Assembly: GCA_024867545.1 (NCBI GenBank) | Contig: JANFNE010000007.1 | Location: forward strand, 1,426,001 to 1,490,000 | Length of the DNA stretch: 64,000 bases | Source of the DNA: Phytopythium helicoides | Lineage: Eukaryota > Oomycota > Peronosporomycetes > Pythiales > Pythiaceae | Direction of reading: 5' to 3' | Shown: positions 1-64,000 of the stretch, one piece after another | Layout of the letters: every line of letters starts with the position of its first letter | How positions within the stretch are numbered: the stretch's first letter is position 1 | Program-made: the position numbers and the translations under genes | The notes under the pieces: model-generated | The model's input: only the letters and a program-made list of their open reading frames with translations | Told to the model about the DNA's origin: nothing | Databases searched by the model: none

Positions 1-146
1 TTGAAATCTGCATACACGACAGCCATTTTCATGGGGAGAAGAGTGTGGCATTACAGGTTACAAGTCTCGGCAAGATCACGAAACAGGAAATTCATCTTCC
101 TTTCGTGAACTCAAACTAGCAACGCAGCTACTAGTACCCCCTCGAT

Positions 147-1157
147 CTAAGGAAGCACCTTGGAGGTATGCTCGTCAAAGACCGACTGGAACTTGACCAC
201 GTGAGTGGGGTCCGCGGGGAGAGGAGTGTCCTGGAACCAGGCACCGTGAGGCACGCCAGGCACCACGTGGAGGAAAAGTCCACCACGCTCATCAAGAGAC
301 TTGAGCCCAAACGTGTCCTCCGTGTACTCCTTCGTCTCGCGTGCAGGAACGATCGTGAGCTCTTCGAACTTGGTTTGGATCTCCTCCGCACGGCTGACTT
401 CACTGTAACGGCCAAAGATGGAGGTCTGCCACGGCGCAATGCTTCCATCGTCAGGCGACGCGAAGAAGTGCGCTGACTTGAGCTTCAAAAAGTTGCGCTT
501 GCGGCGCTCTTGGTCGGCGAGCTCCTCGGCCGACTCGGCCTTGTTGACGTTATTGATTACTGGGAGAAACGAATTGAACGAGTACCAATCGCTGGCGAAT
601 GGTGTTCGCTGCACGTTGGCAAATGCAAACTCCTTCTGTAACTCCGGGTGCTCGACCAGGAGCTGAGCATAGTCTGCCTGCAGTTGCCCACGCCACTTGG
701 GATCGGTGCTGTACTTGCTGTAGTCGAATGCGTTGGTGGACATAACTGCAGGGCCAAAACCTCCCAGAAAACCCGCGAGTGGCGTCGCGTCTTCAGGCTG
801 CGGGCCGTAGAAGATGCCGTTCTGTGCGCCTCCAAGACTGATCAAAGAATGCACCTGGTGGTCGTCCATTTCCTCAACGACGGCGCGAGCAATGATGCCG
901 CCGAGTGAGAAGGCAATGAAGATATAACCATTCTGAAAGCGCTTGTCACTGGCGACGACGGATCGGATCTGTTCAATGGCGAGGGGGACTTGCTCATGGA
1001 GTGACTTGATCGAGTTCTCGTTTGATGCGAAGCTGAGTGCCACAAGTGCTCGACCTTGAGCAGCCAATGCCTTCTCCAAATTGGCGGCAGTGCCAGCATT
1101 CATGGTGATGCCGTGGAAGAAGAAGGCAGGTAGTGGGCTGGTGCCGGTGGAGCTCAT
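147..1157 (-). CDS. Palmitoyl-protein thioesterase-like protein, paralogue 1
   Basis: Predicted alpha/beta hydrolase of the PPT family, which removes S-linked fatty acids from proteins. From the ATG at 1157 it is 336 residues. It shows the FFFHG oxyanion-region motif near residue 12, a nucleophile serine near residue 84, an acidic SPDDG motif and the late histidine in VPHGAW. The overall order matches animal PPT1, including the INK..., FGLK and LDERGGL blocks. The serine elbow reads AFSLG instead of the usual GxSxG, so the first glycine is alanine. There is no signal peptide. An in-frame ATG lies further upstream at 1214, but 1157 is preferred because paralogues start at the same place (MSS/MST just before PLPVFFFHG) and the A/C-rich leader resembles that of the copy at 12671. 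Family assignment is secure; activity and substrate are inferred. Confidence 0.88.
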   Translation of the reverse strand: MSSTGTSPLPAFFFHGITMNAGTAANLEKALAAQGRALVALSFASNENSIKSLHEQVPLAIEQIRSVVASDKRFQNGYIFIAFSLGGIIARAVVEEMDDHQVHSLISLGGAQNGIFYGPQPEDATPLAGFLGGFGPAVMSTNAFDYSKYSTDPKWRGQLQADYAQLLVEHPELQKEFAFANVQRTPFASDWYSFNSFLPVINNVNKAESAEELADQERRKRNFLKLKSAHFFASPDDGSIAPWQTSIFGRYSEVSRAEEIQTKFEELTIVPARETKEYTEDTFGLKSLDERGGLFLHVVPGVPHGAWFQDTPLPADPTHVVKFQSVFDEHTSKVLP

Positions 1158-1523
1158 TGTTGACTTGGTTAGTGTTGTTTGTGGTTCGAGGGAAGTTTCG
1201 ATGTGAGTTGTCATGAAGGACAGCAGAAAGGTGCGAGCCAACTACTCTCGTCATTATCCATTCTGTTGAAGTGGTGGCTTTAGGTGTGGTGGATTGCTCC
1301 CCCGACAAGCATAGGGGCAAGCAATCTCAGCTGGCAGTTTACGACATGCGTTCTTCATCATGGGAAAAGTGAGCAGGTATCCGTATTAGGATTCGCCTCC
1401 GTTTGCGATCGATTTACTGTCACAGCCTACCGGCATGGACACGGACACGAGTTAAGAAAACCCATATCTAAACATATCGTTCCTCCATCGATGTCAAAAT
1501 CGGATCCTGGGATTTGTTTTTGT

Positions 1524-2708
1524 TTACGAGAGCAGTGGATAAATGTGTTGGTCATAAACACTCTTCCACACGCAAAACTTGGTCGGATCATCCTGTCGCC
1601 AGCAATCAGCGACCCAGCAGCCATGAGCAACGCCGGGAACCTCGTGGAGGAACAGTCCACCTCTCTCAAACAATGTTTGCAGACCAAACGTGTCTTCCAC
1701 GTACTCCAGTGTCTCGTTCATCTTCACAATCCGCAAATTCTCAAACTCGGTCGCGATCTTGTCAATCGCGTCCACTTCGCTGTAGCGGCCAAAGTGCGAG
1801 ATTTGCCAAGGTGCTACGACACCATCGTTGGGCGATGCGAAGAAGTGCGCAGCTTGTAGCTTGAGGAAGTTTCGCTTGCGGCGCTGCTTGTCGTGCACGC
1901 ACCTGTCTTTTACATCGAGGTCTTCTTGATCGCAGTGGTTGACATTATTGATAACTGGGAGGAATGTGTTGGCTGAAACCCAATCGTTGAATGCTGGAAA
2001 GCGCGCGAGCTCGACGAACGAGTACTCAGTCTGCAGCTGCGGCTGGTCCACTACCAGCCTCGCGAGATCACGCTGCATCTCTCCCCGCAAACTCGCTGGG
2101 TCTTGCGCATATCCCTCAAAGTCGAAGATCTCGGAAGGAACCACCTTGGCGCCAAACCCGGACATGAGAACCTTCAGTGGAGCTTGATCCTCCGGCTGCG
2201 GGCCGTAGAAAACTCCGTTCTGCACGCCAGCGAGGCTGATGAACTTGCGGACCTGATGATCGTCCATCTCTTCAATCACAGCGCGTGCAATGATGCCGCC
2301 TTGCGACTGCGCGATGAAGATGTATCCGTTCTGGAACCTGTCGTCGAGCAGCACCGTGTTGCGGATCTGGGCGATGGCCATGGGCACCTGGGCGAGCAGC
2401 GAGTGCGTCGAGCACGCGTCGGGGCAGAGGCTGAACGCCACGAACGCTCTGCCTTCCGCCGTCAAGTTGGCCTCAATGTTGCGGCCCTCGCTCGGGTTGT
2501 TGGTGATCCCGTGGAAGAAGAAGACGGGCAGTCGAGCACTAGCCGCGTCTCCATCGTCTGCGACCAAAACCGCAGCCGCATTCAACGCTGGAACCGCCGG
2601 AACCGAGTGCTCAACGACGTTGATGAAGCGACGAGCGAGCACGTCGGACGTGAACACCAGGAGTAGCAGAGCTCCAAGCCCAGCAGCAGCTCGTCGCCCC
2701 ATGGCCAT
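1524..2708 (-). CDS. Secreted palmitoyl-protein thioesterase-like protein, paralogue 2
   Basis: PPT-family hydrolase of 394 residues with a hydrophobic N-terminal signal (MAMGRRAAAGLGALLLLVF...), so probably secreted or lysosomal/vacuolar. The start at 2708 is the first ATG of the frame. The serine elbow reads AQSQGG, the acid lies in SPNDG and the histidine in VAHGCW. It carries a Cys-containing insertion (CDQEDLDVKDRC) before the QRRKRNF block, shared in shorter form only with the neighbour at 2868. Together with overall similarity this makes the two a sub-pair. It is head-to-head with that gene, the two ATGs being 159 bases apart, so they probably share a bidirectional promoter. Confidence 0.88.
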   Translation of the reverse strand: MAMGRRAAAGLGALLLLVFTSDVLARRFINVVEHSVPAVPALNAAAVLVADDGDAASARLPVFFFHGITNNPSEGRNIEANLTAEGRAFVAFSLCPDACSTHSLLAQVPMAIAQIRNTVLLDDRFQNGYIFIAQSQGGIIARAVIEEMDDHQVRKFISLAGVQNGVFYGPQPEDQAPLKVLMSGFGAKVVPSEIFDFEGYAQDPASLRGEMQRDLARLVVDQPQLQTEYSFVELARFPAFNDWVSANTFLPVINNVNHCDQEDLDVKDRCVHDKQRRKRNFLKLQAAHFFASPNDGVVAPWQISHFGRYSEVDAIDKIATEFENLRIVKMNETLEYVEDTFGLQTLFERGGLFLHEVPGVAHGCWVADCWRQDDPTKFCVWKSVYDQHIYPLLS

Positions 2709-2867
2709 AGCCCACCGCGAGCCTTGAGAGGTCTGCAGGCGAAGGAGCAATGGCCGTATCAGCCGACACACTCAACAGCTCCGCATCGCGACCAGTCTCT
2801 CGCGCCGGATCCATCCAATCCTCTCTCGTAGCTCCTCGCTGTCAGTCTCACCAAAGATCTGGAGCTC
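2709..2867. promoter_or_regulatory. Short divergent intergenic region between paralogues 2 and 3
   Basis: Only 159 bases separate the two outward-facing ATGs, so promoters of both secreted PPT genes must lie here or overlap coding sequence. No convincing initiator motif could be picked out by eye. Confidence 0.5.
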
Positions 2868-4001
2868 ATGAGGTCGACAGGCGTGCTCTCGGCGCTGCTG
2901 CTGCTGCTCGCGTTGCCCCTGGCGACCGCCAGACTCGTGCCTTTCTCCTTTAGGAGCTTCGCGTTCGACAGCGTCCCGCACGATCTGCCGCGAGGACTCC
3001 CCGTCTTCTTCTTCCACGGGATCACGGGCTACCCGGAGGAGGCTGTGAACCTGCAGAGGGCGCTGGCAGCTCAAGGCCGAGAGCTCGTGGCGCTCAGCTT
3101 CTGTCCGCATGAGTGCTCCATCCAGTCGCTGCACACGCAGGTGCCCATGGCCATCCGGCAGATCCGGGAGATTGTTGCGCGGGACGAGCGCTTCAAGGAC
3201 GGATACGTGTTCATCGGGCACTCCCAGGGCGGCATCATGGCCCGCGCGGTGATTGAAGAGATGGACGACCACCAAGTCCACACGTTCATCAGCCTCGCGG
3301 GGGCACAGAACGGAGTCTTCTACGGCCCACAGCCGCAAGACGCAGTTCCGCTGCGCGTCCTGCTCTCCGGGTTCGGCCAGCAGCTCATTCCTCGCGACAT
3401 CTTCGACTTTGACAAGTACCAGGCCAGGTTCGGAGACGACCCGAACGTCCTGAGGGGCGAGATCCAGCGAGACACGGCGCAGCTCATGGTCGACCGACCC
3501 GACCTTGAAGCAGAGTACTCGTTCGTGAACCTCGCACGCTTTCCCGATTTTGACGACTGGGTCAAGGTCAACACCTTCCTGCCGGTGATGAACAACGTCA
3601 ACGAGTGCAACGACGACGACCAGTGTGTTGATGACAAGCTTCGCCGAAAGCAAAACTTCGTGAGACTGCAAGCTGCACACTTCTTCGCGTCGCCCAACGA
3701 TGGAGTCATTTCTCCATGGCAGATGTCGCTCTTTGGACGCTACAGCGAGGTGGACTCGATTGAGGAGATCCTGTCCGAGTTCGAGGACTTGCGAGTCGTG
3801 GGGATGAACGAGACGGTGGAGTATCTTGAGGACACGTTTGGTCTGCGGACGCTGTCGGATCGAGGCGGATTGTTCCTCTACGAAGTCCCTGGAGTTTCCC
3901 ACGGATGTTGGATCGCGGACGGCCGTCGACTCGATGACCCGACCAAGTTCTGCGAGTTCCAGCCACTCTTCGACGAGTTCATCGCTCCAATCCTGCCGTA
4001 G
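2868..4001 (+). CDS. Secreted palmitoyl-protein thioesterase-like protein, paralogue 3
   Basis: PPT-family hydrolase, 377 residues, starting with a clear signal peptide (MRSTGVLSALLLLLALPLA). It has a canonical GHSQGG elbow, the acid in SPNDG and the histidine in VSHGCW. It shares the Cys-bearing insertion (NECNDDDQC) with the divergent neighbour at 1524-2708, so the two are probably a duplicated pair that kept secretion. Codon use is GC-rich and uninterrupted, with no intron. The first ATG of the open frame is used. Secretion and de-acylation activity are inferred from family. Confidence 0.9.
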   Translation: MRSTGVLSALLLLLALPLATARLVPFSFRSFAFDSVPHDLPRGLPVFFFHGITGYPEEAVNLQRALAAQGRELVALSFCPHECSIQSLHTQVPMAIRQIREIVARDERFKDGYVFIGHSQGGIMARAVIEEMDDHQVHTFISLAGAQNGVFYGPQPQDAVPLRVLLSGFGQQLIPRDIFDFDKYQARFGDDPNVLRGEIQRDTAQLMVDRPDLEAEYSFVNLARFPDFDDWVKVNTFLPVMNNVNECNDDDQCVDDKLRRKQNFVRLQAAHFFASPNDGVISPWQMSLFGRYSEVDSIEEILSEFEDLRVVGMNETVEYLEDTFGLRTLSDRGGLFLYEVPGVSHGCWIADGRRLDDPTKFCEFQPLFDEFIAPILP

Positions 4002-4339
4002 GACGATGCGAGTGCCTCCAAGGAGCCCAGCAACTCGGAGAAGGAAGAGCCCCTGAGTAAACTGCGTCCATTGGTATTAGCTCAACCCTCACTTCCTCTA
4101 CGAACATGTACATCGTTGATTAGGAATTCCCAACTCGTTTGCTGCCTGTAAATGCATTTGTAGAGAACCAAACGCTGCTCCGAGCAGCAATTGCCGTTGA
4201 AGGTGGCATGGCGTTGGTGACTGCGTCACACTTCTCACGATCAAACTGATCAGGCTGGTCGGTCTCAACTCTGCCCATCACATCAATCTGGGTGCAACTC
4301 GCTGCACCAAAGACGAGTCTCCATTTCTCTCCGAAGGCC

Positions 4340-5365
4340 ATGAGCACCACGTCGAATTCGTCAAGCGCACCTCCGCTCCCGGTCTTCTTCTTCCACGGCC
4401 TCACGGGCCAGCCGAGCGAAGGTGAAGATCTACGGAGAGCGTGTGCGGCGCATGGACGCGTCCTTGTCTCGCTGAGCTTTTGCCCAGGGGAGGAGTCGAT
4501 CGGCTCGCTCCACAAGCAAGTTCCTCTCGCCATCGAGCAGATCCGATCGATCGTTGCCAGTGATGACCGGTTCAAGAATGGCTACGTCTTCATTGGCCAT
4601 TCGCAAGGAGGCCTGCTAGCTCGTACAGTTGTGGAAGAGATGGATGATCACCAGGCGCACACGTTGATCAGTCTCGTGGGGGTGCAGAACGGATGGTTTT
4701 ACGGCCCGCAGCCTGAGGAAGCGGAGCCTCTAGCAGGCTTCCTCGCTGGATTTGGCCCGAAGGTGATGCCGAATTCTGGCTTCGACTTCGCGCACTACAG
4801 TGATGACCCAGCCACGCGGCGAGGCACAGTGCAACGAGACCTCACTGTCTTCCTCAAGGAGCACAAGGACCTCAATGACGAGTTCTCATACCCTAATCTA
4901 GTGCGACCTCCAGTGGCCAACGACTGGCTTGCAAGCAACACGTTCTTGCCGAAGGTCAACAACATCAACAAGGCCGAGACGGCCGAAGAAATCGCGGATC
5001 AGCAGCGACGCAAGAACAACTTCCTCAAGTTGAAGGCTGCTCACTTCTTCGCCTCGCCAGGTGACGGAGGGATCACTCCGTGGCAGACTGCAATTTTCGG
5101 ACGCTACAGCGAGGTGGACAGCCTCGATGAGATCGAAACCAAGTTTGGGGACTTGAAGGTAGTCGACATGCGTGACACGACCGAGTACATCGAAGACACG
5201 TTTGGTCTGAAGACGCTGGATGAGCGTGGTGGATTGCATCTCCATGTGGTTCCGGACGTTCCTCATTGCGGCTGGACACTTGACACTCCGCTAGTCAGCG
5301 ATCCGACTCGCATCTGCGAGTTCCAAAAGATCTTCGAAGACCATATTCGAGCGACGTTGCCTTGA
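4340..5365 (+). CDS. Palmitoyl-protein thioesterase-like protein, paralogue 4
   Basis: Hydrolase of 341 residues without a signal peptide. The start at 4340 is the only ATG before PLPVFFFHG and lies in the leader context gaaggccATGAGC, which recurs upstream of several paralogues. The nucleophile serine is near residue 88 (GHSQGG), the acid in SPGDG and the histidine in VPHCGW. The stretch 4955-5117 is almost identical at DNA level to 9765-9927 in paralogue 7 (about two mismatches by eye), pointing to gene conversion. Lack of a targeting signal suggests a cytosolic enzyme, unlike the lysosomal animal PPT1, unless export is unconventional. Confidence 0.9.
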   Translation: MSTTSNSSSAPPLPVFFFHGLTGQPSEGEDLRRACAAHGRVLVSLSFCPGEESIGSLHKQVPLAIEQIRSIVASDDRFKNGYVFIGHSQGGLLARTVVEEMDDHQAHTLISLVGVQNGWFYGPQPEEAEPLAGFLAGFGPKVMPNSGFDFAHYSDDPATRRGTVQRDLTVFLKEHKDLNDEFSYPNLVRPPVANDWLASNTFLPKVNNINKAETAEEIADQQRRKNNFLKLKAAHFFASPGDGGITPWQTAIFGRYSEVDSLDEIETKFGDLKVVDMRDTTEYIEDTFGLKTLDERGGLHLHVVPDVPHCGWTLDTPLVSDPTRICEFQKIFEDHIRATLP

Positions 5366-5821
5366 AGCTCTCGCCCGAAGAATTTGCTGATTATTTGAAT
5401 GAAAGTTCATTTGAACAGCAGACCCGCTTGCATTTAGAACAGGTCCTCTTCGGGCTAACGAATGGATGCTTGAACGCAGACCAGGTTTCGATCACCAGAC
5501 CACTTCCCTCGAGTTCGAGACTGACGGCCCCAACACTGCGGAAAAATCGGTCTAGACGCATCCCCAGCGAGCCAAACGAAGTGCTGTTCTCCATTTAGCT
5601 GAGTGTCGCTCTCTTCTCTCGGACTTGACGGCACTCGATGGTGTTGCTCGATTGCCACAGTAACAATTCCATTTGGCAGGAAAACTGCTTGACCTGGTCA
5701 CGCCTCGGCGCTGCACAGTAATCAACCGCAGCTCCACGTCCATAAACAGGTCTTCGCCCAAGCTCAACCACGCTGCCAATGCCACCTTGAGTGCTGCAGT
5801 CTCTGATCTGCTCCCAACGCC

Positions 5822-6847
5822 ATGAGTGCCTCGCAAGAAAGCTCCAATACCAAGTCGCTGCCTGTGTTCTTCTTCCATGGCCTCACGGGCCACCCGGGCG
5901 AAGCTGTAAACTTGGAGAAGGCGTGTGCGGCCCAAGGCCGCGTCCTAATGCCGCTGAGCTTTTGTCCCGCCGAAAAGTCCATTGTGTCGCTGCACAAGCA
6001 GATTCCTCTTGCCATCGAGCAGATCCGATCGATCGTTGCCAGCGATGAGCGATTCAAGAACGGCTACGTCTTCATCGGACATTCTCAAGGGGGCATGCTC
6101 GCACGTGCAGTCGTCGAGGAGATGGATGACCATCAAGTACACACTCTAATTAGCTTGGCCGGTGTGCAGAACGGCATCTTCTACGGGCCACAACCGGAGG
6201 ATGTGGCGCCACTGATGGGACTCGTTGCTGCGTTTGGACTCATGGTTATGCCCAACAAGGCATTTGACTTCGAACGGTACCGTGACGACGCCGACAAGTG
6301 GCGCGGAAAAGTTCAACGAGACCTTGCAGCCTTCCTTACTGAGCGAAAGGACCTTCAAGACGAATACTCGTTCACTAATCTGCAGCGTGCACCAGCACTC
6401 GACGACTGGCTCGGCAGCAATACGTTTCTTCCAAAGATGAACAACATCAACAAGACTGAGTCGGCTGAGGACATCTCCGACCAGCAGCGACGCAAGAACA
6501 ACTTCCTCAAGCTGAAGGCTGCTCACTTTTTCGCCTCCCCGGGAGATGGCGCTGTAGCTCCATGGCAGATCTCGATATTCGGGCGCTACAACGAGGTGGA
6601 CAGCATCGAGGAGATCGAGACCAAGTTCGAGGATTTCAAGATCGTGGATGTGCGCGACACGACCGAGTACAAGGAAGACACGTTTGGTCTGAAGTCCCTG
6701 GACGAGCGTGGTGGACTTCACGTTCACGTGGTTCCGGACATTCCTCACGGTGGGTGGATTACGAATACTCCGCTTGTCGACGATAAGTCGACAGTGTGCG
6801 AGTTCCAAAAGGTCTTCGACGAGCATATCAGTTCGGCGCTCCCCTAA
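5822..6847 (+). CDS. Palmitoyl-protein thioesterase-like protein, paralogue 5
   Basis: PPT-family hydrolase of 341 residues, with no signal peptide and no intron. It begins MSASQESSNT, a start shared almost exactly with paralogues 7 and 8, which fixes the initiation site. The triad can be read as Ser near residue 88 in GHSQGG, Asp in SPGDG and His in IPHGGW. The C-terminus HISSALP matches the family's common ...LP ending. It differs from 4, 6 and 7 in the middle third (LMGLVAAFGLMVMP), where those carry DFLxxFGPKVxP, so this part is under less constraint or was not homogenised. Confidence 0.9.
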   Translation: MSASQESSNTKSLPVFFFHGLTGHPGEAVNLEKACAAQGRVLMPLSFCPAEKSIVSLHKQIPLAIEQIRSIVASDERFKNGYVFIGHSQGGMLARAVVEEMDDHQVHTLISLAGVQNGIFYGPQPEDVAPLMGLVAAFGLMVMPNKAFDFERYRDDADKWRGKVQRDLAAFLTERKDLQDEYSFTNLQRAPALDDWLGSNTFLPKMNNINKTESAEDISDQQRRKNNFLKLKAAHFFASPGDGAVAPWQISIFGRYNEVDSIEEIETKFEDFKIVDVRDTTEYKEDTFGLKSLDERGGLHVHVVPDIPHGGWITNTPLVDDKSTVCEFQKVFDEHISSALP

Positions 6848-7303
6848 AAATTGAGTGCTACCATGCTAGCAGCATGATGAAGTGGCGTAAATACATGGCG
6901 TTTATCTCGAGTGCTTTGACGAATACTGGAGCTTTTACTGGTTTGCTAACGCGATGCAGCTGATAGAATTGACTTCTGAATTCATGGTTTGCAGAACTCG
7001 ACTACGGCAGAAAAGAATCTATGTCAACTAGAATAGCAGACTTGGTGCACGTCGGACTTATTCGCTGCAGAGAATTCAATGGGCATGTCGTCCGATCACA
7101 ATTCGTACCGTAAGCGAATCTTGCCGAACCTTTCAGCCGTTGCCATTTTCATACACACCAAGGTCTGTAGAGAAGCAACGGCTTGGCACCCAGGGCGAAA
7201 CCTCGGACTTTCCACAGAAACATTCAGCATAATCACCCAAACTTCAATCAACTGCTGACTCTCGTGGGCAGAGGTTACTGCAGAAAAATGGACCGAACTT
7301 CAG
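6848..7303. other. Intergenic spacer, paralogues 5-6
   Basis: AT-richer than the flanking genes. No frame with recognisable protein similarity, no RNA gene and no repeat seen. Confidence 0.5.
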
Positions 7304-7319
7304 TTTCATTTTCCAATTT
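7304..7319 (+). promoter_or_regulatory. Oomycete Inr/FPR-like core promoter
   Basis: The sequence TTTCATTTTCCAATTT matches the oomycete initiator plus flanking region (about GCTCATTYBNCAWTTT, recalled from published oomycete promoters) at roughly 14 of 16 positions. It lies 12 bases before the ATG of paralogue 6. Confidence 0.65.
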
Positions 7320-7330
7320 GACTCAAAGCC

Positions 7331-8368
7331 ATGAGTGTCATCCATCAAAATCCTGAGGGTGCTCACAGCGTGGCACTGCTCCCGGTCTTCTTCTTCCACG
7401 GCCTCATGGGTAATCCAGGTGAAGCAGAAAACTTAATGAAGGCCTGTGAAGCCCAAGGACGCGTTCTTAAATCGCTGAGTTTTTGCCCACCCGGGAAAAC
7501 ATCTATCTCGCTGCACAAGCAAGTCCCTCTCGCCATCGAGCAGATCCGATCGATCGTTGCCAGTGATGACCGGTTCAAGAACGGCTACGTCTTCATCGGT
7601 TACTCTCAAGGAGGTTTGCTTGCTCGTGCGGTTGTGGAAGAGATGGATGATCACCAGGTGCACACATTGATCAGCCTCGTAGGCGCACAGAATGGATGGT
7701 TTCACGGACCACAACCAGAGGAGACGGAGCCTCTTGCGGATTTTCTTGCAATATTTGGCCCGAAAGTGATCCCGGATTCTGGTTTTGACTTTGCGCGCTA
7801 CAGCAACGACCCATCGACATGGCGAGGCAAAGTGCAACGCGATCTCGCCACATTCTTCAAGCAGCGCATGGATCTGAACGACGAGTTCTCTTACCCTAAT
7901 CTTGTGCGCTCACCGGCACTTGAAGATTGGCTCGACAGTAACTCGTTTCTACCGAAGATGAACAACATCAACAAGTGCAAATCGGCTGAGGACATTGCTG
8001 ATCAGCAGCGGCGCAAGAACAACTTCCTCAAATTGAAGGCTGCTCATTTCTTCGCTTCTCCGGGAGACGGCATCCTCACACCTTGGCAGATCTCGATATT
8101 CGGTCGCTACAGCGAGGTGAACAACATCGAGGAGATCGAAACCAAGTTTGAGGACTTGAAGGTAGTCGACATGCGTGACACGACCGAGTATATCGAAGAC
8201 ACGTTTGGTCTGAAGACACTGGATGAGCGTGGTGGATTGCATCTCCATGTGGTTCCGGACGTTCCTCATTGTGGCTGGATTGTTGATACCCCTCTGGTTG
8301 GCGATCCGACTCGCATCTGCGAGTTTCAGATGATGTTCAACGAGCATATCAACCCTGCTCTCCCGTAA
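7331..8368 (+). CDS. Palmitoyl-protein thioesterase-like protein, paralogue 6
   Basis: PPT-family hydrolase, 345 residues, no signal peptide. The serine elbow reads GYSQGG (tyrosine replacing the usual histidine), the acid is in SPGDG and the histidine in VPHCGW. The ATG lies only 12 bases after an excellent oomycete initiator/FPR-like motif at 7304-7319, so the 5' leader must be very short. Its 3' end (from the VVPDVPHCGWIVDTPL block onward) is nearly identical to paralogue 7, whereas its middle is not, a mosaic pattern. Confidence 0.9.
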   Translation: MSVIHQNPEGAHSVALLPVFFFHGLMGNPGEAENLMKACEAQGRVLKSLSFCPPGKTSISLHKQVPLAIEQIRSIVASDDRFKNGYVFIGYSQGGLLARAVVEEMDDHQVHTLISLVGAQNGWFHGPQPEETEPLADFLAIFGPKVIPDSGFDFARYSNDPSTWRGKVQRDLATFFKQRMDLNDEFSYPNLVRSPALEDWLDSNSFLPKMNNINKCKSAEDIADQQRRKNNFLKLKAAHFFASPGDGILTPWQISIFGRYSEVNNIEEIETKFEDLKVVDMRDTTEYIEDTFGLKTLDERGGLHLHVVPDVPHCGWIVDTPLVGDPTRICEFQMMFNEHINPALP

Positions 8369-9152
8369 GATTTACTTTTTGAATTGCGAAACGCTGGAGG
8401 ACACGTTTGATCTCGAACGCATGGTAGTTTCTTGCTGGCAGAAGCAATTTGAAGTGAAGCGCAAGGAAGGATTCAAAGTCGAGAATCTTCAATCCACAAT
8501 AGCTTAAAACGATTGGCATACCGTGGCTAGGCAAAATCAACTCGAGATCTCGCATTCCTGTCGAGTTCTAGTCAGCATTAGCCCCACTTGCCACTGTGAA
8601 CTGGAACAATGTCGACCAGACTTTTTTTCTTTCACGACAAACAGTGTCTGATTACCGACATTGACAACGAGCTGCACACTCGGTTTCAATAAATTCCGAG
8701 TTCATGACTAACTAACCAAATGATTGCTCGGTAGAATCAAAGGGCACCTTGCCTGAAAGCTCACCAACCACTACTGCAGCACAAACTTTTCCTTGGGTGT
8801 TGCTCTGGAGCAATACAATATTGCATATGCTGGAAAAGCTCTTGAGGCTGCCCAAACCAAATCTACGGTATTTTCTGGGGAAGCACGAACCGATCATTTC
8901 ACTCTGACATCACAACGAGTCAAATCTTTGTGCTCATATAAAAATGCAGCCACTTGTCTCCTTACCTGCAAGGGTAACGTCACATCTCGATTGTGTCAAC
9001 AATTCCATGAGACCATCACTCATGACCACAGCAGATGCCACAGCAGATGGAAGGCAGTGCGTTCGTCTACTGCACAGGCATCCTAGGAGAACCCTTGTTG
9101 TATCAGATAGAATCCGCATTCTCTCTTTCACACTCAAATTCACCTCGAAGCC
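8369..9152. other. Intergenic spacer, paralogues 6-7
   Basis: No protein-like frame recognised. The last 40 bases carry a pyrimidine-rich leader (gcattctctctttcac) that may be a weak initiator for paralogue 7. Confidence 0.45.
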
Positions 9153-10178
9153 ATGAGCACCTCGCAAGAATCCTGCGACACCAAGTTGCTTCCTGTTTTC
9201 TTCTTCCACGGCCTCACAGGCCAACCTGCCGATGCTGAAAACTTGAAAAGGGCCTGTGCTGCGCAAGGACGTTACTTGGTTCCACTGGCATTCTGCCCCG
9301 CCGAGAAGTCTGCTGTTTCGCTTCACAATCAAGTCCCTCTTGCCATCGAGCAGATCCGATCGATCATTGCCAGTGATGACCGGTTCAAGAACGGGTATAT
9401 CTTCATCGGTTTTTCTCAAGGGGGATTGCTTGCTCGCGCGGTAGTGGAAGAGATGGATGATCACCAGGTGCACACGTTGATCAGTCTTATGGGCGTGCAA
9501 AATGGGTGGTTTTACGGCCCGCAGGCAGAAGATTCAGTCCCGCTGGCGGATTTCCTCTCCGAATTTGGCCCGAAGGTGATGCCGAATTCTGGCTTCAAGT
9601 TCGCGAGCTACAACAACGACCCATCGACATGGCGAGGAAAAGTGCAACGCAACCTTGCTACCTTCTTCAAGGAGCACAGGGATCTCAATAACGAGTTCTC
9701 GTACCCTAATCTAGTGCGGTCTCCAGTGGATAGCGACTGGCTCGACAACAATACTTTCTTGCCGAGGGTCAACAACATCAACAAGGCCGAGACGGCCGAA
9801 GAAATCGCGGACCAGCAGCGACGCAAGAACAACTTCCTCAAGTTGAAGGCTGCTCATTTCTTCGCCTCGCCAGGTGACGGAGGGATCACTCCGTGGCAGA
9901 CTGCAATTTTCGGACGCTACAGCGAGGTGAACAACATCGATGAGATCGAGACCAAGTTTGAGGACCTGAAGGTAGTCGACATGCGTGACACGACCGAGTA
10001 CATCGAAGACACGTTTGGTCTGAAGTCGCTGGATGAACGTGGTGGATTGCATCTCCATGTGGTTCCGGACGTTCCTCATTGTGGCTGGATTGTTGATACC
10101 CCTCTGGTTGGCGATCCGACTCGCATCTGCGAGTTCCAGAAGGTCTTTGATGAGCATGTTGAAGCCTCATTGCCCTAG
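9153..10178 (+). CDS. Palmitoyl-protein thioesterase-like protein, paralogue 7
   Basis: PPT-family hydrolase of 341 residues beginning MSTSQESCDTK. The elbow GFSQGG has the same sequence as in human PPT1; the acid is in SPGDG and the histidine in VPHCGW. The gene appears mosaic: 9765-9927 is nearly identical to paralogue 4, while the last part matches paralogue 6. The leader cacctcgaagccATGAG is shared with paralogue 8. There is no signal peptide. Function as a protein or small-molecule thioesterase is inferred from the intact triad. Confidence 0.9.
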   Translation: MSTSQESCDTKLLPVFFFHGLTGQPADAENLKRACAAQGRYLVPLAFCPAEKSAVSLHNQVPLAIEQIRSIIASDDRFKNGYIFIGFSQGGLLARAVVEEMDDHQVHTLISLMGVQNGWFYGPQAEDSVPLADFLSEFGPKVMPNSGFKFASYNNDPSTWRGKVQRNLATFFKEHRDLNNEFSYPNLVRSPVDSDWLDNNTFLPRVNNINKAETAEEIADQQRRKNNFLKLKAAHFFASPGDGGITPWQTAIFGRYSEVNNIDEIETKFEDLKVVDMRDTTEYIEDTFGLKSLDERGGLHLHVVPDVPHCGWIVDTPLVGDPTRICEFQKVFDEHVEASLP

Positions 10179-10948
10179 AGCTTGCTTGCTATGTTGTCAA
10201 GGGCGGCATTAGTTTAGGCACGGTCTGGCTTAGCATCACAACAAGAAGTCTAGTGAAACAATCTCACGTGGGTGATTGGTCTTAGCGTAAATATCAACAC
10301 ACCGAAATATAGTTTGACTCAGACTGCTCGTTTGCGGAACTCTAGATGAACGTCCCCACAGAAATCACTAGCAGGAGCACTCTATGTGAGGATCGCAAAG
10401 TGAAGTCGTAGATTGGAAGGCGTCCACGGTTCACAGCTGCCGGAAATCTCGTGTAGCTATGCTTGCGGCAAGTAAGGTTTCTCGAATGGGAGACTATGGC
10501 AGTTGATAGCATGTCGACCAAATGCTCTTCCGCTGTCATGTCCAGCACTGTAGCTCGGATCAAGGGCAAAGCTCAAAGCCAAGCAAAGAGCAAAAGTGGC
10601 TGACCCAGTGGGCAACCTGTTTACGGTACGCCTCATCAAAGTGCTTGCAGAGCTTCCCCCACTGGGGGAGGCTCTGATGTGGAGGCCCCACATCAGTTTC
10701 CTGATTGATGTGCAGCAAAAGCTGCGGTTCACTATGGTCGAGCATTGAAATGCGCATCCTCTTGTTGACGTGGACACATCTGCTGATCTTGCAGGTTCAT
10801 CCAGGACCTGGTCTGACCCAGGCTCTTGCAAAGGATCTCCTGTCTCTGACCGTCCAGCTGGGTTCTTGATCTCTCGTCACAACATGGAGCCTCCAGGCAG
10901 CAGGTCCCGCTTCGGGTGGGATCCAGTCTCCAATCTGCCTCGAAAGTC
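10179..10948. other. Intergenic spacer with hairpin and a protein-like fragment
   Basis: Contains a perfect 9-base-stem inverted repeat at 10674-10696 and, on the minus strand at 10560-10757, a short open frame (HQSLPQWGKLCKHFDEAYRK) reminiscent of DNA-binding helices in oomycete transposon proteins. The resemblance is weak and no start, stop or partner domain supports a gene. Confidence 0.35.
10674..10696. repeat. Small perfect inverted repeat
   Basis: CTGATGTGG and its exact reverse complement CCACATCAG flank a 5-base loop. It sits just after a second imperfect palindrome (cttcccccactgggggag). It could be a hairpin from a mobile-element relic or a chance structure. Confidence 0.5.
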
Positions 10949-11983
10949 ATGAGTGCCCCGCAAGAATCCTCGAACACCGCTGGCGGCGCGCCATTGCTCC
11001 CCGTCTTCTTCTTCCACGGTCTCACTGGAGTCCCGGAGATGGGTCAGAGCTTGGAGAAGGCGTGTGCGGCACAAGGCCGCGCGGTGGTGTCGCTGAGCTT
11101 TTGTCCGGGAGAGAAGTCTTTCACCTCGGTGCACAAGCAGGTCCCACTCGCGATCGAGCAGATTCGCTCGATCGTTGCCAGTGACGATCGATTCAAGAAT
11201 GGCTACGTTTTTGCTGGGCACTCGCTCGGCGGTATACTGGCGCGCGCGGTTGTGGAGGAGATGGATGACCACCAGGTGCACACATTGCTCAGTCTTGCAG
11301 GTGTGCAGAACGGCTTGCACTACGGTCCCCAGGCCGAGGACGAAGGCACGCTCGCGATTTTTCTCGAATTATTTGGTCCTGTGACGATGCCCAAGCTGCT
11401 CGACTACGAAAGTTACCGCAAGGACAAGTCCACGTGGCGTGGCAAGGTGCAGCGCGATTTTTCAATTGAGCTGACGCAGCACAAGGAGTACCAAGACGAG
11501 ATCTGCTTCGTGAACCTGACTCGCGTGCCGTCACGTAGCGACTGGCTCGCTACCAACACCTTCCTGCCGAAATACAACAACGTCAACAAGGCCGAGACGG
11601 CCGAAGAAATCGCCGATCAGCAGCGTCGCAAGAACAACTTCCTCAAGCTGAAGGCTGCTCACTTTTTCGCTTCTCCAGGAGATGGGTATGTTGCTCCGTG
11701 GCAGATTTCGGTTTTCGGCCACTATAGTGAAGTGGATAGCCTCGACGAGATTGAGACCAAGTTCGAAGACTTCAAGATCCTTGATGTGCATGACACGGTC
11801 GAGTACAAGGAAGACACGTTTGGTCTGAAGACGCTGGACGAGCGCGGTGGACTTCACCTTCACGTTGTGCCAAATGTTCCTCACAACGCTTGGTTTACGG
11901 ACAGCTCTCTGACGGACGACCCGACGCAGGTGATTACATACCAGACCGTCTTCGACAAGTACATCGGCCCAGCACTGCCTTGA
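10949..11983 (+). CDS. Palmitoyl-protein thioesterase-like protein, paralogue 8
   Basis: Hydrolase of 344 residues. The ATG at 10949 (MSAPQESSNTAGGAP) is chosen because the leader gcctcgaaagtcATGAG and the MSxxQESS start match paralogues 5 and 7, and because it is the first ATG of the frame. The elbow is GHSLGG, the acid is in SPGDG, and the histidine is in VPHNAW, a variant that resembles the signal-peptide-bearing copies at 25 and 29 kb. The NNVNKAETAEEIADQ block matches paralogues 4 and 7. No targeting signal is seen. Confidence 0.9.
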   Translation: MSAPQESSNTAGGAPLLPVFFFHGLTGVPEMGQSLEKACAAQGRAVVSLSFCPGEKSFTSVHKQVPLAIEQIRSIVASDDRFKNGYVFAGHSLGGILARAVVEEMDDHQVHTLLSLAGVQNGLHYGPQAEDEGTLAIFLELFGPVTMPKLLDYESYRKDKSTWRGKVQRDFSIELTQHKEYQDEICFVNLTRVPSRSDWLATNTFLPKYNNVNKAETAEEIADQQRRKNNFLKLKAAHFFASPGDGYVAPWQISVFGHYSEVDSLDEIETKFEDFKILDVHDTVEYKEDTFGLKTLDERGGLHLHVVPNVPHNAWFTDSSLTDDPTQVITYQTVFDKYIGPALP

Positions 11984-12594
11984 TCCGTACCTTGAGAAAA
12001 AGGTTTGGAGGCTAGTGAGCAACCGCTCTGATGCGCGTCGTGTTCAATGTATGCTTTTACAAGTGTCGTTCCTCAAGAGATAGAGCATGGAGTTGAATGT
12101 ATTCATCTTCGTTTCACGCATCTATTGCAGTGCATTCGTAAGATGGTTACTTTATCTGCATGGCTCAGTGGAACAGCAACACTGCAGAGTATTCTTCCTG
12201 TGGAGTCCGCAAGGTTCTATGGAATGGGCTGTAGAAAAATGCCTAGGCTGATAATCCTAAAATAGTTGAAGATAATGCGGTTTTTCTGGATCTATTCAGG
12301 TCTTTTGCACTACATTCCATCAAAACATCCTATCCTGCTACAATTTAGTCAGTCTAGTTGAACTTCGACCAGCATTCTTGCATTGACGATCACGGAAACA
12401 CGGCCTCCTGCCAATCTGCAGTGCATTACCACTTCAATTCGCTCCATTCGATTGGTTGAACCGATTTTGGAGAACCTGTAGTACGTCAACTCGCCTAAAA
12501 TCTCACCACTTTCGACTCTCAAGTCGCAGAGTACACGGATCAAGTTGGCTTGAAGGGACAATAGTCAATTTCGCCGGGGGCTTGGTAAACGATT
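11984..12594. other. Intergenic spacer, paralogues 8-9
   Basis: No recognisable protein, RNA or repeat was found. The 3' part is the promoter and leader region of paralogue 9. Confidence 0.45.
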
Positions 12595-12610
12595 TCCCAC
12601 TTTGCAATTT
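12595..12610 (+). promoter_or_regulatory. Oomycete Inr/FPR-like core promoter
   Basis: TCCCACTTTGCAATTT fits the GCTCAYTYYNCAATTT pattern seen at other genes of this window and lies 61 bases before the ATG of PPT paralogue 9. Confidence 0.55.
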
Positions 12611-12670
12611 ACCAGCAACCAACAACAACCAACCCCATCTTTACCAGCAACTCCAGCAACAACAACTACG

Positions 12671-13693
12671 ATGAGCTCCAACCACGAAGTCAAGCCCCTG
12701 CCAGTTTTCTTCTTCCACGGACTTACTCGCAATGCCTCCGACGGCGATAATCTCAAAAAGGCGCTCGCAGCGCAAGGTCAAGACCTGTTCGCGCTGAGCT
12801 TTGCATCGGACGAAAAGTCTGGCATCGGACTCAACAAGCAGGTCCAACTCGCAATTGAGCAAATTCGATCGATTGTTGCCAGTGATGACCGGTTCAAGAA
12901 CGGCTACATATTCGTGGGTCATTCTCAGGGAGGGGTGATCGCTCGAGCGGTCGTAGAAGAGATGGATGACCACCAAGTGCACACATTGATCAGCCTTGCT
13001 GGTGTGCAGAATGGATCGTTTTTTGGCCCGCAGCCGGAGGATGTCGCGCCTTTGAAAGACGTGCTCGCGCTGTATGGTCCGGCACTGCTCCCGAACGCGA
13101 AGTTTGACTTCAAGGGCTATCACGATGACGCGACTACGTGGCGTGGTAAGGTGCAGCGCGAACTGGCTACGCTTTTTGTCGAGGCACCCGATCTTCAAGA
13201 CGAGGTATCGTTCACCAACCTGCAGAGAGCACCGTCGCGAGAAGACTTTCTGGCTGGAAACTTGTTCTTGCCTAAGATCAACAACCTGAACAAGTGCAAA
13301 TCATCGGAAGAAATCTCCGATCAGCAACGCCGCAAGAACAACTTTCTCAAGCTGAAGGCTGCTCACTTCTTTGCCTCTCCGGGAGATGGCGTGGTAACGC
13401 CATGGCAAATTTCGGTTTTTGGTCGGTACAACGAAGTGAACAGTCTCGAGGAGATCGAAACCAAGTTCGAGGACTTCCAGATCCTTGAGATGCGTGACAC
13501 GACCGAGTACATCGAGGACACGTTTGGTTTAAAGACATTGGACGAGCGTGGTGGATTGCATCTCCATGTGGCTCCAAACGTTCCTCATGGTGGATGGCTC
13601 GAGGATTCTCCACTTGCTTGTGACCCGAGTTACATAAGCAAATTCGTGGCTGTCTTCGACGAGCATATCAGCGTGGCGTTCGCTTCGCTCTGA
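12671..13693 (+). CDS. Palmitoyl-protein thioesterase-like protein, paralogue 9
   Basis: PPT-family hydrolase of 340 residues, last of the first tandem run. It starts MSSNHEVKPLPVFFFHG at the first ATG of the frame; an A/C-rich leader and an initiator-like motif (12595-12610) precede it. The triad is GHSQGG, SPGDG and VPHGGW. The SFASDEKS segment replaces the SFCPxEKS of paralogues 4-8 and resembles paralogue 1 and the copies at 25-30 kb. This suggests an early split into SFA and SFC subgroups. No signal peptide. Confidence 0.9.
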   Translation: MSSNHEVKPLPVFFFHGLTRNASDGDNLKKALAAQGQDLFALSFASDEKSGIGLNKQVQLAIEQIRSIVASDDRFKNGYIFVGHSQGGVIARAVVEEMDDHQVHTLISLAGVQNGSFFGPQPEDVAPLKDVLALYGPALLPNAKFDFKGYHDDATTWRGKVQRELATLFVEAPDLQDEVSFTNLQRAPSREDFLAGNLFLPKINNLNKCKSSEEISDQQRRKNNFLKLKAAHFFASPGDGVVTPWQISVFGRYNEVNSLEEIETKFEDFQILEMRDTTEYIEDTFGLKTLDERGGLHLHVAPNVPHGGWLEDSPLACDPSYISKFVAVFDEHISVAFASL

Positions 13694-13878
13694 AGCGACA
13701 GAGAACTTTGTTCGCTGTAGGAAATTACTAACCTCAGTGGAGGCATCGTTCGGATCATTGCAAACGAATCAATTCGGATTTGCGACAATTTTCCTCTTTC
13801 GTTTGACGATCACATCGTCAGTTTACCTTGATAGCATTGTAACACCGCCGACCCTACACAAGCCTCGCGTGACGAAAA

Positions 13879-14115
13879 CTACAGCTTCATTGCAATAGCT
13901 GGGAGAGTCGTGGATTTGCCATAACCTGGAGGACCAATAGCGAGGACCTATTTGAGTGAATGACGTTTCGAAGTGATGTCATCCGGTGGTTATGCGTGGT
14001 TTGACACTATTCGGGCTAATCCAATCGCAACTGCATTGCCATCGTCAGCTGGCATTGCCTTGTTAACAAATCTAGCAGGATGCAGCGAGTTTGTCATGAT
14101 GCGAAAAGAGAATAA
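13879..14115 (-). pseudogene. Decayed duplicate of the Ycf45-like ATPase core
   Basis: Read on the minus strand, this stretch encodes VLAIGPPGYGKSTTLPAIA followed by a stop, aligning with VLVIGPPRSGKTTLLRDVA of the intact gene at 14394-17495. Just upstream, MTNSLHPAR...GNAVAIGLARIV aligns with the segment preceding the P-loop there. In-frame stops separate the two pieces, so it cannot encode the protein. It lies directly downstream of the intact copy in the same orientation, as expected for a tandem duplication followed by decay. Flanking bases (13694-13878 and 14116-14393) show nothing else recognisable. Confidence 0.7.
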
Positions 14116-14393
14116 TGCAGCGCCTAGAAGTTCCACTTGACAAAGTATATAATGGCGTTCGGAGTGATCCCGGCCATCGTGACCGTTGGCAGCTTGGAAC
14201 GTGCGCAATGGTGAAATCGGCTGGAATGCCATTATCACCATGGATTCTTTAGGTCTGATTTTGCAATTGATGGCTCTGGCCGGAAAGAGTGCGAGAACGT
14301 ATTTGGTAGGACGAAACCATTGCAATGAAGCCTTTGCTATATTCAATTTGTTCTTCGTTAAGAATTTGCCATTGGCACGCGCAAACCTGCAAT

Positions 14394-17300
14394 CTATCTA
14401 CCGGGCTTGATGCAGATCGATCCTGTCGCTGGATTGTAGGAACGAAGGATGCTCTCACCAAATCCATTTCTAGCAGCGTTCTCAAAATCTAGTGTCACCT
14501 TGACACTCGTTGGGTCGTCGGCATTCATTTCTACCAAAGAGCTAAAAAGACCGTGGCCATCATTTGAGACTAAATCACATACTCCACTCATTCGGGTAGT
14601 TACTGAGGTTTGGATTCTGGTCCCTTTCCGCAAAGATGCGAATGAACCTTGGATACCGACAATTAGACGTATTCCACGCTCCTTCGCAGCCCACAGAGCC
14701 ATGAAGTCGTCTTCGAACTCGGCCTCATCCACTATCAGCGTGTGCACATTGTGGTTTCGTATACAGTCACGTATCACGACCCCCTGCTGTTTGCGCTCGG
14801 CGATCATGCAGCGTATCGTAGATGTTTCTCCGAGTCCTTCGAGCGGAATTGCATCGTCACCTCCACCTCCAAGCTCGTTCCACGTGTCGATAACATATGT
14901 TTCATGTGGTGGGAGTCTCAGTTGTTTTGCAACATCTCGCAGCAGTGTCGTCTTGCCCGATCTTGGAGGTCCAATAACGAGGACCGATCTTTGGGCATAG
15001 TGCTTTGAAACGAGCAGATCTTCTAGCAATTTTGCTTGATTCAACACAACCCTGCCTATGCGAATACTAATACTTGTGACATCTGCAGTTGCATTTGGAG
15101 CGCAAATCACACCGAGTCGGTATAGTGAGCGTGTCGTGACACGATTGACCGTTGTTGGAAAATCTCGGTAACGAGCTTGATCGGCAATGAATTGAAGCTC
15201 AGTTCTTGATATTTCTTGAGTCATCGGAAGCCAGCATGATGAATGACTCGGAATAGCAGTTACTGATATCCCTCCTGGGTTGATGGAAACATTCGTGATA
15301 CCTATCAGCTGCTTGCCCACTCTTGACTGCAGTAGCGTCGAAACACGTGAAGGAAGAAGAGACCAAAATGAATCCGTATCGATTGACACTCCTACAGGGA
15401 GCTTTGGCGATGTCTCAAAGAGATCGGCACTTTGCATCTTATAAAAATTGATCCCAGCAAAACCGATCGACGGGAAGCCGTTGTTGCTTACTGCTTCCAT
15501 CCAACGCCTTGAGGTTTTGGAGAATATTGCTGGTTTTAAACTAATTGACATTCCTGCAACCAGAAGTAGCGATTTACGAATTGACGTTGCGGTGTCCACT
15601 AGCACTGTTGCCATCCAATCGGCAACCGTGGTTCTGGTTCCGTTTCCGAGAAGAGATTTTGAACTCATAGGATCGGGTACACCCTCGATTCGTGCTAAAT
15701 CACTGATATTATTTTTTTCGGAATATAGCGCAGTCGTGTCAAACCCATGAGCATGATACAGTGGCGACGCACTGCCGATGAGAGGAGGTGGAGAGATGCT
15801 GGTATTAGCTTTCATTGTCCTGAATAAAGATTCTGAGGTGTGTCTAGGCATAATGTTTGATGGCAGAGATGCACGGAATGAGTTAAATTCAAACGAATTT
15901 GAGCTTTTGGATTCGGCGGAGCCTTGATCTTTCCAGGATGAAGCTAGGTAAGATTCAACTGCGTGCTTTTGTCCAGTAATAGCGTCGTCAGTACTGGGAA
16001 ACCTGACTTCAGCTGATGTAGAAGTGCTAGTTTTGGTGGTGGTATCTATAGATTGAGACAGCGCTTGTGTGTTAGAGGGAATTCGAATATCTATTGGGTT
16101 ACGCTTCATTTGTTTTGCACGAGAAACATGATTTCGCCGGCTCTTTCGCTGAGCAGGCATTGCTGTGCCGAGCGAAAATACGGGAGGGGATGTAAACGCT
16201 GCTTTTTTCGGAGAGTTGTTCGAGCTGTCCTCAGTTTCGTCTAGAAAACTCTTTCGATGAAACCCTTGAGATGTATTTTCTGAATTTTTGTCATATGAGT
16301 TTCTCACCATTGAGGAATCGTTAGTGCTAGCAGTTTTCTGGTACTTTAGACGATACCAATCATCCATCGCGCACGAGAGCATTTTGAGCGCTTCTGTGCT
16401 CAAATACCAACCAGCTCCATCTTTAGCTTCATTATTTTGAATTTTGACATGGGTGCAAAATCGCAACTCTTCGAATGAAAGCATCGGAAAAAGGCGTGCC
16501 ATGAGAACCAAATTCTCTCTGTCATTGTCTTCTTCGATCATACAATTGTGAGGTAGAGGTGTATTGATCGCATTTCGGATTGTTGTTGGCGATGGCGGTG
16601 GTGGAATGGATTGAGGTGCCGCTACAGAAATTGATGGTTTAGTACAATTAGCCTGCATTGAAGCTGCGGAGGGAGAAGGTGTAGAATTCAATGCTGCTGA
16701 AAAAGAAGATGCAGCTGTCGGAGTTGGAGCTGGGGGTGTACCAATAACTGGTACTACACGTGGAGCTGAGGCTGGAACAGCTGAGAAACTAAACGAACTT
16801 GAAGGTGGCATTGGGGGAGGAGAAGGTTGAGCATCGAGCAATGACTTCATGACAACCCCACGCGTGATCCCATTTTGAGATCTCAGAGCAGATTCCCAAA
16901 TCATCTGAAGTTTTGGGAAAATGTTGCATTCGGGAGGTACCCCTTCTCTGGGTTGAGGCCCAAATTGATTGATTATTTCGAACGCAAGCTGTACGTCCAC
17001 GCATTTGGCCAACTCAAAGTTTTGTAGGCCATGTTTCGCCAACCACCATGCGGCATGGTGAACGCCGAAAAGCGCCTTGAGTTTGTCTTTGTCCTGTAGA
17101 AGCTGTCGTAAGATATCAACGATGAGTATCTTGTCCAACCGCTTCACATCCAGAACGAAGTTTTCGACCGAGGCAGTATTGTCCTTCTCAAAAGTGTATG
17201 TCGCGGCACTGATCGCCACGGCAATCAGGGTCCACTCATATTTCTCACTACCTGACTGCGCGAAGAGCGTAGTTGACGCTTTCATTGGCGATAATTTCGC

Positions 17301-17495
17301 CATTTGGAAATGTACGCCAACAATGTTGGCACTGGCTGGCACGAGGCACCGACCATCGCGGCCTTCGCCATCCAAGAACGCGCGTAGCGATCTGCTTGAG
17401 CGAAACACATGCGTTCCCATACTCTGATTGATACGAGCAAAGCTCAGCGAGATGGCGACTGGTGAGCAAACTTGAACCACTACCAGCTCGAACAT
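14394..17495 (-). CDS. Large P-loop ATPase of the Ycf45/SpoIIIAA type
   Basis: The protein has 1033 residues. The C-terminal ~260 residues match the bacterial SpoIIIAA/plastid Ycf45 ATPase core: a VNRVTTRSLYRLG...ISIRIGRVV segment, Walker A GPPRSGKTT near residues 840-848, DTWNELGG after it, and Walker B TLIVDEAE near 918-925. The R3H nucleic-acid-binding domain present in some Ycf45 proteins is not evident. The middle (about 200-620) is low complexity, rich in Ser, Pro and Thr. The N-terminal ~190 residues (NFVLDVKRLDKILIVDILRQ; AKCVDVQLAFEIINQFG) weakly resemble the Egalitarian/3'-5' exonuclease-like fold, possibly incomplete, so an upstream exon may be missing. The ATG at 17495 is the first in frame. 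Probable nucleic-acid-linked ATPase; cellular role unknown. Two decayed copies lie at 13.9-14.1 and 39.9-40.7 kb. Confidence 0.8.
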   Translation of the reverse strand: MFELVVVQVCSPVAISLSFARINQSMGTHVFRSSRSLRAFLDGEGRDGRCLVPASANIVGVHFQMAKLSPMKASTTLFAQSGSEKYEWTLIAVAISAATYTFEKDNTASVENFVLDVKRLDKILIVDILRQLLQDKDKLKALFGVHHAAWWLAKHGLQNFELAKCVDVQLAFEIINQFGPQPREGVPPECNIFPKLQMIWESALRSQNGITRGVVMKSLLDAQPSPPPMPPSSSFSFSAVPASAPRVVPVIGTPPAPTPTAASSFSAALNSTPSPSAASMQANCTKPSISVAAPQSIPPPPSPTTIRNAINTPLPHNCMIEEDNDRENLVLMARLFPMLSFEELRFCTHVKIQNNEAKDGAGWYLSTEALKMLSCAMDDWYRLKYQKTASTNDSSMVRNSYDKNSENTSQGFHRKSFLDETEDSSNNSPKKAAFTSPPVFSLGTAMPAQRKSRRNHVSRAKQMKRNPIDIRIPSNTQALSQSIDTTTKTSTSTSAEVRFPSTDDAITGQKHAVESYLASSWKDQGSAESKSSNSFEFNSFRASLPSNIMPRHTSESLFRTMKANTSISPPPLIGSASPLYHAHGFDTTALYSEKNNISDLARIEGVPDPMSSKSLLGNGTRTTVADWMATVLVDTATSIRKSLLLVAGMSISLKPAIFSKTSRRWMEAVSNNGFPSIGFAGINFYKMQSADLFETSPKLPVGVSIDTDSFWSLLPSRVSTLLQSRVGKQLIGITNVSINPGGISVTAIPSHSSCWLPMTQEISRTELQFIADQARYRDFPTTVNRVTTRSLYRLGVICAPNATADVTSISIRIGRVVLNQAKLLEDLLVSKHYAQRSVLVIGPPRSGKTTLLRDVAKQLRLPPHETYVIDTWNELGGGGDDAIPLEGLGETSTIRCMIAERKQQGVVIRDCIRNHNVHTLIVDEAEFEDDFMALWAAKERGIRLIVGIQGSFASLRKGTRIQTSVTTRMSGVCDLVSNDGHGLFSSLVEMNADDPTSVKVTLDFENAARNGFGESILRSYNPATGSICIKPGR

Positions 17496-19006
17496 ATTTC
17501 CGGAACAGAAGGCGTCGGAGGTTTCAAAACGTTGTTTGCTGAGAGCATGAGCATGTGCTCTGAGGAGATGTGATTTTGTAGATCAAAATCTATGAATTTG
17601 TGATTGGTTTACTTCGCTGAATACATAAAATTGATTGGTCGAAATAGCACTTCAACATGGTCAAGATCAGAGGGATCCGCTCGGTTGCTGACATCTCAAC
17701 AATCATAAAGAGGAAGACGTCACACACTGGGTTTCACGTTCGGGGATATCTAGCATTGATTGATTGAAAGGCAAGTTCTCTTGAGGATGTTCCATCAGCC
17801 GCTCACTTACCTACGCTGGCTTCACCCATTCATGGCAATGGAGCCAATCAAAACACCGTAGTTTCTACTGTAGAAAGTAGAACAAGTGAACTCAAGGGCA
17901 CGAAAAATCACAGCTAGTCCTTGTGTCAGTATCGCCGTGCATGGTGGATATTGATGCTGATGCCTGAACTCGTTGGAGTCATTAACCGAGACGACAGAAA
18001 CGACGGAGCCAACAGAGACGACGACGACGAAGGAAATGACGAAGACGAAGGAGACGATGGAGACGATGGAGCCGCTGAAGCATTAACCAAGCTAGTCGTG
18101 GGAGGAAACAATCGGGTAGCCTTCACACGCAAACATAGCCAATTTCCTAGCGAGCTAGTATGAGCACCACGTAGGGAAATTAACCGCCGCTTTCTCCTTG
18201 CTAGCGCCGTGGCTAAACGCCCGTCGCATGTTAGCTTTCGCCATCCTCCGTGAGTCTGCGCTCTGGTTGGGGACTCCAACCGAATCAACACGGCGCTGTC
18301 GAAGACTCTGCCTTGCTCCAACTGGTGAAACAACGCAAGGAATGTCGAGTCGTCTGGCCGCGGGAAAGAGGATTGGCGAGCTTCTCAGGTCGGTCGTCGC
18401 CGCAGCTGCGAGCTGGAAGGTCGAGGCGTGACATGCAGTGTCGCTCCTAGTCTTCATGGTCGTCGTCGTTGGAAAGATCCGGCAGCTTGGGAGGCCCAGG
18501 GCCGAACTAGTCGGGAAAGTTCGGCCGCTAGGACTCCATCTTGCAGATTCCCGACTGAGAGAGGAACGCTTGGCTAGCCCTTGCCGAGAGTGCAAGTTGA
18601 AGTCCTCAAACTTTCGTGGCATCCCTCCCTTTTCACTTGCGAAATGAATTCAAAGTCAGATGAACTCCATCCTCCTGCTTTTATCGTTCATGCGAGCAGC
18701 CAGGACTCGACACTTTGTTGCATGGAAGAACGGTCGCAAGCGGCAGAGCGAAGATGCAGGCTTGCGAACCTGTGGGTTGGCATCTACGATACAACCAATG
18801 AGCTCTCAGCAAGCTTTCTACGTGACCGAGGACTCCAGCAGCGTCTTCGCGCCACCAAGACAATCTACATGACGTTCAGCTCCTTGCTGGGTTCCAGGCA
18901 CTCCGTGCAAATGAGAAACAAAGCAGTCTATGGACTTATGTCGTAAGATACGACGTTGGGAACCAATGGGCTGAAGCCGATAACGATGAAGTATTGTTCC
19001 ACCTGA
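17496..19006. other. Intergenic region with a GA/CG-rich simple repeat
   Basis: Contains a purine-rich GAC/GAN simple repeat at about 17985-18075 (encoding an Asp/Glu run in one frame). Open frames on both strands through 18160-18620 have no recognisable domain and look like chance frames. No RNA gene seen. Confidence 0.45.
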
Positions 19007-19317
19007 CAAGTTGAGGAGATCACTGCCTGCAAACCTCACTTGAAAGCAATGCAGATCTAACAAGTCACCAACATCAAGGAAATAGCTTGCTTCTTTTTGC
19101 TTACAGAACGCACCATTCGATCAATGGGTAAGCAATCTACATACAAAGTGGCCGCCCCACTGTAGCAGGCGGAAGGAAAAAAGTTGAGAGTGCGTCGACT
19201 GCCACCACAGTAACGAGCGAGCTCCATCATGACACCAGGACTACAGGTACCAAGACAAACATGTCGATAGCTCAGCTCCACTCCACCAGTGGCAACATCC
19301 AACCACCATCAATAGAC

Positions 19318-20895
19318 TTAGTTGACAGCCGGCGAGCTGACGGCCTTGTAGTCGCCCTCCTTCTTCTCGACACCCTCGCCATTTGACTTCTCCGACAGCT
19401 CCTCGAGCGACAGACCCTTGGTCTCCGGCACCCAGAACGACACGAGCAGACCGAAGAAGCAGCACGCCGCGAAGATGTAGAGCACACCCTTGAGGCCGAA
19501 GCTGCCGCGAGCCACGACGGCGAAGCACTGCGCGGCGATGATGGCGCCGATCTTTCCCGACGCAGCAGACAGACCGTGACCCGTGGAGCGCACGGCCGTG
19601 GGGAAGACCTCTGCCGGGATGATGAAGGTGGTCGAGTTGGGGCCAAAGTTGAAGAAGAACTGCGCGAACGAGTACATGACGACGAAGACGGTCGAGTGGT
19701 CCTCCTTGAGCTCGTTGAGGAAGATGGCCATGAAGAGGAAGAGCAGCGTGAGGAAGGTGAAACCCATGTACTGGATGGGCTTGCGGCCCCACTTGTCGAC
19801 GAAGTAGACGGTGAACCAGTAGCCCGGCACGGTACCCGCGAGGTTGATGAGGCACTGTCCGACGGAGCGGTTCCATACGTCGTCGAAGATCTTCTGGTTG
19901 CCCGTGGACGTGGGCGTGCCGTAGCCGATGAAGCCGAGCACAACCGTCGTGTTGAGCGAGGTGCCGTAGTAGCCGATGTCGAGGAAGAACCAGGCGAGCG
20001 CACAGCCGAGCAGCACCTTGAGATTGGCCCACTTGTTGAAGTAGGTGCGGAACGAGTAGGAGAAGTTCTGGAAGAAGCCCATCTTGGACGCGCCCGTGTT
20101 GTACATGTCGACGGTGGGCTTCTCGGACGCGAGGAACTGGTTGGCGGCGCGCTCGCCCTGCTCGGCGTCGTTGAGCACGTCCATGGCGTAGCGCGGCGTC
20201 TCCGGGATCTGTCGGCGCCAGTAGACGGCGGCGAGCGCCGGGATGGCTCCGAAGGCGGCCATGGAGCGCCAGCAGTAGCCGAGCGACGAGCCACCGTTCT
20301 CGATGATGCTGGTCTTGGCGGCCGAGAGCACGATGACGGCCACGAGCGCGCCGCAGATGATGCCGAAGCCCTGCATGGCGAAGACAGTGGCGATCATGGT
20401 GCCGCGGCGCTTGGAGGACGCGAACTCGCTCGTGATGACGGCCGAGACGGGGTAGTCTCCGCCGACGCCCACACCGAGCACGAAGCGCCAGATGCCGAGC
20501 AGGATGAGCACGTTGTCGGCCTCTCCGTTGACGGGCCAGACGGCGAAGGCGCAGAGCAGCGCGCCGGCGATGAGGATCATGAGCTCGAAGCCGTAGATGC
20601 GCTTGCGGCCGAGGATGTCGCCGAGGATGGCGAAGGTGATCTGTCCGACGGCGTTACCCCACGAGGACGCGGCCTTGACCCATCCGTCTGCGCGCGTGGT
20701 GAGGCTGGCCTTGTCGTAGTACTCGTAGGCGATCATGGGGACCATGAGGCCGATGACGAAGTTGTCGTACGAGTCGACGAAGAAGCCCGAGCCGGCCACG
20801 AGGATGGCCTTGAGGTGTGCGCGCGAGAACTTGGCGCTATCGAGCGCCTGCAGCGCGTCGAACTTCTTGTCCGACTGCTGCGGGGTCTCGGCCAT
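19318..20895 (-). CDS. MFS inorganic phosphate transporter (PHS family), copy A
   Basis: Predicted plasma-membrane H+/phosphate symporter of 525 residues, starting MAETPQQSDKKFD. It contains about 12 hydrophobic segments. The phosphate:H+ symporter signature GVGVGGDYPVSAVITSEFA lies near residues 155-173, with GDILGRKRIYG in the loop after TM2 and DKWGRKPIQ in the second half. It ends with a short hydrophilic tail. Relatives are Pho84-like transporters of fungi and plants. The ATG at 20895 is preferred over an upstream ATG at 21000 because copy B shares only this one in the conserved context. An initiator motif lies at 20940-20955. The protein appears identical to copy B. Confidence 0.93.
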   Translation of the reverse strand: MAETPQQSDKKFDALQALDSAKFSRAHLKAILVAGSGFFVDSYDNFVIGLMVPMIAYEYYDKASLTTRADGWVKAASSWGNAVGQITFAILGDILGRKRIYGFELMILIAGALLCAFAVWPVNGEADNVLILLGIWRFVLGVGVGGDYPVSAVITSEFASSKRRGTMIATVFAMQGFGIICGALVAVIVLSAAKTSIIENGGSSLGYCWRSMAAFGAIPALAAVYWRRQIPETPRYAMDVLNDAEQGERAANQFLASEKPTVDMYNTGASKMGFFQNFSYSFRTYFNKWANLKVLLGCALAWFFLDIGYYGTSLNTTVVLGFIGYGTPTSTGNQKIFDDVWNRSVGQCLINLAGTVPGYWFTVYFVDKWGRKPIQYMGFTFLTLLFLFMAIFLNELKEDHSTVFVVMYSFAQFFFNFGPNSTTFIIPAEVFPTAVRSTGHGLSAASGKIGAIIAAQCFAVVARGSFGLKGVLYIFAACCFFGLLVSFWVPETKGLSLEELSEKSNGEGVEKKEGDYKAVSSPAVN

Positions 20896-20939
20896 TGTGG
20901 TTGCTGGTCCGCTGGCTGGTGAGCTGCTTGGGAAGACGG

Positions 20940-20955
20940 AAATTGCAGAGTGAGC
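20940..20955 (-). promoter_or_regulatory. Oomycete Inr-like core promoter of transporter copy A
   Basis: On the minus strand GCTCACTCTGCAATTT fits the oomycete initiator/FPR pattern, 45 bases upstream of the ATG. The mirrored copy has the same motif. Confidence 0.65.
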
Positions 20956-20965
20956 GAGCCTTGGG

Positions 20966-22943
20966 ACGTGGCGACCGACGCCAATGCACGAAGCCTTCAT
21001 GGAGCCTTCATGGAGCTGCTGCTACATTGGACTCGTCTACGACCCGCCTCAGTGACCCCGAGTCCATCCCCTCGTAAGTCGCCTGAGCACAGCGACGTGC
21101 GGTTCCGTGCATTTGCATCCAATCGCCGGTCTCAAGGAGGCTCCATGACCCTGCAAGATTCGTCAGGGCGGCTGAATCTCGGCCGAGTGATGTCGGCTGC
21201 CCGGCCTATGGCGCGGCTTGGCCGCTTTCCTACACGCGGGCATTAATTTTGGGGCGGTATTAAGCGCCGAGTCTGCGAGAGAAGGGCAAAGAGGCGAAGA
21301 GCGCCGGCGACGCCGACCACTTTCCGCGCCGTTGAGGGTGCGGTCGAGATGCAGGTGGGAGTCGCGAACCGTAGCCTGCATTGATGATACGTACAGCCGC
21401 TTCACGCAATCACACGAGGACCTTCATGGCTCCCTCCCTTACACTTGGGCACCTCCTATCAAGTGACTATGTGCTGCCTGGGTGTGTTCGACCGGAAGCT
21501 CGGCTTCGATCGAACGACTGCCCAGCTCACAGTGCCACCGATGCAATGCGGCGAGATGTGTTAGGTTATCGATGCATGTCGACCTCAGCACGACTTCAAT
21601 TCCTCACAGTCAATTGAGATGATCAAGCTCATGACCACTAGTGCAGCGCGATATCAAAATCATTGAAAGCTCTGTCCGCACGGGTCTACAGTACTGTTCA
21701 GCAGCATTCCCCTCAGAACGACTCTCCTTAGCGTCGAGCATCAGCTGCTCGCAGCTCCGCAGCCTGCCAGCCAGCCGGATCATCAGGATGTCCAGTGGCT
21801 CCTGCCAGAGAGAGAGCTGCACCCGCACGAACTGCGAAGGCGATGCGCATACACCAGCACCCGCCGACGCCTCAACAGACACGGCGAACCGATCGGCGGC
21901 ACCGCACGCCGCCATTGCACCGCAACTCGCGGCTGAGTGACGGTCTCTCTCTCTCTTTCTCAACAACTCGAAGCAAACCGAGCGCCTCCATGCTCTCGCA
22001 GGAGCCGAAGTCCGCACAAGTTCATTGATCCTCCGGAACGCGGTCACACATTTTTTTTACAGGAAGCAAAACGCAATTTCGACACCGCGCGCCATCCGGT
22101 TCGGCCGCCGGAGATTCGCGCCTCTGGGCCTCGGAATGCGGCGGCACCCGCAGATTCGCGCCGCGCGCTTCAACTTGAGCCCGCCTGATTAAAATGACGT
22201 GACGAATCTCATTGAATCTCGCCCCGTCTACGCACACCTATACAATTCCCTATATTATGCAGCAGGTTCCCATCTCAGCCGAGTGCCGAATTAAAACGCC
22301 GTGGAGCTCGCGGGATTAAGCGGCTTGCCCTGCCATGCGCCGCACATGGAGCGACTCACGGTCTCCATGAGCCCGCTCTGTCCACGACGACGCCTCGTTT
22401 AATCCCCGAGATTAACGCCGAGCAAAGCTTGAGAGCTCCGTCGACTCTTGAGCACGGGCGAGGCGTGGATCTGCTCATTATGAGCCGTGAGGGAGGGCAG
22501 GGAGCCCCTCTCTCAGTGAGATGATGGCGTCCGAGGCGTCCAGTGCGACTCGAAAGAGCAAGCGGCTCCGTGGGGTTCGAGGCAGGCGACTGCATCTTGG
22601 GCCAGTCGCCCAGTGGCGCGTCCGGGTTCCGAAGTGGCCACTTCTCGTACGGTATGTCACGACGGCATACTGAGCGCCAGTGGTCCCATGAGCCGGTGGG
22701 GCCACGCCGGTATCAGTGATACGGGCGGAGATTCGATCGGATGGAGCGAATCTCGTCCTCACTGCAGCATGCAGCCAGTCCCACGGCGGCAGGCGTCACG
22801 CGATCCATACGGAGCTCAAGACGGCGAGAGCGACTTAAACCTGCCGGGGATGGACGGCTCGCGGCTGTATGGGCAAGCCCAACGCCTGCCCGCTCACGTG
22901 CTCGGTCTCCGCTCGATTGGTCTGCGCTGGCAGCTTCATTCGC
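20966..22943. promoter_or_regulatory. 2 kb spacer between the divergent transporter genes
   Basis: Non-coding spacer forming the loop of the inverted duplication and the shared upstream region of both transporter genes. It holds several short GC-rich blocks but no convincing reading frame, RNA gene or recognised regulatory site. Transporters of this family are commonly phosphate-regulated, but no binding site could be identified here. Confidence 0.5.
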
Positions 22944-22945
22944 TC

Positions 22946-22961
22946 GCTCACTCTGCAATTC
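22946..22961 (+). promoter_or_regulatory. Oomycete Inr-like core promoter of transporter copy B
   Basis: GCTCACTCTGCAATTC, 55 bases before the next element and 70 before the ATG at 23016. It is the same motif as in copy A with a slightly longer leader. Confidence 0.6.
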
Positions 22962-23015
22962 GCCAAGTCCCCCGCACCACAAGCAGCTCGCCAGCCAGCG
23001 GACCAGCTACACACA

Positions 23016-24593
23016 ATGGCCGAAACCCCGCAGCAGTCGGACAAGAAGTTCGACGCGCTGCAGGCGCTCGATAGCGCCAAGTTCTCGCGCGCACACCTTA
23101 AGGCCATCCTCGTGGCCGGCTCGGGCTTCTTCGTCGACTCGTACGACAACTTCGTCATCGGCCTCATGGTCCCCATGATCGCCTACGAGTACTACGACAA
23201 GGCCAGCCTCACCACGCGCGCAGACGGATGGGTCAAGGCCGCGTCCTCGTGGGGTAACGCCGTCGGACAGATCACCTTCGCCATCCTCGGCGACATCCTC
23301 GGCCGCAAGCGCATCTACGGCTTCGAGCTCATGATCCTCATCGCCGGCGCGCTGCTCTGCGCCTTCGCCGTCTGGCCCGTCAACGGAGAGGCCGACAACG
23401 TGCTCATCCTGCTCGGCATCTGGCGCTTCGTGCTCGGTGTGGGCGTCGGCGGAGACTACCCCGTCTCGGCCGTCATCACGAGCGAGTTCGCGTCCTCCAA
23501 GCGCCGCGGCACCATGATCGCCACCGTCTTCGCCATGCAGGGCTTCGGCATCATCTGCGGCGCGCTCGTGGCCGTCATCGTGCTCTCGGCCGCCAAGACC
23601 AGCATCATCGAGAACGGTGGCTCGTCGCTCGGCTACTGCTGGCGCTCCATGGCCGCCTTCGGAGCCATCCCGGCGCTCGCCGCCGTCTACTGGCGCCGAC
23701 AGATCCCGGAGACGCCGCGCTACGCCATGGACGTGCTCAACGACGCCGAGCAGGGCGAGCGCGCCGCCAACCAGTTCCTCGCGTCCGAGAAGCCCACCGT
23801 CGACATGTACAACACGGGCGCGTCCAAGATGGGCTTCTTCCAGAACTTCTCCTACTCGTTCCGCACCTACTTCAACAAGTGGGCCAATCTCAAGGTGCTG
23901 CTCGGCTGTGCGCTCGCCTGGTTCTTCCTCGACATCGGCTACTACGGCACCTCGCTCAACACGACGGTTGTGCTCGGCTTCATCGGCTACGGCACGCCCA
24001 CGTCCACGGGCAACCAGAAGATCTTCGACGACGTATGGAACCGCTCCGTCGGACAGTGCCTCATCAACCTCGCGGGTACCGTGCCGGGCTACTGGTTCAC
24101 CGTCTACTTCGTCGACAAGTGGGGCCGCAAGCCCATCCAGTACATGGGTTTCACCTTCCTCACGCTGCTCTTCCTCTTCATGGCCATCTTCCTCAACGAG
24201 CTCAAGGAGGACCACTCGACCGTCTTCGTCGTCATGTACTCGTTCGCGCAGTTCTTCTTCAACTTTGGCCCCAACTCGACCACCTTCATCATCCCGGCAG
24301 AGGTCTTCCCCACGGCCGTGCGCTCCACGGGTCACGGTCTGTCTGCTGCGTCGGGAAAGATCGGCGCCATCATCGCCGCGCAGTGCTTCGCCGTCGTGGC
24401 TCGCGGCAGCTTCGGCCTCAAGGGTGTGCTCTACATCTTCGCGGCGTGCTGCTTCTTCGGTCTGCTCGTGTCGTTCTGGGTGCCGGAGACCAAGGGTCTG
24501 TCGCTCGAGGAGCTGTCGGAGAAGTCAAATGGCGAGGGTGTCGAGAAGAAGGAGGGCGACTACAAGGCCGTCAGCTCGCCGGCTGTCAACTAA
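23016..24593 (+). CDS. MFS inorganic phosphate transporter (PHS family), copy B
   Basis: 525 residues, apparently identical in sequence to copy A. The few base changes I could see (for instance at the leucine codon near residue 27, and one in the AMQGFG region) are silent. The frame continues upstream without a stop to other possible starts, but MAETPQQ is chosen because it follows the conserved leader and is the start in copy A. Two recent head-to-head copies may raise transporter dosage, or may be kept identical by gene conversion between the palindrome arms. Confidence 0.93.
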   Translation: MAETPQQSDKKFDALQALDSAKFSRAHLKAILVAGSGFFVDSYDNFVIGLMVPMIAYEYYDKASLTTRADGWVKAASSWGNAVGQITFAILGDILGRKRIYGFELMILIAGALLCAFAVWPVNGEADNVLILLGIWRFVLGVGVGGDYPVSAVITSEFASSKRRGTMIATVFAMQGFGIICGALVAVIVLSAAKTSIIENGGSSLGYCWRSMAAFGAIPALAAVYWRRQIPETPRYAMDVLNDAEQGERAANQFLASEKPTVDMYNTGASKMGFFQNFSYSFRTYFNKWANLKVLLGCALAWFFLDIGYYGTSLNTTVVLGFIGYGTPTSTGNQKIFDDVWNRSVGQCLINLAGTVPGYWFTVYFVDKWGRKPIQYMGFTFLTLLFLFMAIFLNELKEDHSTVFVVMYSFAQFFFNFGPNSTTFIIPAEVFPTAVRSTGHGLSAASGKIGAIIAAQCFAVVARGSFGLKGVLYIFAACCFFGLLVSFWVPETKGLSLEELSEKSNGEGVEKKEGDYKAVSSPAVN

Positions 24594-25237
24594 GTCTATT
24601 GATGGTGGTTGGATGTTGCCACTGATGGAGCGGAGCTGAACTATCGACATGTTTGTCTTGGTACCTGTAGTGCTGGTGTCATGATGGAGCTCGCTCGTTG
24701 CTGTGGTGGCAGTCGACGCACTCTCAACTTTTTCCTTCCGCCTGCTACAGTGGGGCGGCCACTTTGTATGTAGATTGCTTACCCATTGATCGAATGGTGC
24801 GTTCTGTAAGCAAAAAGCAAAGCAAGCTATTTTCTTGATGTTGGTGACTTGTTAGATCTGCATTGCTTTCAAGTGAGGTTTGCAGGCAGTGATCTCCTCA
24901 ACTTGCCATGAGGTACAGACATCTATGGCAGGATTTTTGCTCGAATTGTGAGAGCTTACGATATCAGAAGAACTCCGCACCATCACAACAGTCTACAGAA
25001 ACGATCTTTTTGTATCGTATAATGCCAAGTTCTGTTTCGCAGTTTTGCTCCCACAAGTTCATCTAGGACGCACACGAACACAACTCAACGCATTCGAACA
25101 TCAGAACGGGTATATTGAACGAATAGGCAATCTTGCTGTTCCATCTATCAGTGTCCTGATGAACATATCTTCACTTGGAAGATCCGCATCGATATCATCC
25201 TTCACACTTCAGAAAGGTCTGCGTCGTACAAACAACT

Positions 25238-26317
25238 TCACGGCAGCGCCGGGCTGATGTACTTGTCGAACACGGTCTGGTACTCGATGATCTGCGACGA
25301 GTTCAGAATCGAAGCACTGTCGGCATACCAAGCGCTGTGAGGCACATTCGGCACCACAAGACGGTGCAACCCACCACGCTTGTCCAGCGTCTTCAGACCA
25401 AACGTGTCCTCGATGTACTCGGTCGTGTTGACCATGTCAATGACCTTGAAGTCCTGGAACTTGGCCTCAATGTTCTCGAGGCTGTCGATCTCACTGTAGT
25501 GACCGAAAACCGAGATCTGGTACGGAGAGACGGCACCGTCGTCCGGCGAGATCAAGAAGTGAGCGTCCTTCAGCTTGAGGAAGTTGGCCTTGCGGCGCAG
25601 CTGATCAGCGACGTCCTTGGTCGTCGTGGCCTTATTGACGTTGTTGATCTTCGGCAGGAAGTTGTTGGTGGAGAGGAAGTCGCTGAGCGTCGGGACGCGC
25701 ACCAGGTTCACGAAGGAGGTCTCGTTTTGCAACTCCGGGTGCTCCGTGACCGCAATCGCGAAATCCTGCTGCAGCTGGCCGTTCCACGTGGACGGATCGG
25801 CGCTGTAGCTCGTGTAGTTGAGCAAGCCAGGCATCGTTCCAGGACCGAACAAGCTCAGCAGCATTTGGAGCGGCACCGCGTCATCCGACTGAGGACCGTA
25901 GAACAGACCGTTCTGAACTCCCGCAAGACTGATCAGCGTGTGCACCTTGTGGTCATCCATCTCCTCGACAACTGCGCGAGCCAGCATGCCTCCCTGCGAG
26001 TGACCCACAAAGACGTAGCCGTTCTGGAATCGCTCATCGCTGGCAACGACCGATCGGATCTGCTCGATGGCGAGCGGAACCTGCGTGTTCAGCGGGAGGG
26101 TCGAGTTCAGTCCCGAGGCGAAGCTAAGCGCGTACACTTCGCGACCTTGGGACGTGAGCGCAGCCTTGAGTCCGTCAGCATCGGCGGCCGTGCGCGTGAG
26201 TCCGTGGAAGAAGAAGATGGGCAGTGGGCTTGACGTCGAGGTGTTGGTGGACGACGATTCCAAGGTAGCGGAGGCGACGGCAGCAATGGCGGCGAAGAGG
26301 ATGGCGGTAAACTTCAT
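25238..26317 (-). CDS. Secreted palmitoyl-protein thioesterase-like protein, paralogue 10
   Basis: PPT-family hydrolase of 359 residues with a textbook signal peptide (MKFTAILFAAIAAVASA) followed by a short Ser/Thr stretch. The triad is GHSQGG, SPDDG (in the variant context HFLISPDDG) and VPHSAW. A PY replaces the PW that follows the acid in most paralogues, shared only with paralogue 11. The signal peptide and the 5' leader (AATCTTCTCTCCACAG upstream of the ATG) are shared with paralogue 11 and resemble those of the elicitin gene at 46267, while the catalytic part belongs to the PPT array. Likely secreted or delivered to an acidic compartment. Confidence 0.9.
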   Translation of the reverse strand: MKFTAILFAAIAAVASATLESSSTNTSTSSPLPIFFFHGLTRTAADADGLKAALTSQGREVYALSFASGLNSTLPLNTQVPLAIEQIRSVVASDERFQNGYVFVGHSQGGMLARAVVEEMDDHKVHTLISLAGVQNGLFYGPQSDDAVPLQMLLSLFGPGTMPGLLNYTSYSADPSTWNGQLQQDFAIAVTEHPELQNETSFVNLVRVPTLSDFLSTNNFLPKINNVNKATTTKDVADQLRRKANFLKLKDAHFLISPDDGAVSPYQISVFGHYSEIDSLENIEAKFQDFKVIDMVNTTEYIEDTFGLKTLDKRGGLHRLVVPNVPHSAWYADSASILNSSQIIEYQTVFDKYISPALP

Positions 26318-29246
26318 CTTGTCCGAGTGTCCTGTGGAGAGAAGATTGGAGACTGAGAGAGGTCCTGCCGACGGCGCCTGATGACCTGGAGCCCTTCGAA
26401 TGAATCCCGGTGAACCTTCCCCGTGGATGTTACGGTCATTAGGACACTTTCTCTCGCCACTGGTTTACACAATACAGCAAATCCGCTTGGATTTCCTTGG
26501 GGATGGTGCACGATCTGCGAGAGACCTGACGGGCATCAAACGACTGGTCAAAGCCAGCAGGTCCCATTGGAAGTGTCATGAAGTCAGCTATTTTATTTGG
26601 AATATCACGTAGTAGCACGCTTTCTATTGATCAGAGAATTCTTGATTTGGCCAATCAGCGGGCTTTATCTTCGGACCCGTTTGGCTCGTCCGGTTGAAGA
26701 GCCCCAGAGGGTGCATGCACACCATCCTGTCAGTGAACCGGTATTTCGCGTCGAGGGCTTTCATCGTGGGATGTGTCACACATCTTGTGATGAAACGGTT
26801 GGCGCGAAATTCATCATTTGTGTCGTGCGTCATACAAGCTGCGGCATCTCCAGAGAGGAATGATCAATTGCGCCGCAACGTTGCCGTTTACGGACCTCGT
26901 AAACGCAAGTGCGATGGAGGGGGCACAGGGCTCACTCTATGTGCAGCACAGTGGATTGAGTTAACTATGAAAACCTGCACTGCAGCGACCCATTCCCACC
27001 TGTTTCCTGCTTGTTTAGTTAGCTGTCGGCGGAGATGTTTGAGGTACGTCACAGCCAGTCCGACCTTGTAAGACTCCAATCGTTTTAGAACACCTGCTCC
27101 GATTCCAGAATCCGAAGTGAACATGTGCCTAGATGGCGCAAACGCGAATACGACCATCAAGAAGTTGAGGGAAAAAAAAAAATCAATGCTAGCTTTTTCG
27201 CGTTTGTAAACCAGAATTGGCTGACGAAGCGATAGCGAGAAATTCAAACGGGAGCAATCATCCAGAAATCGAAAAAAAAATCTCTGAAGTTGTCGTGTGA
27301 ACACATCCACAATGCAGATGCCTCAAGCCAATGCACATTTCCTTCCAGCCGTGGCATTTGCTTACGATATCTTTCTCTCAGAGTCAATTATACAAACTCG
27401 GAGACAAATCGCCCGATTGAAATGCCACACCGTTGGAGTTAGGTGCGGGTCTGGGTAGAGATAGAGATGCGAGATTTCGTTGTTGACGGGACGATGTTAG
27501 TTCCAGTTCATCTGGTTGTGACGATATGGTTGTCATTTCCTACTCGGAGATCTCAGTGAGTTGATGCATTTCCAAAAGTACAGGTGACGCATCAAGAAGA
27601 TGTGCTCATCTGAACTCATTCATAGGCTAAGATTTGCGCTGTGCATCTTTTTGCACGTTTCTCACTCATCCCTCGCGGTACTAGTAACTTTATCCTCAGA
27701 AATGATCTGGAGCTCGTGAATGAATCGTATTCCTTGTCAAAGGTGTAATATGTGCGATTGGTCCTAAACAGACCACTTTAACGAAGCGAATCGTGAAGAA
27801 AAATACAGCTGGCTCACGAATTTGAGGCTTCGTTATTTCAACTCCCGCATGTATCAGTCCTAAGGTCGTCACCATAGCTTTTATACCAATGACAGCAGTG
27901 TTGCAACACTTCAATGTTCAGAGTACGAGGTTGCGGTCATGCAAACATGAGTTGCTACCACCAAGTACGTATAGATCTTCCCTAGATGCACTTCAAGAGG
28001 TATTTGCTGCTTGAATAGCAGAACCTGTAATCCGCGCTCTCGCACTAATCAAAGGGCTGATGCAACAGACGTTAAAGATTCTGTGTGACTAAGATTGAGG
28101 CAAAACTTATCGTCCTCAAACTTGGCAATCTACTCATCTGCTCTCATCTGCTTAATGAAAGTGTCTTGTCAAAAATCCATCTGAGAAAAGCATTTCATTT
28201 TAGACCTCCAAATGCTTCATATTCCCCACAGAGAGCATGGTATATGCTTTTGCTCAGTTGAGCACGGTAGAGATGGTTTTGTTAGGTACGCATTTTTTCA
28301 GCTTCATTATACATCTGTGGTGATACTAGTTCTGTTGAAGCTCTTGAACGTTAGGTAAAAAAAAGAGCAAAATGGTTTCAATTGCACAGCTCAGCTTTCT
28401 TTACTGCAATGTCAATTTAGTGCGAATCGCGTCAAACACCTGCTCGTCGGGACCTAGTTTTATGGATTTGATTGGCTACTTCGGAGTAGTTGTGATTCTT
28501 ATAAAGATATCCACCCCAAGAGTCAAACATTGATTCGATTCTGCTCTCCATTATTCAGTTTCTTTCATTCAATTCAAAAATTCCCTAATGAGATCTTGCA
28601 AATGAATGCAGATGAACAGCCTGACTCATCCGATGCACTGTTTAGTAGACAGCCAACACTTCAATTGGCAGCCATCTTGACTCGTCATTACTTGATTTCT
28701 GCATGAAAAGAACTAATCAACCAGCAGTCGCAGTTGGATTCGCCATGTTGGATCCATTCGGTGAAACGTGGTAACCAACGACTTGCTTCGCTTGAACAAG
28801 CATGACTGAAGCTTGATCACTGACACTTCAACGTCTGCTTCCGCTTAACAGCCGCCCATTCATGCGTTATCGAGTTATGTGGCCATGATAACGCATGTAG
28901 TACACTGTACAATGCAGGTCTACTGGCTTTGTTGCAATTGCACAGCGTTTACAAACACCAGTCAGCGCATTGCCCTTTATTTGGCTTAAGAAGCTTCTGA
29001 AAGTGGAATCGATAAGTTGCGTCGATATCGATACTCTGCCAGTACAGTATGTACGCGGGAATATGAACGCCAGACTGGTATACATTCATAGGAAAGGAAA
29101 AGTATTTCGCTAGACTTTACCTGGATGATCATTCTCATGAATGAAGATTAGCTCAGCAACGCAGGTGTGGCCCCATACCTATCTAGATGAGCCCTTCCTT
29201 TACTCCAACAATCCCCACCCTCGCTCTGGGCCACTGAAAGAGGGAA
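26318..29246. other. Long gene-poor interval between two PPT genes
   Basis: About 2.9 kb without a convincing gene. The first ~50 bases hold the leader of paralogue 10. A pyrimidine-rich initiator-like string lies near 28560-28585 (tttcattcaattc) with no gene behind it. All open frames are short and unlike any family I know. Confidence 0.45.
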
Positions 29247-30341
29247 TTAGGGCAGTGCCGGGCTGATGTAGTTGTCGAACACGGTCTGGAACTCGACAAT
29301 TCGGGACGAGTCCTCCACCGACGGATAGTCCATAAACCAAGCAATGTGAGGGACATCCGGAACGACATGGAGGTGCAAGCCACCGCGCTCGTCGAGCGTC
29401 TTCAGACCAAACGTGTCCTCGATGTACTCAGTCGTGTTGACCATGTCGACGACCTCGAAGTCCTCGAACTTGGTGTCGATCTCGTCGAGAGTGTCCACTT
29501 CACTGTAGTGGCCGAAAACCGTGATCTGGTACGGAGCAGTGTAGCCATCTCCCGGAGAGCCAAAGAAGTGGGCGTCCTTCAGCTTGAGGAAGTTAGCCTT
29601 GCGACGTAGCTGATCAGCGATGTCCTCGTCCGTCTCTGCCTTGTTGACATTGTTGATCTTCGGTAGGAAGGAGTTGTTAGCGAGGAAGTCGTTAAGCACC
29701 GGCACGCGCACGAGATTCGGGAAGGCTAGCTCGTCTTGAAGCTCCGTGTGCTCCTCAAGAGCAACGGCAAAGTCGCGTTGCACCTCGCCTCGCCACGTGG
29801 ACGCGTTGGCGCTGTAGCTCGTGTAGTTAAGCAGATCGGGCATCGTCGCAGGGCCGAACAAGGCAAAGAACATCTGGAGCGGCACGTCGTCTTCCGCCTG
29901 GGGACCGTAGAACACGCCGTTCTGAACACCCGCAAGACTGATCAGCGTGTGCACCTTGTGGTCATCCATCTCCTCGACAACCGCACGAGCCAGCACTCCT
30001 CCCAGGGAGTGGCCCATGAAGACGTAGCCGTTCTGGAATCGCTCATCGCTGGCAACGATCGATCGGATCTGCTCGATAGCGAGAGGAACTTGCTTGTTCA
30101 CGGCAATGGACGAGTTGGCGTCCGACGCGAAGCTAAGCGCGACCATATCGCGGCCTTGGGCAGCAAGTGCCGCCTTGATGTTGTCCCCGTCCGCGGCGTT
30201 GCGAGTGAGACCGTGGAAGAAGAAGACGGGCAGCAGGCTGTCCGTAGTGACATTGGCGTCCGTCGATCCAGACGCGGACGAGCCGTCCGTGGCCGAGGCG
30301 ACGGCAGCGATGGCAGCGAAGATAATGGCGGAGAACTTCAT
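29247..30341 (-). CDS. Secreted palmitoyl-protein thioesterase-like protein, paralogue 11
   Basis: 364 residues with signal peptide MKFSAIIFAAIAAVASA and a Ser/Thr-rich linker before LLPVFFFHG. The triad is GHSLGG, SPGDG (context HFFGSPGDG) and VPHIAW. It is the closest relative of paralogue 10: same orientation, 3 kb apart, shared leader, signal peptide and the SPxDGxxxPY context. Protein export is predicted with good confidence; the substrate is unknown. Confidence 0.9.
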   Translation of the reverse strand: MKFSAIIFAAIAAVASATDGSSASGSTDANVTTDSLLPVFFFHGLTRNAADGDNIKAALAAQGRDMVALSFASDANSSIAVNKQVPLAIEQIRSIVASDERFQNGYVFMGHSLGGVLARAVVEEMDDHKVHTLISLAGVQNGVFYGPQAEDDVPLQMFFALFGPATMPDLLNYTSYSANASTWRGEVQRDFAVALEEHTELQDELAFPNLVRVPVLNDFLANNSFLPKINNVNKAETDEDIADQLRRKANFLKLKDAHFFGSPGDGYTAPYQITVFGHYSEVDTLDEIDTKFEDFEVVDMVNTTEYIEDTFGLKTLDERGGLHLHVVPDVPHIAWFMDYPSVEDSSRIVEFQTVFDNYISPALP

Positions 30342-31994
30342 CTTGTCCGAGTGAGCTGTGGAGAGAAGATTCGAGACTGAGCGACTCGCTGAGCAATAGC
30401 GAATGCCAACGCACAGACCTCGGAGGGCAATTGGTTCGGTAGATTGATCGACCCGGAGCTGCCAGAGGGAGTGGCAGTGAGCTCTTCATGGGTGTCACGG
30501 CCATTAGGATACGTGATGAGATTACGCGAAATGGCTCGTGCCATCGAACACCAAAGGGACGATGGCGAGAGACCAGTCAAGGCAGTCAAGGCCAGTGGCA
30601 TCAACTGCTGGTCATAGCCAGTGTGTCCTGCCAGATACGCCTCCAATTCAGCACTTTAACTTAAATTTACAGTCCAATAGGACTGATCGAGATGAATGAA
30701 GACTGGAGGGAGCTGCGCGAAAGTCACGCGAGACGGCCTTAGCTTTTCGTCTGGTTGAAAAGGATGAAGAGATCTGCAGAGGATGTGTCTCGCGATATTG
30801 TACAGTACTGTGCGAGAGGGGGAGGGTATCAAAATGCGAAACCAAGATGCACCATGCGGCTACCTGCATGAGCGGTGAACGTTCACACAGCAGCGAAATG
30901 GCATTGTGAGTGCCATCGATCAGCTCCATATTGGTCAGGAGCACTAAGGGATTTGCAGGCGATTTTGGCAGTCGCTGTTTCATTCGAGTGCAAATGCACG
31001 CGAAAACGATCCAGAGCCCCTTTCCACACGAAAAAGGTGCTGTCGGGTGACGTAACTGGGCATAACCAGTCTCCATCTCATCTTGGCGCTGTGAGTCACA
31101 ACTCGGTGGTGTGAGTCACCGGGCGCTTTGATATTGTAGAATCCATGCGGTGGTCGAGTTGAGGCACATCCACGGCGCGGATTCCAGCTGAACGGATATA
31201 GACAGGAATCGCTTCAACGAGCGGCGAAAACTCTACACTCTCTTGCCCGACCTGGAGGACTAAGCTTTTCATTCTGCATCTCTACCGTGGAGTCCACGGT
31301 TTGTGCAGCAACAAACCACCATCCGGGAGCATCTCCGAGCACATCGAAGAGGGGCCTGAGGTTGAACTCTGCAGCGAGAGGGAAGGATGAATAGCTAGGG
31401 AATGAATTTGTCGAAGAGCATCGGATCCTGATTCAGTTTACGCTGGGGAGCGGTTCCTCAAAGTCACGTAATACCCAGTTCGTCGACGTATCTTTTACTC
31501 CAGCGTGGCGTTTTCGCCACTTTTCACCTCGCTGCTCTCGGCCACGAAGTTATAGCACTGTCACACGTCACCCCTACCGTATCATCATTGGTCCTTGATG
31601 CCTCCATCACCGCGTGCGCTCGAATAAGTTGTGGATGGTTCAACCAATGTCTAAGACGGAGGTGGGGCTGTTCTTTCCGTCGGAACGTATGGTATCGGCT
31701 CCTGTAAGATCAAGAAGCCTGGGACTCGCGCAGTGGCTGATGGGCGAATCTGTGGACGCCACGAAGGATGGAGATGCTAGCGAGAAGGACCACGTGGGCT
31801 TCGACAGGGTCTCAATGACATGTGTGCCAATCCTAACAGCGAGTAAGCGGGACCACTTAGAGATCTTGAAGTGGATACTGGATCGGCCGTCATTGGTGTT
31901 ACCAACGTTGGGAGCAACTTTTGATTGAAAGGTACACAAGTTTGATCATCTATTAGCTCACTCCTCAAATCCACAAATGCGTTTGAATCAGCAT
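30342..31994. other. Intergenic region with a possible ankyrin fragment
   Basis: The leader of paralogue 11 occupies the first ~45 bases. A short plus-strand frame (31614-31928) ends with ILTASKRDHLEILKWILDRP, which resembles one ankyrin repeat and may be a relic. Nothing else is recognisable. Confidence 0.4.
31614..31928 (+). pseudogene. Possible single ankyrin-repeat relic
   Basis: The 3' part of this 104-codon frame reads ASKRDHLEILKWILDRP, close to the AAxxGHLEIVKWLLDR helix pair of oomycete ankyrin proteins. The rest has no similarity, only one repeat unit is visible, and it faces the big ankyrin gene tail to tail. It may be a decayed fragment or chance. Confidence 0.3.
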
Positions 31995-34900
31995 TCACTT
32001 TGCACCTACGCTTTGAGTAGAACGATGGCCAGAATGAAGTAATTCCGCAGCGATGGTTGAGTCAACCCCAAGAAATTCGTAGCACTTTCGCTTCCAGTCG
32101 TGGACACTCTTCCCGGTATCTTCATCAATTACAACAAACATCGCTGCCAACAGTTTGTCCAGCCGCCGATGAAGACCATACGCTTCCAGCGACATCTCGG
32201 TGAAGTCTAAGAGCGAGTCTGAATGCGACGATATAGCACTTATTGTCGACTGGACATCAACCATGAGCAGACCGAGACGATTCAACGCATCGGTGTTCCC
32301 ATTTAAGCGCATCTGGATGTCCTCGATTCTGTGAAGTAACAACTCGTGTACTTGGTGGGTGATAGTTAGCGATTTTACATCACTAGCGATGCTTCGTCCA
32401 TTGAAGAGGTGATCCCTCACTGACGTCATCAAAGTCGTTAGATCCGAATGCGTTGAAATGGTTGCCACAGTCGGCTCAGAATGCTGCTTGTTAGGATGCA
32501 TTCTAGCCATCACAGAGAGTTCATCCACAACAGTGCACATTTGGATCCGTTCACTTGGATTGAACTTGCACATCATTTTTACCAGTTCCCACGCAGTATC
32601 AGTGCTTCCAGGCGGACGATCAGGTAGCCGACCTCGTTTCATGAGAAACTTTGCTGTTTCTTTATCACCAACATTTATCCATGGGACGCGTGGTGGTAGG
32701 TCTTCCCGCTCTGCGGGATCAATCTTCACTGATGCCACGACTCGGAGAGCCTCGATAATGCACATTCCAAACGAGAACACGTCCGACTCACTTGAAGGAG
32801 TATCTGTTTTTCCAAACATCAGCTCAGGGGCAAGCCAGTTCCACGCACCAGAGATGTTACCACCCCGCTTACTCCTAGACTTGCCGTCGTCATCTTGGTT
32901 TTCGTCATCAACTGTAGCTGCCAAGCTCAGTCCAAAATCGGTCACCTTCGCCTTCCTGTCACTGCCAACCACTATATTGTTGCACTTTAAGTCACAGTGC
33001 ACGATACCGCGCTCGTGTAGATACAATAGACCAAGAGCAGCTTCATGCAGTTTCTTCCAGATCTCCTCGGGATGTTTCAAAAGGTATTTGTCGAGTGACC
33101 CGTACGATGCGTACTCACACACAAAGAACGGTTGACGACCGACGTGGCAGGCACCAAATAGTCTGACCACGTGTGGGTGACTGAGGTTGAACCATATATT
33201 GACTTCACGTTCAAACATGCTGCGCTCTTCTGCCTGCGAGTTGTTCTGGGAACAATTATGGTAATCGTCGACGTTTGCTGAGGTCGTGGAGGATAATGTT
33301 AGTGTCCAAGTGGAAGATTGATTGGGATTGTCTGATAGCGACGTTTCCAGTCGCTTGACGACCACGTCTGAGTCTAGCCACTTCGCGCAATACACACTAC
33401 CGAATCCACCAGAACCAATCTGCTGTCCACCGTTTTGACTTAGCTCGTACCAAGGAATAAACCACACAGGAAGACTGTTCGTAAACTCGGCATCGGCATC
33501 CAGTCGACTCTTGATCTCATCGTAAGTCTTTTGCATGATATCTCGTTGTTTGACTGTGTATTTTGAACCATACTGGTTGATTTCGGACTGCAGATAGGAC
33601 AAAAACACGGCTCGCTCTTCACTTGTCACCAATTCCTCCAGAATTAACTTTGATTTCGAGACTTCGGAAACGAACAGCTGCGTGTCTGGCTCGAGCGGCT
33701 TTGGAAGATCCCCAACGATTTTGCCTTGTTGTAAACCAAGCTGCCTCTTGAGCTCAGAAATTCTGTGGAGTAGCGTATGCATGCTGTTTCCTATCGCTTT
33801 TGTGGACGACAATTGGAGCACAAGTGCAGCTTGGCTGCCGTTTTGTAAAACCTCTGTCGTACTCTGGAGCAAAGCGCATATTTTATCGATCAAATGTATC
33901 GGCTGAGGTGACTGTTTGACGAAGTCGTAAATGACTTGTAGATCATCGAAAACATGCCGGTAGTCATACAAACTGCTTTCCGAGCCGTTTTTGCGTATAT
34001 CTTCAAACTTTAGCCATGCATCTGCCAGCTTCCTGTGATTTTCAACGTCATCACCGACTTGCAATATTGGCTGAGATTGCACGTTCCGGACGTTGTAGTA
34101 ATTGTCTTCTTGTTGAGCACAATGTTCAAATAAATGGACGCAAACAGATGCAGAAGCTCTTTTCGCCGGATCTCGGCAGCAAAGTTGCTTTATAAGTTGC
34201 TCACACTCTTTTGGGACCTTTCCTGGGCGATACCAGCGATCGTTTGATCCTGGTTCCCACACCTTCTTTACCATACGAACATTTTGGTCGGTCCTTTCGC
34301 ACCATGGAATCTTTCTTGTTAGCAACTCCACGATGCATAAGCCTAGCGCGTACACATCAGACGAGCGCGACGGCTTTTCACATATTAGAAGCTCTGGTGC
34401 TTGCCATCGTAGTGACCAAACCAAGCCGCCAGAACTCTCTAGCTCATGACCGTGACTCAATGTTCCACTCATCCCGAAATCCGCAAGCTTCGCTTGTCCG
34501 TCATCTCCCATCAGAATATTGCTCCCTCGCAAATCCCCGTGAATAATACCGCGCTCATGTAGATAGGTTAGACCCAGAGCTGCCTGATGAAGGTATTTCC
34601 ACGGTGTTCGCGTCTCTGGAGAACACGAGTTGAGGTAGTCTATCACGGACCCTTTGCTCGCTAGTTCGCACACAAAGAGGTTGTGACCAACATCGCAAGC
34701 ACCATACAGCTTGATGACATTTGGGTGTCGTAGTTGGTGCCACAACGTCACCTCTTCGTGGAAAGTTGTATTAGCAGCGTCGGGGACAAAAAGTTTCAAT
34801 GCAACATCGGCATCTAACCAAGTGCCAACAAAATCACCCCCCGTAGTACTAGTAACGTGTGCAACGTTGATGTCGAAAGGAGATATGGCTAAGTCTGGTT

Positions 34901-37900
34901 GGCTAGAAGAAATCACGCTAGTTGGGTTTTTGATCGGTGCCGTAGCGGATGCAGACGCGTATCGAGCCAATAGTCGTTGAATATCGTTGTGTCCGTGCTT
35001 TGCTGCAATGTCAGCAGCCTTCAAACCATTTTTCCCAGCCACATTTATATCAGCACCGCGATCGATAAGGTATTTCACCATATCGAAGAGACCACGACGA
35101 GAAGCTATCATCAGCGTTGTCCATCCTTGATTGTTCTCTGCATTCACTTCAGCTTTGTGCTCAATAAGATACTTCACAACTGTTAGATGGCCTCTGTCTG
35201 CAGCTCGCATCAAGGCAGTCCACCCTTCGTTGTCGGAAACATTCACATCAGCATTACTGTCGACGAGGTAGTTCAAAACAGCTATGTGGCCATTTCCCGC
35301 AGCTCGCATCAAGGAAGTCCACCCTTTGCTATCAGTAGCATTCATATCAGCCTTTTTGTTGAGGAGATACCTCACTACCATCAAGTGGTTGCCTTGTGCA
35401 GCCCAATGTGTCGATGTCCATCCGTCTTTGTCGGAGCCGTTCACATCAGCGCCGTGCTCAACAAGACACGCTACAACGTTGAAGTGACCGTACTGAGCCG
35501 CCAACATCAAAGCCGTCCGTCTATTGACGTCTGAAGCGCATACACTTGCGCCGTTGTCAACTAAGTTCTCTACATCGCTTATGCGGCCAATTCTTGCAGC
35601 TCTCATCAAGGCGGTCCGTCCTTCGTTGTCGGCAGCATCCGCATCAGCCCCGCAATCCAATAAAGTCATCAACACGTTCAGTCTGCCATACTCTATGGCG
35701 TTCATCAAAGCCGTTCGCCCGTCTCTGTCGCTAGTATTAACATCGGCACCACAATCAACTAGCCACTTGATAATGTCGGAATGGCCATTTTCGGCAGCTC
35801 GCATCACTGCTGGACGGCCAGCTTTGTCGGTGACATTTATACTCGCCCCAGAATCAGTTAGATATTTCACAATATCTAAGTGACCACCGCTTGAAGCTTG
35901 CATCAAAGCTGTCCGTCCTTCGTTGTCGATAGCGTTTAGATCCGCGCTGCACTCTGCAAGGATTCTCATGACATTTGCATGACCGTTTTCAATCGCCTTC
36001 ATCAATGCTGTTCGTCCCTCCTTGTCAGTAGCATTGACATCAGCATTGCGCTTGACGAGGTAGTTGACGACATCTAACCGATCGTTTCTTGCGGCCAAAG
36101 TCATGGCCGTCCATCCATCGTTGTCGGTTGCATTCACATTTGCGCCTCTGTCGATGAGGCAGTTCATGACGTCAAAATTGCCTTTTTCCGCAGCCGTCAT
36201 CAAAATTGACGTTCCTGTAATATTAGCATCGTTCACATTGGCTCCAAAATCGATAAGGCACTTCACGATATCCAAGTGGTCGTTGTTTGCAGCCCACATC
36301 AGTGGTGTCCACCCAATATTGTTGGAAGCATTTACATTCGCGCCAAAGTCGATGAGGCAACTTACAACCATAAAGTGTCCATTCCTTGCAGCCCACATCA
36401 ACGCTGTCCATCCGTCATTTTCAGCGGCATTGACTTCAGCCCCAAAATCGATAAGGTACTTTACAATATCAAGAAGGCCGTTTTCAGCAACCCAGATCAA
36501 AGTCGTCTTCCCGTTGACATCCGCAGTATTGACGTTGGCCTCACGATCGATGAGGTATCTCATTGTCTCGAAGTGGATGTTTCTTGCAGCCCACATCATG
36601 GCAGTCCAGCCAAAAACGTCGGCAACATCCACATCAGCATTGCAGTCGATAAGATAGCTCACAATCTCGGGATAGTCATTACTTGCTGCCCACATCAACG
36701 CTGTCCACCCATTCTTGTCAACAGCGTTCACATCCACTCCGTAATCGATGAAGTACTCCACGACATCTAAATGTCCGTTTTCAGCAGCCCAGATCAAAAG
36801 CGTCTTCCCGCTATCGTCAACTGTATTCACATCAGCTCCGTGATCGACAAGGTACATGATTACCTCCAAATGGCCCAATGTTGTAGCCCACATTAAAACT
36901 GTCCGATTGTCATTGTCGGCAGCATTCACATCAGCACCTTGTTCAACTAGACACTTAATGGTGTCTATGTTGCCATTGTCCGCAACCCACATCAACGCCG
37001 TGATTCCGCTGTCGTCTGAAGAATTGACATCTGCGCCACATTCGACCAGGAATTTCACCACTCCCAGGTGATCTTCAACAGCAGCTCGCATCAATACGGT
37101 CCATCCGTCGTTGTCGGCAGTTTTTACGTCGGCACCATGGAAGGCAAGATACTTGACAAACTTGATGCGACCATGCTTTGCAATCCACGTCAAAGCAGTC
37201 CAGCCATCACTGTCCGCGGCGTTGACGTCAGCACCGCAATCGACGAGGCACTTGACTGTCTCAAAGTGCTTGTTTAAGGCAGCCTCAAACAAAGCAGACC
37301 GTCCGTAGTCGTTGACAGCATTTATATCTGCACCGCGATCAGCAAGGTACCTCAAAATTTCGGAATGACCGTATCTTGCGGCCCAAATCATAGCGGTCGA
37401 ACCATTATTGTCAGCAGCGTTGAGGTCGGCACCTCGGTTGAAGAGACACTCTACAATATGGAAGTCGCCACCCAAGGCAGCGAAAAGTAATGCGGGCCAT
37501 CCATTTAAGTTGGTGGCATTCACTTCCGCTCCACGCTCGACGACACACTCTAAAACGCCCAAGTGATTATTTGCAGCAGCCCGAATCAAAGCAGTTAATC
37601 CATTGTTGTCGGCCGCATTCACATCAGCGCTCGAGTCGATAAGATACATCACGACGTCTGTGTGGCCAAATGCTGCCGCCCACATCATTGCAGTCCATCC
37701 ATCACAATCGGTGCTGTTGACGGCAGCGCCGCATCGAACTAGATATTCCACCACAGCCAGGTGCCCTTCTCCAGCAGCTCGCATCAACGCAGTCCATCCA
37801 TCGTTGTCGGCTGTATTCACATCGGCTCCTTTGCCCATCAGGTACTTCAGAATGTCGGAGTCGCCAATCTTCGCGGCCCACATCAAAGCAGTCCAGCCTT

Positions 37901-38087
37901 CGGCGTCACCTGCGTTGACATCGGCACCACAATCGACGAGGCGCTTGACGATATCAAAACGACCCTTGCTCGCAGCAACCATGAGTGCCGTCTTCCCGAG
38001 TGGACATCTTGAATCGATATCGTCAAGGAGCCGCACGCTGTCGAAATCTCCTGCAAGAGCTGCGTCAAGCAGGTCCTTGGTCGCCAT
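31995..38087 (-). CDS. Giant ankyrin-repeat protein with two TKL-type kinase domains
   Basis: 2030 residues, no intron evident. Residues 1 to about 1060 hold some 32 ankyrin repeats of 33 residues with the consensus NDGWTALMWAARNGH-VVKYLIDxGADVN. A first kinase-like domain (about 1070-1345) keeps the VALK lysine and LADFG but has no glycine-rich loop and reads HGDLRGSN in place of HRDLKxxN, so it is probably a pseudokinase or weak kinase. A linker follows (about 1346-1545). A second kinase domain (about 1550-1870) has GSGGFGSV, VVVKRL, HCDLKCNN and VTDFG, with cysteine replacing the HRD arginine, common in TKL-like kinases. The C-terminal ~160 residues are unrecognised and probably helical. 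The ATG at 38087 follows an initiator-like motif. Likely a cytoplasmic signalling scaffold kinase. Confidence 0.9.
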   Translation of the reverse strand: MATKDLLDAALAGDFDSVRLLDDIDSRCPLGKTALMVAASKGRFDIVKRLVDCGADVNAGDAEGWTALMWAAKIGDSDILKYLMGKGADVNTADNDGWTALMRAAGEGHLAVVEYLVRCGAAVNSTDCDGWTAMMWAAAFGHTDVVMYLIDSSADVNAADNNGLTALIRAAANNHLGVLECVVERGAEVNATNLNGWPALLFAALGGDFHIVECLFNRGADLNAADNNGSTAMIWAARYGHSEILRYLADRGADINAVNDYGRSALFEAALNKHFETVKCLVDCGADVNAADSDGWTALTWIAKHGRIKFVKYLAFHGADVKTADNDGWTVLMRAAVEDHLGVVKFLVECGADVNSSDDSGITALMWVADNGNIDTIKCLVEQGADVNAADNDNRTVLMWATTLGHLEVIMYLVDHGADVNTVDDSGKTLLIWAAENGHLDVVEYFIDYGVDVNAVDKNGWTALMWAASNDYPEIVSYLIDCNADVDVADVFGWTAMMWAARNIHFETMRYLIDREANVNTADVNGKTTLIWVAENGLLDIVKYLIDFGAEVNAAENDGWTALMWAARNGHFMVVSCLIDFGANVNASNNIGWTPLMWAANNDHLDIVKCLIDFGANVNDANITGTSILMTAAEKGNFDVMNCLIDRGANVNATDNDGWTAMTLAARNDRLDVVNYLVKRNADVNATDKEGRTALMKAIENGHANVMRILAECSADLNAIDNEGRTALMQASSGGHLDIVKYLTDSGASINVTDKAGRPAVMRAAENGHSDIIKWLVDCGADVNTSDRDGRTALMNAIEYGRLNVLMTLLDCGADADAADNEGRTALMRAARIGRISDVENLVDNGASVCASDVNRRTALMLAAQYGHFNVVACLVEHGADVNGSDKDGWTSTHWAAQGNHLMVVRYLLNKKADMNATDSKGWTSLMRAAGNGHIAVLNYLVDSNADVNVSDNEGWTALMRAADRGHLTVVKYLIEHKAEVNAENNQGWTTLMIASRRGLFDMVKYLIDRGADINVAGKNGLKAADIAAKHGHNDIQRLLARYASASATAPIKNPTSVISSSQPDLAISPFDINVAHVTSTTGGDFVGTWLDADVALKLFVPDAANTTFHEEVTLWHQLRHPNVIKLYGACDVGHNLFVCELASKGSVIDYLNSCSPETRTPWKYLHQAALGLTYLHERGIIHGDLRGSNILMGDDGQAKLADFGMSGTLSHGHELESSGGLVWSLRWQAPELLICEKPSRSSDVYALGLCIVELLTRKIPWCERTDQNVRMVKKVWEPGSNDRWYRPGKVPKECEQLIKQLCCRDPAKRASASVCVHLFEHCAQQEDNYYNVRNVQSQPILQVGDDVENHRKLADAWLKFEDIRKNGSESSLYDYRHVFDDLQVIYDFVKQSPQPIHLIDKICALLQSTTEVLQNGSQAALVLQLSSTKAIGNSMHTLLHRISELKRQLGLQQGKIVGDLPKPLEPDTQLFVSEVSKSKLILEELVTSEERAVFLSYLQSEINQYGSKYTVKQRDIMQKTYDEIKSRLDADAEFTNSLPVWFIPWYELSQNGGQQIGSGGFGSVYCAKWLDSDVVVKRLETSLSDNPNQSSTWTLTLSSTTSANVDDYHNCSQNNSQAEERSMFEREVNIWFNLSHPHVVRLFGACHVGRQPFFVCEYASYGSLDKYLLKHPEEIWKKLHEAALGLLYLHERGIVHCDLKCNNIVVGSDRKAKVTDFGLSLAATVDDENQDDDGKSRSKRGGNISGAWNWLAPELMFGKTDTPSSESDVFSFGMCIIEALRVVASVKIDPAEREDLPPRVPWINVGDKETAKFLMKRGRLPDRPPGSTDTAWELVKMMCKFNPSERIQMCTVVDELSVMARMHPNKQHSEPTVATISTHSDLTTLMTSVRDHLFNGRSIASDVKSLTITHQVHELLLHRIEDIQMRLNGNTDALNRLGLLMVDVQSTISAISSHSDSLLDFTEMSLEAYGLHRRLDKLLAAMFVVIDEDTGKSVHDWKRKCYEFLGVDSTIAAELLHSGHRSTQSVGAK
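34970..38005 (-). repeat. Array of 99-bp coding repeats (ankyrin)
   Basis: About 31 direct repeats of 99 bases encode the ankyrin units. Several (for example those reading NDGWTALM and NEGRTALM) are similar enough at DNA level to suggest expansion by unequal exchange. Confidence 0.8.
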
Positions 38088-38139
38088 CCTTCTCTGCGAC
38101 TGCCCCCTTCACCCAAATCACGTCAAGGCTCGAGTCGGT

Positions 38140-38155
38140 GAGATGAGAAGTGAGC
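38140..38155 (-). promoter_or_regulatory. Oomycete Inr-like core promoter of the ankyrin-kinase gene
   Basis: On the minus strand GCTCACTTCTCATCTC, 53 bases before the ATG at 38087, is a good match to the first half of the initiator consensus; the flanking FPR half is imperfect. Confidence 0.5.
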
Positions 38156-39899
38156 GAAATTTTGTTTGATGTGCTGGTCCACTCTACACACCCATATTCT
38201 ACCGCTCGGTAACGTTTCTCAACACACCCCGACTTTACTCATCTCATCAGTGACACGATAGCAACTTGACTCCTGACAGCATCAGGATTGTTGAGGAGCT
38301 GCCCAGCCGTTGGGTGCAATATTGGCAACGAAGCAGAAGGACTACCAGAATACAATCGAAAGTCTGCAACGACTTGTCAGGCTCGTACTTCATCTATTCA
38401 CCGATTCTATGATCGCTGCTGGCGCTTTTTGGCTGTTCGTCAGTCGATATCTGTTGACCAGAAGACTACCAGCTTATTATGGTTAAACTAGAACAACTCA
38501 TCGTTATCTGAGCAGTGGCGTGGCAGTGCGTCAAATCACACAAGTGAGTCGGCTGGTTTATCGTAACAACGCTGGACATCTGGACATCGCTGAGTCAACT
38601 TGAGTAGACAAGTGAAGAAGAGATTTGACCGTGGCGATGGAGAGACTTTGGCTTCAATCATGATAGAAACAAAAAGATAGAGTTTAATGGCCGCTTCCAA
38701 AGTTTTGATTCGTTCATTCCCTATGCAGCTGGTGTCTAATTTCAGACGTGACAGTTGGCTTAAAATCCGACAAAAAGCGAGCTAAGCCAGCCTGTGAGCA
38801 CGAAAAACTCGAATTGGAAATTCTGCCACCAACTCAGTCGAGGTCAACTAGTTTCTTGGGTTGTCGACTTGTGCTAGTTGGCACTAGCGCAGATGACGCG
38901 AGAGTTACTTGGAAGCAAGGATACTCTGAAAGTGCTTTCAATGTCTACTTAGCTGCGTGCTGGCTTGGGGAACATGCGTTGATGAATGTTTGGTTGGTCA
39001 AGTGTGCTGGCGTGTAGCTTGCATTTGAGAACGAATCAACTGGATCGGAGATGCCCTCAAATCTCACATACGTCTCTACCAAGAGGCCATCAGAAACTTC
39101 AAATCGAATCCAATATTGCGTGACGCAAAATTGAAACCTCACTCAATTTTCAATCAAATCCAACTGAAAGATGAGTTTGATAGCAAATAGCGCCGATGAC
39201 CAGTCCTGCTTGTTGCATGAACGTCACCGAATCTCATACCTCTAATATGTTCCAAGAAACGCGGAGCTGGAAAAATGCCATACCAAGCAAGATTCTCAAG
39301 TATTAGCTTCGCATCGACCAAAAATTACGTGACTTAATGTGATTGCTTCTTTGATGCACCTCGAAGTGTAGCGGTGCAATTGTCCATTGCTTCCTCCTGG
39401 AGTAGAACAGCTTCTACGTACAAATTTGGACACGCATTTAGCAAGTATCACCAGTACCTGTATCAACAGATATGGATTCACAATACATGCAAATAACAAC
39501 CGTAGGTATCGAATGAATCCAGGGCTTACTAGTGACGAATTCTAACATGTTATAGCTCAAAGCAGGATCCAAGGTACGACATCAACTCCTACCCGTATTA
39601 CAGCAAAGTCGAGATGATGATGACATCGGGTATATTTGGTTCATTAGTTTCTCGTGTGGAATCTACGATCCGAAATATCCTCTAGGCTCAATCAAATTCT
39701 ATCTGCGCCTAGCCTGCTGTGCAGGTTGGTTGGTTTTCAGCCTAAGTGGCCATTGTCACATGTCGTTCCCACCCGTCTTCCTGAGTAAGAATCCACTGTG
39801 ACAAGTCGTTGTCCAAAATGGCGTTTGCCGCCTCCCATCTTGATGTGTGGGGATACGTGTTGAAAGTTTCTTCTTGTATACACCTAGGGTGGTCCATGG
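38156..39899. other. Gene-poor interval
   Basis: AT-richer sequence with only short, unrecognised open frames. No repeat or RNA gene was identified. Confidence 0.45.
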
Positions 39900-40713
39900 C
39901 GTAGTTAGCAAGTCCGTCGGCCATTTTGTTAAATGCTCGTCGATGAAGGGTCCATGTTATAACTGGAAGTCGATCTGCATCACAACAAAGTCGCTACATC
40001 GAGTTGGAGTCGTTCACGGGGTGAACTGCAACGAATGCGCCACTACCGTAAATTATCACATTGGTTTGACTGTTCTGAACCGAGCAAAAAGGGTGGAGAT
40101 CTCGTAGCTTCGAAAGATCACTGTACACAAGAGTATCCTTGTTTTAGACACTTTTAACTTTTAACTTGGTGAGTCGGCTTTGCTCCGAGATATAGCAAAA
40201 CAACTCAGACTCCCTCCACACGAAACTGACACGTGGAACTAATTGGGCTGTCGAGGTGTAAAGTCCCACACAAAATCTGGGACTCCAGTGATAGACGTAT
40301 GGCTGACGATCTAAAGCATCGACACGCGGTGATTCGCTGCTGCATTCGAATTTACAAGGTTCGCAAGCTGGTTGTATCTACAAGAGGACTTCATGGCTTT
40401 GCGGGCTGCAACGAAGCATGGCGCACTGCTCATTGTCGGCGTCAAAGGCTCTTTGAATGATCTGTTACGTTCTGTGTTACAAACGGGGGCTGTGATTTGG
40501 ACAGTGGTGAGCACAGGGATGCCCTGGGCGAGCGATTTAGTATCGTCTAACAACTGTTCTGTTTTCGACGCAATTGGCTATTGAGATCGTTTGCAAGACC
40601 CGTTGGGCGTCAAAGTGACGACGGACTTTGCTAAGGCAGTGAAGGCTGGACATCGAGGGGTGCTCATTCGCTTTTACAACCTAGCTACTGGTTCGATCTG
40701 CATCAAGTCCACC
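39900..40713 (+). pseudogene. Decayed copy of the Ycf45-like ATPase gene
   Basis: In three frames this stretch recovers, in order, parts of the C-terminal core of the intact ATPase at 14.4-17.5 kb. TKSLHRVGVV...LTVLNRAK aligns with TRSLYRLGVI...RVVLNQAK; ALLRDIAKQLRLPPHET with TLLRDVAKQLRLPPHET; EDFMALRAATKHGALLIVGVKGS with DDFMALWAAKERGIRLIVGIQGS; and NLATGSICIK (ending 40713) with NPATGSICIK. Stops and frameshifts interrupt it, most of the P-loop is lost, and part of the region between the P-loop and Walker B is deleted. Its opposite orientation and 25 kb distance point to an old dispersed duplication. Confidence 0.85.
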
Positions 40714-42399
40714 TGACTCTCCCAAGTATGAGTGGTTGTAAGGTTGTGCACTCGAGCCTCCATTGTCGTGTAGAGTAACAGACCTGTCTCTCCGATGGAG
40801 AGGAGTTCTGGTGAGCGCTTGTGCTTCCTGCCCGTCAGTGGTTCCGAGTGATGGGAGCCTTGAAGACTTGATTCCTTGGTGCGGACACCACACTGGCTGA
40901 CCTCGCGGAAGCAGCCAATGTGGCATGTGCAACATGGACAGTCGCTTGCGCCACCACCTCGCCGAATCGTAAGTACTTGGATCCCCAGAGCCACCCAGAG
41001 ACGAAGCAAGCATATGTATCTGTCGCGACGCTAGTCAGATGCCGCCGAGCACGCGATGATTCGGGCCAGCTCTCCTGATAACACGTATCAGCGGTTCGCT
41101 GGCCCCAACCAAGTGCGTACATGTCTCGACTCGTTGAATGGACACTGATTTCTCGGGCCTGTCGGTGTCGCCATCACACTCCTCCGACCCGACGAAACGG
41201 TGCCATTCACTTTCCTCGCTTGAAGCCGCCGAAGCTTCTTGGATTCGCTGCGCACCAGCAGGGCTCAAGGTTCAAGCGCTCGTCCGCTCGTCCTTCGCGC
41301 AGATGGGAAAACGTTGAAGTGCGGGCTGGCGCATAGTCCGCCCCCGTGACGAGCTGCAGGACTGCATGGAGCACAGCGCTCGCCCGATCGCGTCAATCTC
41401 GGCCGTGGATAGGCGCAGCATTTCACATCCGAGGCTCAACTCGGGCAGTGTAGGTCGGTAGAAGACAAATCCCAAACTGCCAAAGCCTTTGCAAACTCAT
41501 TCGAGCACCACGACCTCAACCGCACCGCACTGCACACGCACAACTTTCCAAATTCGTCTCCAAGCTCGCGAGCAGGGAGCTTGCTGCTCTGCCGCCGAAC
41601 GATCGACGCAGGAAATATCGAACGGCGCAGCCCATGATGCGATCCAACTGTCTTTGATCGATGCGCTCTACATTTTTTCCTCTTGAAGAAAAAGCAAAAA
41701 ACAAAAAGATGGCCGAAGTTTTTTTGATTTCACCCAATCATCAATCGTTAAAACCTCTTTAATCACTCTTTTCATCCAATCAACGATCAGAACGCACCAC
41801 GACCGCACGATTCTAGTGTTGGATCGCCGCGAAGAGCTACGGAGACGTGGGCTCCGCTGGCGCCGGCGCCGGAGCGCGCGCGTACCTACTTACATCTTGT
41901 TTTTTGTATGTACTCCCGGAGCCGCTCGGTCGCTGGCGCCACGTCGAGACGCCCACTGTCGCCTCGACATGACGCTACGCTACGCGCGACTCGCTCTGCT
42001 CCGCTCCGCTACGCGCGACTCGCAGGAGGAGCTCCGGCCACTCGCAGAAGCCGACTGAACCCCGCGGCGGAACGTGGCCAGCTCCAGCCGCGTCGTTTGT
42101 TCTTGCAGATATTTTCCACCGGCTGCGTCAGGCGGCCGCTCCTCCCAGCGCTCGTTCCGTCCGGGTGAGGTGACGTAGGGTGCAGACGACCGGAGACCTG
42201 CGGAGCCCGAGCCATCCGCGTGACGCAGCGGAGCAGGAGAGGCAGTCGACGCGGTGGCAGTTTCCGAATCGCCCCCGCGAGCGCCCGACCTCCCTCTCTC
42301 CGCGCCACGTTCGACGCGTGACTTGGTCCAGCAGCCATAGCCATCACGATCCAGATCCCCGACCCGACCCGCGCGGCGGACGCGAAATGCCTGCTGGGC
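40714..42399. other. Upstream region of the second ankyrin gene
   Basis: No gene recognised. From about 41800 the sequence becomes strongly GC-rich with many CG-containing words and serves as 5' flank of the gene at 42400. An AT-rich stretch lies at 41670-41790. Confidence 0.45.
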
Positions 42400-44946
42400 A
42401 TGAGTAGCGGCACCGAGCAGAGCGGAGGCAGCCCCGTGACCGAGGAGGACGAGGCGCTCAGCTTGGCGTCCTCACCCCAGTCGGCCACGTCCGCCGCGTC
42501 CTCCACCTCGAGCTTCCTGCTCCAGCTGCAGCGCGCGGCCCAGCGCGGAGACGCCAAGCAGATCGCCAAGATCGTGCAGGTGGCCGACGAGACCTGCAGG
42601 CGGCTCATTGACGAGCCAGACATCGACGGATTCACGGCGCTGCACTTGGCTTGCGTTGGCGCGCATGATGCTGCAGCGCAGGAGCTGCTCGCGGCCGGCG
42701 CCAACGTCGAGGCGACGACCCCCGAGGGGTTCACGGCGCTCATGTTCGCGGCCTACGCGGGCTCGCTGTCGCTGGCGTCGTTCCTCGTGGCAAAAGGCGC
42801 CAACGTGCGCGCTCACGACGTGGACGGCAATGACGCGGCGTTCATCGCGACGACTAACGGCTTCGACGACGTGGCCAAGTACTTGCAAGACCTGCTCGCG
42901 AGCCCCGACAAGCTGAGCTCGCTGTCCTCGCAGCTCGAGGAGAGCAAGGCCAAGTCGAGCTCCATGAGTAGCATTGGCGGGCATGGCGCCGGTGACTTGT
43001 CTATGGACAAGAGCGTGGCATCGCCGTCGACGCGGATAGAGGCCTCGCGGCAAGCGGACCCGCTCGACGACAACGAGGACGAGCTCGTGGTCAACATGGC
43101 GAGCGTCAACGACAGCATGAGCTCGGAGGCCATGGCCGGCGCCACTCCTCTGCACGTTGCGGTCATGCACGGCCAATTGGAGACCGTCAAGGTGCTGCTC
43201 GAACGTGGCGCCGACGCGGCGGCCACTGTTGCTCCGGGAGGCGCCACGAGTTTGCATCTTGCGGCCGCGCGCGGGTTTGCTGACGTGGCAGAGCTGCTTC
43301 ACTCGCAGTGCGGCTTGGCGATTGACGGCGCGACGGACACGGGAGTGACGCCGCTGCATGAGGCGGCGCTGCACGGCCACGTCCACGTGGCAGAGTTCCT
43401 GCTGGAGAACGGAGCGAGCGCCAATGCGGCCACCAGGGCCGGGACAACGCCTCTGCATCGCGCGGCTGAAAACGGACACGTCAAGATCGCGGAACTGCTG
43501 CTGTCACATGGCGCGCAGATTGACGCCGTGACGACCGACTACATCGCTGGACGCGAAGAATACTCGCATCGACGCAGTAGTCGGCGGAACACTCACCGAC
43601 AGAGCAAAGTGGACTCGTCGTCTTCGTCGCTGTCATCTTCTTCGCTGTCGGTCGAGTCCCAGGAGAAGGATGCCGCTCAGCCGGATCTCTCCGTTCCTGG
43701 CAGCCAACGCGAGCAGCTTGTTGCGTTATGTCTGGCTGCCAAGAACGGCCACCTCGACATGGTCAAGCTCCTCTTGGAATCGAGCTCTGACGTCGCTCCA
43801 GCGCTTCAAGTCGAAGTCGACTGGACTGCGGACCCAAACCGCCACCCGATTCTGCTTGCAGCCAACCGCGGACACCTCGAGGTGGTGCGATACCTTCTCG
43901 CGCACGAGCAATGCGCGGCGTCGATCGAGGACGCACCGTCCAAGGTTCTCTGTGCCGCAGCTGAGAACGGATACCTCCAGATGGCCGAGCACGCGCTCGC
44001 TCGCGGTGCTAAGGTCGAGGCTCTTGGCGGACGCTCGCGCTCCAGGAAGCAGCAGAAGTTGGCTCCTCCGCTCGTCCTTGCCGCCCGCAATGGACACCTC
44101 TCGGTTGTGCTGCATCTGCTGTGGGCCGGAGCCAAGATCGATTCGGTCGCTCCTACGAACGGCTACACCGCTCTCCACTACGCGTCTCGCCACGGCCACT
44201 TGACGGTTGTCAACAGCTTGCTGCTCCACGGTGCGAACGTCAACGCTGTATGCGAGCAGCCGGAGATGCCGCAAGAGAGCCATCGCCGCCACAAGCACAA
44301 GCACAGCCAGACCCGTGCGAGCTCGCTGTCGCCGCTGCACTTGGCTGCCGAGTCGGGTCACAACGATGTTGTCCGTTGCTTGCTTGAGTTTGACGCCGAT
44401 GTCCATGCGGAGACTCGTGCCAGCCACGACGGAAAGCGCGATGAAGCAAACAGCCGAATGACGGCGCTGCATATTGCAGCGGAGCGTGGTCACGCTGGTG
44501 TGGCTCGTGAGCTGATCGCTCATGGAGCTCGCATCGAGGCTCGCGCTCACGATCTTGCTCTTCGCCCGCTCTTCTTGTCGAGCTACTGCGGCCATGTGAA
44601 CGTGGCTGAGGTGCTTCTGGACGCTGGCGCCGAAATTGAGGCCAAGTGCGGAGCGAACGGAGCGGCAGCTCTGCGTGCTGCGATCGCGAGAGGCCAACGC
44701 GATGTCGCAGCGCTGCTGCTCGAGCGCGGAGCGGACGCGAACGCTCCTCAAGACAGCGACGGCACCACGAGTCTGCACAGTGCTGCAGCCCACGGACGAG
44801 GCGACCTGGTGACGCTGCTGCTGACGCATGGAGCGGACCCGGATGCGTTGGACCACGAGCAGCGCACGCCCATGGACTATGCAGCGAGCGATGCCGTTCG
44901 GCTCAAGCTGCGACTCGCACTGCTGAAGACACACTGGCAGCAGTGA
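42400..44946 (+). CDS. Ankyrin-repeat protein
   Basis: 848 residues. After a short acidic/Ser-rich N-terminus (about 1-40), roughly 17 ankyrin repeats occur in blocks: about 65-165, 240-380, 440-610 and 640-835. The blocks are separated by Ser-rich linkers, one with a basic RRSSRRNTHRQ patch and an SSSSLSSSSLS run near 385-430. Repeats follow the DGxTPLHxAAxxGHxxVAxLLLxxGA pattern, clearly different from the ANK units of the neighbouring kinase gene (NDGWTALMWAAR), so the two genes are not recent duplicates. No other domain was found; the role is probably as a protein-interaction scaffold. High GC and strong codon bias suggest good expression. The first in-frame ATG is used. Confidence 0.9.
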   Translation: MSSGTEQSGGSPVTEEDEALSLASSPQSATSAASSTSSFLLQLQRAAQRGDAKQIAKIVQVADETCRRLIDEPDIDGFTALHLACVGAHDAAAQELLAAGANVEATTPEGFTALMFAAYAGSLSLASFLVAKGANVRAHDVDGNDAAFIATTNGFDDVAKYLQDLLASPDKLSSLSSQLEESKAKSSSMSSIGGHGAGDLSMDKSVASPSTRIEASRQADPLDDNEDELVVNMASVNDSMSSEAMAGATPLHVAVMHGQLETVKVLLERGADAAATVAPGGATSLHLAAARGFADVAELLHSQCGLAIDGATDTGVTPLHEAALHGHVHVAEFLLENGASANAATRAGTTPLHRAAENGHVKIAELLLSHGAQIDAVTTDYIAGREEYSHRRSSRRNTHRQSKVDSSSSSLSSSSLSVESQEKDAAQPDLSVPGSQREQLVALCLAAKNGHLDMVKLLLESSSDVAPALQVEVDWTADPNRHPILLAANRGHLEVVRYLLAHEQCAASIEDAPSKVLCAAAENGYLQMAEHALARGAKVEALGGRSRSRKQQKLAPPLVLAARNGHLSVVLHLLWAGAKIDSVAPTNGYTALHYASRHGHLTVVNSLLLHGANVNAVCEQPEMPQESHRRHKHKHSQTRASSLSPLHLAAESGHNDVVRCLLEFDADVHAETRASHDGKRDEANSRMTALHIAAERGHAGVARELIAHGARIEARAHDLALRPLFLSSYCGHVNVAEVLLDAGAEIEAKCGANGAAALRAAIARGQRDVAALLLERGADANAPQDSDGTTSLHSAAAHGRGDLVTLLLTHGADPDALDHEQRTPMDYAASDAVRLKLRLALLKTHWQQ

Positions 44947-45375
44947 TTCAGCTGCTCGAAGCAAGAGCAGCAAAGCCAGAGGGAGAGAGCTACGATTGTA
45001 GCATCCCTCTGGCTACGAGCGGCGCGGGTGCGGCTCCCTCTGCCGGAGAAGGAGCTTGCCACTCGCGCAGCCGTACATTTATTTCACCCCACCCCACCCC
45101 ACGACCATTTCAACTTTCTCCGGGCGCCGTCCAACTCGATTGGCGCCGCAATTTTGCCAAGTAGCTAGAGGATTCTAAAGTTTTGAATACAGCAAGTTTT
45201 GAAGACGCTGCGCATGCCTTGAGAAACTCGAACGTTCGTCTACAGCAAAATTCTTTGGTCGACGCCACTGCAACTCGCTAGTCTGAGTGAGATCTCATCC
45301 GCCTATAGTACTCGAAAAACCGAATTTTTGCGAGCATTTCGTGGAGCTCTACCGCCGCCTCACAACCAACGCCGC

Positions 45376-45700
45376 ATGAAGCCGAGCAAGTCTGTCGCTT
45401 TGCTGTTTGAAGTGGAGTCGCCACAAGCGAGTCGCGTGGAGACATCGGGGCCGTCGGTTGGAGTCATCAAGCAGGGGCGTAAACCACCACACACGGAGCG
45501 TTTACCAAAACCGAGCAGTGTACTGTAAGTAAAGAGCAGCCATGCTGCGGCACTCAAAACACAGCGTTCTTCATCGTTCCCTTCCCTTCCCGAGACCCGA
45601 GTCGTCTGCGGACTGGCGGTGTAACTCACGCGACAGATCCATCAGCAGAGGCGGGACGTCTTCAGGGCAGACGCTCAAGCCTCTCGATGGCTTTTGCTAG
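45376..45700 (+). CDS. Candidate small spliced gene of unknown function
   Basis: A 50-codon frame from the ATG at 45376 (MKPSKSVALLFEVESP...) runs into a strong donor, GTAAGT, at 45526. Removing 45526-45636 (111 bases, ending cgcgacag after a TAAC-type branch-like string) joins the frame to a second exon at 45637-45700 ending ...LKPLDGFC. The product would be about 70 residues, basic and Ser/Pro-rich, with no signal peptide or recognised domain. Support is only the splice signals and the reasonable composition; it could also be part of a non-coding transcript. Confidence 0.4.
45526..45636 (+). other. Candidate intron in the small gene
   Basis: Starts GTAAGT, ends ACAG, 111 bases, with taactcac about 15 bases before the acceptor as a possible branch site. 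It interrupts the codon after its second base, and the frame is restored across the junction. Confidence 0.45.
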
Positions 45701-46227
45701 CTGTTGGCCGGCTTTGGACGAATGCGGAGACCACGCAGCGGACCAGACGCAGCAATTGAGCTCTTCAACCAGACGATATGCGGCCAGGAGTGGGCCGGTG
45801 TATCCACTGCACAGACAGGGTTAAGGCCTGGTTACGAACCCGAAATAAAGTGCACGGATTGGTTGAAATATAAGGTAACGAGTGTGATTGGCTGATTTGA
45901 ATGAAGTAGCAATATGCTACATTCGTGCTCAACAGTCCTATGATATGTAAAATGAAGATCAATAGTCTGAATTTGAGTCTATTCAAACGGGACACACTGG
46001 CTCTGATCAGTCTTTTTGATGCGCATCAACTTGCCGCATGTCCCACCTGCTCGTGCGCCATCTCCCGGATCCTCCAGCTGTTGGACAGGCTGAGCCTCTC
46101 ACCGACGCGGCCAATGCGAAGGCGCAGACGCCGTGATGACCGTGGCATCCATTTCGCGCTCGCCTGGCAGGTCTGGGTCGATCAATCCATCACCGTCCGA
46201 GCTTGGAGGCTCGGCTGCTGACCTCGC
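45701..46227. other. Upstream region of the first elicitin-like gene
   Basis: No gene recognised. The string gcatccatttcgcgctc near 46144-46160 may be a weak initiator. Confidence 0.4.
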
Positions 46228-46266
46228 TCAGTTTGGAATCTCCTCTCCACAGCACACACAGACACA
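46228..46266 (+). promoter_or_regulatory. 5' leader shared with PPT paralogues 10 and 11
   Basis: The leader TCAGTTTGGAATCTCCTC followed by TCCACAG resembles the leaders just upstream of the ATGs at 26317 and 30341 (minus strand), which read TCAGTCTC-AATCTTCTC then TCCACAG. The similarity continues into the signal peptide. The pyrimidine tract ending in CAG could also be a 3' splice site of a leader intron. Confidence 0.55.
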
Positions 46267-46836
46267 ATGAAGTTCGCCGCTGCCCTCCTCGCCTCGACCG
46301 CCGCCGTCGCCTCAGCCGCCACGTGCGACGTCTCGATCCTCTCGGGCCTCGTCGCCACGACTGAGTTCACGGGCTGCCAGGACGACTCGGGCTACACGAT
46401 CACGTCGCTGGTCGTCCCGACGGACGCCGAGGTCGCCAAGATCTGCACGAGCTCGTCGTGCAAGAAGCTGCTCGACGACCTGAACGGCCTCGTCACGGTT
46501 GACTGCTCCATCGGCTCGCTCAACATCCTGTCGGACCTCGTGGACCCCATTGTCTCCACCTGCGGCTGGGGCTCGAGCTCGGGCTCGGCCGACTCGGCCA
46601 CGGTCGGCTCGACCTCGTCGGGCTCGACGGACGCCACGGTGACCACGGCCCCTGTGACCGCGTCGTCGTCGTCGTCGTCGTCGTCGGCTGCCGCCCCCAC
46701 GGCCACGACGGCTGCGCCGAGCTCCTCGTCGGGCAGCTCCACGGGCTCGGCCAGCACTGGCTCGAGCTCGGCCTCGTCGATCGCCACGGGCGTTGCCGCC
46801 ACGGCCTTCGCTGTCGCCGCCGCCGCCATGCTGTAA
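46267..46836 (+). CDS. Elicitin-like protein with Ser/Thr-rich GPI-type tail (1)
   Basis: 189 residues. A signal peptide (MKFAAALLASTAAVASA) is followed by an elicitin domain at about 19-100 with the six conserved cysteines. Then comes a Ser/Thr/Ala-rich stalk with a serine run encoded by TCG repeats, and a hydrophobic C-terminus (ATGVAATAFAVAAAAML), as expected for a GPI-anchored cell-surface protein. Classical elicitins bind sterols and other lipids in a helical pocket and trigger defence responses in some plants; elicitin-like proteins with long tails are mostly surface proteins of less clear role. It sits at the start of the elicitin/receptor-kinase cluster. Confidence 0.9.
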   Translation: MKFAAALLASTAAVASAATCDVSILSGLVATTEFTGCQDDSGYTITSLVVPTDAEVAKICTSSSCKKLLDDLNGLVTVDCSIGSLNILSDLVDPIVSTCGWGSSSGSADSATVGSTSSGSTDATVTTAPVTASSSSSSSSAAAPTATTAAPSSSSGSSTGSASTGSSSASSIATGVAATAFAVAAAAML

Positions 46837-47567
46837 GTCATTTTCGACGCCTAATCGCCTCGTCAAGCCATTCAGCACGCGACAACACGCCGCAGTGTGA
46901 GCGCCGTCTCCGCTGCGCGTGTACAAGCGCTCGCTTCGAACGCAAAAGCTCACTCGACACTATGAAATATATGTGACTTTGCTGTTTCCGCTCGTGTCTT
47001 GATCCTCAGGGTTCTCTGCGACACTGGTGTCGCTCAGCCAGCCTTCATCATGTTGTCCTGATGAAGAAGCTGAATGGCGAATTGTCTCGAGTATCATCTT
47101 CGTCCTATGTCCTATGAGCAACCTGCTCTCGCGTCTCGGTGGTTCCGTCAATGGCAACGGATGACATGTCATGTGCAGGTGCACATGGACACCCTTCAAA
47201 GTCGCCCCCCATCGTTGGAAAACAGTGGCATGCTCTCATGTCACGTTGCTTGCGCCGGCTGGCCGTCATCATCAGGAGCCGAGGCGATCGCCGTATGGCG
47301 CTGACTATAGAGCAGTCGCAGCCGGGAGGCACAGGCTTTGGGCTGTTCGACTGTCCATCTCCCCCCTTCGCCCGAAACTTTCTCGTTGTAGGTGCGCGCT
47401 GATATACTCTTGCCAAGTCCAGCCTGTTCCAGCTCTGCCTCCTCCATACTCGTGCCAAGTCCCGCGTGGCGCTGCCCCCACGGCTTCGGATTCTCGCTCC
47501 TTGCAGTTGATCGCGAGCGTCCCTCACTTTGCGTCTGTAGATCGATCAGTTCAATAGCAGGACAGGA
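46837..47567. other. Intergenic region
   Basis: No recognisable gene. A short pair of related strings (actcttgccaagtccagcctg, in part, and actcgtgccaagtcccgcg) occurs near 47407-47467, a possible small direct repeat. Confidence 0.4.
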
Positions 47568-49322
47568 ATGAGGCGGCCGTGGCGACTTGCGGCGCTGCTG
47601 GCGCTGCTGGCAGTGGCCCATGCGGAGCTGCCGAGCGCCGGAGTCGACGACCGGTTCCTCCAGACCACAGGCAGCGCGTCCTCCGACGGAGGGTCCACCG
47701 GTGGGACGACCACGCCGACGCCAACGCCGACGCCAACGCCGACGCCAACGCCAACGCCAACGCCGACGTCGACGACGAAAACGCCCACGACGACGGCTCC
47801 TCCTACGACGACAGAGCCAGCGACGACCACGGCGACGCCCACGACGACGACCGAGACGCCCACGACGACGACAGAGACGCCGACAGAGACCCCGGAGGCG
47901 ACGACCGTGCAGCCCAAGGTGGAGCGGTACAACTCGACCACGCTGCCTCCTAGCATCTCGGAGAGCGAGCTGGACGGCGCCACGCTGCTGTATGTCGAGG
48001 TCACCAAGACCACGCACTCGGATGGCAGCATCACCTACAGCTACGTGGTCGTGTCCAAGACGGGCGACACGATCACCAGAGTCGAGGAGAGCGGCGCGTC
48101 GTCGGGCGACGGGTCAGGCAGCAGCAGCAGCAGCCAGGGCCAAGGTGCCACCGACGGCAGCTCTGGGTCCTCGAGCTCTGGATTCGGCTCAGCAGGGTTG
48201 ATCGGCGTCATCGCCGGAGGTCTCGTGCTCATGGCCATCGTCATCGGGTTCTTCCTCTACCGCCGCAGACAGATCCGTCGCCAGGAAGAGGCTGAAGCAG
48301 ACTACCACGACACGATCGATTCGCCGATCCCTCGCGGTCAGTCACACAACTACACCGACAAGTCGTGGAGTGGAGATTACTACCGAGATGGCACCGGAGC
48401 CACGGGCACCTTGTCGTCTGGAAATGGAACGCAGATCTCAAGAGCGAGTCTCTGGGATGACCCGGACCTCATCGCCGCTCGGATTCCGTTCGATCGCGTC
48501 CAGGTTGGCGAGCTGCTCGGCAAAGGAGCGTACGGCGAGGTGTACCGCGGCGAGTACCGCAACCAGGAGGTGGCCATTAAGCGGCTGCTGCCTGAGACGA
48601 GGAAGAACATGAAGCACATTGAAGGCTTCCTCGCTGAGATCCGGCTCATGTCCACCATGGAGCACCCGCACATCGTGCAGTTTGTCGGTGTCGCGTGGGA
48701 TTCTCTCTCGGACCTCATGTGCCTCACCGAGTACATGGCAGGTGGTGACCTCCGCACAATGCTTGTGAGCTACCATGAGAGTGGACATCCAGTAGGATAC
48801 GACCCCACCAAGGCCAACATCGCGCTTCACATCGCCCACGGACTCACGTACTTGCACTCGCTGAGCCCTGTGGTGCTCCATCGCGACCTCAAGTCTCGCA
48901 ATATTTTGCTCACCGACTCGCTCGTGGCCAAGCTGACCGACTTTGGCGTCTCCCGTGAGCGATCGGACCGCACGATGACTGCAGGAGTGGGCTCCAGTCT
49001 CTGGATGGCACCCGAAATTATGATGGGGACCCGGTACGACGAGAAGGCTGACGTGTTCTCGCTCGGAGTGGTTATGTCGGAGCTCGACACGCACGAGCTG
49101 CCATACACACATGCCAAGGAGTCTGAGACCGGGCACTCGCTGCCGGACATGGTCGTGCTCCAGATGGTGACTGCCGGCCGGCTCCGAGTCCAGCTTTCGG
49201 ACCGTCTGCAGCCGTCGCTGCGCCATTTGATTACCGAGTGTGTGAGTCTGGATCCGCGAGACCGTCCGACCGCCGCTCAGGCGCTCTACGAGCTGCAAAT
49301 GATCTCCAAGGCGATGCACTGA
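47568..49322 (+). CDS. Receptor-like TKL protein kinase 1
   Basis: 584 residues, a single-pass receptor kinase. It has a signal peptide (MRRPWRLAALLALLAVAHA), then a Thr/Pro-rich stalk with tandem TPTP and TTTxTPTT repeats (about 45-118). A conserved ~48-residue extracellular module follows (YNSTTLPPSI...VEVTKTTHSDGSITYSYVVV, about 120-170), then a Ser/Gly linker and one transmembrane helix (about 207-231) ended by RRRR-type basics. The kinase domain (about 305-580) has GKGAYGEV, VAIKRLL, HRDLKSRN, DFG and APE all intact. It is first of four kinases in the same orientation. Ligand unknown; the O-glycosylation-prone stalk suggests a wall-facing sensor. Confidence 0.92.
   Translation: MRRPWRLAALLALLAVAHAELPSAGVDDRFLQTTGSASSDGGSTGGTTTPTPTPTPTPTPTPTPTPTSTTKTPTTTAPPTTTEPATTTATPTTTTETPTTTTETPTETPEATTVQPKVERYNSTTLPPSISESELDGATLLYVEVTKTTHSDGSITYSYVVVSKTGDTITRVEESGASSGDGSGSSSSSQGQGATDGSSGSSSSGFGSAGLIGVIAGGLVLMAIVIGFFLYRRRQIRRQEEAEADYHDTIDSPIPRGQSHNYTDKSWSGDYYRDGTGATGTLSSGNGTQISRASLWDDPDLIAARIPFDRVQVGELLGKGAYGEVYRGEYRNQEVAIKRLLPETRKNMKHIEGFLAEIRLMSTMEHPHIVQFVGVAWDSLSDLMCLTEYMAGGDLRTMLVSYHESGHPVGYDPTKANIALHIAHGLTYLHSLSPVVLHRDLKSRNILLTDSLVAKLTDFGVSRERSDRTMTAGVGSSLWMAPEIMMGTRYDEKADVFSLGVVMSELDTHELPYTHAKESETGHSLPDMVVLQMVTAGRLRVQLSDRLQPSLRHLITECVSLDPRDRPTAAQALYELQMISKAMH
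47705..47775 (+). repeat. Coding simple repeat for the Thr-Pro stalk
   Basis: About ten copies of the six-base unit ACGCC(G/A) encode alternating Thr-Pro in the stalk of kinase 1. Such a tract can change length by slippage. Confidence 0.7.
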
Positions 49323-49833
49323 CCTCCCACGCATCGAGCGTATTTCCCAACCACAAGTGAATGATCAAACCAGCTTTGTCGAGGCAAGCAGAGCTAGCTG
49401 ACAGACCATCTTTTGCAGATACTGTACACCTTTGTTGATAACAGATTGATTGGATCCCCTGAAGCTCATGTGGATCGCTTGAAGATCGCTTGCAATCTGT
49501 GCGGTTTCGCCGCGCTCTATGGCGATCGCACATGTTCAGATGGCGGTCAAACTCACTTACTGCCCTCTTTCGTTTCGTGTGCTCTCTCTTGCTTGGGCTA
49601 TGCAAGTCCGAACCCACACATGTGAGTTGGGTGCAGAGCGCAAACGAGAGAAAGAAAATCCACATCACTAGGGACTTGTGATTCACTGGCAGGTCGCAAA
49701 TGGAGCCGCTGGACGCAAATTTTATTTTGGCGGTGGTTTCTCCGAGTTGCTGCCGTCCCATCCAACCCATTTATCGATTCTCCAAGATCTCAAAGCGACG
49801 CTTGCTCGTGGTTGAGAGCTGCTGCATGTGGCG
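49323..49833. other. Intergenic region, kinases 1-2
   Basis: No gene recognised. The string cccatttatcgattctcc near 49768-49785 is a possible weak initiator 50-65 bases before the ATG of kinase 2. Confidence 0.4.
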
Positions 49834-51993
49834 ATGGCTCCATCGAGACGCTCGTTACTGGTGCTGCTGGTGCTGCTAGTGGCGCTGGGCTCATGGACGC
49901 ACGTCACGAATGCAGATGCCGTGCGACGCCTTGAAGCAGACGCATCAGGTGAGTTTCAAGCTCTCTTCCCCCTTCTGACAGGCCGTCCTGCTCAGCGCAA
50001 ACTCCTTCTTCTTGATATCGTTGTAGGCGTCGCTGACGATTCTATTGTCGGGTCATCTGCCTCCGGTGATTCATCGGGCACTGGAGCAGGCACAGGAAGC
50101 GCGGGGACCACTCCAAGTACCAGCTCGCCGTCGTCGAACGGCAACAGCGGGTCGACTAGCAACCCATCGACATCGGGATCATCTGGAAGCACGGCCTCGA
50201 CGACTTCGCCACCCCCGACGACGACAACGCCCACCACTACGACCAAGACGCCGACCACAACTACCGCGACGCCTACAACAACCACCGCGACGCCTACAAC
50301 AACCACCGCGACGCCTACGACTACCACCACGACGCCGACCACAACTACGAAGACTCCAACGACGACGACTACTGCTCCACCTACGACCACATCGCCTCCA
50401 ACTACCACGGCACCTCCAACGACGTCGTCAGCACCTGTGGTTACGACTCGAGCACCAACAACGACAACAGAAGCGCCGGCAACAACAACATCAACTCCCA
50501 CGTCGACAACGACGCAGCCCAGTGTCGTAACCTACAACTCGTCCACGCTTCCACCGGATATTAATGATAGCAACTTGAACGGATCAACCGTCTTGTGGGT
50601 TGAAGTCACCAAGACCACCAATGCTGACGGCACAGTCACCTACAGCTACGTTGTCGTGACGAAGGTCGGCGACACGATCCAAAGAGTCAACGAAACTGCT
50701 CTTACATCAACTTCTGCTCCCACCGCCACTTTGACAAGTCTCCCTGGCAGCTCAAGTGGCAGCACTAGCACCAGCAGCACTAGTGATCAAGCGAAGGGAG
50801 CCCAGGCAAGCGATGGAACAACTGCAGCGTCGAAAACGTCTGGGTTCCCTTCAGGCGCACTGGTTGGTGTCGTGGTTGGTGGACTGGTACTTACAGCGCT
50901 GCTCATCGGCTTCTTCGTACTTCGCCGGCGCCAAATTCTGCGCGATCGGGATTCAATTGCTGACGACGACATCATTGAATCTCCTGTTCGACATGATCAA
51001 GCTCGACCCTACAAGAGTCCATCGACTTGGGGGATCAACTATCAAGAAGTGACTTCCCAGACAGCCACGACGATGTCATCACAAGGAACTGGACCAAATC
51101 GTACACGTTCGTCCGGAAGTCTTTGGGAAGATGCTGTCATTGTGGCAGCTCGAGTTCCATTCGACCGAGTCACAATTGGCGAACTGCTTGGAAAAGGTGC
51201 TTATGGCGAAGTCTACCGTGGAGAGTTTCGTGACCAAAAGGTTGCTGTCAAGCGTCTTCTTCCAGAGACTAGGAAGAACATGGTGCATATTGAAGGATTC
51301 TTGTCAGAAATCCGTCTACTGGCTGTGATGGAGCATCCTCACATTGTGCAATTTGTGGGTGTTGCGTGGGACTCGCTTTCGGACCTCATGTGCCTCACGG
51401 AGTTCATGGGCGGCGGTGACCTTCGATCACTTTTGATTGAGTATCAGGAGATTGGACATCCAGTCGGCTATGATCTCAAGAAAACCAACATCGCGCTTCA
51501 TGTCACTCATGGTCTCACGTATCTGCACTCACTGAGTCCAATCGTGCTGCATCGAGACCTCAAGTCTCGCAACATTCTCCTCACGAACTCTCTCCAAGCC
51601 AAATTGACAGACTTTGGCGTATCTCGCGAGCGGTCTGATCGTACAATGACTGCTGGCGTTGGCTCGAGTCTATGGATGGCGCCTGAAGTCATGATGGGTA
51701 TGCGTTACGACGAGAAGGCAGATATTTTCTCGCTTGGTGTTGTCATGTCGGAGCTGGACACGCATCAGCTTCCGTACTCGCACGCCAAGGAGAGCCAGAC
51801 GGGAGCTCCGATGCCAGATATGGCCGTGTTGCAGCTCGTGACTGCTGGGCGTCTTCGAGTTCAACTGTCCGAGCGGTTGTTGCCTTCGCTGCGGCACTTA
51901 ATCACGGAATGTGTGAATCTTGATCCTCGTCAGCGTCCGACTGCCGCGCAGGCTTTATATGAGCTGCAGATGATGGCGAGATCGCTGCAGTAA
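49834..51993 (+). CDS. Receptor-like TKL protein kinase 2
   Basis: 719 residues if unspliced, 693 if the in-frame intron 49949-50026 is removed. It has a signal peptide (APSRRSLLVLLVLLVALGS), a long stalk of TTTxTPTT repeats, and the same extracellular module as kinase 1 (YNSSTLPPDI, then VEVTKTTNADGTVTYSYVV). A Ser/Thr linker, one transmembrane helix (about 340-364 unspliced) and a complete kinase domain follow, with GKGAYGEV, VAVKRLL, HRDLKSRN, DFG and APE. The start is the first ATG. It is close to kinases 1 and 4 through the module, transmembrane and kinase parts, while stalk length varies greatly. Confidence 0.9.
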   Translation: MAPSRRSLLVLLVLLVALGSWTHVTNADAVRRLEADASGEFQALFPLLTGRPAQRKLLLLDIVVGVADDSIVGSSASGDSSGTGAGTGSAGTTPSTSSPSSNGNSGSTSNPSTSGSSGSTASTTSPPPTTTTPTTTTKTPTTTTATPTTTTATPTTTTATPTTTTTTPTTTTKTPTTTTTAPPTTTSPPTTTAPPTTSSAPVVTTRAPTTTTEAPATTTSTPTSTTTQPSVVTYNSSTLPPDINDSNLNGSTVLWVEVTKTTNADGTVTYSYVVVTKVGDTIQRVNETALTSTSAPTATLTSLPGSSSGSTSTSSTSDQAKGAQASDGTTAASKTSGFPSGALVGVVVGGLVLTALLIGFFVLRRRQILRDRDSIADDDIIESPVRHDQARPYKSPSTWGINYQEVTSQTATTMSSQGTGPNRTRSSGSLWEDAVIVAARVPFDRVTIGELLGKGAYGEVYRGEFRDQKVAVKRLLPETRKNMVHIEGFLSEIRLLAVMEHPHIVQFVGVAWDSLSDLMCLTEFMGGGDLRSLLIEYQEIGHPVGYDLKKTNIALHVTHGLTYLHSLSPIVLHRDLKSRNILLTNSLQAKLTDFGVSRERSDRTMTAGVGSSLWMAPEVMMGMRYDEKADIFSLGVVMSELDTHQLPYSHAKESQTGAPMPDMAVLQLVTAGRLRVQLSERLLPSLRHLITECVNLDPRQRPTAAQALYELQMMARSLQ
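49949..50026 (+). other. Candidate in-frame intron of kinase 2
   Basis: Begins with a strong donor (GTGAGT) and ends ATCGTTGTAG, 78 bases, a multiple of three with no stop, so the frame is open either way. Spliced, the signal peptide region joins directly to the Ser/Gly stalk (ADASGVADDS). Unspliced, an out-of-character LLLLDIVV segment interrupts the stalk, which favours splicing. Confidence 0.55.
50215..50520 (+). repeat. Thr-rich stalk repeat of kinase 2, with three 21-bp units
   Basis: ACN/CCN-rich microsatellite-like sequence encoding TTTxTPTT units. Within it, 50266-50328 holds three consecutive 21-base copies, the first two identical. Confidence 0.75.
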
Positions 51994-52235
51994 AGAGATA
52001 GTTCTTGAAGTCCAGTTAATACCCATTGTCGTTGGATAAGCGTAGGTTCGTGTTGCAAGCCATGTCCAGCTTGGTGGCACGTTTATGAAGCGATGGGTAG
52101 CGTGGTGTTCGAACAGCATACTTGAATCGGGGAAAGAAGCTCGCATAATATATTCCACCCTGCAAGGTCGCAACTTCTTCATCTGTATCAAACGCTCCAG
52201 TTTCCTCTAGTTCCTGCTTTTCGTCGACCTTCATA

Positions 52236-53939
52236 ATGATGTACCTCGCCGCTTTAGCCGCCGTCGCCATCGGTATTGCATCTGTGAAAGCTGCCACGTG
52301 CAACACAACCATCATCGCCTCATTCCTGACCAGCGAAGTTGTCACTACGTGCTCATCGAACGCTGGTTACGACTTCACGTCGCTGACCGCCCCCACGGGT
52401 GCCGAGGTCGCTGCCATGTGTGGTGACTCTGACTGTCTTGCTGCTTTGTCTGCCCTCGAGACCTCGGGCATTGGCGATTGCACGGTCGGCACGTTCTCGA
52501 TCATGACGGAGCTCGTCAATCCCGTCATGTCGACCTGTTATGGCACTATCACCACTACTTCGTCGGACAACAGCGATACGGCCAGCTCAACCACAGGATC
52601 TGGACTAAATTCGGCGATCACCGACTCTAGCTCTGGTTCATCGCTACATTCGACGTCCGCATCAGCTTCCTCGATTGAAGAATCGCTTGCGCCGACGCCA
52701 GTACCTCTGAACACTCCAAGTTCAGCAAGTGCTGGAAATGATGAAGCAAGTACATCTCAAGAAGATGGATCAGCGTTCGAAACTTCGTTGAACTTGCCTG
52801 GGGCTATAGCTGGTATAGTTTTTGGCTGTCTCGCGGCAACTGTTCTTGTTACCGCTCTCTACTTGTGCCGTCAACGCAGTCAGAACAAGAGTTTACTGGC
52901 AAACAGAGGCTCCGCGATGGAGACTAACGAAGATGAACCTCAGTATCAACGTGACTTAACATTTCGATTATCAAGAACTAAATATCAAGAGACAGCAACC
53001 ACGAAGTCAACCGCTGCTTTGTCTTCTCATGGGAAAGATCTTAAACATTGTACACCGTCTGCTGGAACGTGGGACGACTCTGTGATTGTTGCTGCTCGAG
53101 TTCCCTTTGATCGAATCAAGGTTGGCAACATGCTAGGAAAAGGCTCCTATGGCGAGGTGTATCGTGGAAGGTTTCGCAATCAACAAGTTGCCATCAAGCG
53201 TCTTTTGCCAGAGACAAGAAAGAACATGGTGCATATTGAAGTCTTTTTGAAGGAAATCCGGCTGCTGGCTTCTCTGGATCATCCTAATATCGTGCAGTTT
53301 GTTGGTGTTGCTTGGGATTCGCTTTCTGACCTCATGTGCTTGGCAGAGTTCACGGATGGAGGTGATCTTCGATCGCTGCTATTGCATTATGACGCAACGC
53401 GACACACAGAGGGCTTTGACTCCGAGAAAACTACTATTGCACTCGAGGTGGCTCATGCTCTCACATATTTGCATTCGCTTAAACCGATGGTGCTGCATAG
53501 AGACCTCAAGTCACGTAACATCATGCTCACAACTTCATTGCAAGCAAAGCTAACTGACTTTGGAATATCTCGCGCGTGGACGGATCGCACCATGACTGCT
53601 GGCGTCGGATCGATGCTATGGATGGCGCCTGAAGTGATGACAGGGACGCATTATGACGAAAAGGCTGATGTGTTTTCACTTGGTGTGGTGATGTCGGAGC
53701 TTGACACCCACCAGTTGCCATATTCGAACACCAGGGACGCTCAGAACGGCACTCTACTACCAGGAATGGCGGTGTTGCAGTTGGTAGCCGCTGGTCGTCT
53801 TCAAGTCAAGCTATCAGACAAGCTGACAGATTCTATTCACTCCTTGATCGAGCAATGCGTGAGCGTAAAACCCGAAGATCGTCCGACAGCTGCTCAGGTA
53901 TTGTATGAGCTTCAATTGAGCGCGAGGTCGACGAAGTGA
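52236..53939 (+). CDS. Elicitin-domain receptor-like TKL kinase (fusion)
   Basis: 567 residues in one uninterrupted frame. Order: signal peptide (about 1-19, MMYLAALAAVAIGIASVKA); elicitin domain (about 20-102) with six cysteines in the CNTT, CSSN, CGDS, CLAA, CTVG, CYGT contexts; Ser/Thr-rich stalk (about 103-185); one transmembrane helix (about 187-210, GAIAGIVFGCLAATVLVTALYL). The TKL kinase (about 290-565) has GKGSYGEV, VAIKRLL, HRDLKSRN, LTDFG and APE intact. It lies between kinases 2 and 4 in the same orientation and replaces their shared ectodomain module with the elicitin. The elicitin part is about 62/82 identical, counted by eye, to the gene at 60087. Predicted as a surface receptor; since elicitins bind sterols, a lipid or sterol ligand is a reasonable but untested inference. 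An assembly chimera is unlikely because the junction is a normal stalk and both halves diverge from their relatives. Confidence 0.93.
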   Translation: MMYLAALAAVAIGIASVKAATCNTTIIASFLTSEVVTTCSSNAGYDFTSLTAPTGAEVAAMCGDSDCLAALSALETSGIGDCTVGTFSIMTELVNPVMSTCYGTITTTSSDNSDTASSTTGSGLNSAITDSSSGSSLHSTSASASSIEESLAPTPVPLNTPSSASAGNDEASTSQEDGSAFETSLNLPGAIAGIVFGCLAATVLVTALYLCRQRSQNKSLLANRGSAMETNEDEPQYQRDLTFRLSRTKYQETATTKSTAALSSHGKDLKHCTPSAGTWDDSVIVAARVPFDRIKVGNMLGKGSYGEVYRGRFRNQQVAIKRLLPETRKNMVHIEVFLKEIRLLASLDHPNIVQFVGVAWDSLSDLMCLAEFTDGGDLRSLLLHYDATRHTEGFDSEKTTIALEVAHALTYLHSLKPMVLHRDLKSRNIMLTTSLQAKLTDFGISRAWTDRTMTAGVGSMLWMAPEVMTGTHYDEKADVFSLGVVMSELDTHQLPYSNTRDAQNGTLLPGMAVLQLVAAGRLQVKLSDKLTDSIHSLIEQCVSVKPEDRPTAAQVLYELQLSARSTK

Positions 53940-54320
53940 AATATCATCCAAGCAAGCTGCCGACGCTGACGCGCCTTCTATTCGTAAGTTGAGAGGTAAG
54001 CAAGCTCAGTGAACATGAACCGGAAAGGTGCATATTCCAGTCCCCTTCTAATCAACTGAACTCGAAGTGTGCTCTTCATGCCTTTGTCACTTTGAAGTGA
54101 CCAAGGGACGCTTGAAGTGATGGCTTCGCTCGCAAAGACAGGTTGGGTTTCTGAACCTCTAACTGGTCGTTTCAGGCATAGAGCCCAGTTCGTTGGGTGT
54201 GCGTATCTACCTCGACACTGTTTTTATGATACCCAAAAGGAGTGTCTTTAGATCAGCGGACATTTCGGGATTTGAGACGTTAGGGCGTCGACAAACTTTT
54301 CGAACACTGCGACGCTCGAA
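53940..54320. other. Intergenic region, kinases 3-4
   Basis: Searched for a missing signal-peptide exon for the next gene. None was found: no hydrophobic frame with a donor site, and an in-frame stop (TGA at 54273) lies 48 bases before the ATG. Confidence 0.45.
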
Positions 54321-55928
54321 ATGGCGAGCAACAACGGATCGGACGACATCGAATTCCCCGCCGATAATCCCGTTGTCCCGACACCAGAACCAAACGTGGA
54401 TACGTCGACGACAACAACGACTACACCTTCAACAGCAACAAACTCGCCTGGCGAGACTACCACTGCACCAGATACAACTGCCGCAGCATCAACTGATTCA
54501 ACTGAAGTCAGCGTCGTGCACTACAATTCTTCGACATTGCCACCAAGCATTGACGAGAGCGATCTCAATGGAGCTACGCTGCTGTGGGTCGAGGTCACCA
54601 AGACCACGAATGCAGACGGAACTGTTACCTACAGCTATGTGGTTGTCACCAAGACAGGCGATGTGATTCAGACGTTCAACGAAACTGATAAAGCAGTGGC
54701 CGAATCGGGATCTGGCTCAACTTCATTGATCGCGGATGGATCGAGTTCGCCATCTGGGCTGTCGTCGAGTGCGCTCATTGCAATTATTGCTAGCGTACTC
54801 GTTGTGCTAATTCTTCTCATCGGGGGTTTTATACTTCGACGGCGTCGTCGGCCTCAAGACTCCCATTTGACTGGATATGTTGGTCTCCAGACTCCTTCGT
54901 CAGAGCAGCAATACCCCATTCGAAACAGCAAGAGCAACTCTTTGGGACAAATCTTGAGTCAGGACATGACGAAGTCGTCAAAGACTACCACAGGACACTC
55001 TTCTCATCGCTCCGACTCGGAGCGCTCTCGACCACGTCGATCTGGTAGTCTCTGGGAAGATGAAGCGATTATAGCTGCTCGTATACCTTTTGATCGCGTC
55101 CACATTGGAGATCTACTTGGCCAAGGAGCGTTTGGCGAAGTGTATCGCGGAGAGTTCCGTGAGCAAGATGTTGCCATCAAGCGCCTACTGCCGCAAACAC
55201 GAAAAAATATGACCCAAATCGAAGCCTTCCTTGCCGAGATCAAGCTTCTGGCCTCCATGGAGCACCCAAGCATTGTTCAGTTTGTTGGTGTGGCGTGGGA
55301 TTCGCTTAGCGACCTTATGTGCTTGACAGAGTTCATGTCTGGCGGCGACCTTCGCACCCTGCTTATTGAATACCAAGAGGCCGAATACCCAACTGGGTTT
55401 GATGAGTCGAAGGTGCATATTGCTCTCCAAGTGACACACGGACTCACATACCTCCACTCGCTCAGTCCAATTGTGCTTCATCGAGATCTGAAGTCAAGAA
55501 ATATATTGTTGAGCGACACGCTGCAAGCCAAGCTAACCGACTTTGGTGTCAGTCGCGAAAGCTCAGACCGCACGATGACTGCAGGAGTAGGATCCATCTT
55601 GTGGATGGCCCCAGAAGTCATGATGGGCATGCGATACGACGAAAAAGCCGACGTATTCTCGTTGGGAGTTGTCATGTCGGAGCTTGACACGCACCAACTG
55701 CCGTACGCGCACGCAAGAGACAGCCAGACTGGAGCGCCATTGGGAGATATGGCGCTGCTGCAGCTTGTGTCGACTTGCAGATTGACTATTCAGCTTTCCG
55801 ACAGGATTCAACCGCGCCTGCGGCACTTGATCACTGCCTGTGTAAGTCCTGATCCTCGCCAGCGTCCAACTGCTGCACAAGCACTGCATGAGCTACAGTT
55901 AGCACAACAATCGATGCGAAGGCATTGA
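54321..55928 (+). CDS. Receptor-like TKL protein kinase 4, lacking a visible signal peptide
   Basis: 535 residues. A short Thr-rich stalk leads to the family's extracellular module (YNSSTLPPSI, then VEVTKTTNADGTVTYSYVVV, about 66-116). A transmembrane helix (about 149-172, ending RRRRR) and a full kinase domain follow, with GQGAFGEV, VAIKRLL, HRDLKSRN, DFG and APE. The N-terminus (MASNNGSDDIEFPADNP) is hydrophilic and has no signal peptide, unlike its relatives. Either the transmembrane helix acts as a signal anchor, an upstream exon is missing, or the 5' end was lost in duplication. The catalytic part looks functional. Confidence 0.88.
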   Translation: MASNNGSDDIEFPADNPVVPTPEPNVDTSTTTTTTPSTATNSPGETTTAPDTTAAASTDSTEVSVVHYNSSTLPPSIDESDLNGATLLWVEVTKTTNADGTVTYSYVVVTKTGDVIQTFNETDKAVAESGSGSTSLIADGSSSPSGLSSSALIAIIASVLVVLILLIGGFILRRRRRPQDSHLTGYVGLQTPSSEQQYPIRNSKSNSLGQILSQDMTKSSKTTTGHSSHRSDSERSRPRRSGSLWEDEAIIAARIPFDRVHIGDLLGQGAFGEVYRGEFREQDVAIKRLLPQTRKNMTQIEAFLAEIKLLASMEHPSIVQFVGVAWDSLSDLMCLTEFMSGGDLRTLLIEYQEAEYPTGFDESKVHIALQVTHGLTYLHSLSPIVLHRDLKSRNILLSDTLQAKLTDFGVSRESSDRTMTAGVGSILWMAPEVMMGMRYDEKADVFSLGVVMSELDTHQLPYAHARDSQTGAPLGDMALLQLVSTCRLTIQLSDRIQPRLRHLITACVSPDPRQRPTAAQALHELQLAQQSMRRH

Positions 55929-56061
55929 ATGCTTTTGATTCAAAGAACTGTTATGCTGATAAATCATGCAAGACCATGTTCATGCGTCTAGTTCATCTCT
56001 TGCCAATCTCGTTTTCACTCGAAGCTCTACGCAAAACAAATAAGCAATAGAGCACCACAAC

Positions 56062-56922
56062 TTAGTGGAGAACAGCCATAATTGTGGCTACAGCAGCAGA
56101 GCCGATGAGAGCAGTTGTGGTGGAGAGGCTGGACGCAGCGCTACTTCCCGAAGCCGAGGCCGACTTGGATGCCGACGCTGAGCTTGACGAAGTGGTGGAT
56201 CCCGACGATGACGCATCACGGGAAACCGTCTCAATCGCATCGGATGAGTCGCTGGCGCTGTCCGAGTCACCAACGCTCACATCCGAGCCGCTGCTGCCCG
56301 ACGAGGACGACGCACTGAAGGAGAAAAATGCTTCGTCTCCAATCGAGGCATCGCTGTCAAGGCTTCCCGAAGAGAAGCTATCGAAGTCAAAGTCCTCGTC
56401 AGCGTCCCCATCAGATCCGTCAGATCCGGTCGCAGAGGATCCAGTCGCGGAAGAACCGGTTGCAGAGGAACCGGCAGACGAGTACGCGGTTGCCGACGAG
56501 TCAGCACCAATATCGGATGCGTCCGTGTCAAACGAGTCATCAACATCCGTTGAATCGTCGTTGAACGTGTCATCAGTGCTGCTGCCGCTCGCCTGGGTCG
56601 AGGCTGATCCCGCGCAGTAAGCGACCACGGGGTTGACCAGGGCCGACTGGAGCGAGACGGAGCCGGTCGTGCAGTCACCAAGTTCGTTGAGCGCCTCGAG
56701 GACCGACTGGCATGCCGTGCTCGAGCACATGGCAGCAATTTCGTCGCTCGAGGGAGCAACAAGCGAAGAGAACGAGTAGCCCGAGTCAGATGAGCACTGC
56801 GATGCGTCACTCGACGTGACGGCAATCGACAGCGAGCTGGTATCACAAACATCGGCGCGAGCCAAGTCGGCAAAGGCGAGAGCAGCCGTAGCAGCAAAAC
56901 CCGTCAAGAGCTGGAGCTTCAT
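56062..56922 (-). CDS. Elicitin-like protein with long Ser/Asp-rich tail (2)
   Basis: 286 residues from the first ATG at 56922 (signal peptide MKLQLLTGFAATAALAFADLARA). The elicitin domain, about 24-105, has six cysteines. The tail is an unusually long Ser/Asp/Thr-rich region with SSATG tandem units and acidic DSDASD stretches, ending in a hydrophobic segment (TTALIGSAAVATIMAVLH) typical of GPI attachment. Closest in the window to the elicitin at 58200-58901 (shared CSSDSGYSFSSL and CQSxLEA blocks). Likely wall- or membrane-anchored. Confidence 0.9.
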   Translation of the reverse strand: MKLQLLTGFAATAALAFADLARADVCDTSSLSIAVTSSDASQCSSDSGYSFSSLVAPSSDEIAAMCSSTACQSVLEALNELGDCTTGSVSLQSALVNPVVAYCAGSASTQASGSSTDDTFNDDSTDVDDSFDTDASDIGADSSATAYSSAGSSATGSSATGSSATGSDGSDGDADEDFDFDSFSSGSLDSDASIGDEAFFSFSASSSSGSSGSDVSVGDSDSASDSSDAIETVSRDASSSGSTTSSSSASASKSASASGSSAASSLSTTTALIGSAAVATIMAVLH

Positions 56923-57415
56923 GGCTGATGAAAATGTTCTGGTTGAGAAATATCGAGCGAGTGACAACTTCGGAGGTCGCTTGCGAGTTGGAGAATGGCA
57001 AGAGAGAGAGAGAGAGACGACACGAAGCAGTCACTGACCGCCGCTCAAGCGTGTGCTCATTGTGTGCCTCGGATCCGGATGGCCGCTCGGTGAGACGACG
57101 CGCAGCGTTGCAGAGACATTGTGACTCGCGCCGTGCATGAATGATTTGGAGATTTTGGATCCTTTGAAAACCGATAACATGAATCAAATGTTTCTCAATT
57201 CTTGAATGTAGTGTCTGCAAGCTCTTTCAATTGCATTAAAACGCTAACAGATTGTCTTATGAATACATATATAGTTTAGATATGATGGCATATGATGTAG
57301 CGTAAATGGTGCTATATATTGCCGCATCAAGGAAGTTCAGGAGCGCAAACCGACAATCTACAGACAGCAAAACGCACATCCCTGACGGTGCAAGGCCACC
57401 TGCAGCCGCCGGTGT
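56923..57415. other. Intergenic region
   Basis: Includes a short (GA)n run near 57001-57016 and AT-rich sequence around 57230-57330. No gene recognised. Confidence 0.4.
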
Positions 57416-57904
57416 TCATGAGTAGAACGCAGTGGTGTCGCTGAAGTATGTTCGAGGACCGAGCAAGAAAGATGGAGTTTTCCTATTTGTGCTTGATGTT
57501 GTTGGTAGTGGAGACTTTTGATCGTGTATGACTCGCCAATCGACAGTCGGATTGACAGCCTCGGTGACGCAATGGGACAACTTCTGCACAAAAGGTTCGT
57601 TGCCAACAAAACTTGTGGCTTGCGCGCCGTTCTGCCGCAGCAGAAGGCAAGCAGCGTCGAATCGCGGATTCACTAGTCTCGGAGATTTTGTGCAACATAC
57701 CGCGAGGATTCGTGGTGCGAAAGCAGGACTGACATCACACAGCGCTTGCGTGACAATGTTTTGAAGCAACATGTCAAACATGGCGAGTTAACAGCACGGG
57801 CAAACGCGAACGAAGTTGGCGTTGAGTCCTATCTGCGCCGCGTGCTTCTGCACGAGTTCGTCACTCTTGAATGCCTCCACCTTCCAGTTCCAAATTACCT
57901 GCAC
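57416..57904 (-). pseudogene. Decayed gene, possibly a class-3 lipase relative
   Basis: On the minus strand one frame reads VQVIWNWKVEAFKSDELVQKHAAQIGL (given in part), then a stop (TAA near 57786-57788). It continues FDMLLQNIVTQALCDVSPAF, a segment with SPRLVNPRFDAA, and DWRVIHDQKSPLP before ending. The last two resemble the GSPRVGNxxFA and RVVxxxDxVPxLP blocks of class-3 lipases, but glycine and aspartate positions differ and no active-site serine motif survives. The composition looks like an old coding sequence; the family assignment is tentative. Confidence 0.4.
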
Positions 57905-58199
57905 CTTCAACAAGATACTGCAGCATCGACGACAATGGACCGCGAAGCTGCGCAGAGAAGGCACTTCAGTGAAGATTGAAGAGCGCTTTGGTCATGAATC
58001 AATGAATGCAAGCCATTCTGTCATGGTAAAGCGTCTTGGGATATTGTAGTACAGCTGCGATAAAAGCTTACAAAGTGAACGAGTAGAGAGTCACTTGCAC
58101 GCAGGCGCGGCATCCAATTCTTTCTCAGATGCTCGGCACCGTCTTACACGCTTATACTAGCAAAACGAGAGACAACGACAGAACTCTAGAGCCCTCCAC
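57905..58199. other. Intergenic region
   Basis: Downstream of the elicitin gene at 58200. May include more of the decayed gene at 57416-57904, but no alignment could be made. Confidence 0.35.
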
Positions 58200-58901
58200 T
58201 TACACGAAGAGCGCGAGCACCGTGGCGGCGACAGCCGACCCGAGCACCGCCGAGGTCGACGAGAGCGTGATGGCGGCACTGCTGCCCGACGCAGCTGCGG
58301 TGTCCGATCCCGCGGACGAGGCCGACTCCTCAGTGTCCTCCGAAGCCGACGAGCCGGCGCTGGTAGGCTCCGGCGTCTCGACCGTGAAGTCGCTGCCCGA
58401 GTCCGAGTCACCGACGTCGACGTCCGTGTCCTCGCTCGCAGACGACGTCGTGTTGGTCACGGGCTCAACGATCTCGTCGTCAGCGCTGGCGCTGTCGTCA
58501 ACAGGAGCAACGGTGCCCGCTTCATCGTCGTCGATGGAGGCCGAGCTGTTCTCAGACTCGGAGCCGCTGGAGCTGCTGAGCGAGGCACAGTAGGAGACGA
58601 CGGTGTCGATGAGGTCCGTCTGGATCGAGAAGGTGCCGACCGTGCAATTGCCCAGATCAAGCGCCTCCGCGGCCTCGAGCGCCGACTGGCACGCCGTGCT
58701 CGTGCACATGAGGTCCATCTCGGCAGTGGTGGGCGACGTGAGCGACGAGAACGAGTAGCCCGAGTCGGACGCGCACTGGGTCACGTCACTGTCGGCTACG
58801 AGCGTCGCGAGCGTGGCGGTGTCGCACGCAGCGGCGTGCACCGAGGAGGAGAAGGCGAGGACGGCAGCAGCCGCGAACGCAGTGGTGGCGAAGAAGTTCA
58901 T
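58200..58901 (-). CDS. Elicitin-like protein with acidic Ser-rich tail (3)
   Basis: 233 residues from the ATG at 58901 (signal peptide MNFFATTAFAAAAVLAFSSS). The frame is open upstream, but the only ATG followed by a signal peptide is this one. The elicitin domain spans about 24-108 with six cysteines, followed by a Ser/Asp/Glu/Thr-rich stalk and a hydrophobic C-terminus (LGSAVAATVLALFV), suggesting GPI anchoring. Similar to the gene at 56062-56922 and probably a local duplicate. An initiator-like string (gcatttcggaatcc on the minus strand) lies near 58966-58979. Confidence 0.88.
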   Translation of the reverse strand: MNFFATTAFAAAAVLAFSSSVHAAACDTATLATLVADSDVTQCASDSGYSFSSLTSPTTAEMDLMCTSTACQSALEAAEALDLGNCTVGTFSIQTDLIDTVVSYCASLSSSSGSESENSSASIDDDEAGTVAPVDDSASADDEIVEPVTNTTSSASEDTDVDVGDSDSGSDFTVETPEPTSAGSSASEDTEESASSAGSDTAAASGSSAAITLSSTSAVLGSAVAATVLALFV

Positions 58902-58979
58902 CGTTGGTGTCCGGGAGGTGGAGGGGGTGAGGTACCAGCTGCAGGCTTCAGCGGTTGGGCGAGGATTCCGAAATGCAGC

Positions 58980-60086
58980 AGCTTCTGGCCAAGCAGTTGG
59001 TGCTGTCGTAGAGGAGATGTCCACGGAAGTAGCTGTGCAATCGCAGGCGGCTGCTGGATGCCCTGGGCACCGCGCGAAGGTAACGAACTCGGCCGTGTAC
59101 AGTAGAGGCAGCACCACCACTTGAGACTCGCGCGGGCTATGGCATGGTCGCAGTTCAAGCTCGAGGAAGAGAAGGACCGGCGCGTTGGACAGGTGGATCT
59201 GGTGCGAACGAAACGTCAGTGCCAAAACCTCTATCAGTGAATGTAATGTGCATATTTTGTTAACTAAATATAATATAAACTTATTATGAATAACCTTTTT
59301 CAAATGATACATTGATCTTGACGTATTGAAGGGGCATGTGCCTTTTGGGGAGGGGCTTTTCTTCCGCCGGCGGTGCTGGTTAACTTTTTGCTGCTGAATA
59401 TATAAGTAGCTCATTTTTCCTTGACTTCTGTATGTCGTGTCTCACATAGCCAGTGAGACTTTACGCTATATCAGTATATGGATGCTCTGGCGCGACTCGC
59501 CTGTCCACCAAGCGCAAGTGCCCGCGGGCGTTCGGAAAGAAGGACCAGAGCCCTCATGGACCTCCCACTGCGTGCGGCACCAGTGCGTGTGGTCCACGAT
59601 TTGAGCTTCTTTCTTCCGACCAGCTACGGCGTCGACCGCGATGGCGTCGGAACGAGTCCACGTTAGCCTCGAATGACCGTCCGAAGTGCGTCACTGACAC
59701 ATGACTCACGGCTCCACGATTCGTGGTGCTGTGTGTGACCTGCATGTGCAAACAGTTATAGAATGTGGCTTGCATACACTGCGGCGTCACTGACAATGTC
59801 ATTGAGGGCTCGTAGTGACGAGCTCAACTAATGCAAAAGTTCGACGCGTACTGAGTTGATGAGATACCATTCCGGCCAAGTCACGTGGTGATGATGGAGC
59901 GGCGTATCCTCTTGGTTGTCAGCTACTTCGGCAAGATCGCAACATGAACATGATATGTTTGGGGTTTTGGCGTGTATTAGTACGTAATAATCAACTAGCA
60001 GCTTGAGCGAGCGAATCATCAAGCAGATCTGTAGTTCCCAGCAAGCTTGGGTCTCGACACGCGGCTGTCAACTAGAAGCAGCACAT
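58980..60086. other. Intergenic region with an orphan promoter-like site
   Basis: No gene recognised. A TATA-like string and a strong initiator match lie at 59397-59425 on the plus strand with no gene downstream. Confidence 0.4.
59397..59425 (+). promoter_or_regulatory. Orphan TATA/initiator-like site
   Basis: tatataag is followed four bases later by GCTCATTTTTCCTTGAC, which fits the first half of the oomycete initiator perfectly. The downstream frame at 59453-59704 has no recognisable product, so this may drive a non-coding RNA or be the remnant of a lost gene. Confidence 0.35.
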
Positions 60087-60656
60087 TTAAGCGTTGATGG
60101 CGGCAACGAGGAGCACCGAGCCGACAAGGGCCGAGGCGACCGTGATGGCGGCACCGCTGCTCGAGGCAGAAGCAGAGACCGAGCCGCTGGCCGAGGCCGA
60201 AGCCGAAGCAGCCGACGGGGCGGCAGCGCTGCCCGACGAGGAAGCAGCCGGGGCCTGGGTCTCGACGGTGTTGTCCGAGCCCGAGGCCGACGAGGTGCCG
60301 ACGGTCGTGGTCGTGGCGCTGCTGCCCGAGCCAGTCGCGGAAGTGTCGTTGCAGGACGACACGATGGGGTCAACGAGGTCCGTCATGATCGAGAACGAGC
60401 CGACCGTGCAGTCGCCAAGGCCCGAGGCCTCAAGGGCCGAGAGGGCAGCAAGGCAGGACGCGTCACCGCACATGGCCGTAACCTCAGCGGCAGTGGGGGC
60501 GGTCAGCGACGTGAAGTCGTAGCCCGAGTCCGTCGAGCACGCGGTGACGTCGTCGCTGGTCAGGAGCGAGGCGATGATGGTCGTGTTGCACGTGGTCTGG
60601 GCGTTGACCGTGGCGACGGCGGCGGCGGCGAGGGTGGCGATGGCGGCGAACTGCAT
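60087..60656 (-). CDS. Elicitin-like protein with Ser/Ala-rich GPI-type tail (4)
   Basis: 189 residues. Signal peptide MQFAAIATLAAAAVATVNA, an elicitin domain at about 20-104 with six cysteines (CNTT, CSTD, CGDA, CLAA, CTVG, CNDT), an Ala/Ser-rich stalk, and a hydrophobic end (ITVASALVGSVLLVAAINA) consistent with GPI attachment. Its elicitin domain is much closer to that of the receptor kinase at 52236 than to the other three elicitins here, marking it as the likely sister or donor sequence. A near-perfect initiator lies at 60698-60713. Confidence 0.92.
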   Translation of the reverse strand: MQFAAIATLAAAAVATVNAQTTCNTTIIASLLTSDDVTACSTDSGYDFTSLTAPTAAEVTAMCGDASCLAALSALEASGLGDCTVGSFSIMTDLVDPIVSSCNDTSATGSGSSATTTTVGTSSASGSDNTVETQAPAASSSGSAAAPSAASASASASGSVSASASSSGAAITVASALVGSVLLVAAINA

Positions 60657-60697
60657 CTTGGTGAAGGTGGTTGGGGAGGCGGTACCTGCTTGCTGGT

Positions 60698-60713
60698 GAA
60701 TTGCAAAGTGAGC
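60698..60713 (-). promoter_or_regulatory. Oomycete Inr/FPR-like core promoter of elicitin 4
   Basis: On the minus strand GCTCACTTTGCAATTC, 42 bases before the ATG, differs from the initiator plus FPR consensus at about two positions. It is close to the motif of the transporter genes. Confidence 0.65.
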
Positions 60714-62102
60714 GGTCGGGAGTGCGGTGCGAGCTCGGCCGGCAGCTCGCTCTCGAGCTGGGATCGCTGGGCGAGAGGAGGGGTGAGGTGAGTGAGTGCC
60801 TCTAATCCCAAGACCCTGATGACGCCGGTGCGCTCTTGCAGCGTTGCATACGGAAGCGCAGGGAGATGGAGGCTGATCAAGAAAAGAATCAAATCACCAA
60901 CAGCAACCACCTCGCAGCGCGCAGGCACGGGGCGGTGAGCTCTTGGCAAGTGTCCTTGGACCCGCCTCTGCAGACGACTCGGGGTGAAAAACGAGGAGGA
61001 ATGGGTGTGGCGCCAGCGAGTAACAGCCTACTGTCGCATTGCAAGTGAGTCGTCGCTGACTATGCTAGCAGCATGTGGGCCGCCCTCACCTGCCCTCCGC
61101 TGTGCGTATGCTTTGCTGATGAATGCACATGCCAAATGGATTTGGTTGTTGATCAGCGACCTGCCAGCTGGCTCGAGGTCGCTCATGACACCTACGCTGG
61201 CAAGCGTCGACGTCGACGCAAATGGCGGCCGCATAGACCCTGCAAGTGACCTTGCGGTCTTGCGAGGGCAAGGCGAGGCCAGCCGATTGGAACACCGCGC
61301 CTTTGAGGCTCTTTTCTCGCGCTCGCACATGGCCACGAGACAAGCTGCTCCATAGTCTCGGCAAGTCACCGAGCTGTCACGCTATCCGTGAAAGCCAGAC
61401 TTGGCCGATCCCTTTTCGGGGGCACGCCGAGCCAGTTGTCGAGATGGGCGACTCGCGCTGGTGTGCTGATGCTCGAGAGACTCTGATCTCGAACGAGAAT
61501 CGCAGGGGTCGGCGTTCGTACAGGTCGCGACTACCAGCAATCGTAGATTGAGCGCGGACCCAGCGAGACTCGCATGCGATGTGGGAGGAACTTGAAGAAT
61601 GTTCGAGAGCGAGGAGAGAGAGCTCGGAAACGTGAGGGCAGTCACACGTTTGACTCTGAAGCGAAGCCGAGCGAGGGAGGAGACCGTCCGATTGTGGTTT
61701 TCCAAAGATGATGGAGGGAGCCTCCGTCTCCACCCACAACAACGGAAAAAAAGAGCAATGCGCATGCCGAGAGCTCATCACCTCCGAGGCTTCAGCTCTG
61801 GGGAGCCCGCGGCCAACTCTCCACGACGGCACGCGTTACAGCACCCTCATTACAACACCGCGACAGAATCTACAGCAACTTTATCGGCGTAAAGCGCCTT
61901 TAACAGATAGGAGTCATACGTAAAAGCACCTCTAACTTTAAAGCGCCTTCCGAAAACTACTTGACTAAGCATGAAGCACACGAAAATAACACGTTTACTA
62001 CGTGAGTTTGACTCTGCTCATGTTATCTAACGGAAACTAAACCGGCCACCAAGTAGTTTACTGGGAGAAGATCTCCAGTCCGCAAGAAGAAGATTGACGA
62101 CA
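60714..62102. other. Intergenic region, with the edge of a probable mobile element
   Basis: No gene recognised between 60714 and 61880; open frames at 61246-61900 have no family resemblance. From about 61885 the base composition changes and copies of an aaagcgccttt motif appear, the likely edge of the element that continues to the window end. Confidence 0.4.
61891..61949 (+). repeat. Repeated aaagcgccttt motif, outer copies
   Basis: aaagcgcctttaa at 61891-61903 and tttaaagcgcctt at 61937-61949. The same 13-base string recurs inside the protease-gene intron at 63497-63509, flanked there by further gcgcctttaa units. The motif is nearly palindromic and may be a terminal or subterminal repeat of a mobile element. 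Confidence 0.5.
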
Positions 62103-62450
62103 ATGAAGGACAGCGATGCAGCTGCCACTCGATCGGCCCCGCTGTGCACTTGCAAGTGCCACGGCCATGACAATGCGTCCCTTGACGTTGAACGGGCCAG
62201 ACAGCGCGACCAAGAAGTGCAAGAGTTAATCAGATCGCGCATACAAGAGCTACAGCAGCTGGAAAATGCCCTCATGGCGATGATGGAGAGTTTCTACAAG
62301 CTAATTGGATCAAGTGAGAATCTACTCGAGGAGACACGATCGAACAAAGCAGATTTGTGGGAGTTGGCGGAATCTCTGGGGGTTCAAGTGAATACTGGTA
62401 GCTATGTACCAACGTTCAACGCGCTCTTTTCAGCCCAATGCAAGAAATAG
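62103..62450 (+). CDS. Small coiled-coil protein
   Basis: 115 residues from the first ATG at 62103 (MKDSDAAATRSAP). The N-terminus carries a CTCKCHGH cysteine/histidine cluster. Residues about 30-90 form a likely coiled coil (VERARQRDQEVQELIRSRIQ, LQQLENALMAMMESF). No known family. It is convergent with the protease gene, 34 bases apart, and probably belongs to the same mobile element, where a small DNA-binding or accessory protein would not be unusual. Confidence 0.5.
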   Translation: MKDSDAAATRSAPLCTCKCHGHDNASLDVERARQRDQEVQELIRSRIQELQQLENALMAMMESFYKLIGSSENLLEETRSNKADLWELAESLGVQVNTGSYVPTFNALFSAQCKK

Positions 62451-62484
62451 CGTGCAGATCCACTAAATGCAATGAATTTGGTGC

Positions 62485-64000
62485 TTATCTTGCCATCTGC
62501 CAGGCTTTTGTCTTGTCTTTCTCGAAATGTTTGCCCAACTGATCATGAATTTTCTGACATGCTTCCCAACGCTGCGGTGGAGGTGATTCTTTGTGCGTTT
62601 CGCAGAGAAGAAGCCATAGTATGCGTAGTCGAAGTCGACGAACGTACTCCGCTGTAATTACTGATGACGGCTGAAAACTTGAAGAGTTGTTCACCAACGC
62701 ATACACCTGAGCAATTACTAAAACACCGCACGAAGATTGATCCGGTTGCTTCGGGCCTTTGATCCAGGTCAAATGAACTTGTGGAAAGCGTTGAGGTGCG
62801 TCTGGGTTCTCCAATGCGTAATCGTCAAACCATTTACGAATGTAAGGCAACATACCCTGTTCCCACTCAATTTCGACATCAGCCTTAAACTTATTGAGGG
62901 GGTCGTAAAAGAATGCGGTGATTGTTCCTTGAAAAATTCGGACGACTGCTAGGGCCCAGTGAATATTCGAGATGTTGATAGGTAGAATCAGATATCGCAT
63001 CTTCATCAAATTTATTGCTTCACCACAAGGAGTTCTTGGAGTACTTGGCCAGCCAATGACAGTAAAGAGAGGATTCAGTAACTTGCATCCACGATGTAGA
63101 TCGCAGATTGACTGAATCGCAATTTGCAGAATAGAATCACTGAGCATACAATCACGTGCAACATATCCGACCACTTCGTAGAAAGAGATGGACCATGTCT
63201 CCGACAGAAGCTTGAATGTTGTTGCGAATGATGAGGTTTCATACCTCTCCAATATTGCTTGGACGCACCGTTTGTCTCTGTCAACGCGTTTTTCTGACGT
63301 GAAATTCCCTTCTGCGAACAACTCGAGCATCATGTCCAAATTCTCGGTGCACAGATCCCATGAGCGCCGAAGCCAGCGCATATCTTCAGCCCACGCATTG
63401 CTCTTTGCCTTCAGGCGATAGAAGTTATCCATACTGTAGACAGCAGCGCTGGAAAACACAAAAAGAACGTAAGATGATATGGCGCCTTTAGTTGTTAAAG
63501 CGCCTTTAAGGCGCCTTTAGAAGTCTCGTACCTGTTAAACTCCTTGATCGATTTGCCAAAGCTGAGAACAAGTTGACGGGTGCGGCCTTGTTGTTTCATC
63601 CTCTCTTCTTCAGTGTCAACGTCTTCAACTTCGCGCTCTAATATACCATTGCGTCGACGAAGCCGATCAGCCTTCTCTTCATGATTTTTCTCCGTTGATA
63701 TTACTGCCTCCAATGATTTGACAAGCTGTCGAGGGATGATGAAGTTGTAGTCATAATCAGTCGACCGCACCCATTCTCGCCTAGCTACTGGTTGCCGACC
63801 CTCCAGAAATCGGTCAGTCATGACGAGTGGATATACTTCAAACACATCTTTGATGAGCATCACGTTTGAAACATTCTTTGCCCACTGGATCACATCAGAA
63901 AGGCTGACTGGGGAATCCGGCCACGTGATAGCAGCTCTTCGAACAGGAGCAGCATGAATGTGGCCCTGCTTGAGTTTCTTTCGACTCCTTGTCCTGGGTA
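62485..64000 (-). CDS. Ulp1-type (C48) cysteine protease, spliced, cut by the window edge
   Basis: Two exons, 62485-63448 and 63532-64000, joined across an 83-base intron; the reading frame is open to the window edge, so the N-terminus is missing. The first visible segment is basic (RTRSRKKLKQG), followed by a charged probable coiled coil. The C-terminal half has the Ulp1/SENP catalytic order: His in NIHWALAVV (codon at 62959-62961), Asp in YDPLNKF, Gln and Cys in DQSSCGVL (Cys codon at 62728-62730). These enzymes cleave SUMO or similar conjugates; in oomycetes and plants many copies ride on DNA transposons, which the nearby repeats suggest here. No transposase is visible in the window. Confidence 0.78.
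63449..63531 (-). other. Intron of the Ulp1-type protease gene, with repeat units
   Basis: Minus-strand intron from GTACGAG to TTTTCCAG, 83 bases. Joining the exons restores the frame (KEFN, then S, then AAVYSMDN) while reading through meets a stop. It contains the clustered gcgcctttaa units at 63481-63520, including an imperfect inverted repeat. Confidence 0.7.

Follow-up and report, generated by a model that had tools for sequence, protein, structure and literature searches.

This locus raises the question of whether an elicitin-like domain and a receptor kinase are carried on a single polypeptide in Phytopythium helicoides and, if so, what such a protein could sense and how it arose. In the window, as we call the whole stretch of 64,000 nucleotides analysed here, a frame of 567 codons without a stop was found on the forward strand (52236-53939; ORF and Pfam), encoding in order a leader, an elicitin-like domain, a stalk, a membrane segment and a TKL kinase. 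The hydrophobic, signal-peptide-like leader (aa 1-19, 52236-52292) was identified by hydropathy and is followed by the elicitin-like domain with its six Cys (aa 20-101, 52293-52538; Pfam PF00964, Cys spacing and model), which scored 50.7 bits in the Pfam scan against a curated cut-off of 25. The Ser/Thr-rich stalk (aa 102-187, 52539-52796) was delimited by composition and pLDDT, with 45% Ser/Thr across 85 residues and pLDDT values below 50 over most of its length in the predicted structure. The transmembrane helix (aa 188-212, 52797-52871; hydropathy and model) reaches a hydropathy of 2.37 at residues 190-208, and the predicted structure has a helix at 188-222. A juxtamembrane segment (aa 213-284, 52872-53087), defined by alignment with the public protein P0009, leads into the kinase domain (aa 285-567 plus stop, 53088-53939; Pfam and motifs), where the catalytic motifs GxGxxG, VAIK, HRDLKSRN, DFG and APE are intact. 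No LRR was detected in the protein by the Pfam scan. The initial annotation had claimed one frame with a leader, a six-Cys domain, a Ser/Thr stalk, a transmembrane helix and an intact TKL kinase, and each of these elements was confirmed by ORF, Pfam, hydropathy or motif analysis. Of the features by which oomycete TKL receptor-like kinases are recognised, the leader and transmembrane helix were found by hydropathy and in the model and the kinase by Pfam, and from its sequence the fusion appears to be a single-pass receptor kinase of predicted topology with an active-looking TKL kinase.

The type of the elicitin-like domain was analysed from its Cys pattern and its predicted fold. The six conserved Cys and the modelled fold place it in the elicitin family, but the spacing (16-22-4-14-18, the six Cys spanning 80 residues) is not the canonical one and the domain is not the 98-residue domain of canonical elicitins. 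By these sequence features it is an elicitin-like (ELL-type) domain and not a canonical elicitin, so that the full elicitin domain described earlier holds as regards PF00964, the six Cys and the predicted elicitin fold, but not as regards the canonical type. In Foldseek, the domain model resembled only solved elicitins, among them cryptogein bound to cholesterol and to ergosterol; five elicitin rows had a probability of 1.00 and the remaining rows 0.05 or less, with no match reaching E 0.001 (best E-value 1.3e-3). Cryptogein was compared through a PDB profile search with the elicitin domain alone, a wider alignment having drawn mostly kinases. Tyr33 is conserved in the fusion domain, whereas the position of Tyr47, which we take to be a sterol contact in cryptogein, is occupied by Val, and in the other four ELLs of the window it is Val, Met or Ile. 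The ELL type and the Val at this position count against sterol as the ligand of the fusion. Whether ELLs bind sterols is described as unsettled in an excerpt of PMC8211186. A homologue search with the ectodomain only (residues 1-110; 1748 candidates) gave no match at E 1e-3; a full-length search of the same database did return oomycete proteins, so oomycetes are represented in it. A tblastn search of phage sequences hit 44 records, each below 60% identity, and the five listed align to the kinase part only and were regarded as irrelevant.

The gene content of the genome is as expected for a sterol auxotroph, since the oxidosqualene-cyclase family PF13243 had no match in the genome (the same search was positive in two of 14 control genomes, those of Bacillus subtilis and Methanosarcina acetivorans), whereas three ERG4/ERG24-family matches were found, all on C20. 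The latter agree with the retention of DHCR7 in Phytophthora and Pythium (excerpt of PMC8211186). A single weak and partial squalene epoxidase match (32.6 bits, cut-off 20.1) was set aside as a related monooxygenase, given that Escherichia coli and Caulobacter match too. In Phytophthora sojae, the receptor kinase SSRK1 is reported to sense sterol by coupling with elicitins (Pei et al., 2024, as cited in excerpts of PMC12662980 and PMC12223298), the elicitins and SSRK1 reportedly form higher-order complexes, and sterol is reported to trigger calcium influx and MAPK phosphorylation (excerpt of PMC12662980). The claim that the fusion senses sterols or lipids outside the cell fits this work on SSRK1 plus elicitins (same excerpts), but sits less well with the Val at the Tyr47 position; lipid or sterol sensing is a plausible role for a protein of this sequence.

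The two systems would be alike in that an oomycete receptor kinase works with an elicitin-type partner at the cell surface of sterol auxotrophs. They differ in that the elicitins of the SSRK1 system are separate proteins, whereas in the fusion the elicitin-like domain lies within the kinase chain. An LRR ectodomain can be expected for the SSRK1 type, judging from PPTG_09207, a putative P. parasitica homologue listed among LRR receptor kinases in an excerpt of PMC12223298, in contrast to the LRR-free fusion. The ELL proteins (PF00964) share with the fusion the six-Cys domain, the elicitin fold, a Ser/Thr-rich tail and the leader, the closest being the ELL at 60087-60656; however, ELLs are hypothesised to be GPI-anchored (excerpt of PMC8231210), while in the fusion a transmembrane segment and a kinase replace the GPI end. 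Similarly, the oomycete-specific TKL receptor-like kinases (Judelson and Ah-Fong, 2010; excerpt of PMC3019232) have the leader, transmembrane helix and cytoplasmic TKL kinase, but the transmembrane kinases of that excerpt include ones with extracellular LRR and intracellular DEP domains, whereas the ectodomain of the fusion is elicitin-like.

The gene lies third in a tandem array of four receptor kinases (47568, 49834, 52236 and 54321, all on the forward strand), with ELL genes on both flanks. The sister kinases, identified by BLAST, Pfam and motif, are located at 47568-49322 (kinase 69% identical to that of the fusion), at 49834-51993 (73%, the nearest paralogue in the array) and at 54321-55928 (67%), and no Elicitin match was detected in any of the three by the Pfam scan. 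They share an outer VTKTT...YSYVVV motif with the public proteins P0016, P0018, P0020 and P0022, which was present in none of the 207 other public rows; their outer parts, as read from the translations, are likewise Thr/Ser-rich. The ELL genes, recognised by Pfam, are at 46267-46836 on the forward strand and, on the reverse strand, at 56062-56922, 58200-58901 and 60087-60656. For 58200-58901 the match was obtained on a 404-aa frame, open up to 59414, and an internal Met ahead of the leader is taken as the probable start from the C23 copy. The ELL at 60087-60656 has a hydrophobic C-terminal end (hydropathy) and is the closest elicitin to the fusion domain, at 75% amino acid identity (BLAST).

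A second copy of this region is present on C23. The block, an alternative haplotype or homeologue, is largely colinear, with 92.8-95.1% identity in pieces over window positions 41145-61827 and 90% at 14394-17495, and the dS between the two blocks is 0.07-0.18 (three gene pairs). On C23 the kinases and ELLs to either side keep open frames, but the fusion copy lacks about 63 bases of the elicitin part, a stretch of about 1.1 kb reaching from the elicitin end to past mid-kinase, and one further single base. Judging from this remnant, the fusion probably predates the divergence of the two blocks. It also suggests that the fusion may be dispensable, as one block can apparently manage without it, although an assembly error could also lie behind the broken copy.

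The same join was found in another assembly, in the Logan contig protein P0009. Its kinase is identical to that of the window gene at 237 of 283 positions (84%), and the reading frame is unbroken between the middle of the elicitin and the kinase terminus, membrane segment included, with 33 of 72 aligned residues identical in the juxtamembrane segment. The elicitin fragment is much more diverged: only 14 of 44-45 residues are identical to the window domain, although all four of its Cys are conserved, and its identity to the ELL at 56062 (18 of 43) is slightly above that to the fusion. By comparison, P0022 and the kinase at 54321, a pair of similar kinase divergence (243/283), are identical at 135 of 187 positions in the region ahead of the kinase; P0016 matches the kinase at 49834 at 277 of 283. 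P0016 and P0022 look like orthologues of these two flanking kinases. P0009, P0016 and P0022 are each on a contig with a stated length of 11090, and this common figure together with the matches to the flanking kinases suggests that they lie on one contig carrying the same genes. P0009 is therefore the apparent orthologue of the window fusion, on the evidence of these alignments, and with an elicitin part so diverged the ligand may differ even among orthologues.

To place the architecture among public proteins, two full-length searches were run, in which 7986 and 7989 candidates were scored and the top 120 out of 4829 matches in one and out of 706 in the other gave 211 distinct proteins (P0002-P0212). 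Among these listed homologues, at least 14 carry an elicitin above the Pfam cut-off N-terminal to the kinase, a count that does not measure the true frequency; they come from Pythium insidiosum (seven), P. oligandrum (two), Phytophthora lilii (one), JGI metagenomes (three) and the Logan contig. The initial annotation had proposed a search for elicitin plus kinase architectures, and its outcome is thus these 14 public cases and the three more loci of this genome described below. All the other cases bear oomycete names or are unnamed metagenome or Logan sequences, in line with the earlier claim of an oomycete-specific receptor architecture. Precomputed labels for Elicitin plus kinase stand on 15 listed proteins, 14 of which our own Pfam scan upheld; in the fifteenth, P0094, the elicitin match (24.7 bits) is C-terminal to the kinase. 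Two cases were barely above the cut-off (P0009, a fragment, at 25.5 bits, and P0209 at 25.8 bits), P0071 lacks a membrane segment in the stretch that links its elicitin to its kinase, and the sole membrane segment of P0184 is C-terminal to the kinase. The six-Cys pattern without Pfam support was found in ten of the 211 rows, which were kept apart; of the five scanned (P0070, P0093, P0105, P0118 and P0201), four had Elicitin matches below the cut-off (19.6-20.7 bits) and one had none. The pattern missed three Pfam-supported rows (P0009, P0048 and P0209). The source names of the public cases are generic (hypothetical, unnamed or protein kinase domain-containing), one tRNA-modification protein, or none. 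Our literature searches found no description of an elicitin-kinase fusion, and earlier notice may exist in subscription papers and supplements, which lay outside their scope; excerpts of PMC3681718, PMC6502433, PMC3019232, PMC5795050 and PMC2926784 hold no mention of one, and the word "elicitin" is absent from the text of PMC3019232 by word count. As far as could be searched, the architecture is recurrent and, within the searches made, undescribed.

Three further frames with both domains were found in the same genome: L034:1797-3524 and L034:4900-6651, both on C1, and L035:3678-5396 on C17. Their Elicitin scores (33.3, 43.4 and 35.1 bits, respectively) are all above the cut-off. In the kinase they share only 40-42% identity with the window gene, and they occupy a separate part of the TKL tree. 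The genome survey behind this result comprised 64 Elicitin matches (65 of 65 candidates scored) against at least 146 kinase matches (133 of 709 candidates scored), positions being compared by eye; frames of the window and of stretches L031-L045 were compared by BLAST with both parts of P0001, those of L036-L038 being viewed in part. Both L034 frames are open, and the membrane/juxtamembrane stretch of L034:1797-3524, on the reverse strand, is very unlike that of its close paralogue L034:4900-6651.

The origin of the elicitin module was analysed by comparison with its nearest neighbours. The DNA identity between the fusion and the ELL at 60087 is 70-90% from +41 to about +275, with edge windows at 60-62%, and falls to a background of 33-45% upstream and in the stalk, in such a way that the similarity spans approximately from the ATG to codon 110. 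The dS between the domain and this ELL is 0.49, compared to 1.22 between the kinase and its nearest sister; the elicitin module thus seems to have split from the ELL later than the kinase did from its sisters. The corresponding dN/dS values are 0.28 and 0.16, the former pointing to constraint on the elicitin domain of the fusion. This order of dS values and the low elicitin identity of P0009, compared to the outer parts of P0022 and 54321, suggest a late joining of the neighbouring ELL 60087 module, or an overwriting of the outer part by it, although fast evolution of the ectodomain would equally lower the identity to P0009. A similar mosaic was detected in the C1 pair (dS of 0.87 for the elicitin vs. 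0.34 for the kinase, and the identity profile) but was absent from the C17/C1b pair (1.02 vs. 0.96).

The number of gains was addressed with a quick tree, without bootstrap, of 61 kinase domains hand-picked from 217 (18 with Pfam elicitin, 10 six-Cys-only and 33 others). In it, P0009 pairs with the window gene (SH-aLRT 100) within a clade of nine rows (99), the other seven of which lack the elicitin and bear the VTKTT...YSYVVV-type outer motif. A second pair is formed by the P. lilii protein and a metagenome protein, and a third group unites two metagenome proteins and the genes on C1 and C17, the P. insidiosum and P. oligandrum rows lying elsewhere. The elicitin label changes at least 10 times on this tree and 11 times on a 217-row FastTree (218 rows less P0036, which was too short); well-supported branches taken alone force no more than 2 changes for the 61 rows and 4 for the 217 rows in a comparison of the two labelled groups. 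AU tests rejected monophyly of the 18 elicitin rows (p 3.4e-76), monophyly of 28 rows including the six-Cys-only ones (p 7.7e-37) and a clade of FUS_C68, P0009, P0021 and P0071 (p 7.9e-8), the last of these three sets having been picked after viewing a tree. One ancestral fusion inherited by all is thus rejected on this tree and more than one origin of the architecture is probable, and while the counts of changes do not separate gain from loss, the different outer motif common to the sisters favours a gain for the window gene.

The reading that we prefer, with a probability of roughly one half, is that the fusion is a lipid- or sterol-sensing receptor in one chain, a counterpart of SSRK1 plus elicitin, locally assembled from a flanking ELL module and an array kinase. 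If elicitins and receptor kinases act together, as with SSRK1, their fusion is an expected outcome. In such a receptor the elicitin-like domain, of the lipid-carrier type and set on a flexible stalk, would bind a sterol or some other hydrophobic molecule from the cell's surroundings, loading would alter the pairing of the receptor with itself or with soluble elicitins, and the kinases, whose motifs are intact, would then phosphorylate one another and downstream targets. As to its origin, an ELL module of the flanking cluster would have been joined to the outer part of one kinase of the tandem array, or later written over it. A broader version, in which oomycete TKL receptor kinases have repeatedly captured ELL domains and refresh them from adjacent ELL genes, with a family of single-chain receptors for lipids (possibly sterols) as the result, is put forward only tentatively, at odds short of even. 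The domain may, on the other hand, bind no lipid itself and dock soluble or GPI-anchored elicitins, the fusion then serving an SSRK1-like complex as co-receptor or decoy. We regard this as unlikely, though it would accord with the reported higher-order complexes of P. sojae (excerpt of PMC12662980), with the adjacent ELL with a hydrophobic C-terminal end as closest relative and with the missing Tyr47 equivalent; nothing in the sequence tells docking from ligand binding.

A sensor of the cell wall or surface, in which a glycosylated stalk would be fixed to the wall, the elicitin-like domain would serve for adhesion or as a spacer and the kinase would report wall stress, is rather unlikely: that one lipid-carrier fold became attached to distinct TKL clades exceeds what a spacer requires, even if the Ser/Thr content of the stalk, the Thr/Ser-rich outer parts of the three elicitin-lacking sisters and the hypothesised location of ELI-2 to ELI-4 and ELLs on wall or membrane (excerpt of PMC8231210) are in its favour. 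The deletion in the C23 copy and the strong divergence of the elicitin part between apparent orthologues would be expected of a chance chimera in a fast-turning cluster, heading for loss and with no conserved role, but the frame, the four readable Cys and the kinase are conserved in P0009, the dN/dS values are low in both parts (0.28 and 0.16) and the architecture recurs across several genera, making such a chimera improbable. Finally, two genes could have been read as one through an error of assembly or gene boundary, as may have happened in the public model P0094 with its weak elicitin match behind the kinase. The 567 codons without a stop speak against this, and the frame kept in P0009 from mid-elicitin through stalk and membrane segment to the kinase argues against two separate genes; with the same join in that assembly and at three other loci of this genome, a merger was rejected and an artefact of any kind is very improbable.

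The one-chain lipid receptor would bear on how sterol-auxotrophic oomycetes, which scavenge sterols, sense them, a question to which SSRK1 and elicitins acting in trans are a recent partial answer. A covalent elicitin-like domain on a receptor makes the SSRK1-type idea directly testable on one ectodomain. Repeated fusion in different kinase clades would be independent evolutionary evidence of the "Rosetta stone" kind for a shared pathway of TKL receptor kinases and elicitin-type proteins, and if so, the large and functionally obscure ELL family would gain a role in signalling.

Other elicitor and elicitin arrangements were detected in the course of the analysis. Six P. insidiosum kinases (P0169, P0173, P0179, P0182, P0184 and P0194) have a listed domain of a further surface elicitor, the transglutaminase elicitor (PF16683). 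Of these, P0184 alone was scanned, and it combines transglutaminase, elicitin and kinase in a single chain. L039:3709-5427 (forward strand, C83) encodes 572 aa with four consecutive elicitin domains spaced by Thr-Pro repeats. L033:4057-5442 (reverse strand, C23; 461 aa) fuses an elicitin (43 bits) to a palmitoyl-protein thioesterase/lipase (Palm_thioest, 143 bits), and its relative in the window, at 25238-26317, has thioesterase/lipase matches only. The latter belongs to a large array of similar palmitoyl-thioesterase/lipase-like genes at 147-13693 and 25238-30341 (Pfam on 2868-4001 and 25238-26317 only). The window also contains near-identical inverted transporter genes at 19318-21000 (reverse) and 22869-24593 (forward; Pfam on the first only), a protein of 2030 aa at 31995-38087 (reverse) that has two kinase domains and numerous ankyrin repeats, and at 14394-17495 (reverse) a 1033-aa protein with a weak match (34.5 bits) to Spore_III_AA, a bacterial sporulation ATPase family.
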